A stretch of 50,922 bases of DNA, taken from the NCBI GenBank assembly GCA_020686985.1, contig JAJEPU010000024.1:1-50922 (forward strand), read 5' to 3'. This document shows positions 1-50,922 of this stretch, in pieces; positions within the stretch are counted from its first letter, which is position 1; every line of letters begins with the position of its first letter. Source of the stretch: Brotaphodocola catenula (GTDB lineage: Bacteria > Bacillota > Clostridia > Lachnospirales > Lachnospiraceae). The notes under the pieces are model-generated. The model ran no database searches, had not been told where the DNA came from, and was given only the letters and a program-made list of their open reading frames with translations. The position numbers and the translations under genes are program-made.

Positions 1-110
1 AATGTTTTTGTCAAACTCATTATACATCAGAAAGTCCTGTACGATATTTTTTTATGAAAAAATTGTAAAGTGGTGTACTATATAGATGTGTGATTAAAAA
101 AAATATAGTA

Positions 111-144
111 GGGACACTGGCATATTTTGGCAGGTGTCCTTTTT
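111..144 (+). terminator. Intrinsic terminator-like hairpin upstream of the sensor kinase
   Basis: GGGACAC (111-117) pairs with GTGTCCT (134-140, one G-U) and is followed by a T run. It probably ends a transcript entering from outside the window, or attenuates one. The 11-mer TAGTAGGGACA occurs at 106-116 and again at 169-179. The rest of positions 1-244 shows no gene and no convincing promoter. Confidence 0.6.
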
Positions 145-244
145 ATATGTCAAAATAAATACGAAAACTAGTAGGGACAGGTTCTCTGTATACAGATAAA
201 AGTAGGATGAAGAAGGAAAAAAGCAGAGTGAGGTTTTTTATAAA

Positions 245-3200
245 ATGGGAAATTACGAAGACAAAATATATTCTTTAGGTGAGACTGTGCCGGGACAGAC
301 ACAGACCATGTCACAGGCAGTACAGAAAACACTGGAAAACAATGGAGGGGTAGGAATAATGACAGGATATTATGACCAAAACCTGTCTATTTTGTCTGTG
401 AGCAATCTGCTGCTGCATAGTACAGGATATACATTCGATACTTTCATGGAACAGACAAAAGGCTCATTGAAAAACTTTTTTTATGACGAGGAAGATATAC
501 TGGATCGTGACCGTTTTTTGCAGCTTCACGGAGCAGGGGAAGCACAGATCCTTACAGCAGACGGTACTGTTAATAATGTACGACTTTATAAAGAGGATGC
601 GACAGATGAAGCGGGCAGACAGATATGGGTTATGTCCGTACAGGTCAACTGGGATCATGTAAATCTGGCACTGATCAATGAGGCTATCTGTTCCGGCTTC
701 TGGTATTTTGACTGTGACGAAAACAGTGAGATTGTGAATGTAAACTGGAGTCATGAGTTCTGAAAAATGATTGGCTATCATGATGTTCTGGACTTTCCGA
801 ATAAACTGGAATCCTGGTCAGATCTTCTGCATCCACAGGATAAAGAAAGAGTAATGGCGCAGCTTCAGGCGGCAATTGCGGATAAGACGAACCAGATAAA
901 ATATTGCGTAGAGTATCGCCTGAGAATGAAGGATCATCAGTACCAGTGGTTTCGGGCATCGGCAGAAGTGATACGCCGGCTGGATGGCTCTGCCAGCAGG
1001 ATTGCAGGTATTTTTATTAATATCGATGCGGAGAAAAAAGAAATCATGCAGGCACAGAAGTCTGCTGCTTTCCACAGAGCCTTTACGAAAACAGATCTGT
1101 GCGAGTATTATGTAAATCTGGAAGCGAACACTTTTGATACCTTTAAGGTTGAACCGTCCCTGATGACAGTCTTTGAACAGAGTCATACATGGGATGAACT
1201 GATCCGGCATTTTGTGGATTCCTATGTTGTCGAGACAGATAAGAAGGCTGTAGCCACTTTTTACGACCGTGGTTATATTGTAGAAAAACTGAAAGGTCTG
1301 GAAACAGAATTATCTTTGGAGTGCCGAATCACTCTGAATGGAGAAGAACGATGGGTTCGTAATGTGATCATACGAGGCGAGATAGAGGATTCAGAATATG
1401 CCATGATCTTCCTGCGGGATATCACGGAGGCAAAGGTAGAGAGTGCACGGCATCTGCAGATGGCAGTGGACAATGCTTCCATGGAGCTGCTGATCCAAAG
1501 TATTGTGCATCTGGTTGACCGTTTTGTTGTCTGTGATCTGGAAAATGACAGATATGAATTCTACAACCTGAATGGACAGATGATATATAAACCTCTGGGA
1601 TTCTATCATGATTTTCAGATGCAGGTTCTTGAAAAGTATAAGACACTGGAGCCACTGGAAGCTATGGATATCCTGACAGCACCGGACAACATCCGAAAGA
1701 ATCTGAAAAGTGAAAATGATATTTATAAGTTTGAGTACTGCAGCCTGGATGAAAAGACTTATAAAATTGCTTCTTACATTCCACTGGAATGGGAGAATGG
1801 GAAACTAATAAAGGTATTGCTGGCATCCATGGATGTGACACAGGAGAAGAAAGCAGAGATTGAATCCCGTCAGGCACTGAAAGAGGCTTACCGATCCGCA
1901 GAAAATGCAAATCGTGCGAAAACAGAATTCCTTTCCAATATGTCCCACGATATCCGGACACCGATGAATGCCATTGTCGGCCTGACGGCAATTGCAGGAG
2001 CAAATATTGAGAGCCAGGACAGAGTCATTGAATGTCTCAGCAAAATTACAAAATCAAGCCGTCATCTGCTGGGGCTGATTAATGAAGTGCTGGATATGGC
2101 ACGTATTGAAAGTGGAAAAATGACGTTGGCACAGGAGGATTTCAATCTGCCAGATCTGGTGGATAATCTTATAACACTCACAAAACCGGTGATTGATGAA
2201 CATAAACACAATTTAGATATACACATTAATCACATTGAACATGAGAGTGTCTGTGGTGACAGCCTGAGAATCCAGCAGGTATTTGTGAATCTGATGAGTA
2301 ATGCGATCAAGTATACACCGGATGGTGGGAATATTACTTTTTCCATAGAGGAAAAGCCAAATGGATTTTCGGAACTTGGATGCTATGAATTTACGATTGA
2401 GGATAATGGGATCGGTATGTCACCGGAATTCCAGAAAATCATGTTTGATCCTTTCAGCCGCGCAGATGACCATCGGACAACCAGAGTCCAGGGAACTGGT
2501 CTTGGAATGGCAATCAGCAGAAATATTGTGAACCTGATGAATGGTAATATTAAAGTGGAAAGCACCTTACATAAGGGAACTAAAATTACAGTAACAATTT
2601 ATCTGGAACTTCAGGAAAAAGAAAAAGAACAGGACAGAAATCTGATGAATCTGCCTGTTCTGGTTGTGGATGATGATAAGACATGTTGTGAAAGTACAGT
2701 TGCCACATTGAAGGAGATTGGGATTACAGGCGAATGGGTTCTCTCCGGCAGGGAAGCCGTTGCGCGCTGTTATGCACGTCATGAGCTAAAAAATGATTAC
2801 TTTGCTGTTATTTTAGATTGGAAAATGCCGGATATAGACGGAATTGAAACAGCCAGACAGATCCGGAAACGGATAGGGAAAGAGATTACCATTATTGTAC
2901 TGACATCTTATGAATTTAGCGAGATCGAAGAAGAAGCAAAGGCTGCAGGTGTAGATGCTTTTATTGCAAAACCGCTGTTTCGTTCCCGTTTGACGGCTAC
3001 ATTGCGGCAGTTTACTTCTGGCAGAAAAGAAAAAACAGCAAGAAATTATCTGGATGAGCTGTCTGAAGCAGATTACACAGGAAAAAGAATTCTGCTGGTC
3101 GAGGATAATGAGTTAAACAGAGAAATTGCTGTTGAAATTCTGCAGATGACAGGGGCGGAAGTGGAAACGGCAGAAAATGGGGAAATTGCAGTTAAGAAAG

Positions 3201-3451
3201 TGGAAGTTTCTCCGAAAGGTTCGTATGATCTTATTTTTATGGATATCCAAATGCCTGTCATGAATGGGTATGAGGCAACAGCAGCAATCAGGAGTCTTCC
3301 GGATGAAAAGGGAAAACTGCCGATTGTTGCCATGACTGCCAATGCTTTTGCAGAAGATGTACAGCTGGCAAAAAATACAGGCATGAATGGACATATCGCG
3401 AAACCGCTGGATATGAATAAGCTGAATGATGTTCTGGAAAACTGGCTGTAA
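245..3451 (+). pseudogene. Hybrid sensor histidine kinase with two receiver domains, interrupted by an in-frame TGA
   Basis: One reading frame runs from ATG 245 to 3451 (1068 codons), broken only by TGA at 761-763. The flanking residues, SHEF before and KMIGYHDVLDFPN after, read straight through a PAS domain of the 'WSxEFRxMLGY' type, so the stop most likely replaced Arg (CGA to TGA). Domains in continuous numbering are: N-terminal PAS-like segments to about 530; HisKA with NMSHDIRTPMN (His568); an ATPase domain with IEDNGIGM and GTGLGMAI; receiver 1 (ILDWKMP, Asp858); and receiver 2 (FMDIQMP, Asp1000). No membrane segment is visible, so it is probably a cytosolic sensor. An internal ATG at 767 could yield an 894-residue product lacking the first PAS part. 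Glu is mostly GAA, unlike the GAG-rich core genes, which suggests transfer. Either a pseudogene or a read-through/restart gene. Confidence 0.85.
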
Positions 3452-3505
3452 TTGCTTTTTCGGTGCATGGGAAAAGCAGACAGGAAAAAGAGAGAGGATT
3501 TTGTT

Positions 3506-3958
3506 ATGACAGAAATGAAATATATATTTCCGAAGCAACTGCAGTCTGTGGCTGCTTTGGCTTTTATAGCCGTGCTGATCTTTCTGCTTCTTATCCTGAC
3601 TGTAATGGTACATATGAGGAACAGAAAACTGAAAAGTACGCTGGAAGAACAGATGGCAGAACGACGGCTTTTGGACAAAATATGTTCAGACTTTACGGCG
3701 GTCTATATGGATATCATGATGCCGAGAATGAATGGACTGGATGCCGCAAGGACAATCAGGGAAATGAAAAGAAGGGATGCCATGAGGGTTCCGATCATTG
3801 CAATATCAGCAAATGCCTTTGCAGAAGATATTATCAACAGCCGGCTGGCAGGAATGAATGTCCATCTTGCAAAGCCGCTGGATGCGGAAAAAGTGATCGT
3901 TGCCTTAAAACAATGTATGGCAGATAATAGCGATGTAAAACTGCACGAAGATTTGTAG
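3506..3958 (+). pseudogene. Remnant of a membrane-anchored hybrid sensor: N-terminus fused to a receiver C-terminus by internal deletion
   Basis: ATG 3506 follows a Shine-Dalgarno (AGAGAGGA), giving 150 residues. Residues about 10-35 form one transmembrane helix followed by a charged coiled segment. SDFTAVY, the usual entry into a sensor domain in this family, then runs directly into VYMDIMMPRMNG, the middle of a response-receiver domain (Asp69 is the phosphoacceptor position), continuing with the conserved SANAFAED and AKPLDAEK. The sensor, kinase and ATPase domains and the first half of the receiver are missing. The join lies in the shared string AVY, consistent with deletion across short homology. 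It starts 54 nt after the preceding kinase frame ends. The product would lack the acidic pocket of beta1 and is unlikely to work as a receiver. Confidence 0.7.
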
Positions 3959-4020
3959 GAATAAAAAGACAGAGTATACTAAGAAAGGAAAAGAAACACC
4001 TGCATCAGGTGAACACCGTG

Positions 4021-4179
4021 ATGGCAAAGGAGCCGTTCCTTCCTGTCGTCCGTCTGGAAAAGGATTTTACCAGGAACCGGCTTCTCCCCCTGAAGACAGT
4101 TTTGTCCGCACTGATCTCCATGGGTGGTTATATTATTTTTTATCTAGCTGATCCTGTCTCATTTTTACAACCAAGATAA
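4021..4179 (+). pseudogene. Probable IS4-family transposase N-terminal fragment
   Basis: A 52-codon frame (possible GTG start at 4009) contains DFTRNRLLPLKTV followed by LSALISMGG. This resembles the 'DFTRxRKLPFExVI...LSMGG' N-terminal signature I associate with clostridial IS4-type DDE transposases. After MGG the similarity stops and the frame ends within 16 codons, so only the first part remains. A small palindrome (CACCTG-CAT-CAGGTG, 3997-4011) lies just upstream. It sits between two broken sensor genes and an XRE gene, fitting a decayed mobile patch. The family call rests on recalled motif similarity only. Confidence 0.45.
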
Positions 4180-4241
4180 GAGACGTTTTTGGGTAAAATA
4201 AACTCAGCGTGGTTGAAATTATGAGACAGGAGGTAAGATAC

Positions 4242-4625
4242 GTGCCGAAGTCCAGAGGAGAGTCCGGCGAGAAGAACCTCATTGCAGATAGACTTAGACA
4301 GCTCCGGGAGGAGCGAGGGTTTTCGCAGAGAAAGCTGGCGATGGAGTTTCAGCTTATGGGACTTGATATTGATCGAAATGTGATTACAAGAATTGAGACA
4401 AAACAGAGATATGTGACGGATATTGAGCTGTGTGCCATCATGAAAGTCTTCCGGGTCTCAAGCGAGGAGCTATTAAACGGCTGGGAGGAGAAGATGCAGT
4501 TTATCCACACGCCGGAGGAGGAGCCGACGGAGCAGGAGAGACTGGGCGGAAGAGAAAAGCACCAGGGCGTTTCCCTGAAAGATTTTCCGAGAGAGGAAGA
4601 TTTCAACGAGGTGGAACCGGAATAA
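4242..4625 (+). CDS. XRE-family helix-turn-helix regulator
   Basis: GTG 4242 has an excellent AGGAGGT (4228-4234) seven bases upstream, so it is preferred over GTG 4209 in the same frame, which has none. The 127-residue protein carries an HTH_3 domain at about residues 13-75 (IADRLRQLREERGFSQRKLA, then IDRNVITRIE as the recognition helix), followed by an acidic, Pro/Glu-rich tail without a recognisable domain. Such proteins are DNA-binding repressors, often of mobile elements. Its target is unknown. A terminator follows directly and no partner gene is linked, so it is transcribed alone. Confidence 0.85.
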   Translation: MPKSRGESGEKNLIADRLRQLREERGFSQRKLAMEFQLMGLDIDRNVITRIETKQRYVTDIELCAIMKVFRVSSEELLNGWEEKMQFIHTPEEEPTEQERLGGREKHQGVSLKDFPREEDFNEVEPE

Positions 4626-4635
4626 GAAAAACCTG

Positions 4636-4679
4636 GAAAAGCGGGGAAGAGACCAAATGTGGAATCTTCTCCGCTTTTC
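4636..4679 (+). terminator. Terminator after the XRE gene
   Basis: A 15-bp stem pairs 4636-4650 with 4665-4679 (one G-U), with a 14-nt loop. The T run after it is weak. On the minus strand it may also help end rqcH, which stops at 4803. The 4680-4802 stretch contains only a tandem ACATGGGTCAG duplication near 4747-4768. Confidence 0.7.
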
Positions 4680-4802
4680 ATTCGTGATTTTATCGACTTA
4701 TTGTGTAAGAATTCTGAAAGCATGGATTCTGACTGGATGATGTCAAACATGGGTCAGACATGGGTCAGAATTATGCTTAAAGTTGGTGATGTGTAAGCAA
4801 TT

Positions 4803-6548
4803 TTAGGAGATCACTTCCTCGAGTTCGAGCTTCGGGGATGCCATCAGCGAGTAGTTTGTGTGGTAGATGACAAAGCCCGGTGCACCGCCGGCTGCCTTCT
4901 TGACATGTTTGCGCTGAATGTAGTCGATCTCGACCTTCTCGTTGGTGCGTCCCTTCGAGTACCAGGCTGCGAGAGCACCGGCCTCTTCAAAGACGCGGTC
5001 CGGAAGTTCTTTTCCCTCCGTGCGAACGACAACGTGCGAACCCGGGATTCCCTTTGCATGGAACCACCAGTCATTGCCGTTTGCGATCTTGAAGGTGACT
5101 TCCTCGTTCTGATAGTTGTTCTTGCCGACGTAGATGTCAAAGCCGTCGGTCGAGCGGTAGTGATAAGGACGGCTCGTGATCTTCGGCTTCTTTGCGCCAA
5201 ACGGACGCTTCTTGATAAAGCCAAATTCCGAGAGCTCTTCTTTGATCTGAACGAGGTCTTCCTCCCGGACGGCGATGTCGAGGGCGGCACTGATCGACTC
5301 GAGGTGATCGATCTCCTGCTTCGTCTCGGCGGTCAGATCGGTCAGAGCCTCAAACGTTCTCTTGAGCTTATTGTATTTGCTGAAATACTTCTGTGCGTTT
5401 TCCTGAGCGGAGAGCTGAGGATCGAGTGGAATCTTTACTTCTTTGTTCTCATAGTAGTTTAAGCATTTCAGTTCCTTCTCTCCGCCGGAGAGCTCATAGC
5501 CATACGTATTTAAGAGTTCGCCGTAAATCTTGAATTTATCGCGCTTCTCGGTATCCTTGAGCTGGCGAAGCTGAAGATCGTACTTCTTGTAGTTTCGCTC
5601 GAGGGCAGTCTGGACGACACGGCGCAGATCAACGGATTTCTGACGGATTCGTGTCAGAATGCTCTTTTCTGCGTAGTAGGACTCGAGAAGCTGGCTGATG
5701 TTCTCAAACGTCTTTGCGGTGTAGGTCGCGCTGTCAAAGCAGGTCAGCGGGACGGATGCAAATTCAACCGGTTCTCCGCCCTTGTAGACGATGTTCGGTG
5801 TAAACCGTCCCTCTCTGACATCGTCGATCATCAGTGAGAACATGTGATAGAGATGAGTCAGCTCTGTCTTGCTCAGCTCGTTTGCGGAGCGGTCTCCGTC
5901 GATCGAGGCAATGTGGCAGAGCTCCTCTCCGATGATCGGGCTGATGCCCGTGAGTTTCTGGTAGAGTGCTTTCTGGATCGGGAGCGGGGCAGAGTGCATC
6001 AGATCAATAAACTCAGCTTCCGTTATGCTTAAGGGATCAGACTTCTCCGTCGTATGTGGGATGAAGTAGGGGCGACCCGGCAGGACCTCGCGCACGGAGC
6101 TGACCTGAGCGGAGATGTGCTTGATGCTGTCGAGAATTGTGCCGTCCTCCTTGCAGAAAATGATGTTGCTGTGCTTTCCCATCAGCTCAACGATCAGGCG
6201 CTTGCGTCTCAAATCTCCGAGCTCGTCGAGATGCTCGATCTCAAAGTCGATGATTCGCTCAAGACCCGGCTGGCTGATCTTCACAATTCTGCCGGTGCCG
6301 ATATGTTTTCGCAGGAGCATGCAGAAATTCGGAGCCGTCAGTGGGCTTGGCTTATTCTTGTCTGTAAAGTAGACGAGAGGAAGGCTTGCGCTCGCCGAGA
6401 TCGACAGACGCAGAGTCTCCCTGTTGTTTTTTACTGTAAAGAGAAGCTCGTCTTTCTCCGGCTGAGCGATCTTGTTGATCTTTCCACCCTCGAGCTTCGT
6501 CTTGATATCATGAACCAGATTTGCAATTACAATTCCGTCAAATGCCAT
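4803..6548 (-). CDS. rqcH: Ribosome quality control factor RqcH (NFACT / fibronectin-binding-like family)
   Basis: The 581-residue product has the full family layout: N-terminal NFACT-N (MAFDGIVIANLVHDI), a central helical/coiled-coil region (about 290-430), and a C-terminal NFACT-R (DUF814) domain with NDWWFHAKGIPGSHVV and HVKKAAGGAPGFV. In other Firmicutes RqcH binds obstructed 50S subunits carrying peptidyl-tRNA and directs Ala-tail addition, marking the stalled chain for degradation; older annotations call it a fibronectin-binding protein. The residue pair at 97-98, which I recall as Asp-Arg in Bacillus and Staphylococcus, is Glu-Arg here (LERIIDF). It is transcribed divergently from the yicC-gmk-rpoZ group, from a promoter whose -35 box nearly touches the opposite one. 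Confidence 0.92.
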   Translation of the reverse strand: MAFDGIVIANLVHDIKTKLEGGKINKIAQPEKDELLFTVKNNRETLRLSISASASLPLVYFTDKNKPSPLTAPNFCMLLRKHIGTGRIVKISQPGLERIIDFEIEHLDELGDLRRKRLIVELMGKHSNIIFCKEDGTILDSIKHISAQVSSVREVLPGRPYFIPHTTEKSDPLSITEAEFIDLMHSAPLPIQKALYQKLTGISPIIGEELCHIASIDGDRSANELSKTELTHLYHMFSLMIDDVREGRFTPNIVYKGGEPVEFASVPLTCFDSATYTAKTFENISQLLESYYAEKSILTRIRQKSVDLRRVVQTALERNYKKYDLQLRQLKDTEKRDKFKIYGELLNTYGYELSGGEKELKCLNYYENKEVKIPLDPQLSAQENAQKYFSKYNKLKRTFEALTDLTAETKQEIDHLESISAALDIAVREEDLVQIKEELSEFGFIKKRPFGAKKPKITSRPYHYRSTDGFDIYVGKNNYQNEEVTFKIANGNDWWFHAKGIPGSHVVVRTEGKELPDRVFEEAGALAAWYSKGRTNEKVEIDYIQRKHVKKAAGGAPGFVIYHTNYSLMASPKLELEEVIS

Positions 6549-6613
6549 ATATTTATACCTCGTGTAATTTCTGTTGCTGTTTGCAGGGCGCGTGGACAGT
6601 AACGAACCATTTT

Positions 6614-6642
6614 ATTATACAGGATTCACATTTGAATTTCAA
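6614..6642 (-). promoter_or_regulatory. Vegetative promoter for rqcH
   Basis: Read on the minus strand, the -35 box is TTGAAA (6642-6637) and the -10 box is TATAAT (6619-6614), with a 17-nt spacer. The start codon is at 6548, giving a leader of about 60 nt. Confidence 0.7.
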
Positions 6643-6643
6643 G

Positions 6644-6672
6644 TTGACTTGCTTTTCCATTTGTCTTATAAT
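6644..6672 (+). promoter_or_regulatory. Vegetative promoter for yicC-gmk-rpoZ
   Basis: The boxes are TTGACT (6644-6649) and TATAAT (6667-6672), with a 17-nt spacer. The -35 box lies one base from the -35 box of the divergent rqcH promoter, so two polymerases could hardly occupy both at once. Confidence 0.8.
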
Positions 6673-6786
6673 AATTATTATCTATGGAAATCGTAGAGTA
6701 TCACGCCTGACTAACCAGATCAGACATGTTTAAGATAGTTGAGACAGCAAATATGCATATCGCAGACAAAGGAGCAATACGATCAG

Positions 6787-7665
6787 ATGATTAAGAGCAT
6801 GACCGGATTCGGAAGGTGTGAGGTTGTCACATCAGAGTGCAAGATCTCTGTGGAGATAAAGGCGGTGAATCACCGGTATCTGGATCTGAGCATTAAGTTG
6901 CCGAAAAAGTTTAATTACTTCGAGGCTGGAATAAGAAATCTTCTCAAAAATTATATTCAGAGAGGAAAGGTGGATGTCTTTATCTCTTATGAGGACTACA
7001 CCGAGGGAAACCTCTGTCTTCGCTACAATCGTTCTCTTGCAATGGAATATATGGAGCATTTCAAGAAGATGGAAGAGGAGTTCGGAATTCCGAATGATGT
7101 GACGGTTTCAAAACTTGCATCTCTGCCGGAGGTTCTTGTGATGGAGCAGGAGCCGGAGGACGAGGATGCGATGTGGCGTCAGCTCTCTGCTGTCGTCGAG
7201 GAGGCAGCAAAGAAATTTGTGGAGTCCCGCGTTCAGGAGGGAGAAAAGTTAAAGGCAGATCTCCTCGGAAAACTTTCCTATATGGAAGAACAGGTGGACT
7301 TCATTGTGGAGCGCTCACCGGTGATTTTAAGCGAGTATCGCCAGCGCCTTGAGGACAAGGTGAAGGAACTTCTCGCCGGGGCCGTTTTGGAAGAAGGACG
7401 GATCGCCACGGAAGTGACGCTCTATGCGGACAAGATCTGTGTGGATGAGGAGATGGTTCGTCTGCGCAGTCACATTTCTGCAACTCGCAAGGAACTCGAG
7501 ACCGGTGGAAGCGTCGGAAGAAAGCTCGATTTCATTGCACAGGAGATGAACCGGGAAGCAAACACGACACTCTCGAAGTCAACCGATCTTCAGACGTCTG
7601 ACTGCGCGATTGCGCTCAAGACCGAGATCGAGAAGGTGAGAGAGCAGATTCAGAATATTGAGTAA
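6787..7665 (+). CDS. yicC: YicC/YloC-family endoribonuclease
   Basis: The 292-residue product starts with the family's MIKSMTGFGR. ATG 6787 is chosen over upstream in-frame codons on that basis; AAAGGAG lies about 13 nt upstream. It has the N-terminal YicC domain (VEIKAVNHRYLDLSIKLP) and the C-terminal DUF1732 ending in LDFIAQEMNREANT and CAIALKTEIEKVREQIQN. YicC proteins are conserved metal-dependent RNases. The position directly before gmk and rpoZ is the standard Firmicutes arrangement, though the small remA gene often found between yicC and gmk is absent here. The gmk frame follows after 16 nt, so they are co-transcribed. Confidence 0.9.
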   Translation: MIKSMTGFGRCEVVTSECKISVEIKAVNHRYLDLSIKLPKKFNYFEAGIRNLLKNYIQRGKVDVFISYEDYTEGNLCLRYNRSLAMEYMEHFKKMEEEFGIPNDVTVSKLASLPEVLVMEQEPEDEDAMWRQLSAVVEEAAKKFVESRVQEGEKLKADLLGKLSYMEEQVDFIVERSPVILSEYRQRLEDKVKELLAGAVLEEGRIATEVTLYADKICVDEEMVRLRSHISATRKELETGGSVGRKLDFIAQEMNREANTTLSKSTDLQTSDCAIALKTEIEKVREQIQNIE

Positions 7666-7681
7666 GAAGGAGCCGAGAAAG

Positions 7682-8311
7682 ATGAGTCAGAAGGGATTGT
7701 TGACGGTTGTTTCCGGATTTTCCGGAGCTGGCAAGGGAACGCTGATGAAGGCACTGCTTGCAAAGTATGCAGACCGTTATGCGCTGTCGATCTCTGCAAC
7801 CACGCGCGGACCGCGTGAGGGAGAGCAGGATGGACGGGAATATTTCTTCCTGAAAAAAGAAGAATTTGAGCAGATGATTGAGGAAGATGCCCTGATTGAG
7901 CATGCGCAGTATGTGGGAAACTATTATGGAACCCCGAAGAAGTATGTGATGGAACAGCGGGAAGCTGGAAAGGACGTTCTTCTCGAGATCGAGATTCAGG
8001 GTGCTCTGAAGGTGAAGGAGAAGTTCCCGGATACTCTGCTGATCTTTGTCACTCCTCCGAGTGCGAAGGAGCTTGAGTCCCGTCTGCGCGGTCGCGGAAC
8101 GGAGACTGCTGAGGTCATTGAAAAGCGTCTTGCCCGTGCGGGGGAGGAGGCTGTCTACATGGATCAGTATGATTATATTCTGGTCAATGACGATTTGGAC
8201 ACCTGCGTGGAAGAGCTTCACCATTTGATTCAGTCTCAGCATGCGAGAAGCGAGGAAAACAGGGAGTTCTGTGCACAGATGAATCAGGAGCTTCAGGTTT
8301 ATCGCAAATAA
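7682..8311 (+). CDS. gmk: Guanylate kinase
   Basis: Converts GMP and ATP to GDP and ADP in purine nucleotide synthesis. ATG 7682 follows AAGGAG at good spacing; an in-frame TTG at 7658 would overlap yicC. The 209 residues include the P-loop GFSGAGKGT (12-20; the usual Pro is Phe here), the GMP-binding SISATTRGPREGE(Q)DG, the YGTPK segment, and the lid DVLLEIEIQGA. Length is typical for the family. It forms an operon with yicC upstream and rpoZ 60 nt downstream. Confidence 0.95.
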   Translation: MSQKGLLTVVSGFSGAGKGTLMKALLAKYADRYALSISATTRGPREGEQDGREYFFLKKEEFEQMIEEDALIEHAQYVGNYYGTPKKYVMEQREAGKDVLLEIEIQGALKVKEKFPDTLLIFVTPPSAKELESRLRGRGTETAEVIEKRLARAGEEAVYMDQYDYILVNDDLDTCVEELHHLIQSQHARSEENREFCAQMNQELQVYRK

Positions 8312-8334
8312 AATTTAATATTAATATGTCAGCG

Positions 8335-8353
8335 CAGGACGCAAAAGCGCCTG
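8335..8353 (+). other. Small stem-loop just before the rpoZ ribosome binding site
   Basis: CAGG-a-CGC pairs with GCG-CCTG around an AAAA loop (7 bp with one bulged A). It ends three bases before the AAAGGAG of rpoZ and has no T run. It may set translation or mRNA stability between gmk and rpoZ. Confidence 0.5.
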
Positions 8354-8371
8354 TGGAAAGGAGATTTTTCT

Positions 8372-8809
8372 ATGTTACATCCGTCTTATACAGATTTGAT
8401 CAATGCAGTAAACAGCGATGTGGAGCCGGGCGAGCAGCCGGTTGTACAGAGCCGTTATTCTATTGTTCTTGCAGCTTCCAAGCGTGCAAGACAGATCATC
8501 GGTGGAGATGATCCGCTCGTTGCAGCAGCACCGGGAAAGAAACCGCTTTCCATCGCAGTTCAGGAGCTGTACGAGGGTCGCGTAAAGATCCTTGGCGATG
8601 TAGAGTCCGAAGAGGATGAAGAGGAGACCAGAGAGGAGTATCTCGAGCTCGAGAAGAACACCGCTACCCTGTCTTACATTGACGAGAGCGCAGTTCGTGC
8701 AGCTGAGGATGCATCCAATGTCGTTCTTGAGATGGCAACCGAGGAGGCTGCTGGCCTGATCGGCGAGATGGCTCTGAAGAATCCGGCTCACATCGGCGAG
8801 GAAGAGTAA
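8372..8809 (+). CDS. rpoZ: RNA polymerase omega subunit
   Basis: At 145 residues it is longer than a classic omega of about 70-90. The N-terminal half matches RpoZ (YTDLINAVN, then RYSIVLAASKRARQI and KPLSIAVQELYEGRVKI). The extra length is an acidic stretch (SEEDEEETREEYLELEKN) and an Ala/Glu-rich helical tail without a known domain. Omega helps assemble and stabilise the beta-prime subunit. A strong AAAGGAG precedes ATG 8372. It follows gmk, the usual order, and the transcript ends at a terminator at 8883. Confidence 0.88.
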   Translation: MLHPSYTDLINAVNSDVEPGEQPVVQSRYSIVLAASKRARQIIGGDDPLVAAAPGKKPLSIAVQELYEGRVKILGDVESEEDEEETREEYLELEKNTATLSYIDESAVRAAEDASNVVLEMATEEAAGLIGEMALKNPAHIGEEE

Positions 8810-8882
8810 GATTGGCAAAAAAGGGATTCTGTGAATTCTAAGAATAAGAATCCTGACAGAGAGAATTTAGAAATAAAGGGGG

Positions 8883-8917
8883 AGCCGTCTCATGATTTTT
8901 ATCCGAGATGGCTTTTT
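8883..8917 (+). terminator. Terminator of the yicC-gmk-rpoZ operon
   Basis: AGCCGTCTC (8883-8891) pairs with GAGATGGCT (8905-8913, one G-U), followed by TTTTT. Confidence 0.85.
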
Positions 8918-9002
8918 CCATAGATATAGAAAAAATAAAAAATTTATTAAAAAATATTATCGTTGTACAAAGAGATAGAGAGATTAGGAGTAGTTTGTAT
9001 AG

Positions 9003-10343
9003 ATGAAAATTTTATGTGTTTCTCTTGGCTGTGACAAGAACCTGGTAGATACCGAGATGATGCTCGGTCTTCTGAATAAGGACGGATACAGCTTTACCGA
9101 TGATGAGAACGAGGCGGATATCATTGTGATCAACACCTGCTGTTTCATCAATGACGCAAAGGAGGAGAGTGTCAATACAATCCTTGAGATGGCAGAGTTA
9201 AAGAAGACCGGTAAGTGCAAGGCTCTGATTGTAACCGGATGCATGGCACAGCGCTACAAGCAGGAGATCATCGATGAGATCCCGGAGGTAGATGGAATTC
9301 TTGGAACCTCGACTTACGATGAGATCTCTGCTGTCTTAAAGAAGGCTCTTGGCGGAGAGCACGGCGTGAGCTGTTTCCATGACCTCAATGCACTTCCGGA
9401 GGTTCAGACGGAGCGTATGCTGACAACGGGCGGTCACTATGCATTCTTGAAGATTGCTGAGGGCTGTGACAAGCACTGCACATACTGCATCATCCCGAGC
9501 CTGCGCGGGAATTACCGCTCTGTTCCGATGGAGAGACTGTTAAAAGAGGCGGAAAGCCTTGCAGAGAAGGGTGTGCGCGAGCTGATTTTAGTTGCTCAGG
9601 AGACGACCCTCTACGGCGTGGATCTCTACGGAAAGAAGATGCTTCCGGAATTGCTTCATCGCCTTGCACAGATCGCGGGTATCTACTGGATTCGCATTCA
9701 GTACTGCTATCCGGAGGAGATCACGGATGAGCTGATCGAGACGATCCGCACCGAGGAGAAGATTTGCCACTATCTCGACATTCCGATCCAGCACGCGAGT
9801 GACAATGTGTTGAGACGTATGGGACGGCGGACAAACCAGGCTCAGCTTCGCGAGATGATCAGCAAGCTCCGCACCGCAATTCCGGATATTGCACTCAGAA
9901 CAACGATGATCGCAGGTTTCCCAGGTGAGACCGAGGAGGATCACGAGGAAGTGATGCGGTTCGTCGATGAGATGGAATTTGAGCGTCTCGGTGTGTTTGC
10001 GTACTCCGCAGAGGAGGATACTCCGGCGGCAGCCTTCCCGGATCAGATTGATCAGGAGGTCAAGGAGGAGCGCCGTGATGAGATCATGGAGCTTCAGCAG
10101 GAGATCGCGTTTGAGAAGTCCGAGTCGATGGTCGGTCGTGTGCTTGATGTGATGATCGAGGGCAAGGTCGCAGACGAGCCGGCGTATGTGGGACGTACCT
10201 ACATGGATGCTCCGGGTGTGGATGGATACATTTTTGTAAATACCGGCGAGGCGATGATGTCCGGTGATTTTGTGAGAGTAAAGGTAACCGGTTCTTCAGA
10301 TTACGATTTGATCGGGGAGGTCTACAATGAATCTGCCGAATAA
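9003..10343 (+). CDS. rimO: Ribosomal protein S12 methylthiotransferase RimO
   Basis: A radical-SAM enzyme that adds a methylthio group to the conserved Asp of ribosomal protein S12. The 446 residues show an N-terminal UPF0004 domain with auxiliary-cluster cysteines C10, C46 and C80, the radical-SAM motif CDKHCTYC (C155, C159, C162), the LDIPIQHASDNVLRRMGR segment that separates RimO from MiaB, and a C-terminal TRAM domain (about 375-446). Its last 17 nt overlap pgsA, so the two are translationally coupled. The pair rimO-pgsA-cinA is a common Clostridia cluster. Confidence 0.95.
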   Translation: MKILCVSLGCDKNLVDTEMMLGLLNKDGYSFTDDENEADIIVINTCCFINDAKEESVNTILEMAELKKTGKCKALIVTGCMAQRYKQEIIDEIPEVDGILGTSTYDEISAVLKKALGGEHGVSCFHDLNALPEVQTERMLTTGGHYAFLKIAEGCDKHCTYCIIPSLRGNYRSVPMERLLKEAESLAEKGVRELILVAQETTLYGVDLYGKKMLPELLHRLAQIAGIYWIRIQYCYPEEITDELIETIRTEEKICHYLDIPIQHASDNVLRRMGRRTNQAQLREMISKLRTAIPDIALRTTMIAGFPGETEEDHEEVMRFVDEMEFERLGVFAYSAEEDTPAAAFPDQIDQEVKEERRDEIMELQQEIAFEKSESMVGRVLDVMIEGKVADEPAYVGRTYMDAPGVDGYIFVNTGEAMMSGDFVRVKVTGSSDYDLIGEVYNESAE

Positions 10344-10869
10344 ACTTACGGTAATGCGTGTGATTCTGATTCCGTTTTTTGTGGTGAGCCTGCTTGCATT
10401 TAATGGTCAGGTTCAGATTTTGAGAAACCTGGCATGTGGTATTTTTATTGTTGCGAGTCTGACTGACATGCTTGATGGAAAGATTGCAAGAAAATACAAT
10501 CTTGTGACAAATTTTGGAAAGTTTATGGACCCGTTGGCAGACAAACTTCTTGTCTGTTCGGCGCTGATCTGTCTGATTCAGCTTGGACAGATGCCGGCAT
10601 GGATGGTCATTGTGATTGTCAGCCGAGAGTTCATTATCAGCGGTTTTCGCCTTGTGGCAGCGGAGCAGGGAATTGTGATTGCGGCAAGCTATTGGGGAAA
10701 ATTTAAGACCACGTTTCAGATGATTGCAGTGATTTTGATGATTGTCAATCTTCCGGTGCTCCACCTTCTGACTTTGGTATGCACCTGGATTGCACTGATT
10801 CTGACGGTGGTATCCCTTGTGGATTACATTTCAAAGAACCATCGGGTTCTGACAGAAGGAAGGATGTAA
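10327..10869 (+). CDS. pgsA: CDP-diacylglycerol--glycerol-3-phosphate 3-phosphatidyltransferase
   Basis: Makes phosphatidylglycerol phosphate at the membrane from CDP-diacylglycerol and G3P. The 180-residue protein begins NLPNKLTVMR, typical of PgsA, has about five or six hydrophobic segments, and carries the complete CDP-alcohol phosphotransferase motif D47-x2-D50-G51-x2-A54-R55-x8-G64-x3-D68-x3-D72. It overlaps rimO and is followed by cinA after 6 nt. Its substrate G3P is also the hub of the glycerol region downstream. Confidence 0.94.
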   Translation: MNLPNKLTVMRVILIPFFVVSLLAFNGQVQILRNLACGIFIVASLTDMLDGKIARKYNLVTNFGKFMDPLADKLLVCSALICLIQLGQMPAWMVIVIVSREFIISGFRLVAAEQGIVIAASYWGKFKTTFQMIAVILMIVNLPVLHLLTLVCTWIALILTVVSLVDYISKNHRVLTEGRM

Positions 10870-10875
10870 AAAGAG

Positions 10876-12123
10876 ATGACAGCGGAACTGATTGCAGTAG
10901 GAACCGAATTGCTTCTTGGAAACATTGTGAATACGAATGCGCAGTATCTCGCACAGCAGTGTGCAAATCTTGGAATTTCCATTTATTATCAGACGGTCGT
11001 CGGGGACAACCATGATCGTATGACGGAGACCGTAAAGACGGCACTCGACCGCTCGGATGTTGTGATTCTGACCGGAGGTCTTGGCCCGACAGAGGATGAT
11101 CTGACGAAGGAAGTCTGCGCAGAGATCATGGGATTTGAGCTTGTGGAGGATCCGCACACGAGAGAACGGATCGAGGAATATTTCCGCGGAGGAATCTACA
11201 AGGAGATCCCGTCAAACAACTGGAAACAGGCGATTGTTCCGGATGGGGCGACCGTGCTTGACAATGACAATGGAATGGCACCGGGACTGATTATGGAGAA
11301 GAATGGCAAGACAGCAATTCTCCTTCCGGGACCGCCGAATGAGCTTGTTCCGCTGTTCAAGAATCAGGTGTATCCGTGGCTTAAGGAGCGTCAGCCGGAA
11401 GTCCTTCGCTCCCAGATGATCAAGGTGTGCGGAACGGGTGAGAGTCAGGTGGAGAGCAAGCTGATCGATCTGATTGACGGTCAGACGAACCCGACGATTG
11501 CAACTTATGCAAAGACCGGAGAGGTTCATATCCGTGTGACTGCAAAAGCTCCGACGGAGGAAGAAGCGAAGAAGCTAATGAAGCCGGTGGTCAAGGAGAT
11601 CAAGAACCGTCTCGGGGACCTTGTCTACTCGACGAAGGAGGATGAGACGCTTGAGATGGCGGTTGTCCGTTTGCTCAACAAGTATGAGCTGACTGTGACG
11701 ACGGCGGAGTCCTGCACAGGTGGACTCGTCGCAGGTCGTCTTGTCAATGTGCCGGGAGCATCAGAGGTCTTCAATCAGGGATTTGTCACCTACTCAAACA
11801 AGGCAAAGCGCAAGTATCTCGATGTGAGCAAGAGCACGCTCAAGAAATACGGGGCAGTCAGCCCACAGACCGCGCGTGAGATGGCGACCGGAGGCGTGTT
11901 TGCAACGGATTCCGATGCGTGCGTCGCTGTGACCGGAATTGCCGGACCGGATGGAGGAAGCGAGGAGAAGCCGGTGGGTCTTGTCTATATTGCGACCTAC
12001 ATGAAGGACAAGGTCAATGTTGAGAAGTACCAGTTTAAGGGAAACCGCGAGAAAGTCAGAGAGCAGGCAGTGATGCGTGCACTCGATCTGCTCCGCCGTT
12101 CGATTCTTGATAATTATCGTTAA
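10876..12123 (+). CDS. cinA: CinA: competence/damage-inducible protein with nicotinamide-nucleotide amidase domain
   Basis: The 415 residues consist of an N-terminal MoCF-like domain (TAELIAVGTELLLGNIVNTN, TGGLGPTEDDLTKE, LPGPPNELVPLF) acting as ADP-ribose pyrophosphatase in the family, and a C-terminal PncC domain (TTAESCTGGLVAGRL, VAVTGIAGPDGG) that deamidates nicotinamide mononucleotide for NAD salvage. Full length with both domains intact. It is the last gene of the rimO-pgsA-cinA run; the 12124-12220 gap is AT-rich with no clear terminator. Confidence 0.94.
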   Translation: MTAELIAVGTELLLGNIVNTNAQYLAQQCANLGISIYYQTVVGDNHDRMTETVKTALDRSDVVILTGGLGPTEDDLTKEVCAEIMGFELVEDPHTRERIEEYFRGGIYKEIPSNNWKQAIVPDGATVLDNDNGMAPGLIMEKNGKTAILLPGPPNELVPLFKNQVYPWLKERQPEVLRSQMIKVCGTGESQVESKLIDLIDGQTNPTIATYAKTGEVHIRVTAKAPTEEEAKKLMKPVVKEIKNRLGDLVYSTKEDETLEMAVVRLLNKYELTVTTAESCTGGLVAGRLVNVPGASEVFNQGFVTYSNKAKRKYLDVSKSTLKKYGAVSPQTAREMATGGVFATDSDACVAVTGIAGPDGGSEEKPVGLVYIATYMKDKVNVEKYQFKGNREKVREQAVMRALDLLRRSILDNYR

Positions 12124-12220
12124 TTATCGCTAGTGATTGCTAATGCGAATTGATTGATTGTGCATTGCGAAGTAAAAAGTAATTGCATTACGAATAAAAA
12201 GAAAAATGGGGGATTCGGAG

Positions 12221-13549
12221 ATGGCAAATCAGTGGAGAAAACTCAGCTCGACTGCGTATGGATATTCGCTGGCGAGACTTGCGTTAAATTCCTGTATGTT
12301 GTGCGATGAGGAGACAGATCCGGAATTTGCGGGATTTAGCACGGACAAGGAATCATATGGACCTCTGGTGGAGACGCTTGTAAAACTTTTAAAGCGTTTC
12401 TGTGAGGGGGAGAATTCTGCGGAATTGACGCAGGAGGCACTTACGCTGAGAGAAGCGTGCAAAAAGCATATGGAGACGCTGATTGGATTTGTGGATAATT
12501 TCTGCACCTATGAATATGTGTTCAACCGTATGGAGCGCAAGTATCGCGATGACCTTCCGACTGTGGAAGATTCTGATGATGAATTCTTTGCGCGACTGGT
12601 CCACTATATCACGGATGTGGAAGATCAGGCGACGATGAACCAGCGGATTCAGATGGTGATCCGGGAGCTTCCGGTTCGCATGACAAGACAGAAGTTTTAC
12701 AGCATTCTCAGAGAGTCCTTGTCTGTCTATATCGGATCAGATAAAGAAAGTCTCAAATCAATGATGTACTTTGTGCGCTCTGCGAGTATGTTGGAGATAA
12801 CCGAGGAGCAGAAGAGTCAGAAACCAGAACTTGCAGAATTTTTGGATCAGCTGAGACAGCAGAATTTCTCCGACATGCCGAAAGAAACGTTTTTGGCATT
12901 TCAGGAGAAAATCACAAAAGCTGGATTACAGCTTTCGGGCGAGACGGATCTCTTCCGGAATCTTCAGGAAATGGTAAATGATCTCTGTGTGGTCTGCCTG
13001 TGCAAATCTTCGGCAGTCCGTGATGCAGTGGAAGAACAGCATGTCAATGCAATTTTGCGCGCCGTCTGCGAAGCTTGGGAAAAGAAAAAAGAGCTCGCAG
13101 AGACTGTCTTTGAAGAACTCGAGGCACTTGAGGGGATTCAGGAAGAGAATTTTGAGAAATATATGCGCATGGATTTTCAGGAAGACGCTTGGAAGAACGA
13201 GGAAGAGCTTACTTTGGCATTCCGTGTGGTGAACCTGATTTCGGACAGTCCATTTGCGAATCTTGAAAAGACGAAGTCCGAGGGCGAAGTTGACCGTACA
13301 ATACTTGATCAGACGGTGAATGATTTTATCGCAGAGGTTGATCCACTCTTAAAGTCTCTTTCAAAAATGGTCTCCCGTGCAATCATGGCAGGAGTTTTGG
13401 GTGTGATCCCATTCTGCTTTAATTCCTCACAGGAGCTGTTTGAGTATGTGAAGAACAGTCTGGAGAGCTGTTCCGACTGGGCAGAGAGGGAGACGAGCAA
13501 GGAACTTCTGGAAATGTTGATGGAAGAAGAGGACTATGATCTGGTATAA
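12221..13549 (+). CDS. Unrecognised 442-residue soluble protein, likely Lachnospiraceae-conserved
   Basis: I do not recognise a family. ATG 12221 is preferred over ATG 12206 because GGGGGA lies seven bases before it. The protein is acidic and almost entirely predicted helical with no signal peptide or membrane span. Cysteine pairs occur at the N-terminus (NSCMLCDEE) and in the middle (DLCVVCLCKSS). The end, MEEEDYDLV, overlaps the next gene by 14 nt, so translation of the pair is coupled. It heads a run ending in DUF2953 and gerW, so a sporulation-linked role is possible but unproven. Confidence 0.75.
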   Translation: MANQWRKLSSTAYGYSLARLALNSCMLCDEETDPEFAGFSTDKESYGPLVETLVKLLKRFCEGENSAELTQEALTLREACKKHMETLIGFVDNFCTYEYVFNRMERKYRDDLPTVEDSDDEFFARLVHYITDVEDQATMNQRIQMVIRELPVRMTRQKFYSILRESLSVYIGSDKESLKSMMYFVRSASMLEITEEQKSQKPELAEFLDQLRQQNFSDMPKETFLAFQEKITKAGLQLSGETDLFRNLQEMVNDLCVVCLCKSSAVRDAVEEQHVNAILRAVCEAWEKKKELAETVFEELEALEGIQEENFEKYMRMDFQEDAWKNEEELTLAFRVVNLISDSPFANLEKTKSEGEVDRTILDQTVNDFIAEVDPLLKSLSKMVSRAIMAGVLGVIPFCFNSSQELFEYVKNSLESCSDWAERETSKELLEMLMEEEDYDLV

Positions 13550-14006
13550 ACATCTCTACATCGGAAAAAAGGCATCGAGACGGCGTTTTGCGATTCTTCA
13601 GGGAATCCGACAGAAGAAGATTCAGCCGGAGGTCTATGTGATTACTCCGCCACAGAATGGGAATAATGTGCTTGATATCTATCCGTCTGCGATGCTTCTT
13701 CTTCCGCCTTACCGGGATCAGGAGCATCTGCTGATCGGAGTTGCCGTGACCTACTGGGAGGCGCTTGAGGTCGTGTGCCAGATTGTAGATGATATGTACC
13801 GGACAACCGGATGCTTTGACTGGAGAGCGTTTGTCTCGGATTGTTCGGACTCTTCGGATGTCGTAGATTTCTCGGATTGTTCGAGCTTTTCGGAAGATTT
13901 GGATTTTTCAGAAGCTGATTTGAAGGAATCTTTTGAGTGTAGTTTTTCAGAGCATAATTCAGAACAGAACCGTTTGGATGAGGACGGGGCGGAAAAGGAA
14001 AATTAA
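13536..14006 (+). CDS. Unrecognised 156-residue protein with a Ser/Asp/Phe-rich repetitive tail
   Basis: It starts inside the end of the preceding gene (14-nt overlap). Residues 1-100 look like a compact alpha/beta domain (HLYIGKKASRRRFAILQGIR, VYVITPPQNGNNVLDIYPS) with a basic first third. Residues 100-156 are a low-complexity acidic tail with repeated SD/FS units (CSDSSDVVDFSDCSSFSEDLDFSEAD). It ends three nt before the DUF2953 gene. The basic head and acidic tail suggest a nucleic-acid or partner-binding module, but no function can be assigned. Confidence 0.7.
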   Translation: MIWYKHLYIGKKASRRRFAILQGIRQKKIQPEVYVITPPQNGNNVLDIYPSAMLLLPPYRDQEHLLIGVAVTYWEALEVVCQIVDDMYRTTGCFDWRAFVSDCSDSSDVVDFSDCSSFSEDLDFSEADLKESFECSFSEHNSEQNRLDEDGAEKEN

Positions 14007-14009
14007 CGG

Positions 14010-15119
14010 ATGCTGGCTGTCATTTTTGGAATCTTGAAAATTCTTGGACTGCTGATTCTTGGAATTCTCGGATTGATTTTACTGGTGTTGTGTCTGATTT
14101 TGTTTGTGCCGATCTGTTACCGGGCAGAGCTGTCTCTCTATGAGAAATTTTGTGCGGAAGCTACGGTGAGCTGGCTGTTTCGTGCCATTTCTCTGACAGT
14201 TCGGCGAAAGGAAAAGACAGAGATTTCTCTGCGGATTTTTGGAATTCCACTCGGAAAGAAAAAGAGGGCTGAGGCTGTTGCAGTTGAGAAAGAGCAGAGC
14301 AAAGCATCAGAGGAGAGCACGCCTGGGCGTGTGACGGTACAGCCGAAAGAAGAATCGAAAGAAGAACCGAAAGAAAAAAAATCCGGGAATCCGATGAAAC
14401 CAGAACGGTCAGAGATCACGGAAACGTCAGGAACGCCCAGGAAATCCGAAACCGTCATAAAAAAATCGAAACAACCGGAACAAACAGAACAACCAGAAAA
14501 GATCAGCGAGAAGAAACGGGAGGAAAACAAGGAAGATCCCAAAAATCCGAAAAGAACGACAGAAGAAATACAAGAAACGCAGGAAACGTCGAAGAAAACG
14601 AAACAGAAGAATCCGATAGAAAAAGTAAAACAAAAGGCAAAGGCGATTCTAGGAAAAATCAAAATGTTCCTGAGTGGACTCAAAAGACGTCTCGGCAGAC
14701 TTAAAAAACGTCTGATGGGAATCGGCTCGAATCTTCAGGATTTGAATGAGAAGCGAAAGCGTCTGATGGAGTTTCTTCGGAAAGAGGAGAATAAGCGAGT
14801 CTTTCGACTTTTGAAGCGTCAGTTTGTGCGGTTTCTCCGCCACGTTCTCCCGCAGAAACTCTCCGGAAAGCTGATTTTTGGTCTTGGAGACCCGTATCTG
14901 ACGGGGCAGGTGCTGACAGTCGTCAGTCCATTTTATGGATTTTATGGAAGAAATTTTGCACTGACACCGGTGTTTGACGCGGAGGAGCTGGTGCTTGAAG
15001 GTGAGGCAAAGTTCAGAGGTCGGATTCGGATCGGGACTCTGCTTTGGATCGGACTCAGGATTCTGATTGATAAAGATGCCCGGAGACTGTGGAAGACATG
15101 GAGAAATTCGCGCAGATAG
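14010..15119 (+). CDS. DUF2953 membrane-anchored protein with a long charged linker
   Basis: The 369-residue protein has one N-terminal transmembrane helix (about 5-33), a short beta-rich stretch (ELSLYEKFCAEATVSWL), then about 120 residues of Lys/Glu/Pro/Thr-rich disordered linker (about 88-210), a basic helical segment, and a C-terminal DUF2953 core (GKLIFGLGDPYLTGQVLTVV, ALTPVFDAEELVLEGEAKFRGRIRIG). In Bacillus the DUF2953 gene ytfI lies next to ytfJ (gerW), as here (gerW starts 36 nt later). This supports a spore-related role in the forespore membrane, by neighbour only. Confidence 0.8.
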   Translation: MLAVIFGILKILGLLILGILGLILLVLCLILFVPICYRAELSLYEKFCAEATVSWLFRAISLTVRRKEKTEISLRIFGIPLGKKKRAEAVAVEKEQSKASEESTPGRVTVQPKEESKEEPKEKKSGNPMKPERSEITETSGTPRKSETVIKKSKQPEQTEQPEKISEKKREENKEDPKNPKRTTEEIQETQETSKKTKQKNPIEKVKQKAKAILGKIKMFLSGLKRRLGRLKKRLMGIGSNLQDLNEKRKRLMEFLRKEENKRVFRLLKRQFVRFLRHVLPQKLSGKLIFGLGDPYLTGQVLTVVSPFYGFYGRNFALTPVFDAEELVLEGEAKFRGRIRIGTLLWIGLRILIDKDARRLWKTWRNSRR

Positions 15120-15155
15120 TTTTCTAAAGAGGGCAGGTCATAAGGAGGAATAGCG

Positions 15156-15563
15156 ATGGCAGATAATCATTTTGCAGAGACAGTGGAGGCGCTGTTTAAG
15201 GGAATGGATCAGTTTGTGACGACGAAGACAGTTGTGGGTGAAGCAGTCAAGGTGGATGATGCGATCATTCTTCCGCTTGTGGATGTGACCTGCGGAATGG
15301 CTGCCGGTTCGTTTGCCGACAATGCGAAGCAGAACGGCGGAGGCGGAATGAGTGCGAAGATGAGCCCGAGCGCGGTTCTCGTGATCCAGAACGGAGTGAC
15401 GAAGCTCGTGAACATCAAACAGCAGGACGCTGTGACGAAGATTCTCGACATGGTACCGGATTTTGTGAATAAGTTTACGGGCGGACAGAAGGAAGTCTCA
15501 AAGGAAGCGGTCGAGACCGCGGAGACGATCGCTGAGAATGCAAAAGAAGTGACCAAGAAATAG
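15156..15563 (+). CDS. gerW: GerW/YtfJ-family sporulation protein
   Basis: The 135-residue protein matches the YtfJ family: VVGEAVKVDDAIILPLVDVTCGMAAG, then the Gly-rich GGGGMSAKMSPSAVLVI. Bacillus GerW is made in the forespore and affects L-alanine germination, probably through lipid-associated receptors. TAAGGAGG precedes ATG 15156. The tail (KEAVETAETIAENAKE) is a helical, charged extension. No clear terminator follows; the 15564-15798 gap is A-rich and featureless apart from a ribosome binding site for the next small gene. Confidence 0.85.
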   Translation: MADNHFAETVEALFKGMDQFVTTKTVVGEAVKVDDAIILPLVDVTCGMAAGSFADNAKQNGGGGMSAKMSPSAVLVIQNGVTKLVNIKQQDAVTKILDMVPDFVNKFTGGQKEVSKEAVETAETIAENAKEVTKK

Positions 15564-15798
15564 GAAATAGAAAAAAGAAGTAAACCAAAGAAGCTTGCAA
15601 AAGTAAAAGAACAACAATCAGGGAAAACCAAAAGAAGATTAAAGAATAATAAGAAGTAAAGAAAAGCATCCGTCTGCGGAATCGTTTTATGGACACTTGC
15701 ATATGGTGATAGTATCAGAAGAAAAAGGATGAGAAGGATCAAAAGAATTTGATTTTGATCCGTTGATTCGATCGATCCCATCGTGTAAGGAGGAATCC

Positions 15799-15936
15799 AT
15801 GAAGCGAGTCTGTGGTCTGATGCTTTTTTGTTTTGGAATGGGGATGACCCTCTTACTTTTTATCCCCGAAACTCTGACAACCCTGATTTTCATCATCGGG
15901 TGTCTGACGTTTGGGTATTATCTGTTTGCATGTTGA
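15799..15936 (+). CDS. Small 45-residue membrane protein
   Basis: ATG 15799 follows TAAGGAGGAATCC at ideal spacing. The product has two hydrophobic helices (CGLMLFCFGMGMTLLLF and TLIFIIGCLTFGYYLF) separated by IPETLT, and starts MKRVCG. Similar tiny two-helix proteins occur beside sporulation genes in Clostridia, but I cannot name a family. Its position after gerW is compatible with a spore-membrane role. The terminator at 16014-16049 also works in this direction. Confidence 0.7.
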   Translation: MKRVCGLMLFCFGMGMTLLLFIPETLTTLIFIIGCLTFGYYLFAC

Positions 15937-16013
15937 CAAATTGGAAGTGTTATGGTGTTAGAATCCGAGAAAGATGACTCAGTTAATTCATGAAGATTGG
16001 TTCATGAAATGCA

Positions 16014-16049
16014 AAAAAGCTGTCAGCCCAAGTGGACTAACAGCTTTTT
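16014..16049 (-). terminator. Bidirectional terminator between the small membrane gene and rpmB
   Basis: A perfect 10-bp stem, AAAAAGCTGT (16014-16023) with ACAGCTTTTT (16040-16049), gives a T run on both strands, so it can end rpmB (minus) and the small gene (plus). Confidence 0.85.
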
Positions 16050-16061
16050 AAATGCCATAAA

Positions 16062-16247
16062 TTAAGCACGCTCTACTAAGCCAGAACGTAAGCAAGAAGT
16101 ACAAACGTACATCTTCTTAGCGCCGCCGTTTACCTTAACCTTGACAGATTTAACGTTTGCTTTCCAGATCGCGTTGGATCTTCTATGGGAATGGCTCACA
16201 TTATTTCCGAAGTGAGCAGCCTTTTCACAGATTGCACATTTAGCCAT
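16062..16247 (-). CDS. rpmB: 50S ribosomal protein L28
   Basis: The 61-residue protein is a canonical L28 (MAKCAICEKAAHFGNNVSHS, KKMYVCTSCLRSG) with two CxxC motifs (C4/C7 and the C-terminal CTSC), i.e. the zinc-binding type. It is preceded on the minus strand by GGAGGTGCAATC and a short leader with a hairpin. Divergent from asp23-fakA-recG, the standard Firmicutes arrangement. Confidence 0.97.
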   Translation of the reverse strand: MAKCAICEKAAHFGNNVSHSHRRSNAIWKANVKSVKVKVNGGAKKMYVCTSCLRSGLVERA

Positions 16248-16272
16248 GATTGCACCTCCTTCACCGCTACTT

Positions 16273-16288
16273 GCCTCCGGGTGGAGGC
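16273..16288 (-). other. Hairpin in the rpmB leader
   Basis: GCCTCC (16273-16278) pairs with GGAGGC (16283-16288). It includes an anti-Shine-Dalgarno-like CCTCC, so it could compete for the rpmB ribosome binding site at about 16254-16259. Autoregulation by L28 is conceivable but unproven. Confidence 0.45.
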
Positions 16289-16300
16289 TACAACAAATGT

Positions 16301-16329
16301 ATGATAACAGAAGTTCGACATTTTTGCAA
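16301..16329 (-). promoter_or_regulatory. Promoter for rpmB
   Basis: Minus-strand -35 TTGCAA (16329-16324), -10 TATCAT (16306-16301), 17-nt spacer. Confidence 0.6.
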
Positions 16330-16376
16330 GTAAAATTTGAAAAATTTCAAAAAAAATGTAACAAGAAAACTTGGAA

Positions 16377-16405
16377 TGGACACAATATCGGGTATGTGGT
16401 ATACT
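16377..16405 (+). promoter_or_regulatory. Promoter for asp23-fakA-recG
   Basis: -35 TGGACA (16377-16382), 17-nt spacer, -10 TATACT (16400-16405) preceded by TGG (extended -10). Transcription would start near 16412, leaving a leader of about 250 nt. Confidence 0.7.
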
Positions 16406-16411
16406 TATTTA

Positions 16412-16666
16412 GTTAAAAGATGTCTTGAATTTGGATTTTGGCGTGATAGCATGGTAACTTTCTAAGGGGTATGAAGTTGCGCGTTTATGCGCTTTATTGG
16501 TATCGCGTTAAGATCTGTGTAGGTAACTGTGAATGTGAAGAGGAAGATGAGGAAGACACAGAACAGTTATTCAGTTAAGAAAAATTGCGATTCAGGATGG
16601 GATTTGCCCGATCAGGCAGATGGTATCATCTTTCAATCGCGGAAAAATAAAAATGGAGGGATGGCT
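16412..16666 (+). other. Long untranslated leader of the asp23 operon
   Basis: About 255 nt without a convincing gene. An in-frame ATG at 16529 lacks a ribosome site and the extension has no family match. A stem GCGATT/AATCGC with inner GGATG/CATC pairing spans about 16586-16640. I recognise no riboswitch class. Confidence 0.4.
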
Positions 16667-17023
16667 ATGAAAGGACACATCAACAACAAACTTGGCGAAA
16701 TCCAGATCAGTTCAGATGTTATCGCCCTTTATGCAGGTATGACAGCAGTGGAATGCTTCGGAATCGTCGGAATGGCGGCAGTGAGCATGAAAGACGGACT
16801 TGTAAAACTGCTTAAAAGAGAGAGTATCACACACGGAATCACAGTAAGTGTGGAGGACAACCACATTTCTCTGGACTTCCATGTGATTGTGGCTTATGGA
16901 GTCAGCATCTGTGCAGTTGCAGACAACCTGATTGCCAATGTAAAGTACAAAGTAGAAGAATTCACCGGAATGGAAGTTGACAAGATCAATATCTATGTAG
17001 AAGGTGTACGAGTAATTGATTAA
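16667..17023 (+). CDS. Asp23/Gls24-family envelope stress protein (YloU-like)
   Basis: ATG 16667 is six bases after GGAGGG; the ATG at 16661 is too close. The 118-residue product covers the whole Asp23 domain (GEIQISSDVIALYAGMTAVE, CFGIVGMAA, NHISLDFHVIVAYGVSI, KINIYVEGVRV). These small alkaline-shock-like proteins associate with the inner face of the envelope or with lipid-modifying enzymes. It is the usual partner of the DAK2 protein downstream, whose Shine-Dalgarno begins right after its stop codon. Confidence 0.92.
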   Translation: MKGHINNKLGEIQISSDVIALYAGMTAVECFGIVGMAAVSMKDGLVKLLKRESITHGITVSVEDNHISLDFHVIVAYGVSICAVADNLIANVKYKVEEFTGMEVDKINIYVEGVRVID

Positions 17024-17042
17024 TGAAGGAGGAAGCATACCG

Positions 17043-18758
17043 GTGAGTATGAAGGATATTGATGCACATCTGTTACAGAGAGCATTTCTCTCTGCGGCAA
17101 AAGGATTAGAGGCAAAAAAAGAATGGATTAATGAGTTGAACGTATTTCCGGTTCCGGATGGAGATACGGGAACAAACATGACGATGACGATCATGTCGGC
17201 AGCGCGCGAGGTTGCAGGCATTGAGCAGCCGACGATGGAGAACCTTGCAAAGGCAATCTCCTCTGGCTCCCTGCGCGGTGCACGCGGTAACTCCGGTGTT
17301 ATTTTATCTCAGCTTCTGCGCGGATTTACGAAGGAGATCAAGAATGCGGACAAGATCAATGTCACAGTTCTTGCAAATGCCTTTGTGCGTGCGACTGAGA
17401 CGGCTTACAAGGCAGTTATGAAGCCGAAGGAGGGCACAATCCTGACCGTTGCAAAGGGCATGGCAGACAAGGCTGTGGAGCTGGTTCCTCAGACCGATGA
17501 TGTCATTGAGTTTGCAGAGAAGGTCATTGAGCAGGGTGACTATGTGCTGAGCCAGACCCCGGAGATGCTTCCGGTTCTGAAACAGGCAGGCGTTGTGGAT
17601 TCCGGCGGTCAGGGTCTGATGCAGGTGCTCAAAGGCGCCCTTGACGGACTTAACGGCAAGGAAGTCGATATGACGATTCCGGCGTCCACCGGTGCAGGTG
17701 TCTCTGCGATGACCTCAGGAAAGAGCGCTGCCGGTTCTTCTGACATTGAGACTGCTGACATCAAATTCGGTTATTGTACCGAGTTCATCATCAATCTCGA
17801 GAAGGAGTACACCGAGAAGGATGAGCATGAATTCAAGGCATACTTAGAGTCTCTCGGCGATTCGATCGTTGTCGTTTCCGATGATGATGTCGTGAAGGTT
17901 CATGTTCACACGAATGATCCGGGTCTTGCAATCCAGAAGGCACTGACCTATGGTTCTCTGTCCCGCATGAAGATCGACAACATGCGCGAGGAGCACCATG
18001 AGCGTTTGATCCAGAATGCAGAGAAGCTCGCAAAGCAGCAGAAAGAGCAGGAAGAAAGAGAGAAAGCAGAGCAGGCAAAGGCGAGTGAGGAGCCGCGCAA
18101 GCCGGCAGGATTTATCGCAGTTTCTGTTGGTGAGGGACTCAGTGAGATCTTCCGCGGAATCGGAGCAGACTACATCATTGAGGGTGGTCAGACGATGAAC
18201 CCGAGTACCGAGGATATGCTTTCTGCAATCGAGAAAGTCAATGCGGATGTGATCTACATCCTTCCGAATAACAAGAACATCATCCTTGCAGCGGAGCAGG
18301 CAAAGTATCTCGTCGAGGACAAGAAGATTGTGGTTGTTCCGTCCCGCACCGTTCCGCAGGGAATCACGGCTCTGATTAACTTTGTTCCGGATCAGACCCC
18401 GGAGGAGAACCTTGAGACGATGAAGGATGAGATGGCGCGTGTGAAGACGGGGCAGATCACCTACGCAGTCCGCAACACGAATATTGACGGCATGGAGATC
18501 CATGAGGGAGACATCATGGGAATCGGCGATCACGGCATGCTCACGGTCGGCACCGGAATCGAGACCGTCGCTCTCGACAGCCTCAAGGCAATGGCAGACG
18601 AGGAGTCCGAGCTTGTGACGATCTACTATGGAAGCGATGTGAGGGAAGAGGATGCTCAGGCACTCTTAGACAAGGCAAAAGAGGCATTCCCGGATCTTGA
18701 GATTGAGCTTCAGAATGGCGGACAGCCGATTTATTATTACATGATTTCCGTGGAATAA
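17043..18758 (+). CDS. fakA: DAK2-domain fatty acid kinase subunit FakA (YloV)
   Basis: GTG 17043 sits ten bases after AAGGAGG; TTG 17016 and ATG 17049 fit less well. The 571-residue protein has the N-terminal DAK2 kinase domain with NVFPVPDGDTGTNM (metal/ATP site) and SLRGARGNSGVILSQ, a central domain (KVHVHTNDPG), and a C-terminal DegV-like/FakB-contact domain (GEGLSEIF, ILPNNKNI, VPSRTVPQGITAL). FakA phosphorylates fatty acids carried by FakB (DegV) proteins for use in phospholipid synthesis. No fakB is in the window. A charged KQQKEQEEREKAEQAK linker joins the last two domains. Confidence 0.92.
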   Translation: MSMKDIDAHLLQRAFLSAAKGLEAKKEWINELNVFPVPDGDTGTNMTMTIMSAAREVAGIEQPTMENLAKAISSGSLRGARGNSGVILSQLLRGFTKEIKNADKINVTVLANAFVRATETAYKAVMKPKEGTILTVAKGMADKAVELVPQTDDVIEFAEKVIEQGDYVLSQTPEMLPVLKQAGVVDSGGQGLMQVLKGALDGLNGKEVDMTIPASTGAGVSAMTSGKSAAGSSDIETADIKFGYCTEFIINLEKEYTEKDEHEFKAYLESLGDSIVVVSDDDVVKVHVHTNDPGLAIQKALTYGSLSRMKIDNMREEHHERLIQNAEKLAKQQKEQEEREKAEQAKASEEPRKPAGFIAVSVGEGLSEIFRGIGADYIIEGGQTMNPSTEDMLSAIEKVNADVIYILPNNKNIILAAEQAKYLVEDKKIVVVPSRTVPQGITALINFVPDQTPEENLETMKDEMARVKTGQITYAVRNTNIDGMEIHEGDIMGIGDHGMLTVGTGIETVALDSLKAMADEESELVTIYYGSDVREEDAQALLDKAKEAFPDLEIELQNGGQPIYYYMISVE

Positions 18759-18802
18759 TCTTGTTTCCATGAAATAACTTTATTTCTGTGGAGTGATTTT
18801 TT

Positions 18803-20881
18803 ATGAATCAGGAACCTATTACGAGTTTAAAGGGCATCGGTGAAAAAACCGGTGCCCTGTTTCAAAAATTGGGAATTGAGACTGTGGACGATCTGCTTCA
18901 TGACTATCCGAGAGGGTACGATTCCTACGATCTTCCGACACCGATTGAGTCGGTGAGAGAGGGGGAGATTGTCGCAGTCTCCGGAGCTCTCTTAAAGACG
19001 GCATCGGTGCGTCGATTCAAACAGACCGAATTGACGCTTGCCTCAGTCAAGGACCGGAGTGGAGTCATGCAGTTGACGTGGTATCATATGCCGTATCTGC
19101 GCGCGACGCTTCAGATGGGAAAACGTTTTGTTTTTCGCGGAAAGGTCGTGAAAAAGGGAAGTCGTCTTGAGCTGGAACAGCCGGAGATCTTTTCGCTCGA
19201 GGATTATGAGCGGGTCATGGGATCGATGCGCCCGGTCTACGGTCAGACAAAAGGGCTTGGAAACAAGGCGATTGTGCGCGCGATGGAGGAGGCATTTGCC
19301 CGTCGCACGATGGAGAGGGAGTACCTTCCGGAAGATCTGCGGAGTCGTTATGAGCTTGCGGAGTACAACTATGCGCTCGAGCACATTCATTTTCCGGCTG
19401 ACCGCGCGGAACTTCTGATGGCGAGAAAGCGTCTCGTCTTTGATGAGTTCTTCTTCTTTTTGCTGGCAGTGCGAAGACTCAAGGAAAAACGTCAGGATCA
19501 GACCTCCTCGTTTGTGATGCATCATGCAGAGAAGGTTGATGCGTTTGAAGCCCGTCTGCCGTATGCGTTGACCTCAGCCCAGAAACGCACGCTTACCGAG
19601 GTGCAGAGGGATCTTGAGAGCGGTCTTGTGATGAACCGTCTCGTTCAGGGTGATGTCGGATCGGGAAAGACCGTGATTGCGATCCTTGCTCTTCTCCAGA
19701 CCGCATACAATGGATTTCAGGGCGCTCTGATGGCTCCGACCGAAGTTCTTGCGAGACAGCATTTTGAGTCGATGCAGGAGTTGTTTGAGAAATGGGGAGT
19801 CACAAAAAGGGTCGTGCTCGTGACCGGTTCAATGACGGCGAAGGAGAAGCGGGAAGCATACAAGAAAATTGCCTCCCACGAGGCAGACATCATCGTCGGC
19901 ACCCATGCGCTGATTCAGGAAAACGTTCACTACGACAACCTTGCGCTTGTGATCACCGATGAACAGCATCGTTTTGGTGTCGGTCAGAGGGAATCACTCG
20001 GTCAGAAGGGTGCTGAGAGCCTGAAGGACTTGGCAGGTACCCTGCCCCATGTGCTTGTGATGAGCGCGACACCGATCCCGAGAACACTTGCGATCATTCT
20101 CTACGGCGACCTCGACATCTCGGTGATCGATGAGATGCCGGTCGGTCGTCTGCCGATCAAGAACTGTGTCGTCGATACGGGATATCGCGATCGCGCCTAC
20201 CAGTTCCTTGCAAAAGAGCTGGGCGCGGGTCATCAGGCATATGTGATCTGCCCGATGGTCGAGGCGAGTGAGATGATCGAGGCGGAGAATGTGCTTGATT
20301 ACACGAAACTTCTGAGGGAACGGCTTCCGGGCGCGCGGATTGAGTATCTTCACGGTCGGATGAAGGGCAAAGAGAAGAATAAGATCATGGAGGCATTTGC
20401 ATCCGGCGAGATCCAGATTCTCGTGTCGACGACGGTTGTCGAGGTCGGAGTCAACGTGCCGAATGCGACAGTAATGATGATTGAGAATGCGGAGCGCTTC
20501 GGACTCGCCCAGCTTCATCAGCTTCGCGGACGAGTCGGGCGCGGAAAGGCTCAGTCATACTGCATCATGGTCAATGGCTCCGATCAGGATGGAACGCAGG
20601 AGCGCCTTGACATTTTGAACCGCTCAAACGATGGATTTTACATCGCATCGGAGGATCTGAAACTGCGAGGACCGGGAGATTTCTTTGGCATGCGTCAGAG
20701 CGGAGATCTGGAATTTCGCCTTGCGGATATTTTCACGGACGCAGATCTCTTAAAGACCGTCGCCAGAGAGGTTGACGCGCTATTAAAGTCAGATCCGGAA
20801 CTTATAGACCCGGATCACGAGGCACTTAGGGAGCGGATGGATGTGTATGTGAGCAAGGGGTATGAAAAGTTGAATCTGTAA
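18803..20881 (+). CDS. recG: ATP-dependent DNA helicase RecG
   Basis: The 692 residues contain the N-terminal wedge/OB domain (LKGIGEKTGALFQKLGI, SGALLKTASVRRF), helicase motif I GDVGSGKT, motif II DEQH, motif III SATPIPRTLA, and the C-terminal motifs STTVVEVGVNVPNA and QLRGRVGRG. RecG remodels stalled replication forks and branch-migrates Holliday junctions. It is third in the asp23-fakA-recG operon, 44 nt after fakA. No intrinsic terminator is obvious between it and the following T-box promoter. Confidence 0.96.
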   Translation: MNQEPITSLKGIGEKTGALFQKLGIETVDDLLHDYPRGYDSYDLPTPIESVREGEIVAVSGALLKTASVRRFKQTELTLASVKDRSGVMQLTWYHMPYLRATLQMGKRFVFRGKVVKKGSRLELEQPEIFSLEDYERVMGSMRPVYGQTKGLGNKAIVRAMEEAFARRTMEREYLPEDLRSRYELAEYNYALEHIHFPADRAELLMARKRLVFDEFFFFLLAVRRLKEKRQDQTSSFVMHHAEKVDAFEARLPYALTSAQKRTLTEVQRDLESGLVMNRLVQGDVGSGKTVIAILALLQTAYNGFQGALMAPTEVLARQHFESMQELFEKWGVTKRVVLVTGSMTAKEKREAYKKIASHEADIIVGTHALIQENVHYDNLALVITDEQHRFGVGQRESLGQKGAESLKDLAGTLPHVLVMSATPIPRTLAIILYGDLDISVIDEMPVGRLPIKNCVVDTGYRDRAYQFLAKELGAGHQAYVICPMVEASEMIEAENVLDYTKLLRERLPGARIEYLHGRMKGKEKNKIMEAFASGEIQILVSTTVVEVGVNVPNATVMMIENAERFGLAQLHQLRGRVGRGKAQSYCIMVNGSDQDGTQERLDILNRSNDGFYIASEDLKLRGPGDFFGMRQSGDLEFRLADIFTDADLLKTVAREVDALLKSDPELIDPDHEALRERMDVYVSKGYEKLNL

Positions 20882-20907
20882 GAGATGGTTAAGATAAAAA
20901 ACTCTGC

Positions 20908-20936
20908 TTGACAAATTCGGGATTCGGGCTTACAAT
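20908..20936 (+). promoter_or_regulatory. Promoter of the T-box leader
   Basis: Near-perfect vegetative promoter: TTGACA (20908-20913), 17-nt spacer, TACAAT (20931-20936). Confidence 0.85.
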
Positions 20937-20942
20937 GCATTT

Positions 20943-21295
20943 AACAAAGCAAACCAAATCAAATAAACCGATGAGAAAGACGAGTAGGCTTTCCTCTAAA
21001 ATCACAGAGAGTTGCAGATGGTGGGATTGCAACATGGCGGAGATTGTTGAATGGACTTTCGAGGGCGATTCTGAAACCGAGAACAGATCATCAGAGTTTT
21101 ACGTTTTTACTTTTAGTAAGATTGCTATTGATGAATGAGGAGCGGGAGTATGGAGCGACGGAAACTGTGACCGTTATCTGACAGCACATATGCATGTATG
21201 TGAAAAAGAGGGCTATTGCCAATTTGAGTGGTACCGCGGATTAAGTAAATGTGAATTCGTCTCAGATACAGGAAACTGTATCTGGGACTTTTTTT
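20943..21295 (+). ncRNA. T-box riboswitch leader, tryptophan-specific (specifier UGG)
   Basis: The conserved T-box sequence TGAGTGGTACCGCGG is at 21225-21239. A strong terminator stem (13 bp, 21259-21271 with 21276-21288, GAAA loop) with a T run follows. The Stem I region contains the AGTA and GGTGGGA-type elements. The specifier is best read as TGG at 21052-21054 in the context GAA-TGG-AC, i.e. tRNA-Trp. Uncharged tRNA-Trp would stabilise the antiterminator and turn on the ABC importer 108 nt further on. A 76-codon frame across this region is an artefact of the RNA. Confidence 0.92.
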
Positions 21296-21402
21296 ATTTC
21301 ATAGGAAATGGCATTCCAAATGGCGTCCCATGAAACAAAAAATGCTCCACGAGAATGTGCCAAGGCATATTCCTTATTTCAAAATTTCAGGAGGAAAAGA
21401 TT

Positions 21403-22527
21403 ATGAAAAAGAGAAATGTGAAAGCAGTGATTCTGGCGACAATGGCGATGGCAGTACTTGCAGGATGTTCTTCCTCAAAAAATACCGAGACGACAACCAC
21501 TTCTTCCGAAGCGACGAGCTCCGCAGAGTCCAAGGCAGAGGACGGAAGCAGTGCAGAGAGCAGTAGCGCAGGAGAAGATACCGGCGTGGCAGAGATTGCA
21601 GATGGCGATTTCACCGTAGGAATCGGTCAGTTTGCAGAGCACGGTTCTCTTGACAACTGCCGAATCGGTTTCCTTCAGGGACTTGCAGATGAGGGCATCG
21701 TCGAGGGCAAGAACCTGACCGTCCTTTATGAGAATGCACAGGCAGATGGCGGTACCGCAAGTCAGATCATGGATAACTTCCTTGCAAAGAAGGCAGATCT
21801 GATCTGCGCGATTGCAACTCCGATTGCACAGAGTGCATACAGCGCAGTTAAGAAAGATGGCGTTCCGGTTATCTACACCGCAGTAACCGATCCGGTTGCA
21901 GCAGAGCTTGCAAATGCAGATGGAACTCCGGTCGGTGAGATTACCGGTACAAGCGACAAGCTCCCGGTTACCCAACAGCTTGAGATGATCCGTAAAGTGC
22001 TTCCGGATGCAAAGACGATCGGTATCATGTACAGCACAAGTGAGATCAACTCCGTTTCAGCAATCGAGGAGTACAAGGAAGCAGCGGGAGATTACGGATT
22101 TGAGATCGTGGAGAGCGGTATCTCTTCCACAGCAGATATTCCGTTGGCAGCCGACAATCTGGTTGAGAAGGTAGACTGCATCACGAACCTGACTGACAAC
22201 ACCGTTGTAAGCTCTCTTCCGGTCATCCTTGACAAGGCAGGAAAGAAGAACATTCCGGTATTTGGAAGTGAGGTAGAGCAGGTAAAGATCGGCTGTCTCG
22301 CAGCAATGGGACTTGACTATGTGAGCCTTGGTGAGCAGACCGGTAAGATGGCAGCACAGGTATTAAAGGGCGAGAAGAAGGCAAGCGAGATGAACTTTGA
22401 GGTCATCAAGGAAGCTGCTTTCTACGGAAACACAAAGGTAGCAGAGAACCTCGGAATTACCCTGCCGGATGAGCTGACTGAGAGTGCAGCAGGACTCTTC
22501 GATGAGATTAGCTCAACCACAAAGTAA
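21403..22527 (+). CDS. trpX: TrpX-type ABC substrate-binding lipoprotein
   Basis: ATG 21403 follows CAGGAGG. The 374-residue protein has a lipoprotein signal (VLAGC, Cys about 21), a Ser/Thr/Glu linker to about residue 65, then the ABC_sub_bind fold (VGIGQFAEHGSLDNCRIGFL, NLTVLYENAQADGG, ICAIATPIAQSAYSA, AVTDPVAA, GTSDKLPV). This family is linked to tryptophan uptake (trpXYZ), and the Trp T-box upstream agrees. Substrate is inferred from leader and family; no binding data. Confidence 0.85.
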   Translation: MKKRNVKAVILATMAMAVLAGCSSSKNTETTTTSSEATSSAESKAEDGSSAESSSAGEDTGVAEIADGDFTVGIGQFAEHGSLDNCRIGFLQGLADEGIVEGKNLTVLYENAQADGGTASQIMDNFLAKKADLICAIATPIAQSAYSAVKKDGVPVIYTAVTDPVAAELANADGTPVGEITGTSDKLPVTQQLEMIRKVLPDAKTIGIMYSTSEINSVSAIEEYKEAAGDYGFEIVESGISSTADIPLAADNLVEKVDCITNLTDNTVVSSLPVILDKAGKKNIPVFGSEVEQVKIGCLAAMGLDYVSLGEQTGKMAAQVLKGEKKASEMNFEVIKEAAFYGNTKVAENLGITLPDELTESAAGLFDEISSTTK

Positions 22528-22578
22528 CTTCGATAACTACTGATAACTCGAAAGACGATTAGAAGCTGGGGGAGAGAG

Positions 22579-23475
22579 ATGTCCATTGTACTTGGCGTGA
22601 TGGAGGAGGGTCTGATCTATGCGATCATGGCACTCGGCGTATATATTACTTATAAAATTCTGGATTTTCCGGATCTGTCTGTGGACGGCACGTTTCCACT
22701 CGGAGCAGCAGTCACGGTCATGCTGATCTTAAAAGGTGTGAATCCATTTCTGACTCTGTTTCTTGCATTTTTAACCGGAGCGTTTGCCGGATGCATCACA
22801 GGAATCATTCACGTCAAGTTCAAGGTGCGTGACCTGCTTTCCGGTATTATCGTGATGACAGCGCTCTACTCGCTCAATCTTCGCATTGCGGGAAAAGCAA
22901 ATGTGCCGATTTTCAGTCAGGAGACAATTTTTGAAAATGCATGGCTTGAGAGTATGGTATCGGAGGCACTTGAACCGTATCTCGTAGCTTTGATTCTTCT
23001 TGTGATTGTTGTGGTCTGTAAGATACTTCTCGATCTGTATCTGAACACGCGCTCAGGATTTTTGCTTCGGGCAGCGGGAGACAACGATGTGCTTGTCACC
23101 TCTCTGGCAAAAGACAAGGGTATGGTAAAAATCCTCGGTCTTGCGATCGCAAACGGATTTGCTTCCCTTGCAGGCTGTGTGTACTGTCAGCAGAAAGGCT
23201 TCTTTGAGATCAGCACCGGAACCGGAACTATGGTTATCGGACTTGCAAGTGTTATCATCGGAATGAAGCTCTTAAAGCGTTTTAATTCGGTCAAGGCGAC
23301 GACAGCAGTCATTACGGGATCTGTGGTCTACAAAGCCTGTGTCTCGATCGCGATTGCGATGGGAATGGCAGCTTCGGATCTGAAGCTGATCACAGCCGTT
23401 TTGTTCCTGGTGATTCTGGTAGTCAGCAACCGGACAGAGGGCAAAGTAAAAATTGCAGGAAAGAAGGGGAAATAA
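22579..23475 (+). CDS. trpY: TrpY-type ABC transporter permease
   Basis: The 298-residue integral membrane protein has about eight hydrophobic segments of the BPD_transp_2 (branched-chain/LivH-like) type. The opening GVMEEGLIYAIMALGVYITYKILDFPDLSVDGTF... (only the family's first segments are cited here) and TRSGFLLRAAGDND, facing the ATPase, are typical. GGGGGAGAG precedes ATG 22579. It is followed directly, without gap, by the ATPase gene. Confidence 0.88.
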   Translation: MSIVLGVMEEGLIYAIMALGVYITYKILDFPDLSVDGTFPLGAAVTVMLILKGVNPFLTLFLAFLTGAFAGCITGIIHVKFKVRDLLSGIIVMTALYSLNLRIAGKANVPIFSQETIFENAWLESMVSEALEPYLVALILLVIVVVCKILLDLYLNTRSGFLLRAAGDNDVLVTSLAKDKGMVKILGLAIANGFASLAGCVYCQQKGFFEISTGTGTMVIGLASVIIGMKLLKRFNSVKATTAVITGSVVYKACVSIAIAMGMAASDLKLITAVLFLVILVVSNRTEGKVKIAGKKGK

Positions 23476-24249
23476 GTGCTCGAACTCAGTCATATTCATA
23501 AATATTACAATGCAGGAACCGTCAATGAGATGTGTCTGTTTCAGGACTTTTCCCTGACGATTCAGGATGGGGAGTTCGTCTCCGTCGTCGGAAGCAATGG
23601 ATCGGGAAAAACCTCGATGCTCAATCTGATCTGTGGAAGCATTCCGCTTGATTCCGGTTCGATCCGGATCGGCGGAAAAGACATCACCAACATGCCGGAA
23701 TTCAAGCGTCAGCGCAAGATCGGTCGCGTTTACCAGAATCCGGCAATGGGAACCTGCCCGAGCATGACGATTCTTGAAAACATGTCCCTTGCGGACAATA
23801 AGGGCAAGCCGTTCGACCTTCGCCCGGGAACAAACCGTCAGCGCGTTGATTTTTATCGGGAGCAGTTGAAATCCCTTGGTCTCGGTCTTGAGGACAAGAT
23901 GGATGTGAAAGTCGGAGTGCTCTCCGGCGGTCAGCGTCAGGCGATGGCACTTCTGATGTCGACCATGACTCCGATTGAGTTTTTGATTCTCGATGAGCAC
24001 ACTGCTGCACTCGACCCGAAGACTGCCGAGATCATCATGCAGTTGACCGGAAAGATCGTGGAGGAGAAGCACCTGACAACGATTATGGTCACACATAATC
24101 TGCGCTATGCGGTGGAATACGGAAATCGTCTTCTGATGATGCACCAGGGACATGCGGTCATGGATCGCGCCGGAGCAGAGAAGACAAACACCCAGATCGA
24201 TGAGATTCTTGAGAAATTCAATGAGATCAGCATCGAGTGTGGAAATTAA
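23476..24249 (+). CDS. trpZ: TrpZ-type ABC transporter ATP-binding protein
   Basis: GTG 23476 starts at the base after the trpY stop codon. The 257 residues have Walker A GSNGSGKTS, the Q-loop segment VYQNPAMGT, the signature LSGGQRQAMAL, Walker B LILDEHTAALDP (His where Pro is common), and the H-loop VTHNLRYAVEYG. It powers the predicted tryptophan importer with trpX and trpY. A terminator lies 21 nt after its stop, closing the T-box operon. Confidence 0.9.
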   Translation: MLELSHIHKYYNAGTVNEMCLFQDFSLTIQDGEFVSVVGSNGSGKTSMLNLICGSIPLDSGSIRIGGKDITNMPEFKRQRKIGRVYQNPAMGTCPSMTILENMSLADNKGKPFDLRPGTNRQRVDFYREQLKSLGLGLEDKMDVKVGVLSGGQRQAMALLMSTMTPIEFLILDEHTAALDPKTAEIIMQLTGKIVEEKHLTTIMVTHNLRYAVEYGNRLLMMHQGHAVMDRAGAEKTNTQIDEILEKFNEISIECGN

Positions 24250-24270
24250 AAAGTGAAGCATGAAACGAAA

Positions 24271-24300
24271 AAGAAGAGGCGTGAAATGCGCCTCTTTTTC
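24271..24300 (+). terminator. Terminator of the trpXYZ operon
   Basis: AAGAGGCG (24274-24281) pairs with CGCCTCTT (24289-24296), flanked by A-rich and T-rich arms. Confidence 0.85.
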
Positions 24301-24487
24301 ATACCCATTTATCTGCTTGAAATAGGGAGCATTTGCCGATTATCTTATTTTATAGTTTTTTCAGAAATGAAATGGGATTCTTATGGTATACTCTTTACAG
24401 AGAGTTTTTTTGGGATTTCCTATTTTAAAAAGTTAAAAAAGGGAAAAACGATAAACAAAATAGAACAATCAGAAAGGGGTGTATCAG

Positions 24488-25675
24488 ATGAGATTAAAGA
24501 CACGTCTTGCGATTGCGTTTCTTGCATTTTCCATCCTGCCGGTGATTTTTGTCGGCATGGTGCTTTCGATGGGAAAATTGTTCGTGCTGTATCGATTCAA
24601 TGAATTCGGTCCGGAAGTGCGCTCCATGGTGATTCAGATGCTGGTTTCCGGCGTCCTGATGCTCGTCTTTGTCTGTGCGTCGCTGACGATCTGGGTGTAT
24701 CGCTCGATTTTAAGACCGCTGAGCAAATTGCAGGAGGCAACCAGAAAGATCCGGGATGGCAATCTTGATTTCACGCTGGATGTGGAGGAAGACGATGAGA
24801 TCGGAGAACTCTGCCAGGACTTTGAGGAGATGAGAATTCGCCTGAAAGAGAATGCAGAGGAGAAGATTCAGTACGATATTGAGAGCAAGGAGCTGATCAG
24901 CAATATCTCTCATGATTTAAAGACACCGATCACCGCAATTAAGGGATATGTCGAGGGAATTCTCGACGGAGTGGCATCTTCGCCGGAGAAGCTGGACAAA
25001 TATATCCGAACGATTTACAATAAGGCAAACGACATGGATCGCCTGATCGATGAGCTGACGTTTTACTCCAAGATTGATACGAACAAGATTCCGTATACGT
25101 TTTCTAAGATCAATGTGAACAGCTATTTTGGAGACTGTGCGGAGGAAGTCGGACTCGATATGGAATCGAGAGGGATTGAGCTTGGATATTTCAATTATGT
25201 CAGTGATGATGTGGTCGTGATCGCTGATGCCGAGCAGATGAAGCGAGTGGTCAACAACATCATCAGCAACTCGGTCAAGTACATGGACAAGCCGAAGGGG
25301 ATCATCAATATCCGAATCAAGGATGTCGGAGATTTCATTCAGGTCGAGATCGAGGACAATGGACGAGGAATCGCGGCGAAGGATCTTCCGAATATCTTTG
25401 ACCGCTTTTACCGGACTGACGCATCGAGAAATTCTTCTCAGGGTGGAAGTGGAATCGGTCTTTCGATTGTGCGCAAGATCATTGAGGATCATGGTGGGCG
25501 AATCTGGGCGACGAGCAGACTTGGAATCGGCACGGAGATGCATTTTGTGCTGAGAAAGTATCAGGAAGTTCCGCAGACAGAACCTTCTGTTCCTGAGTCA
25601 GATCGGCGTGGCGGTTCTAATAAGAAAGAAGCTGGAAAGAAAGATTCTGGAAAAAAGGAAAAGTCGTCAAAGTAG
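24488..25675 (+). CDS. Membrane sensor histidine kinase (HAMP-HisKA-HATPase)
   Basis: ATG 24488 follows AAAGGGGTG; an in-frame GTG at 24479 overlaps that site. The 395-residue protein has two transmembrane helices (about 5-27 and 52-77) with a very short external loop, so it probably senses at the membrane. Then come HAMP (YRSILRPLSKLQEATRKIRDGN), HisKA with SHDLKTPITAIKGY (His142), the N box (NNIISNSVKY), G1 (DNGRGI) and G2 (GGSGIGLSIV), and a Lys/Gly/Ser-rich tail. An extended -10 (TGGTATACT) lies at about 24384-24392. It pairs with the regulator 140 nt downstream. Confidence 0.9.
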   Translation: MRLKTRLAIAFLAFSILPVIFVGMVLSMGKLFVLYRFNEFGPEVRSMVIQMLVSGVLMLVFVCASLTIWVYRSILRPLSKLQEATRKIRDGNLDFTLDVEEDDEIGELCQDFEEMRIRLKENAEEKIQYDIESKELISNISHDLKTPITAIKGYVEGILDGVASSPEKLDKYIRTIYNKANDMDRLIDELTFYSKIDTNKIPYTFSKINVNSYFGDCAEEVGLDMESRGIELGYFNYVSDDVVVIADAEQMKRVVNNIISNSVKYMDKPKGIINIRIKDVGDFIQVEIEDNGRGIAAKDLPNIFDRFYRTDASRNSSQGGSGIGLSIVRKIIEDHGGRIWATSRLGIGTEMHFVLRKYQEVPQTEPSVPESDRRGGSNKKEAGKKDSGKKEKSSK

Positions 25676-25814
25676 AAATAACAGAGGGATATGACGGCTA
25701 TTGAAAATCAGCGATATATAAAGCAAGATAGAAAGAGCAATATATAGAAAGCAGTAAATTAAGAGATCAGTAAATAAGAAAGCAACATATAAATAAGTAG
25801 TGGAGCGTGGAAAA

Positions 25815-26504
25815 ATGAGCAGAATTTTGATTATTGAGGATGAGACGAGCATTGCAGAGCTGGAAAAGGATTATCTGGAGCTGAGTGGATTTGAGGTAGA
25901 ACTGGAGGAGAACGGAAAGAAGGGACTTGACCGTGCTCTCGGAGAGGATTTTGATCTTCTGATTCTTGATCTGATGCTTCCGGATATGGATGGATTTGAG
26001 ATCTGCCGTCGTTTCCGCGAGGTGAAGAATACGCCGATCATCATGATCTCTGCGAAAAAGGAAGATATTGACAAGATCCGTGGTCTGGGACTCGGAGCGG
26101 ATGACTATATGACAAAGCCGTTCAGCCCGAGCGAGATGGTGGCGCGTGTGAAGGCACATCTTGCGCGCTATGAGCGTCTGATTGGAAGCGGAAGTCCGGA
26201 GAACGAAGTCATTGAGATTCGCGGACTCAAGATTGACAAGACCGCAAGACGCGTGTGGGTCAATGGAGAGGAGAAAAACTTCACGACGAAGGAGTTTGAT
26301 CTTCTGACCTTTCTCGCACAGAATCCGAACCATGTATTTACAAAAGAAGAACTCTTCTCAAAGATCTGGGATATGGAGTCGATCGGAGATATTGCGACAG
26401 TCACGGTTCACATTAAGAAAATTCGCGAGAAGATCGAGTTTAACACCGCGAAACCTCAGTATATTGAGACGATCTGGGGTGTGGGCTATCGTTTCAAAGT
26501 ATAA
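25815..26504 (+). CDS. OmpR-family response regulator
   Basis: ATG 25815 is chosen because MSRILIIEDE matches the receiver start; the upstream GTG 25800 adds five residues. The 229-residue protein has the acidic pocket ED (8-9), the phosphoacceptor Asp52 (LILDLMLPDMDG), the conserved Lys in YMTKPF, and a C-terminal winged helix (NFTTKEFDLLTFLAQNPNHVFTKEELFSKIW, cited as NFTTKEFDLL / HVFTKEELF). It is the partner of the kinase upstream. Kinase-before-regulator is the less common order. Its regulon is unknown, but the L,D-transpeptidase next door is a reasonable guess. Confidence 0.92.
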   Translation: MSRILIIEDETSIAELEKDYLELSGFEVELEENGKKGLDRALGEDFDLLILDLMLPDMDGFEICRRFREVKNTPIIMISAKKEDIDKIRGLGLGADDYMTKPFSPSEMVARVKAHLARYERLIGSGSPENEVIEIRGLKIDKTARRVWVNGEEKNFTTKEFDLLTFLAQNPNHVFTKEELFSKIWDMESIGDIATVTVHIKKIREKIEFNTAKPQYIETIWGVGYRFKV

Positions 26505-26516
26505 ATCAGAGCGGAT

Positions 26517-26568
26517 GCGCAGTGATTTTAATAGGAAGATGTCAGCAAAGCTGATTAAAATCACGCGC
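26517..26568 (+). other. Long stem-loop between the response regulator and the L,D-transpeptidase
   Basis: GCGC-a-GTGATTTTAAT (26517-26532) pairs with ATTAAAATCACGCGC (26554-26568): 15 bp with one bulged A, and an inner CAG/CTG in the loop. No T run follows on either strand, so it is not a standard intrinsic terminator. Confidence 0.65.
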
Positions 26569-26642
26569 CAAGTTGATGCTTGCGTCGACCTGAATAAGAG
26601 AAACAAAAAGCCAATATAGCTGAAAACAGAAAAATACGGAAA

Positions 26643-26671
26643 TTGCGGGAAAAGCAATTCTGGCATAGAAT
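26643..26671 (+). promoter_or_regulatory. Possible promoter of the L,D-transpeptidase gene
   Basis: -35 TTGCGG (26643-26648), 17-nt spacer, -10 TAGAAT (26666-26671). Confidence 0.5.
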
Positions 26672-26704
26672 ATAAGAATAGGACAGGAAGGAATAGAGTT
26701 GCAA

Positions 26705-27634
26705 ATGAAAAAGAAAACAGGAATCTGCATGGCGATGGCGATGCTTTTGATGACAACACCGGCATGGGCGGGATCACCGATCATTGCAGTCGGAAGTGGC
26801 AACAGCACGACATCAACTTCTTCTGTGAGTTCGGAGACAGTACAGCTCAATCAGAGTCCTTCACAGAATAACACGACAGAAACGACTGCGGATCAGCAGA
26901 CGGGAGGTGAGGCGGTGACGCTTCCTTTATTAGATGAGAGTCGACCGATTGTGACCGGAGAGATTTTAGGAGCATCGTTTGTACCGGAAAAATTTGTGCT
27001 TCCGCAGGATGCCTCTGTCCTTGTTGTTGTCGAGGGACGCGGTGGCACCAGCTGTCAGGTTTATGCATATGAGAAGACTGCCAATGGCACTGATGGCACA
27101 GGCTGGACGAAATGCCTTGAGGTAGCCGGTCATCTCGGACGGAACGGAATGAGCAGCGATCGCCATGAGGGAGATAAGACGACCCCGATCGGTGTTTTCC
27201 GGATGAACACTCCGTTTGGTCAGGCACAGGCGCTTGAGGGATTTCCGTCTGACTACATTCAGGTTGATGACTCCTATGTCTGGGAGGAGACGAGCAACAA
27301 GTTAGTCAAGGGTTCCATCGAAAAAGGCGAGCGAGTTGGTGCTCAGGGCTATGCAGGCTATTACAACTATGTGATTGATGCAGGATACAACCTCAATGCT
27401 GTGACCGGTCGCGGTTCTGCGCTCTTCCTTCACTGCGATGTGCCGGGAGATACCGAGACATCGGGTTGCGTGGAGATTCCGGAAGCAGATATGATTGCGA
27501 TCATGAAACTCTACGGAAAGTATGGCAGTGGTCATTCCTATATTGCGCAGGCTCCGCAGGGAACATTTGATCAGATTTATGGTTCTTACGGAACGAACAA
27601 CGGATTGTCCCCGGAGGGAATGTTTACAAAATAG
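26705..27634 (+). CDS. Secreted L,D-transpeptidase-family protein (YkuD-like)
   Basis: ATG 26705 follows AGGAAGGAATAG. The 309-residue protein has a signal peptide (MKKKTGICMAMAMLLMTTPAWA, cut near AWA-G), a Ser/Thr/Gln-rich linker to about residue 75, then a catalytic domain. Family landmarks are DKTTPIGVFRM, ALFLHCDV (His243) and TSGCVEIP (Cys255), the His/Cys active site. Such enzymes form 3-3 cross-links in peptidoglycan or attach proteins to it; this divergent branch is also annotated as 'murein L,D-transpeptidase catalytic domain' with unproven activity. It lies beside a two-component system and may be its target. Confidence 0.85.
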   Translation: MKKKTGICMAMAMLLMTTPAWAGSPIIAVGSGNSTTSTSSVSSETVQLNQSPSQNNTTETTADQQTGGEAVTLPLLDESRPIVTGEILGASFVPEKFVLPQDASVLVVVEGRGGTSCQVYAYEKTANGTDGTGWTKCLEVAGHLGRNGMSSDRHEGDKTTPIGVFRMNTPFGQAQALEGFPSDYIQVDDSYVWEETSNKLVKGSIEKGERVGAQGYAGYYNYVIDAGYNLNAVTGRGSALFLHCDVPGDTETSGCVEIPEADMIAIMKLYGKYGSGHSYIAQAPQGTFDQIYGSYGTNNGLSPEGMFTK

Positions 27635-27763
27635 GAGAGAGAATCTGGCAAAAAATCTTTCCCACACGGAGTCATTCGCTATTGTGTGTACCTCAGAAAA
27701 ACACAGTCAAAAAGAAGTCAAAAAAGCAAATAAATTTACATAAAAATTCGGGATTTTGTTTGA

Positions 27764-27792
27764 TTGACATGAAAACATACCTGTGTTAAAAT
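27764..27792 (+). promoter_or_regulatory. Promoter of the DEAD-box helicase transcript
   Basis: TTGACA (27764-27769), 17-nt spacer, TAAAAT (27787-27792). Transcription would start near 27799, giving a leader of nearly 400 nt. The 27635-27763 stretch before it holds nothing I can identify. Confidence 0.8.
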
Positions 27793-27806
27793 TTTTAGAC
27801 GTATGC

Positions 27807-27860
27807 GAGAGAGGATTCAAGGTCTATCTTGAACCCTCTCTTTCTTTAAGAAAAGAGAGA
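27807..27860 (+). promoter_or_regulatory. Leader attenuator-like hairpin of the DEAD-box helicase gene
   Basis: GAGAGAGG-a-TTCAAG (27807-27821) pairs with CTTGAA-c-CCTCTCTT (27828-27842), followed by TCTTT: a terminator immediately after the transcription start. Its 3' arm CTCTCTTTCTT can alternatively pair with AAGAAAAGAGAG (about 27848-27859), which would break the terminator. Confidence 0.6.
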
Positions 27861-28192
27861 CAGTTGCAGGAGAGAAAGAGAGTACAACCATGTCTGCCCG
27901 GAAACATTGTGCTTGATGTAAAATAGAATCTATTTGCAAAGGGATGACGGAAACCGGAAGAAAAATCGCTGATTGACTGACTGGATTGTTCTTTATTCAA
28001 ATCAAATGGAACCGAAAATCATAGAGAGACCCATACAAAGATACAAAAGCAAAAAAGAGAGATGGAAACAGAAACGGGTGGACAATACGAAGCGTATTAC
28101 TGTGTGAAACGTATGAAAACCCGAAAACAGGAAACAAAAAAGCAGGTAAGAAACAAACAAGAAACAAAAATGAAGGAAAATGAGGACACAGA
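27861..28192 (+). other. Remainder of the long untranslated leader of the helicase gene
   Basis: About 330 nt, purine-rich, with no credible gene and no known riboswitch motif that I can recognise. Long leaders are common for cold-shock-type DEAD-box helicase genes. The ribosome site is GAAGGAAAATGAGGA before ATG 28193. Confidence 0.4.
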
Positions 28193-29878
28193 ATGGATAC
28201 AGTAAAATTTGAAGAGTTACAGATTAATGATCGAATTCTGAGAGCTGTGACGGATATGGGATTCGAGGAGGCTTCCCCGATTCAGGCAAAGGCAATTCCG
28301 GTTCAGATGGAGGGCTTGGACATCATCGGACAGGCACAGACCGGAACGGGAAAGACCGCGGCATTTGGAATTCCCCTGCTTCAGAAGATCGATCCGAAAA
28401 ATAAGAAACTTCAGGCGATTGCACTGTGCCCGACGCGCGAGCTTGCGATTCAGGTAGCAGATGAGATCCGCAACCTTGCAAAGTATATGCACGGCATCAA
28501 GGTTCTGCCGATCTATGGTGGTCAGGACATCGTGCGCCAGATCCGCGGACTCAAGGATGGCACCCAGATCATCGTCGGCACCCCGGGCCGTGTGATGGAT
28601 CATATGCGCCGGAAGACGATCAAGTTTGATCAGGTACATACAGTGATCATGGACGAGGCAGATGAGATGCTGAACATGGGATTTTTGGAGGATATGGAGA
28701 CGATCTTGAGCCAGCTTCCGGAGGAGCGTCAGACGATCATGTTCTCTGCAACGATGCCGGACGCAATTCAGAAGATTGCAAAGACGTTCCAGAAAGATCC
28801 GCAGATCGTCCGCGTGGTGAAGAAGGAGCTGACGGTTCCGAAAGTAACCCAGTATTATTATGAAGTAAAGCCGAAGACCAAGGTTGAGGTGATGTGCCGT
28901 CTTCTCGACATGTATGCTCCGAAGCTGTCTGTCGCTTTCTGCAATACGAAGCGTCAGGTTGATGAGCTGGTGCAGGAGCTTCAGGGAAGAGGCTATTTTG
29001 CAGAGGGTCTTCACGGAGACTTAAAGCAGATCCAGCGTGACCGCGTGATGAACAGTTTCCGAAATGGTCGCACCGAAATCCTTGTCGCAACCGATGTGGC
29101 AGCGAGAGGAATCGATGTCGACGATGTCGAGGCAGTGTTCAACTACGACATTCCGCAGGACGAGGAGTACTATGTACATCGAATCGGTCGTACCGGTCGT
29201 GCAGGTCGTGAGGGTATCGCATTCAGTTTTGTTGTAGGACGCGATGTATACAAACTGCGCGACATTCAGCGCTACTGCAAGACGAAGATCGTTCCTCAGG
29301 CAATCCCGTCCCTTGATGACATCACCGAGATCAAGGCAGAGAAGATCCTCGATCAGGCAAAGCAGGTGATGGCAGATATGGATCTGAGCCGAGTTCTTCA
29401 TATTGTAGAGAAGAAGCTCCTCGAGGAGGATTACACCTCCCTCGATCTCGCTTCCGCTCTTCTGAGAATGAGCATGGGTGAGGAAAATCAGGACATTGCG
29501 ATCGATTCCCAGCCGGCACGTTCCCTCGATGATCTCGATTCCTGGGGTCGTGGTGGAAGAGGCAGAGGTCGTGACAACGGTCGCGGACGCAGTGGAAGAG
29601 ACAACCGTGGCGGTCGTGGCAGAAAGAGCGACGGCGATATGGCTCGCCTTTTTGTAAATCTTGGAAAGAATCAGGGTGTGAGACCGGGAGATATTCTGGG
29701 TGCGATTGCGGGCGAGTCCGGAATCTCCGGTCGTATGATCGGAAGCATCGACATGTATGACAAATATACCTTCGTCGAAGTTCCGTCGGATTGTGCAGGA
29801 GAGGTTGTGGAGTGCATGAAAAATGCAAAGATCCGTGGTAAAAATGTCCACGTAGAGCTTGCAAACTCCCAACAGTAA
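28193..29878 (+). CDS. DEAD-box ATP-dependent RNA helicase (CshA/DeaD type)
   Basis: The 561 residues contain the Q motif (FEELQINDRILRAV, SPIQAKAIP), Walker A AQTGTGKTA, PTRELA, GTPGRVMDH, DEAD, SAT, and HRIGRTGRAGR, followed by a dimer-like helical segment, an Arg/Gly-rich stretch (about 450-478), and a C-terminal DbpA-like RNA-binding domain (ARLFVNLGKNQGVRPGDILGA, cited as LFVNLGKNQG; ending in VHVEL). Such enzymes unwind RNA in ribosome assembly and mRNA decay, often at low temperature. It is monocistronic, with a hairpin-bearing leader. Confidence 0.94.
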   Translation: MDTVKFEELQINDRILRAVTDMGFEEASPIQAKAIPVQMEGLDIIGQAQTGTGKTAAFGIPLLQKIDPKNKKLQAIALCPTRELAIQVADEIRNLAKYMHGIKVLPIYGGQDIVRQIRGLKDGTQIIVGTPGRVMDHMRRKTIKFDQVHTVIMDEADEMLNMGFLEDMETILSQLPEERQTIMFSATMPDAIQKIAKTFQKDPQIVRVVKKELTVPKVTQYYYEVKPKTKVEVMCRLLDMYAPKLSVAFCNTKRQVDELVQELQGRGYFAEGLHGDLKQIQRDRVMNSFRNGRTEILVATDVAARGIDVDDVEAVFNYDIPQDEEYYVHRIGRTGRAGREGIAFSFVVGRDVYKLRDIQRYCKTKIVPQAIPSLDDITEIKAEKILDQAKQVMADMDLSRVLHIVEKKLLEEDYTSLDLASALLRMSMGEENQDIAIDSQPARSLDDLDSWGRGGRGRGRDNGRGRSGRDNRGGRGRKSDGDMARLFVNLGKNQGVRPGDILGAIAGESGISGRMIGSIDMYDKYTFVEVPSDCAGEVVECMKNAKIRGKNVHVELANSQQ

Positions 29879-29900
29879 TGTGAAAAATACCAAAATAATC

Positions 29901-29930
29901 TTGACAGTGGTGAGAAAAATATGGTAATAT
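29901..29930 (+). promoter_or_regulatory. Promoter of glpK
   Basis: TTGACA (29901-29906), 18-nt spacer, TAATAT (29925-29930). Confidence 0.75.
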
Positions 29931-29956
29931 AACAAAGTACATATTTTTATCATACT

Positions 29957-30016
29957 ACCTTAGAGAAAATGAGAGCAGGGTTGAGACCGGTGACGGTGTG
30001 ACCTTGCTCTTTCTTT
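29957..30016 (+). promoter_or_regulatory. glpK leader: candidate GlpP-controlled antiterminator/terminator
   Basis: Terminator: 29971-29981 pairs with 30001-30011 (GAGAGCAGGGT with ACCTTGCTCTT, two G-U), an inner ACCG/CGGT stem, then TTCTTT. Alternative: ACCTT (29957-29961) can pair with AGGGT (29977-29981) across a 15-nt loop AGAGAAAATGAGAGC, consuming the terminator's 5' arm. The same geometry occurs before the G3P dehydrogenase operon. GlpP control is inferred from that and from glpP at 47888. Confidence 0.65.
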
Positions 30017-30131
30017 ATGGTTTGAGAAAAAAATAACAATTAAAAACGGAATTGGCAACAAAACCAAATCGGCAACAAATCAACAGCATCATCATGAAAA
30101 TTCAATCATAACTGACAGGGGGAAGGATATT

Positions 30132-31637
30132 ATGGGGAAATATGTCATTGCACTGGATCAGGGAACAACAAGCTCTCGCTGTATTCTCTTTGACCGGGAG
30201 GGAAGCATATGCAGTGTAGCACAGAAGGAGTTTACACAGATCTTCCCACAGCCGGGCTGGGTGGAGCACAACCCGATGGAGATCTGGTCATCACAGCTTT
30301 CCGTGGCACTCGAGGCGATGGGAAAGATTGGTGCGCATTACAGTGATATTGCGGCGATCGGAATCACGAATCAGAGAGAGACGACGATCGTCTGGGATAA
30401 GGAGACCGGTGAGCCGGTTTACAATGCGATTGTCTGGCAGTGTCGCAGAACCGCAGATCGCATCGAGAAGCTCAAAGCAGACGGAATGGAGGAGAAGATC
30501 CGTGAGCGCACGGGACTGATTCCGGATGCTTATTTCTCGGGAAGTAAGATTGCATGGATTCTCGACAACGTCGAGGGCGCACGTGAGCGGGCAGAGCGGG
30601 GGGAGCTTTTGTTCGGAACGGTTGATACCTGGCTGATCTGGAATCTGACAAAGGGATGCATCCATGTGACAGATTACACAAACGCATCCCGCACAATGCT
30701 TTTCGATATTCACAAGAAATGCTGGGACGATGAGATTCTTGCATACTTTAACATTCCGAAATGCATGCTTCCGGATGTAAAACCGTCAAGCTGTGTATAC
30801 GGATATACCTCCTCGGATGTCATGGGAGGAAAGATCCCGATTGCGGGTGCAGCGGGAGATCAGCAGGCAGCGCTGTTCGGTCAGTGCTGTTTTGAGCCGG
30901 GCGAGATGAAGAATACTTACGGAACCGGATGCTTCCTTCTGATGAATACCGGAGCGAAGGCGATCAATTCCACACATGGACTTCTGACGACGATTGCGGC
31001 TTGTACCGCGGAGGAAACGCATTATGCACTTGAGGGAAGTGTATTTGTCGCAGGTGCGGCAGTGCAGTGGCTTCGTGATGAGATGCGTATGGTCAGAAGT
31101 GCTTCCCAGACCGAAGAGTATTGTACCGCAGTTGAGAATACTGGCGGAGTCTATGTTGTTCCGGCATTTGCAGGTCTTGGTGCTCCGTATTGGGAACAGT
31201 ACGCGAGAGGAACGATCGTCGGTGTGACGCGTGGAACGAGCAAGGAGCAGTTTATCCGTGCGACGGTGGAGTCGATGGCATATCAGGTTTACGATCAGAT
31301 CGAGGCGATGCAACAGGATTCCGGAATTGCACTCAAGAAGCTCAAGGTTGACGGTGGCGCGAGTGCCAATAACTTCCTGATGCAGTTCCAGTCAGATCTT
31401 CTCGGATCTGAGCTGGTTCGCCCGCAGTGTATTGAGACGACAGGACTCGGAGCAGCCTACCTTGCAGGTCTTGCGGTCGGTTACTGGAAAGACCGCGATG
31501 AGATCCGTGAAAACTGGAAGGCGGAGCGCGATTTTGCACCGGAGATGCCGGAGGAAGAGAGAAAGAAACTCATCAAGGGCTGGAAACGAGCAGTTCGCTG
31601 TGCACTTGCCTGGGCACAGGAAGATGAGGACGAATAA
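30132..31637 (+). CDS. glpK: Glycerol kinase
   Basis: Phosphorylates glycerol to G3P with ATP. The 501 residues cover both FGGY-kinase domains: [32 protein letters not shown]-equivalent [48 protein letters not shown], and [12 protein letters not shown]. In many Firmicutes a His in a 'YHFYG' stretch before PIAG is phosphorylated by the PTS; the aligned residue here is Asp229 ([14 protein letters not shown]), so that control is probably absent. No glpF is in the window. The gene stands alone behind the attenuator-like leader; no clear terminator follows. Confidence 0.96.
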
Positions 31638-31883
31638 GGATGAACAACGAGGACGAAGTCGTTAGCATTTTTGCAACGCAGGAATGAGAACGGGAATGAC
31701 AAAACTTCGGAAAAATAAGTTAAAATAAGAGACGACTAAGAGGCGTTTCGAGAAACTGAGGACACAATTGCAAATTTGGACATAAACTATGCAAAAATAA
31801 GAATACCTTTATTTTCTTAGGAGACAATTCGAAAAAATGTTAAAATTCTTCAAAGAAAAAGTGAAATATAAATAAAATTTTTA
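31638..31883 (+). other. Gap between glpK and the Opp-type operon promoter
   Basis: About 245 nt, AT-rich toward the end, without a credible gene or a clear intrinsic terminator for glpK. Read-through from glpK into the next leader is therefore possible. Confidence 0.4.
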
Positions 31884-31912
31884 TTGACATTAGGACAAAA
31901 TGACGGTATACT
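31884..31912 (+). promoter_or_regulatory. Promoter of the Opp/Dpp-type operon
   Basis: TTGACA (31884-31889), 17-nt spacer, TATACT (31907-31912). Confidence 0.8.
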
Positions 31913-31939
31913 TATTCTCAGTTGAGAAGTACTTGTACA

Positions 31940-32022
31940 CATTGCATGGAGATGAGAGAGCGCGCAGTGATGTAATTGAAAGAGCATGTTCGATTCAGTT
32001 ATATCATTGCGTGTTTTTATTT
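31940..32022 (+). promoter_or_regulatory. Leader terminator with candidate antiterminator, Opp/Dpp-type operon
   Basis: A 20-bp uninterrupted stem (31961-31980 with 31994-32013, four G-U pairs, 13-nt loop) is followed by TTTTTATTT: a strong terminator 90 nt before the first gene. CATTGC (31940-31945) can pair with GCAGTG (31964-31969) in the terminator's 5' arm, across a loop holding GGAGATGAGAGAGC. The plan resembles the glpK and G3P dehydrogenase leaders. Confidence 0.65.
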
Positions 32023-32105
32023 CACAGAAACCTTGCAGTGTGGAGGAGTATCGCAGGGAGAAGAGACTGCGACAACAGAAATTATGAAAACGGAGGAAGG
32101 GTGTT

Positions 32106-33719
32106 ATGAAAAAACGAGTAGCATTGCTTCTGGGCGCAGCGACGATGATGGCTGTAGCTCTGACTGGTTGTGGAGGCGGTAAGTCTTCCGATTCTGGTTC
32201 TGCATCAAATGGGGGAGATGCCGGAACGACGACAGCAGATGGCGGAAGCTCCGAAGCCCACAAGGACACTCTGGTGATTGGTACGGATGCAGATATCAAC
32301 AATCTGGATCTTCAGTCCCAGCAGGATCAGATCAACAACATTGTTCTGAAGAATACGCATCAGACTCTGGTATTCTTCAACAACGGTTCTCAGGGAGATG
32401 AGCGTTTTGGTCCGTGTCTGGCAACTTCGTGGGAGCAGGAAGATGATACCCACATCAAGATGAGTCTTCGTGACGATGTTCATTTCAACGATGACGACGA
32501 GACTCCGATGACCGCAGAGGATGTCAAGTTCACGCTGGATATGGCGATGGACAACATGGTAGCTTCCGTCCTCAAGGGTTATGTTGGAACAACGGTTCTC
32601 GATGATTACACGATCGAGATTGAGACTGAGAGCTACAACAACGAGTTCATTCAGTCCCTGTCTTCGGTTCCGCTGTCCATTCAGTCTAAGAAGGCATATG
32701 AGAGCGGTATGGAAGATCCGTACTACATCGGAACTGGTCCGTACAAGTTCGATGAGTGGGTAGAAGGCGAGTATTGCCGTCTGAAGAAAGTTGACGATTA
32801 CTGGGGCAACGATCTTCCGGCAGATGATAACCTGGCACCGGGTGTTGTAGATACGATCGAGTTCAAGCCGTACATCGAGGCATCTTCCCGTGTTATGGCA
32901 CTTCAGGCAGGCGAGATTGATGTCTGCGTAAACCCGCCGATCAACGAGTTACAGTATCTGGAAGATGATGACAACATCACCGTTTATGAGCAGACCGGAA
33001 CCCGTCTTTTCTACTTTGCATTCAACGTAGAGAAAGAGCCGTGGAACAACCAGAAACTGCGTCAGGCAGTTGCATGTGCGATCGATCGCAATGCAGTACT
33101 TGAGGCAGCTGTATACGGCAAGGGTACTCTTCAGAAGACGATCCTGAACCGTGGTCTGTGGGGCTTCTACGATGATATGGAAGGCTTTGATTACAACGTA
33201 GATCGTGCAAAAGAGCTGATGGCAGAGGCTGGTTATCCGGATGGTGGAATCACCACTACCCTGACTTACGCTTCCGGTACTCCGTATGAGCAGATTGCAA
33301 CCGTTATTCAGGCAAATCTGGCTGACATCGGAATCACCGTAACCCTTGAGCCGATGGAGACTGCAACCTTAAAGTCCACCTGTGTAGATGGCAAGCAGGA
33401 GCTCTTCCTGTGGAGATGGAACGAGGATTCCAAGGTTGACTTCGTATACCGTGACCTGTTCTATACCGGTTCTGGTTCTAACTATCATCACTTCTCTGAC
33501 CCGAAGGTTGATGAGCTGACCGATCTGGTAGCAACTGAGAAGGATGCTGATCAGCGTCTCGCAGATGCAAAGGAGCTTCAGGAGTACTTAGTAGATCAGT
33601 GCCCGCAGGTTCCGCTTTACATTGCAAACCTGGTAGTTGCATACAACAAGAACCTGAAAGGTACCTATTTCTACGGCGGTGGAAACCATGACTGGCGTCA
33701 TGCATATGTAGCAGAGTAA
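32106..33719 (+). CDS. Opp/Dpp-type ABC substrate-binding lipoprotein (SBP_bac_5)
   Basis: The 537-residue protein has a lipoprotein signal (AVALTGC, Cys about 22), a Gly/Ser/Thr linker, and the family 5 solute-binding fold (DTLVIGTDADINNLDLQ, YIGTGPYKFDEWVEGEY, LRQAVACAIDRNAVLEAAVYG). The family binds peptides but also nickel, sugars and opines, so the substrate cannot be read off. Location between glpK and the G3P dehydrogenase operon, behind a glp-like leader, suggests a glycerol-related or co-used nutrient. AAGGGTG lies just before ATG 32106. A terminator separates it from the permease genes. Confidence 0.88.
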   Translation: MKKRVALLLGAATMMAVALTGCGGGKSSDSGSASNGGDAGTTTADGGSSEAHKDTLVIGTDADINNLDLQSQQDQINNIVLKNTHQTLVFFNNGSQGDERFGPCLATSWEQEDDTHIKMSLRDDVHFNDDDETPMTAEDVKFTLDMAMDNMVASVLKGYVGTTVLDDYTIEIETESYNNEFIQSLSSVPLSIQSKKAYESGMEDPYYIGTGPYKFDEWVEGEYCRLKKVDDYWGNDLPADDNLAPGVVDTIEFKPYIEASSRVMALQAGEIDVCVNPPINELQYLEDDDNITVYEQTGTRLFYFAFNVEKEPWNNQKLRQAVACAIDRNAVLEAAVYGKGTLQKTILNRGLWGFYDDMEGFDYNVDRAKELMAEAGYPDGGITTTLTYASGTPYEQIATVIQANLADIGITVTLEPMETATLKSTCVDGKQELFLWRWNEDSKVDFVYRDLFYTGSGSNYHHFSDPKVDELTDLVATEKDADQRLADAKELQEYLVDQCPQVPLYIANLVVAYNKNLKGTYFYGGGNHDWRHAYVAE

Positions 33720-33802
33720 TCATTGTAGCGGACATCATGGAAGTATTTATCTTACCTATGTTCTAAGAATTTAAAAACCGTGATGGAACAGTGAGAACGA
33801 TG

Positions 33803-33846
33803 AAATCTTGCGGGCTACCGGTTTCCGGGCCCGCAAGATTTTTTTC
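33803..33846 (+). terminator. Terminator between the binding-protein and permease genes
   Basis: AAATCTTGCGGG (33803-33814) pairs perfectly with CCCGCAAGATTT (33830-33841), then T run. With no strong promoter visible before the permease gene, partial read-through would give much more binding protein than permease. Confidence 0.85.
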
Positions 33847-33956
33847 AGCAAAGATTTATCTACTTATCAATATTTATTACTTGAACAGATAAATCAAAGC
33901 AAAATAAAGTTGATGTGAATGGGTTTGATTTTAAAAGGAGAAGGAGTGAGTAGCAG

Positions 33957-34892
33957 ATGATAAAATACATAGTCAAGCGCCTCGTAATGCTGGTGCCGGT
34001 AATTCTGGTTACCTCGTTTCTGATTTTCTGGGCGATGAGCCTGACCGGCGGTGATCCGGCGCTGATGCTTGCGGGTGATAATGCACAGCCGGAGCAGGTA
34101 GAGCAGATCCGCGAAGAACTCGGTCTGAATGATCCGTTTATCGTGCGCTATGCAAACTACATGAAGGGCATGGTAACCGGAGATATGGGTAAGTCCTATG
34201 TGACAAAGCGTGATGTATTCAAGACCTTTATGGAGCGTCTTCCTAACACGTTGTTACTTGGAGGAACAGCAGTTGTGATTGCCGTTCTCGTCTCGGTTCC
34301 ACTCGGTGTCTACACCGCGATACATCAAAATACATGGAAGGATACGGCGGGCATGATATTCGCCCTATTCGGAACATCGATGCCGAACTTCTGGCTCGGA
34401 TTGATGCTCATTATCATCTTTTCCCTGAAACTCAAACTTCTGCCTACCGGAGGTAAGGGCGGAATTGACAGCCTGATCCTGCCGGCAGTAACCGTTGGTT
34501 TCGGTCTGGCAGCTCTGATCACAAGAACAACTCGTTCCTCCATGCTCGATGTGCTCCGTCAGGATTACATGACGACTGCACGTGCAAAGGGATGTTCCGA
34601 GAAGCGTGTTATCTTCACCCACGGTCTGAAGAATGCGCTGATCCCGATCATCACTGCAATCGGTCTTCAGATGTCTCTGGTTATCACCGGTTCTGTACTG
34701 GCTGAGACCGTATTCTCCTGGCCGGGAATCGGTCGTCTCGTTTACGATTCCATTTCCAAACGAGATACGCCGATGGTAACGGGATCGATCATCATGTGTT
34801 CGATTCTGATGTGTATCATCAATCTGGTGGTAGACCTGATTTACGCATTCTTTGATCCGCGTATCCGGGCACAGTACAGCAAGAAGGGGTGA
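33957..34892 (+). CDS. Opp/Dpp-type ABC permease, DppB-like
   Basis: The 311-residue protein has six transmembrane helices and the usual DppB features: start MIKYIVKRLVMLVPVI, the periplasmic LGLNDPFIVRYANYM segment, and the EAA-like cytoplasmic loop (RQDYMTTARAKGCSEKRVIF). AAAAGGAGAAGGAG precedes ATG 33957. It is followed after four nt by the second permease. Forms the membrane channel with the DppC-like partner. Confidence 0.93.
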   Translation: MIKYIVKRLVMLVPVILVTSFLIFWAMSLTGGDPALMLAGDNAQPEQVEQIREELGLNDPFIVRYANYMKGMVTGDMGKSYVTKRDVFKTFMERLPNTLLLGGTAVVIAVLVSVPLGVYTAIHQNTWKDTAGMIFALFGTSMPNFWLGLMLIIIFSLKLKLLPTGGKGGIDSLILPAVTVGFGLAALITRTTRSSMLDVLRQDYMTTARAKGCSEKRVIFTHGLKNALIPIITAIGLQMSLVITGSVLAETVFSWPGIGRLVYDSISKRDTPMVTGSIIMCSILMCIINLVVDLIYAFFDPRIRAQYSKKG

Positions 34893-34896
34893 TCGT

Positions 34897-35787
34897 ATGG
34901 CACAGACAAATTCAACCGGAAATACAAAACATGTAAAAAAGCGTACCATGCTCCAGGAAACCTGGAGACATCTGATCCGCAACCGCGGAGCCGTGCTTGG
35001 CATGCTGTTTCTTCTGTTCCTTGTTGGCGCAGCACTTTTCAGTCCATTGATTTTTGACTATGAGAAGGATGTAATCGGTCAGAACATGCAGGATCGTCTG
35101 ATGGCTCCGTGTGCAGCACACTGGTTCGGAACCGATGAGTTCGGACGTGACCTGTTTGCCCGTGTCATCTACGGTGCACGTTATTCTCTGATCATCGGTG
35201 TCGGCTCCGTGTTCCTCGGTCTGATTGTCGGAACGATTCTTGGTTCTCAGGCAGGATTCCGTGGAGGTGTTGTGGATTCCATCATCATGAGAGGAATTGA
35301 TATTTTCTATTCGATCCCGAACATCATGACCGCAGTTGTTATCGTTTCCCTGCTTGGTACAAGCACCGTAAACTTAATGATTGCACTGGCATTCTCCTGC
35401 GCGAGCAGTTTTGCCCGTATCGTGCGTGCGTCGGTTATGACGATCCGTGATCAGGAGTATGTAGAGTCTTCCTACGCAATGGGACTTCCGACCTGGAAGA
35501 TCATCGTAAAACATATCCTTCCGAACTGTCTGTCCCCGATCATCGTACAGATCACTCTGTTGATCGGAACGACGATCATTTCAGCTTCCTCCCTGAGCTT
35601 CCTTGGAATCGGTGTTCCGGCTCCGGCTCCGGAGTGGGGTGCACTTCTTTCCGCAGGACGTGGTCACATCCGTGATGCAAGCTACATGTGTATCATTCCG
35701 GGTCTTGCAATCATGATGACCGTACTGGCACTGAACCTGCTCGGTGACGGACTTCGTGATGCACTTGATCCGAAGCTGAAGAAGTAA
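34897..35787 (+). CDS. Opp/Dpp-type ABC permease, DppC-like
   Basis: ATG 34897 has AAGGGG upstream in the end of the preceding gene; a frame-open ATG at 34852 would overlap that gene by 41 nt. The 296-residue protein has a short charged N-terminus, then the OppC N-terminal helix (HLIRNRGAVLGMLFLLFLV), six membrane spans, FGTDEFGRDLFARVIYGAR typical of DppC, and the EAA-like loop (DQEYVESSYAMGLPTWKIIV). It pairs with the DppB-like permease. Confidence 0.93.
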   Translation: MAQTNSTGNTKHVKKRTMLQETWRHLIRNRGAVLGMLFLLFLVGAALFSPLIFDYEKDVIGQNMQDRLMAPCAAHWFGTDEFGRDLFARVIYGARYSLIIGVGSVFLGLIVGTILGSQAGFRGGVVDSIIMRGIDIFYSIPNIMTAVVIVSLLGTSTVNLMIALAFSCASSFARIVRASVMTIRDQEYVESSYAMGLPTWKIIVKHILPNCLSPIIVQITLLIGTTIISASSLSFLGIGVPAPAPEWGALLSAGRGHIRDASYMCIIPGLAIMMTVLALNLLGDGLRDALDPKLKK

Positions 35788-35830
35788 GTTGCGGGAGAGT
35801 GAGGAGCAACAAAAATAGGAGGAGAATGGC

Positions 35831-36841
35831 ATGGCAGAAGATTTAGTTCTTGATATTAAAGATCTGGTGGTGCACTATGAGACCGAAGACGCAGATGTGT
35901 GTGCGGTAAATGGCATTGACATTCAGATCAGCAAAAAACGTACTTTGGGACTGGTAGGTGAGACCGGCGCCGGAAAGACGACGACCGCGCTCTCAATCCT
36001 GAACCTGATCCCGAACCCGCCGGGCGTAATCAAAAACGGGTCGATTCACCTTGACGGAAAAGATATCCTGAAAATGTCTCAGGAGGATTTGCAGAAAGTC
36101 CGCGGAAATGATGTGGCAATGATCTTCCAGGACCCGATGACGGCTTTAAACCCGGTTATGACGGTTGGAGAGCAGATCGGTGAGAGTATCATGCTCCATC
36201 AGAATATTTCCAAACAGGAAGCATTTGAGAAGGCAAAAGAGATGCTTAAGATGGTAGGTATCGCAGAGTCCCGTGCCTACGATTATCCGCATCAGTTCTC
36301 CGGTGGTATGAAACAGCGAGTTGTCATCGCAATCGCACTTGCTTGTAGCCCACAGCTTCTGATCGCCGATGAGCCGACGACCGCTCTGGATGTAACGATT
36401 CAGGCACAGGTTCTTGAGCTGATGAAACAGCTGATTCAGGAGAAGGAGATGGCAATGCTTCTGATCACTCATGATCTGGGTGTTGTCGCTGAGGTCTGCG
36501 AGGATGTGGCAGTTATGTATGCCGGACGTATCGTGGAGAAGGGAACGGCAGACGATGTGTTCAACCACATGCGTCATCCGTATACCGAGGGTCTGTTTGA
36601 TTCCCTGCCGAACTTGAAGCAGAGAGGCGAACAGCTCGTTCCGATTCGCGGTCTGATGCCGGATCCGTCGGATCTTCCGCCGGGATGTTCGTTTGCTCCG
36701 CGTTGTCCGTATGCGACCGAGGCATGTACAAAGTCAATTCCTCCGTTAAAGTCTGTGGAGGGAAGCAAGACGCATTTTGTGGCATGTACCGCATATGAAA
36801 ATCCTGATTTCAGCTTGAGGAGGAACGAAAATGGCAAATAA
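35831..36841 (+). CDS. Opp/Dpp-type ABC ATPase, DppD-like
   Basis: The 336 residues include Walker [10 protein letters not shown], the Q loop [12 protein letters not shown], signature [12 protein letters not shown], Walker [13 protein letters not shown], and the C-terminal oligo_HPY domain ([15 protein letters not shown]) with its cysteine cluster. AGGAGGAG precedes ATG 35831. Its last 11 nt overlap the next ATPase gene, so the two are translationally coupled. Confidence 0.95.
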
Positions 36842-37799
36842 GACAATTCTGGAAGTCCAGAATCTCACAAAATTTTTCACAACTCCGGCAGGTCAGTTGC
36901 ACGCAGTCGACGGAGTCAGCTTTAAAATCGAAGAGGGAAAGACGCTCGGAATCGTAGGAGAGTCCGGATGCGGAAAGTCCACGACCGGAAGAACGATCCT
37001 GAAACTTCTTGAGCCGACCGGCGGAAAGATCATTTTCGACGGAAAGGACATCACCTCATACAGCAGAAAGCAGATGCGTCCTCTGCGCCAGGAGATGCAG
37101 ATGGTCTTCCAGGACCCGTTCTCCTCTCTGGACCCGCGTCAGACGGTTATGCAGTTGATCAGTGAGCCGATCATCGAGCACAAGCTGTTAAAGTCCAAGA
37201 AGGACATTGAGGATCGCACACTTGAGCTGATGGAGACCGTAGGTCTTGCAGAGCGTTACATCAACGTATACCCGCATGAGCTCGATGGTGGACGCCGTCA
37301 GCGTATCGGTATCGCGCGTGCGCTTGCCGTAAATCCGAAACTGATTGTCTGCGATGAGCCGGTATCTGCACTGGATGTGTCGATTCAGGCACAGATTCTG
37401 AACCTGTTGAAAGAGCTTCAGGAGAAAATGGGTCTGACCTACATTTTCATCACCCACGATCTGTCTGTTGTAAAATACTTCTCAGATGATATCGCAGTTA
37501 TGTATTTGGGACAGATGGTTGAGAAAGCACCGTCCGATGTCCTGTTTGCAAATCCGGTACATCCGTACACGAAGGCACTGCTGTCTGCAATCCCGCTTCC
37601 GATTGTCGGAAAAGAGAAGCCGAAGCGCCAGCTGATCAAGGGCGAGATCACCTCCCCGGTTAATCTGCCGGATGAGTGCCGTTTCATGAAGCGTTGTGAC
37701 TTTGCAGACGAGTGCTGTAAGAAGTGCAATCCGAAGCTCCATGAGATCGAGCCGGGACACTTTGTGGCATGTACGAGAGTCGCAGAGGGAACGATCTAA
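36831..37799 (+). CDS. Opp/Dpp-type ABC ATPase, DppF-like
   Basis: The 322 residues have Walker [11 protein letters not shown] loop [11 protein letters not shown], Walker [13 protein letters not shown] loop [11 protein letters not shown], and the oligo_HPY tail ([13 protein letters not shown]). The signature motif reads [12 protein letters not shown] instead of LSGGQRQR; the same substitution occurs in some clostridial relatives as I recall, so it need not be inactive. With the DppD-like subunit it makes a heterodimeric ATPase. The mgtC gene follows after 75 nt without a terminator. Confidence 0.94.
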
Positions 37800-37874
37800 G
37801 AATAAAAAAACGATTCAAAAGGGGAAACGTTACAAAAAACGCGTATTTTACTGTAAAAGGAGAATAGCAGAAAA

Positions 37875-38573
37875 ATGGAAACAGCTGTATGGGGGAGCAT
37901 GCTCGAGCAGTTTACGGCTACCGGAATAACGAATCAGATGGAATATCTGCTCAGAATTCTGATTGCGTCTTTGCTCGGTATTATGATCGGAAGTGAGCGA
38001 AAAAACAGAAACAAGTCGGCAGGAATCCGCACGCATATGATTATTGCGATGGGATCAGCGCTGATGATGGTAGTCTCTAAGTATGGATTTTATGATAATT
38101 CCAGATGGGATGCCTCCCGTGTGGCATCTCAGGTTGTCAGCGGTGTCGGCTTCCTCGGCGCTGGTGTCATCTTTGTCCGCAACAACTTGGTCAGCGGTCT
38201 GACGACCTCTGCCGGTATGTGGGCAACTGCCGGTGTCGGTCTTGCAATGGGTGCCGGAATGTATGTCGTTGGAATCTGCTCGGCAGTCATGGTTGTGGTG
38301 ATCCAGTTTATCACCCACAAGATTTCTTATTTTGCAAATGTTGCGACAAACGGTTATTTGCGAATGACGATTGACCAACAACCCGGCGCGGTCGAACGAA
38401 TGCAAAATTACCTAGAAGGGCAACGAGTCGAGATCGCCGGTGTGAAGATTAACAAGAACAAGAAGGAAGAAATCAAACTTGAGTTCGATGTGGTCTATCC
38501 GCCGGGATTTAAGAAGGGCGAGCTGATTGCAAACCTCGTGGAGATGGATCATGTGATCGCAGTCAGCGAGTAG
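37875..38573 (+). CDS. mgtC: MgtC/SapB-family membrane protein
   Basis: The 232-residue protein has four to five transmembrane helices with the family core GIMIGSERKNRNKSAGIRTHM (cited in part), GSALMMVVSKYG, SQVVSGVGFLGAGVIF and GLTTSAGMWATAGVGLAMG, then a C-terminal ACT-like soluble domain (about 150-232). MgtC proteins are tied to Mg2+ limitation and, in pathogens, to F-ATPase regulation; in commensals the role is unclear. AAAAGGAG precedes ATG 37875. It appears to be the last gene of the Opp-type operon. A weak GTTGCT...AGCAAC stem lies after it. Confidence 0.92.
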   Translation: METAVWGSMLEQFTATGITNQMEYLLRILIASLLGIMIGSERKNRNKSAGIRTHMIIAMGSALMMVVSKYGFYDNSRWDASRVASQVVSGVGFLGAGVIFVRNNLVSGLTTSAGMWATAGVGLAMGAGMYVVGICSAVMVVVIQFITHKISYFANVATNGYLRMTIDQQPGAVERMQNYLEGQRVEIAGVKINKNKKEEIKLEFDVVYPPGFKKGELIANLVEMDHVIAVSE

Positions 38574-38622
38574 GACCCGTGGATTTGTGATGTTGCTGTT
38601 TGTGCAACGCGTGAATAGCAAC

Positions 38623-38641
38623 TTTGTGAGCTTGTCACAAA
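38623..38641. promoter_or_regulatory. Perfect 7-bp dyad upstream of the G3P dehydrogenase promoter
   Basis: TTTGTGA-N5-TCACAAA, ending 35 bp before the -35 box. It resembles CRP/FNR-family sites (TGTGA-N6-TCACA), but the spacer is one base short. It is placed where an activator would bind. No regulator of that type is in the window. Confidence 0.45.
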
Positions 38642-38676
38642 AGATTGTGAAAATACAAACGATTGTCTGTAAATGA

Positions 38677-38705
38677 TTGACAAGACCCCAATGTTGTGCT
38701 AGAAT
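38677..38705 (+). promoter_or_regulatory. Promoter of the G3P dehydrogenase operon
   Basis: TTGACA (38677-38682), 17-nt spacer, TAGAAT (38700-38705). Confidence 0.8.
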
Positions 38706-38725
38706 GAAAAACAGTTAAATACGAT

Positions 38726-38799
38726 ACCTTTTGAGAGAAGAGAGTAAGGTGAAGATGAGCAGGAGATCATTCTGCTATATTCCCTTACTCTCTTTTTTT
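38726..38799 (+). promoter_or_regulatory. G3P dehydrogenase leader: candidate GlpP-controlled antiterminator/terminator
   Basis: Terminator: perfect 12-bp stem 38738-38749 with 38783-38794, inner AGCAG/CTGCT stem, then a T run. Alternative: ACCTT (38726-38730) can pair with AAGGT (38746-38750) across the 15-nt loop TTGAGAGAAGAGAGT, which removes the terminator's 5' arm. Arm sequence and loop length match the glpK leader. Confidence 0.7.
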
Positions 38800-38902
38800 G
38801 TAAAGGATCGGACTAAGCAAGTATTCAAAGAATCTCTTTTGCACTTACATTTTCGGGCGAAAAGAAATCTGAGACTACGTTAAGAACATGGAGGAGGACA
38901 TG

Positions 38903-40339
38903 ATGAAGAAGATGGATTACGATGTGGTGGTAATCGGTGGCGGTGTTGTGGGCTGTTCGATTGCCAGGGAGCTTTCCCGTTATGACCTGCATACCTGCGT
39001 GATTGAGCGGGAAGAGGATGTCTGCTCCGGTACGTCAAAAGCAAACAGTGCGATTGTACATGCCGGATTTGATGCACATCCGGGTTCCTTAAAAGCCCGT
39101 TTTAATGTTGAGGGCAACCAGATGATGGGGGATCTGGCAAAGGAACTGGATTTTGATTTCAAGCAGAATGGCTCTCTTGTGCTCTGCTTCCATGAGGAAG
39201 ATATGCCGGCACTGAAAGCTCTGTATGAGAAAGGCGTAGAGAACGGAGTAAAGGATCTCTCCATTATCAGTGGAGATGAGGTTCGCAAGATGGAGCCGAA
39301 CACGACCGACACGGTTGTAGCTGCTCTGTATGCACCGACTGGTGGCATTGTCTGCCCGTTCGGTCTGACGATCGCAATGGCTGAGAATGCCTGCGACAAC
39401 GGCGTAGAGTTCCGTTTCCTGACTGCTGTTGAGAGCGTAGAGGCAGTTGAGGGTGGTTACACCGTAAAGACTTCCAAGGGCGAGATTTCCTCTCGTTATG
39501 TGGTAAATGCTGCCGGTGTTTATGCAGACGAGATTCACAATATGGTGAGCGCAAAGAAACTGCACATCACCGCAAGAAAAGGCGATTACTGCCTGCTCGA
39601 CAAAGAGGCAGGAAGCCTGGTATCCCACACAATCTTCCAGCTTCCTGGTAAGATGGGTAAGGGCGTTTTGGTTACCCCGACTGTTCACGGAAACCTGTTG
39701 ACTGGTCCGACCGCAGTAGATGTGGAGGACAAGGAAAAGACGGCAACCTCCGCAGAGGAGCTTGCAGATCTGATGTCCAAGGCAACGATCGGTGTCAACA
39801 ACATCCCGTTCCGTCAGGTTATCACTTCCTTCGCAGGTCTTCGTGCTCACGAGGATGGCGATGACTTTGTGATCGGTGAGGTTGAGGATGCAGAGGGCTT
39901 CTTCGACGCAGCTGGCATCGAATCTCCGGGTCTTACGAGTGCTCCGGCAATCGGCGTTTACATTGCAAAGCTGGTGGCAGAAAAGGCTGAGGCAGGCGAG
40001 AAGGCAGACTGGAACGGAACTCGCAAGGGCATTGTTCGTCCGGAGCTGCTCAGCAAGGAAGAGCGCGCAGAGCTGATCAAGAAGAATCCGGCTTACGGAA
40101 CAATCATCTGCCGTTGTGAGGATGTCAGCGAGGGTGAGATTGTCGATGCAATCACTCGCACGCTGGGAGCAACTTCCCTCGATGGAATCAAGCGTCGTGT
40201 CCGTCAGGGTATGGGACGTTGTCAGGCAGGCTTCTGCACACCGAGAACGATGGAGATTCTCGCTCGTGAGAAGGGCATGAAGATGGAAGAGATCTGCAAA
40301 AATGCACCGGGTTCTGAACTGCTGACCGGGGAGCGATAA
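38903..40339 (+). CDS. FAD-dependent glycerol-3-phosphate dehydrogenase, GlpA-like, with C-terminal [2Fe-2S] domain
   Basis: GGAGGAGG at 38890-38897 selects ATG 38903 (or 38900); the ATG at 38888 overlaps that site. The 478-residue protein has the FAD-binding DYDVVVIGGGVVGCSIAREL, a DAO domain to about 370 with the HAGFDAHPGS and KARFNVEGN segments, and a BFD-like [2Fe-2S] domain at the end (IICRCEDVSEGEI ... GRCQAGFCTPR, four Cys). With the next two genes it forms the clostridial three-gene anaerobic G3P dehydrogenase, oxidising G3P to dihydroxyacetone phosphate; a 2-hydroxyglutarate-oxidase-type substrate is less likely given glpK and glpP nearby. Confidence 0.88.
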   Translation: MKKMDYDVVVIGGGVVGCSIARELSRYDLHTCVIEREEDVCSGTSKANSAIVHAGFDAHPGSLKARFNVEGNQMMGDLAKELDFDFKQNGSLVLCFHEEDMPALKALYEKGVENGVKDLSIISGDEVRKMEPNTTDTVVAALYAPTGGIVCPFGLTIAMAENACDNGVEFRFLTAVESVEAVEGGYTVKTSKGEISSRYVVNAAGVYADEIHNMVSAKKLHITARKGDYCLLDKEAGSLVSHTIFQLPGKMGKGVLVTPTVHGNLLTGPTAVDVEDKEKTATSAEELADLMSKATIGVNNIPFRQVITSFAGLRAHEDGDDFVIGEVEDAEGFFDAAGIESPGLTSAPAIGVYIAKLVAEKAEAGEKADWNGTRKGIVRPELLSKEERAELIKKNPAYGTIICRCEDVSEGEIVDAITRTLGATSLDGIKRRVRQGMGRCQAGFCTPRTMEILAREKGMKMEEICKNAPGSELLTGER

Positions 40340-40354
40340 CAGGAGGGGAAAATC

Positions 40355-41620
40355 ATGACACAGCATGACATTGTAATTATCGGCGGAGGCCCGGCAGGCC
40401 TGGCAGCAGCTGCTGCCGCAAGAAGAGCAGGTGTGGAAGATATCCTGATTCTGGAGCGTGACAGCTGTCTTGGCGGTATCTTAAACCAGTGTATCCACAA
40501 CGGATTTGGTCTTCATACATTTAAGGAAGAGCTGACGGGACCGGAGTATGCATCCCGCTACATCAAGATCGTGGAGGAGATGCAGATCCCGTACAAGCTC
40601 AACTGTATGGTAATCGATATCAACGACAAGAAGGAAGTTACCTTCATCAACAGAGAGGATGGTCTGACGACGATTCAGGCAAAGGCAATCATCCTTGCAA
40701 TGGGATGCCGTGAGCGTCCGAGAGGAGCCCTGAACATTCCGGGATATCGTCCGGCAGGTATCTACTCCGCAGGAACCGCACAGCGTCTGACGAACATCGA
40801 GGGCTATCAGGTAGGTAAGGAAGTTGTCATCCTTGGTTCCGGTGATATCGGTCTGATCATGGCAAGAAGAATGACGCTTGAGGGAGCAAAGGTAAAGGTT
40901 GTCGCAGAGCTGATGCCTTACTCCGGCGGATTAAAGAGAAACATCGTTCAGTGCTTGAACGACTACGATATTCCGCTGAAGCTCAGCCACACCGTTGTGG
41001 ACATCCAGGGCAAGGAGCGTGTAACCGGAATCACTCTTGCAGAGGTAGATGCAAACCGCAAGCCGATCCCGGGAACCGAGGAGTTTTACAGCTGTGATAC
41101 CCTGCTTCTGTCCGTAGGTCTGCTTCCGGAGAACGAGCTGACCAAGGGTGCAGGCGTTTCGATGAACCGCGTGACCTCCGGTCCGAACGTAAACGATCAG
41201 CTCGAGACGAGTGCAGAGGGAATCTTTGCATGTGGAAACGTGCTTCACGTTCATGACCTCGTAGACTATGTATCTGAGGAGGCAACCTTAGCTGGAACGA
41301 ATGCAGCTGCCTATGTACAGGCTGGCGCAGAGAAGAAAGAGGGACATGTTGTTCCGCTGTTCGGCGAGAATGGTGTTCGCTACACCGTTCCGCAGACTCT
41401 CGATACCGAGAATATGAATGACAAGATTACGGTTCGTTTCCGTGTGGCAGATGTCTACAAGGATCGCTATATCAGCGTTTACTATGATGGAAAGCGCGTT
41501 GCACACAGAAAGAAAAAAGTACTGGCTCCAGGTGAGATGGAGCAGGTTATCATCACAAAGGATAGCCTGAAAGATTGCCCGGATCTGGAAAAGATTGTGA
41601 TCTGCACGGAGGAAGAATAA
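40355..41620 (+). CDS. FAD/NAD-dependent oxidoreductase, GlpB-like subunit
   Basis: The 421-residue protein has an N-terminal FAD motif (HDIVIIGGGPAGLAAAAAAR), the redox-active-looking GGILNQCIHNG, AMGCRERPRG, a second nucleotide site (VVILGSGDIGLIMARRM), and the FAD-closing segment (EGIFACGNVLHVHDLVDYV). It most likely passes electrons from the G3P-oxidising subunit on to NAD or a quinone/ferredoxin acceptor. AGGAGGGG precedes ATG 40355, 15 nt after the previous gene, and the third subunit starts one base after its stop codon. Confidence 0.9.
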   Translation: MTQHDIVIIGGGPAGLAAAAAARRAGVEDILILERDSCLGGILNQCIHNGFGLHTFKEELTGPEYASRYIKIVEEMQIPYKLNCMVIDINDKKEVTFINREDGLTTIQAKAIILAMGCRERPRGALNIPGYRPAGIYSAGTAQRLTNIEGYQVGKEVVILGSGDIGLIMARRMTLEGAKVKVVAELMPYSGGLKRNIVQCLNDYDIPLKLSHTVVDIQGKERVTGITLAEVDANRKPIPGTEEFYSCDTLLLSVGLLPENELTKGAGVSMNRVTSGPNVNDQLETSAEGIFACGNVLHVHDLVDYVSEEATLAGTNAAAYVQAGAEKKEGHVVPLFGENGVRYTVPQTLDTENMNDKITVRFRVADVYKDRYISVYYDGKRVAHRKKKVLAPGEMEQVIITKDSLKDCPDLEKIVICTEEE

Positions 41621-41621
41621 G

Positions 41622-41984
41622 ATGGAAGTGAGAGAACTGACCTGTATCGGCTGCCCTTTGGGTTGCCCGCTGACTGTCCATATGGACGGAGATGAGATTA
41701 CCGTAACCGGAAATACCTGTAAGCGCGGTGAGGAGTACGGTAAGAAAGAAGTGACGAACCCGACCCGTATTGTGACCTCTTCTGTACGCGTGAACGACGG
41801 AACAATCGCAATGGTTTCTGTCAAGACTGCAAGCGATATTCCGAAGGGAAAGATTTTTGACTGCATGAAGGAGATCAGTGAGACGGTTGTGAATGCACCG
41901 GTTGCAATCGGTGATGTTGTGATTGCAGATTGCGCAGGAACGGGTGTTTCCATTGTTGCAACCAAGAATGTTGCCCATATCTAA
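41622..41984 (+). CDS. DUF1667 metal-cluster protein of the G3P dehydrogenase operon
   Basis: The 120-residue protein starts with a cysteine cluster (LTCIGCPLGCPLTV ... GNTCKRGEEYG; C8, C11, C15 and C33 by count) able to bind an iron-sulfur cluster or zinc, followed by KKEVTNPTRIVTSSV and KTASDIPKGKIFDCM. DUF1667 proteins nearly always follow these two oxidoreductases in Clostridia and probably serve as electron-transfer subunit in place of GlpC. It is the last gene of the operon. Confidence 0.9.
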   Translation: MEVRELTCIGCPLGCPLTVHMDGDEITVTGNTCKRGEEYGKKEVTNPTRIVTSSVRVNDGTIAMVSVKTASDIPKGKIFDCMKEISETVVNAPVAIGDVVIADCAGTGVSIVATKNVAHI

Positions 41985-42105
41985 TCCATAGAGAATTTGT
42001 ATCATTATACCATAAGAGAATTTATTAAAGGAATTCAATAAGAAATTCATGGGTGATTGATTTGGAAGATCATTTATAAAATAAGAGGATAGATCAAGAC
42101 CAGTC

Positions 42106-42146
42106 AGGGTGTTCGGAGATGGCTACAAAACCGTTTTGAACACCCT
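42106..42146 (+). terminator. Hairpin ending the G3P dehydrogenase operon
   Basis: AGGGTGTTC (42106-42114) pairs perfectly with GAACACCCT (42138-42146), followed by CTCTGTTACTT, a poor T run. The rest of the 41985-42305 gap has no gene and no clear promoter for the next frame. Confidence 0.6.
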
Positions 42147-42305
42147 CTCTGTTACTTATAGGTTCCGATTTTTATGATTGATTTTTTGTGATTTGCATTG
42201 AGAAGATAGCAATCAGTGGCAGAATGTGATAAAATAGATCGATAAGGAACGAGAAAGAAAGATAAAAAAGATCGAAAAGAAGCCAGGAGAAGGAGAGGGT
42301 AAGGT

Positions 42306-42932
42306 ATGAATTTCAACATCAATGGGATCTTCAATCCGGAGAACCGTTTTTGGAGCTTTATTGATAAGATTGTGAATCTCTGTCTGCTTGGAATCTTGTG
42401 GGCATTGTTTTCTCTGCCGGTTGTGACGGCTGGAGCATCGACGACGGCGCTGTTTGGATATACGCTTCCGCTGACGGAGGATGAGGAGGGGTATGTGTGG
42501 CAGACCTTTATCCGGACATTCCGGAAATACTTTGTGAAGAGCACGGTTTTCTGGATCGGAATCCTCGCAGGTGAGGGATTTCTCGTCTATGATCTCTACT
42601 GTTGCCTCCACTTAAATGTGCCGGGAGCACTCCGAATTGTGGCATTTGCTGTGCTGGCTTGTCTGATAATTGTTTTTTCTTTAACAGCAGTATGGCTCTT
42701 TCCGCTGACGGTGTATGAGGACGGAACGATTCGCCAGACGCTCTCTCGGACAGTTGTCCTTGCGGTAGGCAATCCTGGTATGACCGTGGCGATTGTATCG
42801 CTGTACGCACTCTTTGGAATTGCAGTGTACTATATTCCCGTCCTGTTTATGGTCTGGTTTGCCTTTTTTTCTTATCTGACTTCGTATTTTTATCGTGCGA
42901 CTTTCCGCAAATATCTCCAGAAAGAAGATTGA
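42306..42932 (+). CDS. YesL-family (DUF624) membrane protein
   Basis: The 208-residue protein has about five transmembrane helices and matches DUF624: FRPENR-like NPENRFWSFIDKIVNLCLLG, LWALFSLPVVTAGASTTAL, and FRKYFVKSTVFW. GGAGAAGGAGAGG precedes ATG 42306. YesL proteins sit next to carbohydrate ABC importers in Firmicutes and may assist their assembly or sensing; mechanism unknown. Here it precedes the Ugp-like importer, in keeping with that association, but it has its own transcript unit. Confidence 0.87.
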   Translation: MNFNINGIFNPENRFWSFIDKIVNLCLLGILWALFSLPVVTAGASTTALFGYTLPLTEDEEGYVWQTFIRTFRKYFVKSTVFWIGILAGEGFLVYDLYCCLHLNVPGALRIVAFAVLACLIIVFSLTAVWLFPLTVYEDGTIRQTLSRTVVLAVGNPGMTVAIVSLYALFGIAVYYIPVLFMVWFAFFSYLTSYFYRATFRKYLQKED

Positions 42933-42944
42933 CGAGGAGAAAAG

Positions 42945-42974
42945 TTATGGGGCTTATATGAAAATGCCCCATAA
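42945..42974. other. Hairpin after the yesL-like gene
   Basis: TTATGGGGC (42945-42953) pairs perfectly with GCCCCATAA (42966-42974). On the plus strand it is followed by A rather than T, so it may end transcription inefficiently or act as an mRNA 3' end. Confidence 0.55.
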
Positions 42975-43064
42975 AAAATCGTCAAAATTGTTAAAAAATA
43001 ATCAATAAATTGTGAAAAATAAAACGAATAATGAAAAATTATATAAAAAATTTTCAAAAAAGAG

Positions 43065-43093
43065 TTGCATTTTATACAAAACAATGGTAGAAT
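43065..43093 (+). promoter_or_regulatory. Promoter of the Ugp-like ABC operon
   Basis: TTGCAT (43065-43070), 17-nt spacer, TAGAAT (43088-43093). Confidence 0.65.
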
Positions 43094-43099
43094 CAATGT

Positions 43100-43205
43100 C
43101 ATAAGAAATGAATACGCCGAGGAAGAGATGATGAGATTATGGCAAAAAGAGATGCGCACCGCTGTGCGGGGGGAGGATGCATCAGTTTTGTGTAATCTCT
43201 TTTTT
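43100..43205 (+). promoter_or_regulatory. Leader terminator of the Ugp-like ABC operon
   Basis: AAAAAGAGAT (43144-43153) pairs with ATCTCTTTTT (43195-43204), enclosing CGCAC/GTGCG (about 43155-43168): a terminator with T run 45 nt before the first gene. GAGATTA (43133-43139) is an alternative 5' arm for TAATCTC (43193-43199). Upstream, CATAA (43100-43104) can pair with TTATG (43137-43141) around a purine-rich loop with AGAGATGATGAG. The match to the glp leaders is weaker here. Confidence 0.5.
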
Positions 43206-43249
43206 GCGCTCATTTTCCGAAAACGGCGCTCTAGGAAGGGAGAAGGAAT

Positions 43250-44617
43250 ATGAGAAAAAAGATCGCGTTGGTTATGGCAGCAGTGACAGCGGCAACCACA
43301 CTGGCAGGATGTAGTGGTGGTGGTTCTACCGGAAAAGCAGGTGGACAGAGCACGACGGCAGAGACAAGCGCAGAGGCAGGAGAGACCACCGGAGAGGTGG
43401 ATGCCTCCAAGTATGAGGTCACAGAGCCGATCACGATCAAATGGTGGCACGCACTTGAGGATCAGTATTCAGATACCGTGCAGAAGGTTGTTGATGATTT
43501 CAACAATTCTCAGGATCTGATCACCGTAGAGGCAGAGTACATCGGAAGTTACAGCAAGGTAAATGAGGCTCTGGTTGCCGCACACGCAGCAGGAACGGAT
43601 CTTCCGGCAATCACCGTTGCAAATACCTCCTACATCGCAGAGTACGGAGCAGGCGGACTGACCGAGGATCTGACCCCATACATTCAGGCGAGCGATTATG
43701 ATGTTACAGACTTTGGTGATGGTATGATCAAGGCATGTCAGTATAACGACAAGGTTGTTTCCCTTCCATTCTTGATCTCCACTCAGATCATGTTCTACAA
43801 CAAGGATATGGCAGATGAGATGGGAATCACGATTCCGGAGAAGTGGAGCGATATGGATGCATTCCTTGACAAGGCAACCCAGAAGAACGCAGACGGTTCC
43901 ACCGCTGTATACGGTACCATCATTCCTGGTTGGGATCAGTGGTATTTTGAGACCTTTTACCAGAACAACGGTGTGAAGATCATCAACGACGATCAGGTAA
44001 CCACCGATCTGGCTGATGAGAAGGCAGTTGCAGTAGCACAGAAGATCAAAGACTGGTGCGACAAGGGTTACACCTACTGGACCGGTACCGGTGATGATGC
44101 TTCCTCCAACATGAGACAGAACTTCATCGATGGAAAGGCATTCTCCGTTGTACATACGACTTCTCTTTACAACACCTATGTAGATCAGTGTGACTTTGAG
44201 GTTGGCATGTCCTGGCTTCCGGGTGGCGACACCAAGGATCAGGAGATCGGCGGATGTGCACTTCTGATTCCGGCAAAGAACGATCAGGCAACCAAGAATG
44301 CCGCTTGGCAGTTCATGCAGTACCTGTGCAGTAAGGATGTCAACATGACCTGGGCAGAGGGTACCGGTTACATGCCGACAAGAAAATCTGTTCTTGATAC
44401 TGATGAGGGTAAGGCATTCCTTGAGAAGAAGCCGGCATTCCAGGCAATTCTGGACAACCTTGACGAGATCAACCCGAGAATCCAGCACAAGGCTTGGGGT
44501 CAGCTTGCTACGATCTGGAAGAACTCCATGGCAGAGGTTATGATGGAAGGCGGAGATGTTCCGTCCGCAATGGAGCAGATGGCAGACGAGATCAACGATG
44601 TACTTGGTGATTCATAA
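43250..44617 (+). CDS. Ugp-like ABC substrate-binding lipoprotein (family 1 extracellular)
   Basis: The 455-residue protein has a lipoprotein signal (TTLAGC, Cys about 22), a Gly/Thr/Glu linker, and an SBP_bac_1 fold (ITIKWWHALEDQYSDTVQK, SLPFLISTQIMFYNKDM, GCALLIPAKNDQATKNAAW, EGTGYMPTRKSV). UgpB of E. coli, which binds G3P and glycerophosphocholine, belongs here, as do many sugar-binding proteins. Adjacent glpQ and glpP favour a glycerophosphodiester or G3P substrate, by context only. AGGGAGAAGG precedes ATG 43250. Confidence 0.85.
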   Translation: MRKKIALVMAAVTAATTLAGCSGGGSTGKAGGQSTTAETSAEAGETTGEVDASKYEVTEPITIKWWHALEDQYSDTVQKVVDDFNNSQDLITVEAEYIGSYSKVNEALVAAHAAGTDLPAITVANTSYIAEYGAGGLTEDLTPYIQASDYDVTDFGDGMIKACQYNDKVVSLPFLISTQIMFYNKDMADEMGITIPEKWSDMDAFLDKATQKNADGSTAVYGTIIPGWDQWYFETFYQNNGVKIINDDQVTTDLADEKAVAVAQKIKDWCDKGYTYWTGTGDDASSNMRQNFIDGKAFSVVHTTSLYNTYVDQCDFEVGMSWLPGGDTKDQEIGGCALLIPAKNDQATKNAAWQFMQYLCSKDVNMTWAEGTGYMPTRKSVLDTDEGKAFLEKKPAFQAILDNLDEINPRIQHKAWGQLATIWKNSMAEVMMEGGDVPSAMEQMADEINDVLGDS

Positions 44618-44690
44618 TAAGAATAAGAGTTAAGTTGAGATAAGTTGAGAAATGTGTAACTGCGGGGGATAGAGTAGTTACAAAAGAGGG

Positions 44691-44777
44691 AGCGTTACTG
44701 TTTGCACCTGTTTGTACAACCGGTCAACCGATAGGTGGACCGTGAGTGAGGCAGATAGGGATGCAGGCAGTAACGCT
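44691..44777 (+). other. Structured intergenic RNA element between binding protein and permease genes
   Basis: An outer 10-bp stem AGCGTTACTG / CAGTAACGCT (44691-44700 with 44768-44777) encloses 67 nt. Inside, CACCT (44705-44709) pairs with AGGTG (44733-44737), and CGGTC (44721-44725) with GACCG (44738-44742). Their order (1-2-1'-2') is that of an H-type pseudoknot. No T run, so not an ordinary terminator. Confidence 0.55.
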
Positions 44778-44814
44778 GCAAGGTTACGATAAACACAAGC
44801 GGGGGTGTAGCAAC

Positions 44815-45720
44815 ATGTCAAACAAGAAAATTAACCCCAGGAGTGCATCTGCCTGGAAGGATTTCTTATGTGTCCTTCCGGTGCTGGTATTCCTGGCAGT
44901 CTTTACCTATTATCCAATCGTTAAGCTGCTTCAGATTAGCTTTACCGACTGGAACCTGCTGAATGATACCTGGAATTATGTCGGATTCAAAAACTGGGTT
45001 TGGCTCTTCGGAGGTTCCGGAACAAAGTATCTGTGGAACTCTCTGAAAGTAACTTGCCTGTACTCAGCAGGAGAGCTTTTTATTACCCTTGTCGGTGGCA
45101 TGGTGTTTGCGCTCATCTTCAACCGTATGACAAAGGGATTTTCGGCGATGAGAGCAATCGTCTTCATGCCGAAGTACGTAGCAATGTCTTCCGCAGCAGT
45201 TGTTTTCCTGTGGATCTTCAATAAGGACAACGGAATTTTCAACTACCTGCTCTCCTTAGTAGGACTTCCGGCAGTTGACTGGCTCGGTAACCGCCACATG
45301 GCTCTGATTTCTGTATTGATGCTGACCGGATGGCGTTGCGTTGGATACGGAATGATGGTTTATCTGGCAGCAATGATGGGAATCGCTCAGGATTACTATG
45401 AGGCAGCCTCCCTTGACGGAGCAAACAAGGTTCAGCGTTTCTTCAAGATCACGCTTCCGATGCTTTCTCCGACCACTCTGTTCCTGTTTGTAACGACCTT
45501 CCTTTCCTCTATGAAGGTGTTCCAGTCCGTAGATATCTTGACACAGGGCGGACCGTATCGTTCCACTGAGGTATTTGTTTACAATATTTATCGTTATGCA
45601 ATGGTAGATTTCCGTATGGACCGTGCATCGACAGTTGCAATCTTTTTCTTCGTACTGCTGTTGATCGTGACGATTGCGACGATGAAGGTTTCCGGTGGAA
45701 ACGTAACTTACGATTCATAG
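44815..45720 (+). CDS. Ugp-like ABC permease, UgpA/MalF type
   Basis: ATG 44815 (MSNKKINPRS) is chosen over the earlier in-frame codon at 44746, which would read through the structured intergenic element. The 301-residue protein has six transmembrane helices (first WKDFLCVLPVLVFLAVFTYYP) and the EAA loop (YYEAASLDGANKVQRFFKITLPML, cited as YEAASLDGANKVQRF). ITFTDWNL-type sequence after helix 1 (ISFTDWNL) is typical of sugar/G3P permeases. Confidence 0.92.
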   Translation: MSNKKINPRSASAWKDFLCVLPVLVFLAVFTYYPIVKLLQISFTDWNLLNDTWNYVGFKNWVWLFGGSGTKYLWNSLKVTCLYSAGELFITLVGGMVFALIFNRMTKGFSAMRAIVFMPKYVAMSSAAVVFLWIFNKDNGIFNYLLSLVGLPAVDWLGNRHMALISVLMLTGWRCVGYGMMVYLAAMMGIAQDYYEAASLDGANKVQRFFKITLPMLSPTTLFLFVTTFLSSMKVFQSVDILTQGGPYRSTEVFVYNIYRYAMVDFRMDRASTVAIFFFVLLLIVTIATMKVSGGNVTYDS

Positions 45721-45733
45721 GAGGAGAACAATC

Positions 45734-46615
45734 ATGGGTAGACAGGCAAATGCCAATGGCATCGATTTGAACGAGGCTGCACGGCATAAGAAAAAAGTGA
45801 TGACGGTACTCCAGTACGTTCTGGCTACGATTGTTCTTTTGATTGTCGTATTTCCGATCTATTGGATGTTGGTATCTTCAGTAAAATCACAGGAAGAGAT
45901 TCTTCTTCCGGTTCCGACTCTCTGGCCGAGAGAGTTCCATTTTGAGAACTACATCAACGTGCTCAAGAGAGGCAACTTTATCAAGTATTATTACAACACG
46001 GCTGTGATGACAGCCGGAATCCTGATTTCTCAGGTCGTAACCGGTATCTTTGCGGGATACGGTTTCGCAAAGGGAAAATTCAAGGGACAGAACCTGTGCT
46101 TCATCATCGTGCTCGGCGCACTGATGATTCCGCTTCAGGTAACCTTCATTCCGATTTACATCATGATGGCAAACTGGGGAATGTCTGAGACCTTCATCGG
46201 CCTGATCCTTCCGGAGGCAGTATCTCCGTACTACATCTTCATGCTTCGTCAGACCTTCATGTCGATCGACGACAGCTATCTCGAGGCTGCACGTATGGAT
46301 GGACTTGGAAGAATCGGAATGATCACAAAGATCCTTGTTCCGATGTGTAAGTCCACACTGTTCACCGTAACGCTTGTAACCTTTACAAACGGATGGAACG
46401 CTTACTTCTGGCCGAAGATCATCGCAAAGGGCGAGACGAGACGAGTTCTGACGGTTGGACTGGCTTACTTAAAGAACACATTTGCAGGACAGGCAACGAT
46501 GAACAATCATGAGATCATGGCTGGTGCAGTGCTTGCGGTTGTACCGGTTATCATCTTGTTCTTCATCTTCCAGAAGTACATGCTGACCGGTTACTCGAAG
46601 GCGGCAATGAAGTAA
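45734..46615 (+). CDS. Ugp-like ABC permease, UgpE/MalG type
   Basis: The 293-residue protein has six transmembrane helices (IVFPIYWMLVSSVKSQEEI, GFAKGKFKGQNL) and the EAA loop DDSYLEAARMDGLGRIG. AGGAGGAG precedes ATG 45734, 13 nt after the partner permease. No ATPase gene follows, so the importer must use an ATPase encoded elsewhere, as for importers that share MsmK/UgpC-type subunits. No terminator is evident after it. Confidence 0.92.
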   Translation: MGRQANANGIDLNEAARHKKKVMTVLQYVLATIVLLIVVFPIYWMLVSSVKSQEEILLPVPTLWPREFHFENYINVLKRGNFIKYYYNTAVMTAGILISQVVTGIFAGYGFAKGKFKGQNLCFIIVLGALMIPLQVTFIPIYIMMANWGMSETFIGLILPEAVSPYYIFMLRQTFMSIDDSYLEAARMDGLGRIGMITKILVPMCKSTLFTVTLVTFTNGWNAYFWPKIIAKGETRRVLTVGLAYLKNTFAGQATMNNHEIMAGAVLAVVPVIILFFIFQKYMLTGYSKAAMK

Positions 46616-46660
46616 GACAATCTTGATTTGGAGTTATTTGAGTAATTATTTCAGTAAATT

Positions 46661-46704
46661 GAAATGTATTTAAAATGTATTTAAAATGTATTTGAAATGT
46701 ATTT
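46661..46704. repeat. Four tandem 11-bp repeats (RAAATGTATTT)
   Basis: Units at 46661, 46672, 46683 and 46694 match the consensus exactly; a degenerate fifth (GAAACATTATTT) follows. The array lies just upstream of, and partly within, the possible glpQ promoter. Confidence 0.85.
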
Positions 46705-46721
46705 GAAACATTATTTATAAA
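46692..46721 (+). promoter_or_regulatory. Possible promoter of glpQ
   Basis: TTGAAA (46692-46697), 18-nt spacer, TATAAA (46716-46721). A second -10-like TATACT is at 46773-46778 without a good -35. Confidence 0.45.
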
Positions 46722-46742
46722 GATTTTGTGTAAAACCTACAC

Positions 46743-46839
46743 GAAACAGATGCAAAAAGATAGAGAGAGTGCTATACTTGGCATAGAGCAGTTGACGTAT
46801 AAGAACAGTTGATTGTTCACCTGATTTTGCATCTGTTTC
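46743..46839 (+). promoter_or_regulatory. Perfect 15-bp inverted repeat in the glpQ upstream region
   Basis: GAAACAGATGCAAAA (46743-46757) and TTTTGCATCTGTTTC (46825-46839) are exact reverse complements, 67 nt apart. GAACA/TGTTC (46803-46807 with 46814-46818) forms an inner stem. If transcription starts near 46728, both arms are in the leader RNA. No T run follows. Confidence 0.7.
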
Positions 46840-46885
46840 ATGACAGACGACAAGAAAAATGTGAGAAACAGCGGAGGGAAACGAG

Positions 46886-47623
46886 ATGAAGGTTTATGCA
46901 CACAGAGGTTACAGCGGAAGATATCCGGAGAATACGATGCTCGCATTCAAGGAGGCTGGAAAACTCGGCGTTGACGGTATTGAGCTTGATGTTCAGCTGA
47001 CAAAAGACGGAGAGGTTGTTGTCATCCACGACGAGAAGATCGATCGCACGACAGACGGAACCGGTTATGTCAGAGATTATACACTTCAGGAGCTGAAGAA
47101 GTTCAATGCAGCTCAGATTTGGAATGGAAAATATGGTTTTCAGGAGATCCCGACCTTCGAGGAGTACTGTGCATGGGCGAAGGATCAGTCGCTTGTGACC
47201 AATGTGGAGATTAAGAGCGGAGTCTTTTATTACGCAGAACTGGAGGAGAAAACTCTGGCACTGGTAAAGAAATACGGACTGGAAGATCGCATCATCTTCT
47301 CCTCCTTTAATCATACCTCTGTATTTCTGCTGAGAAAGCTCGCACCGGAGATTCCGGGAGGTGCGCTCGTAGAGCATGAGGGACTTGGAAATGCCGGATA
47401 TTACTGCAAGAAGTACGATATGCAGTGCTATCATCCGGGCTACAAGGGTCTGACCGAGGAAGAGGTTAAGATCTGCCATGAGAATGGCATTGATGTCAAT
47501 GTATGGACGGTCAATGATATGGCAACGCTCGAACAGCTTTGGGACTGGAAGTGCGAGGGTGTCATCAGCAATTATCCGGATGTCTGCAAACGCTATGTTG
47601 ACAGCAAGGCAAGTGAGCAGTAA
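46886..47623 (+). CDS. glpQ: Glycerophosphodiester phosphodiesterase, cytosolic (UgpQ type)
   Basis: Hydrolyses glycerophosphodiesters to G3P and an alcohol. The 245-residue protein starts directly with the GDPD fold (MKVYAHRGYSGRYPENTMLAF; cited as AHRGYSGRYPENT), with His6 and Arg7 of the HR motif, metal ligands in IELDVQLTKDGE, the catalytic His of VVIHD, NVEIKSG, and VNVWTVND. There is no signal peptide, so it acts on imported substrates, like E. coli UgpQ. It lies between the Ugp-like importer and glpP, which fits a diester-to-G3P route. GGAGGGAAACG precedes ATG 46886. Confidence 0.93.
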   Translation: MKVYAHRGYSGRYPENTMLAFKEAGKLGVDGIELDVQLTKDGEVVVIHDEKIDRTTDGTGYVRDYTLQELKKFNAAQIWNGKYGFQEIPTFEEYCAWAKDQSLVTNVEIKSGVFYYAELEEKTLALVKKYGLEDRIIFSSFNHTSVFLLRKLAPEIPGGALVEHEGLGNAGYYCKKYDMQCYHPGYKGLTEEEVKICHENGIDVNVWTVNDMATLEQLWDWKCEGVISNYPDVCKRYVDSKASEQ

Positions 47624-47703
47624 GAGAAATAATTGAAATGTTAAATGTTTAAAAATTCATAGGAAAAGAACATTATCTGTTCAGCAAGGGGAAAAGTTAT
47701 GAG

Positions 47704-47768
47704 AAAAAGGCTTTCGCAGAAACGCAAAGTCCAGAGATGGGCTATGTGTTTTGGCAAAGCCTTTTTTT
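47704..47768 (+). terminator. Terminator between glpQ and glpP
   Basis: AAAAAGGCTTT (47704-47714) pairs with AAAGCCTTTTT (47756-47766), with a long T run. A promoter-like pair, TTGACG (47847-47852) and TAAAGT (47870-47875) with a 17-nt spacer, follows, but its -10 box abuts the glpP ribosome site. Confidence 0.75.
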
Positions 47769-47887
47769 GTTAATTTTTAGCCATTTATCTTTGCGTTGCG
47801 GGGTCACTTTGGATGATTTGGAAAGTGACGGTTTCGTGGGTTTTGCTTGACGGATTGGAAATACGTTGCTAAAGTAAAGGAGAACAT

Positions 47888-48487
47888 ATGGAGAGTCAAT
47901 TAGAGAAAGAATGGGGAGTTGAAAGAATGAAGGCAATGGAGTTGTTTGAGAGTTCACCGGTGATTGCAGCGGTAAAAGACGATAAAGGACTGTATCGGTG
48001 TTTTGATTCAGAGTGTCAGGTGGTATTTATTCTGTATGGAACGATTTTGAATATCACGGATATTGTGCGACAGATCAAGGATCACGGAAAGATTGCAGTG
48101 GCTCATGTGGATCTGATTCAGGGGCTGAGTGCCAAGGAGGTGGCAGTCGACTACATTCGCACAAATACGCTGGCAGATGGAATCATCAGTACAAAACCGC
48201 TCCTTGTCAAACATGCGGTGGAGTCCGGACTGCTCGGCGTTCAGAGAACCTTTTTGATTGATTCGATGGCGATGAGCACGACGAAGAAGCAGATTGAGTC
48301 GTTCCGTCCGGATGCGATTGAGATTATGCCGGGAATTATGCCGAAGGTTCTTCAGGAGATTCGCGGATTTACGGAGGTTCCGATTATTGCCGGAGGTCTG
48401 ATCTCCGATAAAAAGGATATCATGGCAGCATTTTCCGCGGGAGCAGATGCGATTTCCACGACGAAGGAAGATTTGTGGTTTATGTAG
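47888..48487 (+). CDS. glpP: Glycerol-3-phosphate-responsive antiterminator GlpP
   Basis: AAAGGAG lies five bases before ATG 47888 (199 residues). ATG 47927 is the alternative if the nearby promoter is real, and gives the N-terminus more usual for the family. The protein is a TIM-barrel-like GlpP (SSPVIAAVKDDKGL, VAHVDLIQGLSAKEVAVDYI, DGIISTKP, DAIEIMPGIMPKV, IIAGGLISDKKDI, DAISTTKEDLW). In Bacillus subtilis GlpP with bound G3P lets polymerase pass terminators in the leaders of glp transcripts. Terminator-bearing leaders before glpK, the Opp-type operon, the G3P dehydrogenase and the Ugp-like operon are its obvious candidate targets. Confidence 0.93.
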   Translation: MESQLEKEWGVERMKAMELFESSPVIAAVKDDKGLYRCFDSECQVVFILYGTILNITDIVRQIKDHGKIAVAHVDLIQGLSAKEVAVDYIRTNTLADGIISTKPLLVKHAVESGLLGVQRTFLIDSMAMSTTKKQIESFRPDAIEIMPGIMPKVLQEIRGFTEVPIIAGGLISDKKDIMAAFSAGADAISTTKEDLWFM

Positions 48488-48561
48488 GATTTTTTGAAAC
48501 CGAAAACGGTGCTGACAAGATAAGAGTGACAAAATAGGAAAAGAGACAGGAGGAAGCGAAG

Positions 48562-49371
48562 ATGAGTGAGTTTGCATATAAGTACGGATTTATCGGAATG
48601 GGAAATATGGGATTTGCGATGTTGAAGGGGCTTCTTCAGGCGACTCCGGCGGAGAGTCTCACTTTTTCAGCGAGAAATCGGGAGAAGATGGCAAAGGTGG
48701 AGGCGGAGACCGGTGTGCATCCGGCTTCCTCAAATTTGGAGTGCGCAAAATCTTCCAAGTACCTGATTTTGGCAGTGAAACCTCAGCAGTATGATACTGT
48801 GATCGGAGAGATCCGGGAGGTGGTATCTGCGGATCAGGTGATTTTGTCAATCGCTCCGGGAATCACGATTGAGGATCTCGGAAAGCGCTTTGGAAAGCCG
48901 GTGCGTGTGGTCAGAGCAATGCCGAACACACCGGCGCTTGTCGGAGAGGGAATGACCGGAGTCAGCTTTGAGGAAGATCAGTTTTCTGAGAAAGAGAGAG
49001 CAGATATTCGTGAGTTCTTCTGCTCATTTGGAAGGATGGAGATCGTCGGGGAGAACCTGATGAATGCGGTTGTCTGCGCGAGTGGAAGTTCTCCGGCATA
49101 CATTTACATGATTATCGAGGCGCTTGCAGACAGTGTGGTGAAGTATGGACTGCCAAGAGCGTCTGCCTATCAGATGGTTGCACAGACGGTCCTCGGAAGT
49201 GCGAAGATGGTGCTTGAGACAGGCAAACATCCGGGAGAACTCAAGGATCAGGTCTGCTCCCCGGGTGGCACGACGATCGCCGGAGTTTCTGCACTTGAGG
49301 AGTATGGTCTTCGGAATGCATTGATTAAGGCATCTGATGCATGCTATGAGAAGTGTACGAGAGTAAAATGA
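48562..49371 (+). CDS. proC: Pyrroline-5-carboxylate reductase
   Basis: Last step of proline synthesis (P5C to proline with NADPH). The 269-residue protein has the Rossmann motif GFIGMGNMGFAMLKG, AVKPQQYD, SIAPGITIEDL, VRAMPNTPALVGEGM and the C-terminal dimerisation signature (VCSPGGTTIAGV). AGGAGG precedes ATG 48562. It stands 74 nt after glpP. The 48488-48561 gap contains no terminator, so read-through from glpP is possible. Confidence 0.95.
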   Translation: MSEFAYKYGFIGMGNMGFAMLKGLLQATPAESLTFSARNREKMAKVEAETGVHPASSNLECAKSSKYLILAVKPQQYDTVIGEIREVVSADQVILSIAPGITIEDLGKRFGKPVRVVRAMPNTPALVGEGMTGVSFEEDQFSEKERADIREFFCSFGRMEIVGENLMNAVVCASGSSPAYIYMIIEALADSVVKYGLPRASAYQMVAQTVLGSAKMVLETGKHPGELKDQVCSPGGTTIAGVSALEEYGLRNALIKASDACYEKCTRVK

Positions 49372-49441
49372 CGTAAATGACGCAAGTAAAGTAACATGAA
49401 CGGACAAGTATGAAAAAGACTGGAAGAGAGGAAATGAGATT

Positions 49442-49999
49442 ATGGAGAATAAAGAGACAAAGAAGATTCCGCCGGTAATCCGCAAGGATCGTCAGTTGAA
49501 ATATACCGGAAACATTCTCAAGATTTATGAGGATACGGTGATTGCAAACGGACATGAGGCACACTGGGATTACATTCATCACGACGGAGCAGCGGCGGTT
49601 GTTGCAGTTGCAGATGACGGAAAGCTGCTGATGGTGCGCCAGTACCGCAATGCGCTTGATCGCGAGACACTTGAGATTCCGGCAGGAAAACTGGATGATC
49701 CGAATGAGCCGAAGATTGAGTGCGCATACCGGGAGCTTGAGGAGGAGACAGGATATCGCTGTGATAAGCTGGAGTATCTGATGAGTCTGAATACGACGGT
49801 CGCATTCTGTGATGAGGCGATTGATATTTTTGTTGCCCGCAATCTGATTCCGTCTCATCAGCATCTCGATGAGGATGAGGTGATCAATGTCGAGGCATGG
49901 GAACTTGAAGATCTCGAAGAGCTGATCTACACCGGAAAGATGACGGATGCGAAGACCGTTGCAGCGATTATGGCTTATGCGAGAAAGTACCGGAGATAA
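49442..49999 (+). CDS. nudF: Nudix hydrolase, ADP-ribose pyrophosphatase
   Basis: The 185-residue protein matches the NudF type: DTVIANGHEAHWDYIHHDGAA, VRQYRNALDRETLEIPAGKLD, and a Nudix box reading GKLDDPNE-x7-RELEEETGY, with one residue more than the textbook GX5E spacing. It removes ADP-ribose. In Bacillus the gene lies shortly before spoIIM, as the next frame suggests here. AGAGGAAATG precedes ATG 49442. Confidence 0.92.
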   Translation: MENKETKKIPPVIRKDRQLKYTGNILKIYEDTVIANGHEAHWDYIHHDGAAAVVAVADDGKLLMVRQYRNALDRETLEIPAGKLDDPNEPKIECAYRELEEETGYRCDKLEYLMSLNTTVAFCDEAIDIFVARNLIPSHQHLDEDEVINVEAWELEDLEELIYTGKMTDAKTVAAIMAYARKYRR

Positions 50000-50093
50000 G
50001 AGAAAAAAAGAAAAAATAGAACATAATGTGTTGTAAAAATACATGATCGCTTTCGCTTTGGCATAGAGTATAAAAAATGTTGCGGAGTGCGTG

Positions 50094-50630
50094 ATGAAGA
50101 GAGTACAGCGACTTTTGCTCTGGGCAGTGGCGGGATGGATTCTTGCCTCGATTTTGGCAAACCGTGCATTTGTCTCCGGTCTGATTAATGTGAGCGTGCT
50201 TTTTGATCTGCTCGAGAACCGGTGCGGGGATCTTTCGGGGGAGAACAGGGGTGAATTTTTTCGGATGATCGCCTTGCGCTTTATGCAGACCGGAGGGCTT
50301 GCGCTGATCTGTGCGGGGCGGTTTGCGAGCGTGGGAGTGAGGATTATTCTGTTTCTGATTGGAGCCTGTGCCTCTGCTACGCTTGTGATTTTGACATGGA
50401 CGAGGGGAGCGGGCGGGCTTGTTCTTTTTCTGTGTGCATCTCTTCCGCAGGATCTTTTTTATCTGGCATCGTGGTTTCTTTTGATTGCAGAGAGTGTGGA
50501 GTATCCGCAAACCGTAAAAAGACCGTATCAGAGACGAATCTGGATGATTGCAGGACTTCTCTGTGCAGTTGGAATCTGGGTGGAATTTGTGATTGGGGAC
50601 TGGATTCTCAAAAATTTCGTTTCCTTTTAG
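50094..50630 (+). CDS. Probable SpoIIM-like membrane protein
   Basis: ATG 50094 is seven bases after GGAG; the adjacent GTG 50091 is less suitable. The 178-residue protein has about four hydrophobic segments (LLLWAVAGWILASILA; VGVRIILFLIGACASATLVIL; LVLFLCASLPQDLFYLASWF; IWMIAGLLCAVGIWVEFVIG). LPQDLFYLASW resembles the 'PHGxxExPA' motif of SpoIIM only loosely. The position after nudF is where spoIIM lies in Bacillus. If right, it is part of the DMP complex that remodels peptidoglycan during engulfment. Start and family are uncertain. Confidence 0.5.
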   Translation: MKRVQRLLLWAVAGWILASILANRAFVSGLINVSVLFDLLENRCGDLSGENRGEFFRMIALRFMQTGGLALICAGRFASVGVRIILFLIGACASATLVILTWTRGAGGLVLFLCASLPQDLFYLASWFLLIAESVEYPQTVKRPYQRRIWMIAGLLCAVGIWVEFVIGDWILKNFVSF

Positions 50631-50648
50631 GACATCTAAGCGGGAATC

Positions 50649-50669
50649 CTCGGCCATTCAATGACCGAG
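50649..50669 (+). other. Imperfect palindrome, possible IS left-end hairpin or terminator
   Basis: CTCGG-c-CATT..ATG-a-CCGAG: 5 bp, one mismatch, then 3-4 bp with a tiny loop. It has the shape of the subterminal hairpins of IS200/IS605 elements and lies about 100 nt before the transposase start; it has no T run. Confidence 0.45.
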
Positions 50670-50732
50670 ATGAAAGCGCCATTCTGCTATAATAATTCAT
50701 ACTGTATGTATAGAACTATTACTAAATAAAAG

Positions 50733-50761
50733 TTGAAATTTAATGCATATAATGCTATACT
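50733..50761 (+). promoter_or_regulatory. Promoter-like boxes before the IS200/IS605 transposase
   Basis: TTGAAA (50733-50738), 17-nt spacer, TATACT (50756-50761). The start would fall at or next to the ATG at 50768, making the mRNA nearly leaderless; there is no ribosome site. Confidence 0.5.
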
Positions 50762-50767
50762 GTGTGT

Positions 50768-50922
50768 ATGAATAAAAATAATCTAAAACATGCACGAACT
50801 TGCGTGTATAATATCAATTATCATATTGTGTGGTCTGTTAAATATAGAAGAAAAATTATAACTCCTGAGATTGAGTCTTATATGAGAGACTTGATTCAAC
50901 ATATTGCTTCTGACAAGGGGTT
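50768..50922 (+). mobile_element. tnpA: IS200/IS605-family transposase TnpA, 5' part (cut by window end)
   Basis: The first 51 codons read CVYNINYHIVWSVKYRRKII, the conserved start of Y1 (HUH) single-strand transposases of the IS200/IS605 family. The rest, including the HUH and catalytic Tyr motifs, lies outside the window, so I cannot say whether the gene is intact or whether a tnpB follows. The DNA is markedly more AT-rich than the genes before it. Confidence 0.9.

Follow-up and report, generated by a model that had tools for sequence, protein, structure and literature searches.

A purine-loop hairpin with a free-sequence stem as a candidate GlpP recognition element in leaders of glycerol operons and ABC importers of Brotaphodocola catenula

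Results

Genes and leaders of the glycerol region

The window, that is, the whole stretch of 50,922 nt of Brotaphodocola catenula analysed here, carries on its forward strand a cluster of glycerol genes. These are glpK, coding for glycerol kinase (30132..31637; FGGY_N and FGGY_C domains, orthologs), an Opp-type ABC importer with a SBP_bac_5 protein, two permeases and two ATPases (32106..37799), the operon of an anaerobic-type G3P dehydrogenase with DAO+BFD, Pyr_redox_2 and DUF1667 proteins (38888..41984), a Ugp-like ABC importer with a binding protein and two permeases (43250..46615), a glpQ-like gene for a glycerophosphodiester phosphodiesterase (GDPD; 46886..47623) and glpP, coding for a G3P-responsive antiterminator (47888..48487; PF04309, 221.5 bits). 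In the Opp importer the binding protein, one permease and one ATPase were annotated by search and the remainder by reading. For the Ugp-like importer the UgpB/A/E models were the best or near best, all scoring under their own cut-offs. The glpP gene is the sole copy found in the genome. The sequence-only reading had assigned it to the region of the leaders; it lies past the stretch marked out there, though still inside the 18.6-kb block of glycerol genes. For the GlpP family, two chains with solved structures, 3kts and 1vkf, were found by sequence.

Four of these transcription units have a leader with a sigma-70-like promoter and an intrinsic terminator between promoter and gene. By sequence reading the promoter-like motifs are TTGACA-N18-TAATAT for glpK (29901..29930), TTGACA-N17-TATACT for the Opp operon (31884..31912), TTGACA-N17-TAGAAT for the G3P dehydrogenase operon (38677..38705) and TTGCAT-N17-TAGAAT for the Ugp-like operon (43065..43093). 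Downstream follows an antiterminator-type hairpin. In the glpK leader (29957..29981) it consists of ACCTT (29957-29961), the 15-nt purine loop AGAGAAAATGAGAGC and AGGGT (29977-29981), in the glpA-type leader of the dehydrogenase operon (38726..38750) of ACCTT (38726-38730), the 15-nt purine loop TTGAGAGAAGAGAGT and AAGGT (38746-38750). Reading and script thus agree with the ACCTT-N15-AGGGT/AAGGT pairing that had been noticed in these two leaders. Likewise, the arms CATTGC (31940-31945) and GCAGTG (31964-31969) were found as proposed in the Opp leader (31940..31969), where they close an 18-nt loop ahead of the terminator. The Ugp-like leader (43116..43143) indeed holds a weaker version, a purine-rich loop of 22 nt closed by 3 bp (GCC 43116-43118, GGC 43141-43143).

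The terminators were located by folding at 29971..30016 (glpK), 31956..32018 (Opp, a long one), 38737..38799 (glpA) and 43133..43205 (Ugp). For glpK, glpA and Opp, the 5′ arm of the terminator contains the 3′ arm of the hairpin and the end of its loop; for glpK and glpA this overlap had already been noticed. The terminator parts fold with -25.6 kcal/mol (glpK, 29969-30016), -31.2 kcal/mol (glpA, 38737-38800) and -33.8 kcal/mol (Opp, 31952-32020), values that none of 200 shuffles equals, and with -23.8 kcal/mol for Ugp (43125-43206), the least clear-cut of the four, which 4 of 200 shuffles equal. The glpK hairpin alone reaches only -1.6 kcal/mol and therefore would need a partner to compete with its terminator. 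As bare sequence it is no more stable than shuffles (150 of 200 are as good), the Opp hairpin is equalled by 28 of 200 shuffles and the glpA sequence prefers a different fold over the proposed hairpin.

The loop is conserved and the stem covaries

Comparison of the elements from relatives yields a conserved loop of about GAGA-N2..4-GAG, closed by a stem whose sequence varies while pairing is kept. The stem has mostly 4-6 bp and the purine loop mostly 13-18 nt. As 21 elements hold 13 different 4-bp stems, the stem sequence is free and ACCTT was rejected as the signal itself. Of the suggestion that a RAWGAGAG-type loop is the recognition element, the conserved purine loop stands; GAGA-N2..4-GAG with a free stem is the better consensus and replaces ACCTT-N15.

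Since MAFFT aligned the GAG and sheared the stems of the diverse elements, we used permutation tests instead of a third model. Elements were picked by their place, the GAGA..GAG loop and the T-run; the stem was no criterion. With 42 representatives of 54 elements the stem score is 10.17 within and 8.62 between elements, a difference reached in 0 of 20000 permutations. An extended set, in which 27 Bacilli, Opp and Ugp leaders were added to the 42 representatives and the whole was thinned to 57, gives 10.04 within and 8.65 between (0 of 20000). Spurious-looking candidates were retained in these tests, for example one 356 nt before the window oppA, L105 and L117 glpP. Pairing in relatives, which had been named as a check, thus survives the change of stem sequence.

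The element follows glpP among relatives

Within 300 nt upstream of glpA the element was found in 21 of 46 places in glpP-carrying genomes, the window's own glpA place included, and in 0 of 26 places in genomes lacking glpP (Fisher p 9.7e-6). The supposed connection to glpP is thereby seen beyond the window. When 600 nt are considered the counts are 21/46 and 2/26 (Fisher p 0.0012), the two exceptions sitting 495-557 nt from glpA. The opposite strand before glpA has the element in none of 72 places, and shuffle controls gave 2/138 and 0/78. In congeners a kindred motif occurs in half of the glpK leaders (10/20).

A strict detector requires loop pattern, stem, terminator and T-run. It detects elements close to glp genes in 26 of 51 glpP-carrying genomes, at least two of them doubtful (G053, G168), a count that covers only part of the glp genes of those genomes. 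Of the four window leaders, Opp and glpA pass and glpK and Ugp fail; besides the window glpK leader, the known cases in G069 (loop shape) and G127 (about 640 nt away) are missed. Some glpP-carrying genomes may be without any element.

A sequence-only model, R1, was made from 11 leaders found in relatives and includes no window sequence. Among 24 listed matches in the window, it ranks the glpA leader first (38730-38754, E 1.5e-4), the glpK leader second (29952-29981, E 1.6e-3) and the Opp loop fourth (E 0.25, alone not significant); the Ugp leader is absent from these 24. As a family-wide scanner R1 was rejected, being too weak past close kin: 139 of 200 family genomes match at E<=0.5, and we take these matches to be chance for the most part. 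In glpP-lacking G074 and G039, which R1 matches with 22.1 and 21.3 bits, the strict detector sees no element. A structural model from six sequences, R2, proved too narrow, with 7 matches at E<=0.01 over 59 loci. Three are its own training sequences; of the others, one is the glpA leader of the window and three belong to G069, where they precede glpA, glpK and an antiporter gene.

The Opp-type and Ugp-like importers

The sequence-only reading had drawn two ABC importers into a G3P regulon. For the Opp importer this is well supported by congeners, as far as a sequence comparison can predict membership of the GlpP regulon: of six congener orthologs five have the same element (L246-L250) and the sixth a variant (L251). 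The strict detector fails in 5/6 of them, and the only family-level ortholog (G060, 67% identity, glpP present) has no element. The Ugp-like importer may be included less surely, its stems being short and present in only a part of the congeners. By eye, elements are recognised at 5 of the 11 congener places and at one of five family places, the other four being without element. Hairpins of 4-5 bp can be read by eye in the congeners L252-L255 and L257; the strict detector rejects these and fails in all 11 congener places. With stem scores in relatives of 8.0-10, barely above the between-element mean of 8.65, the Ugp evidence consists in conservation of loop and place and not in covariation.

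The element in Bacilli

Of 22 intergenic regions that follow glpP and glpK in Bacilli, 16 carry GAGA..GAG and a T-run. These 16 include all 11 glpD leaders beside glpP, and 10 of the 11 also pass the strict stem detector; among glpF leaders the element was found in only 3/9. Across 16 whole Bacilli genomes the loop-plus-terminator pattern has exactly one match in 10, always at the glpD leader, and its reversed control has 0 matches in the Bacilli genomes. Four Listeria loci (L162-L165) gave no recognisable leader of a glp operon. A lone strict-detector match, L162:7741, lies away from recognised glp genes.

Discussion

We suggest that each of the four leaders is a GlpP-responsive attenuator and that the regulon comprises glpK, the G3P dehydrogenase and the Opp-type and Ugp-like importers; we put the probability of this reading at roughly 0.85. 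That GlpP is the binder and G3P the signal, and the direction of control, we infer. Transcription would proceed as follows. RNA polymerase would start at a promoter some tens of nucleotides ahead and make the small hairpin first, a short stem of free sequence closing the purine loop GAGA-N2..4-GAG. The second GAG, together with the 3′ arm of the hairpin, would then be drawn into the 5′ arm of the terminator. Without partner the weak hairpin would lose to the terminator and transcription would stop. With G3P, GlpP could bind the purine loop and hold the hairpin; the terminator would be blocked, and glpK, the dehydrogenase operon and both importers would be transcribed. The GDPD gene behind the Ugp-like importer is perhaps co-transcribed.

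The leaders might instead be ordinary constitutive attenuators which share a purine run only because the 5′ arm of the terminator pairs with CUC and the U-run. The second GAG does pair with CUC ahead of the U-run, and in the full-length glpA, glpK and Ugp folds the purines of the first GAGA pair into the U-run, so that part of the loop conservation is explained in this way. The 5′ arm of the stem, however, lies outside the terminator and pairs far better within than between elements. Moreover, shuffles and opposite strands have almost no elements, and glpP-lacking relatives have the same gene without element within 300 nt. In our view constitutive attenuation is very unlikely.

Slightly less credible still is that glpP is a mere neighbour and another RNA-binding regulator acts, such as CsrA, a BglG/SacY-type or an ANTAR protein. 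GGA is the core of CsrA sites, and many Bacilli loops have two GGA motifs; the Opp loop of the window also has GGA, but the glpK and glpA loops have none. Hairpins that overlap terminators, as here, are typical of BglG-type targets. At the gathering threshold, however, the Rfam scan of the window gave zero matches, including RAT, ANTAR and riboswitches. Near glpK only BTnc231 appears, below threshold (20.4 vs 80.4 bits), 3 kb of a Halobacillus locus have no match up to E 1, and Rfam has no family for such a hairpin. Furthermore, presence of the element follows glpP, and the B. subtilis glp leaders are GlpP targets according to an excerpt of PMC9604022. A small riboswitch for G3P or glycerol is hardly conceivable: the layout of terminator and antiterminator is riboswitch-like, but the element, a stem of free sequence around a purine loop, measures just 25-30 nt, is weak by itself and tracks the protein gene glpP.

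For GlpP-responsive attenuation there is thus a precedent, as the same excerpt reports that B. subtilis GlpP works via terminators of the glpD, glpFK and glpT leaders and already mentions a GlpP binding site there (PMC9604022). Accordingly, our finding generalises a known mechanism. The statement in the sequence-only reading that GlpP has no defined RNA element holds for the consensus and does not hold for the site itself. With even odds we propose that the hairpin with the GAGA-N2..4-GAG loop is what the whole GlpP family generally recognises, from Bacilli to the family of the window, and that it has been recruited to Opp-, Ugp- and TRAP-type importers and, together with paralogues of GlpP, to unrelated operons. 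GlpP-like proteins might then make up a modular class of loop binders gated by metabolites. A consensus with a covarying stem would make the GlpP regulon predictable from sequence, defines exact loop and stem mutants and would help to locate the RNA-binding face of GlpP. It also leads to the prediction that two importers of these bacteria, one Opp-type and one Ugp-type, respond to G3P.

In the B. subtilis system the 5′ UTRs of glycerol genes (glpD, glpFK, glpT) likewise hold promoter, GlpP site and terminator, as described in parts of PMC9604022 and PMC7430163, the latter reporting that G3P-bound GlpP binds the antiterminator. In glpD leaders of related Bacilli other than B. subtilis the hairpin type is the same. 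What differs here is the consensus with a covarying stem, which spans Bacilli and the family of the window, and the predicted targets, which include a G3P dehydrogenase of the anaerobic type as well as two ABC importers. LicT, SacY and GlcT also hold a small hairpin which overlaps a terminator, but they belong to a different protein family and, according to an excerpt of PMC7430163, touch two bulges and the intervening stem, whereas here the apical purine loop is conserved. HutP of B. subtilis is likewise activated by a metabolite and blocks a terminator via purine-containing repeats; in the account excerpted from PMC7430163 its targets are two clusters of NAG repeats separated by 20 nt, whereas in the present element GAGA and GAG share the loop of one hairpin.

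The glycerol region and its four leaders

The genome of 3.3 Mb, presumably that of a member of the Lachnospiraceae, carries a single copy of glpP, and this copy lies on the 50.9-kb contig G000:C29 which makes up the whole window. The glycerol region spans 29.9 to 48.5 kb of the window. It starts with glpK, an Opp-type ABC importer and an MgtC-like gene, contains the operon of the anaerobic-type G3P dehydrogenase (DAO+BFD, Pyr_redox_2, DUF1667) and ends with a DUF624 gene (42306-42932) preceding the Ugp-like operon, the Ugp-like importer, a GDPD gene and glpP. DUF624-like genes adjoin ugp genes at the loci L120 and L131 as well.

The leaders of glpK, Opp, the glpA-type gene and the Ugp-like operon share one layout. 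Promoter-like boxes with a spacing of 17-18 nt are followed by a small hairpin, its loop rich in purines (GAGA-N2..4-GAG; the element), and then by an intrinsic terminator, the 5' arm of which overlaps with this hairpin. The letters and spacings which the sequence-only reading gave for the glpK and glpA motifs are found exactly in the window. By itself the glpK hairpin is not more stable than shuffled sequences (-1.6 kcal/mol; terminator -25.6), and in full-length folds of the glpK, Opp and glpA leaders the terminator wins. Antitermination in which GlpP holds the hairpin is the simplest reading. Here we infer the binding of GlpP to the hairpin, the dependence on G3P and the direction of control.

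Recurrence in relatives

The motif CCT[AT]AGAGA of the window recurs in the glpK leaders of 10 (L003-L012) of 20 congener orthologs (L003-L022, 64-86% identity). ACCTTTGAGA is present at 7 of 17 non-window glpA places (L033-L049) with at least 64% identity; weaker matches (about 40% or less) were left out. A sequence-only model built from 11 of these glpK and glpA leaders, without window sequence, ranks the glpA leader first and the glpK leader second within the window. With a structural model from six relatives the best match in the own genome is the window glpA leader (E = 0.0015). At four congener loci (L013, L016, L018, L019) glpP seems, as read by eye, to end directly before glpK, and a leader would thus need a place upstream of glpP.

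Across 200 genomes of the family, the GlpP family PF04309 is matched in 66 and exceeds the cut-off in 52. G201 with a partial match (26.6 bits) was classed as lacking glpP, leaving 51 glpP-bearing genomes. Orthologs of the glpA-type gene occur at 75 places in 72 genomes (E ≤ 1e-120), and 600 nt upstream were inspected for 72 places, omitting G029 (contig end) and G024:C146 and G137 (partial genes). The element precedes the gene at 21 of 46 places in glpP-bearing genomes, always within about 200 nt, versus 2 of 26 in genomes lacking glpP (G147, G201), both about 500 nt away. A strict detector asking for loop, stem, terminator and T-run finds the element near any glp gene in hand in 26 of the 51 genomes, at least two being doubtful (G053, G168). 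As it misses, for example, G069 and G127, both seen in looser scans, and the window glpK leader, this is an undercount; some glpP-bearing genomes may nevertheless have no element at all.

Divergent members of the GlpP family, which share 24-30% identity with the window GlpP, are encoded in varied neighbourhoods at L104, L105, L106 and L111, and G024 has second places with divergent GlpP-family matches of 124-131 bits.

Covariation of the stem

Among family members with glpP, GAGA..GAG is retained in the loop while the stem varies (ACCTT/AAGGT, TTACC/GGTAA, TTGC/GCAA, TGCC/GGCA, GATAC/GTATC, GATTGT/ACAATC, TCTAGCA/TGCTAGG and others). We compared pairing within elements to pairing between elements by permutation. 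So as not to select for stems, elements were admitted solely on a position upstream of a glp gene, the GAGA..GAG loop and a T-run. The observed mean pairing was reached in none of 20000 permutations. This holds for a first set of 42 representatives out of 54 as well as for an enlarged set of 57 out of 69, where the 69 consist of these 42 and 27 new elements. The latter excludes the element-less family Opp and Ugp leaders (G060, G172, G047, G053, second G069 copy) and L250. In the enlarged set a score of 11 is reached by 20 of 57 elements versus 16.3% between elements, thus many elements have short stems only.

The Opp and Ugp importers

Among 24 genomes of the genus, six others have oppA orthologs. 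Five of their leaders (L246-L250) contain hairpins like that of the window (ACACATTGCATAGAGA..GAG..GC..GATGT) and the sixth (L251) a variant with a 3-bp stem; L249 alone passes the strict detector. At G060, the sole family-level oppA ortholog, the element was not found. For ugpB there are 11 congener and five family places, none passing the strict detector. Read by eye, the stem is TGCT/(A or G)GCA or TGCTG/CAGCA in five congener leaders and TTGCTT/GAGCAA in the G069 leader. Each is followed by a terminator with a T-rich 3' end preceded by ATCT-type letters; the remaining ten places show no such stem. The Ugp hairpin of the window is itself of a weak form. Opp thus seems to belong to the regulon in those congeners that possess it, and Ugp, with weaker support, in a subset of them.

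Similar elements before other genes

The same type of hairpin precedes an operon at L093:3164 (-) and at L096:7505 (+), close to genes for GlpP-like proteins with 45-46% identity. The operon comprises genes for a KduD-like dehydrogenase, a kinase of the FGGY family (xylulokinase-like) and a nucleotidase resembling SurE, with family searches covering L093 only. The GlpP-like protein is perhaps a paralogue with another ligand. At L120:4136 (-) an element with a CCTT/AAGG stem precedes a CPA2-like cation:proton antiporter gene which adjoins the glp/ugp cluster of G069. In the own genome (L153:1508; contig C35, about 69661) TCCCT-GAGATGAGAGAGAAA-AGGGA occurs with a terminator, between what we take to be a corrinoid/homocysteine methyltransferase gene upstream and a presumably comEA-like gene about 280 nt downstream. 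It may be a plain gene-end terminator.

Comparison with Bacilli

In the listed titles and abstract starts of open-licence PMC papers we found neither a defined GlpP RNA consensus nor a GlpP regulon with ugp (passages from PMC9604022, PMC7430163, PMC3750489, PMC3997798, PMC10654089 and PMC6225680); either might be described elsewhere.

Searching with two Bacilli GlpP sequences yielded 16 named loci. Of the 22 intergenic regions which follow glpP or glpK in the 12 non-Listeria loci, 16 contain loop and T-run. These are all ten leaders labelled as glpD, one leader in Anoxybacillus before a gene that likewise reads as a G3P dehydrogenase gene, three of nine glpF leaders and two regions in Aquibacillus. 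The glpD identity is based on family models with scores below their cut-offs (L166, L168, L175, L177) and otherwise on position and size. Across all 16 loci (325 kb) the strict detector reports 16 elements, of which 13 coincide with the leaders just described; one shuffled set gave four. The loop and terminator pattern has one match per genome in 10 of the 16 genomes, and all ten are at glpD leader coordinates. In Aquibacillus the element behind glpP (L171:10658, +) precedes a TRAP-type DctP binding protein, which suggests GlpP control of a TRAP importer there.

According to PMC9604022, GlpP controls glpD, glpFK and glpT in Bacillus subtilis, and the 5' UTR contains a site to which GlpP binds.
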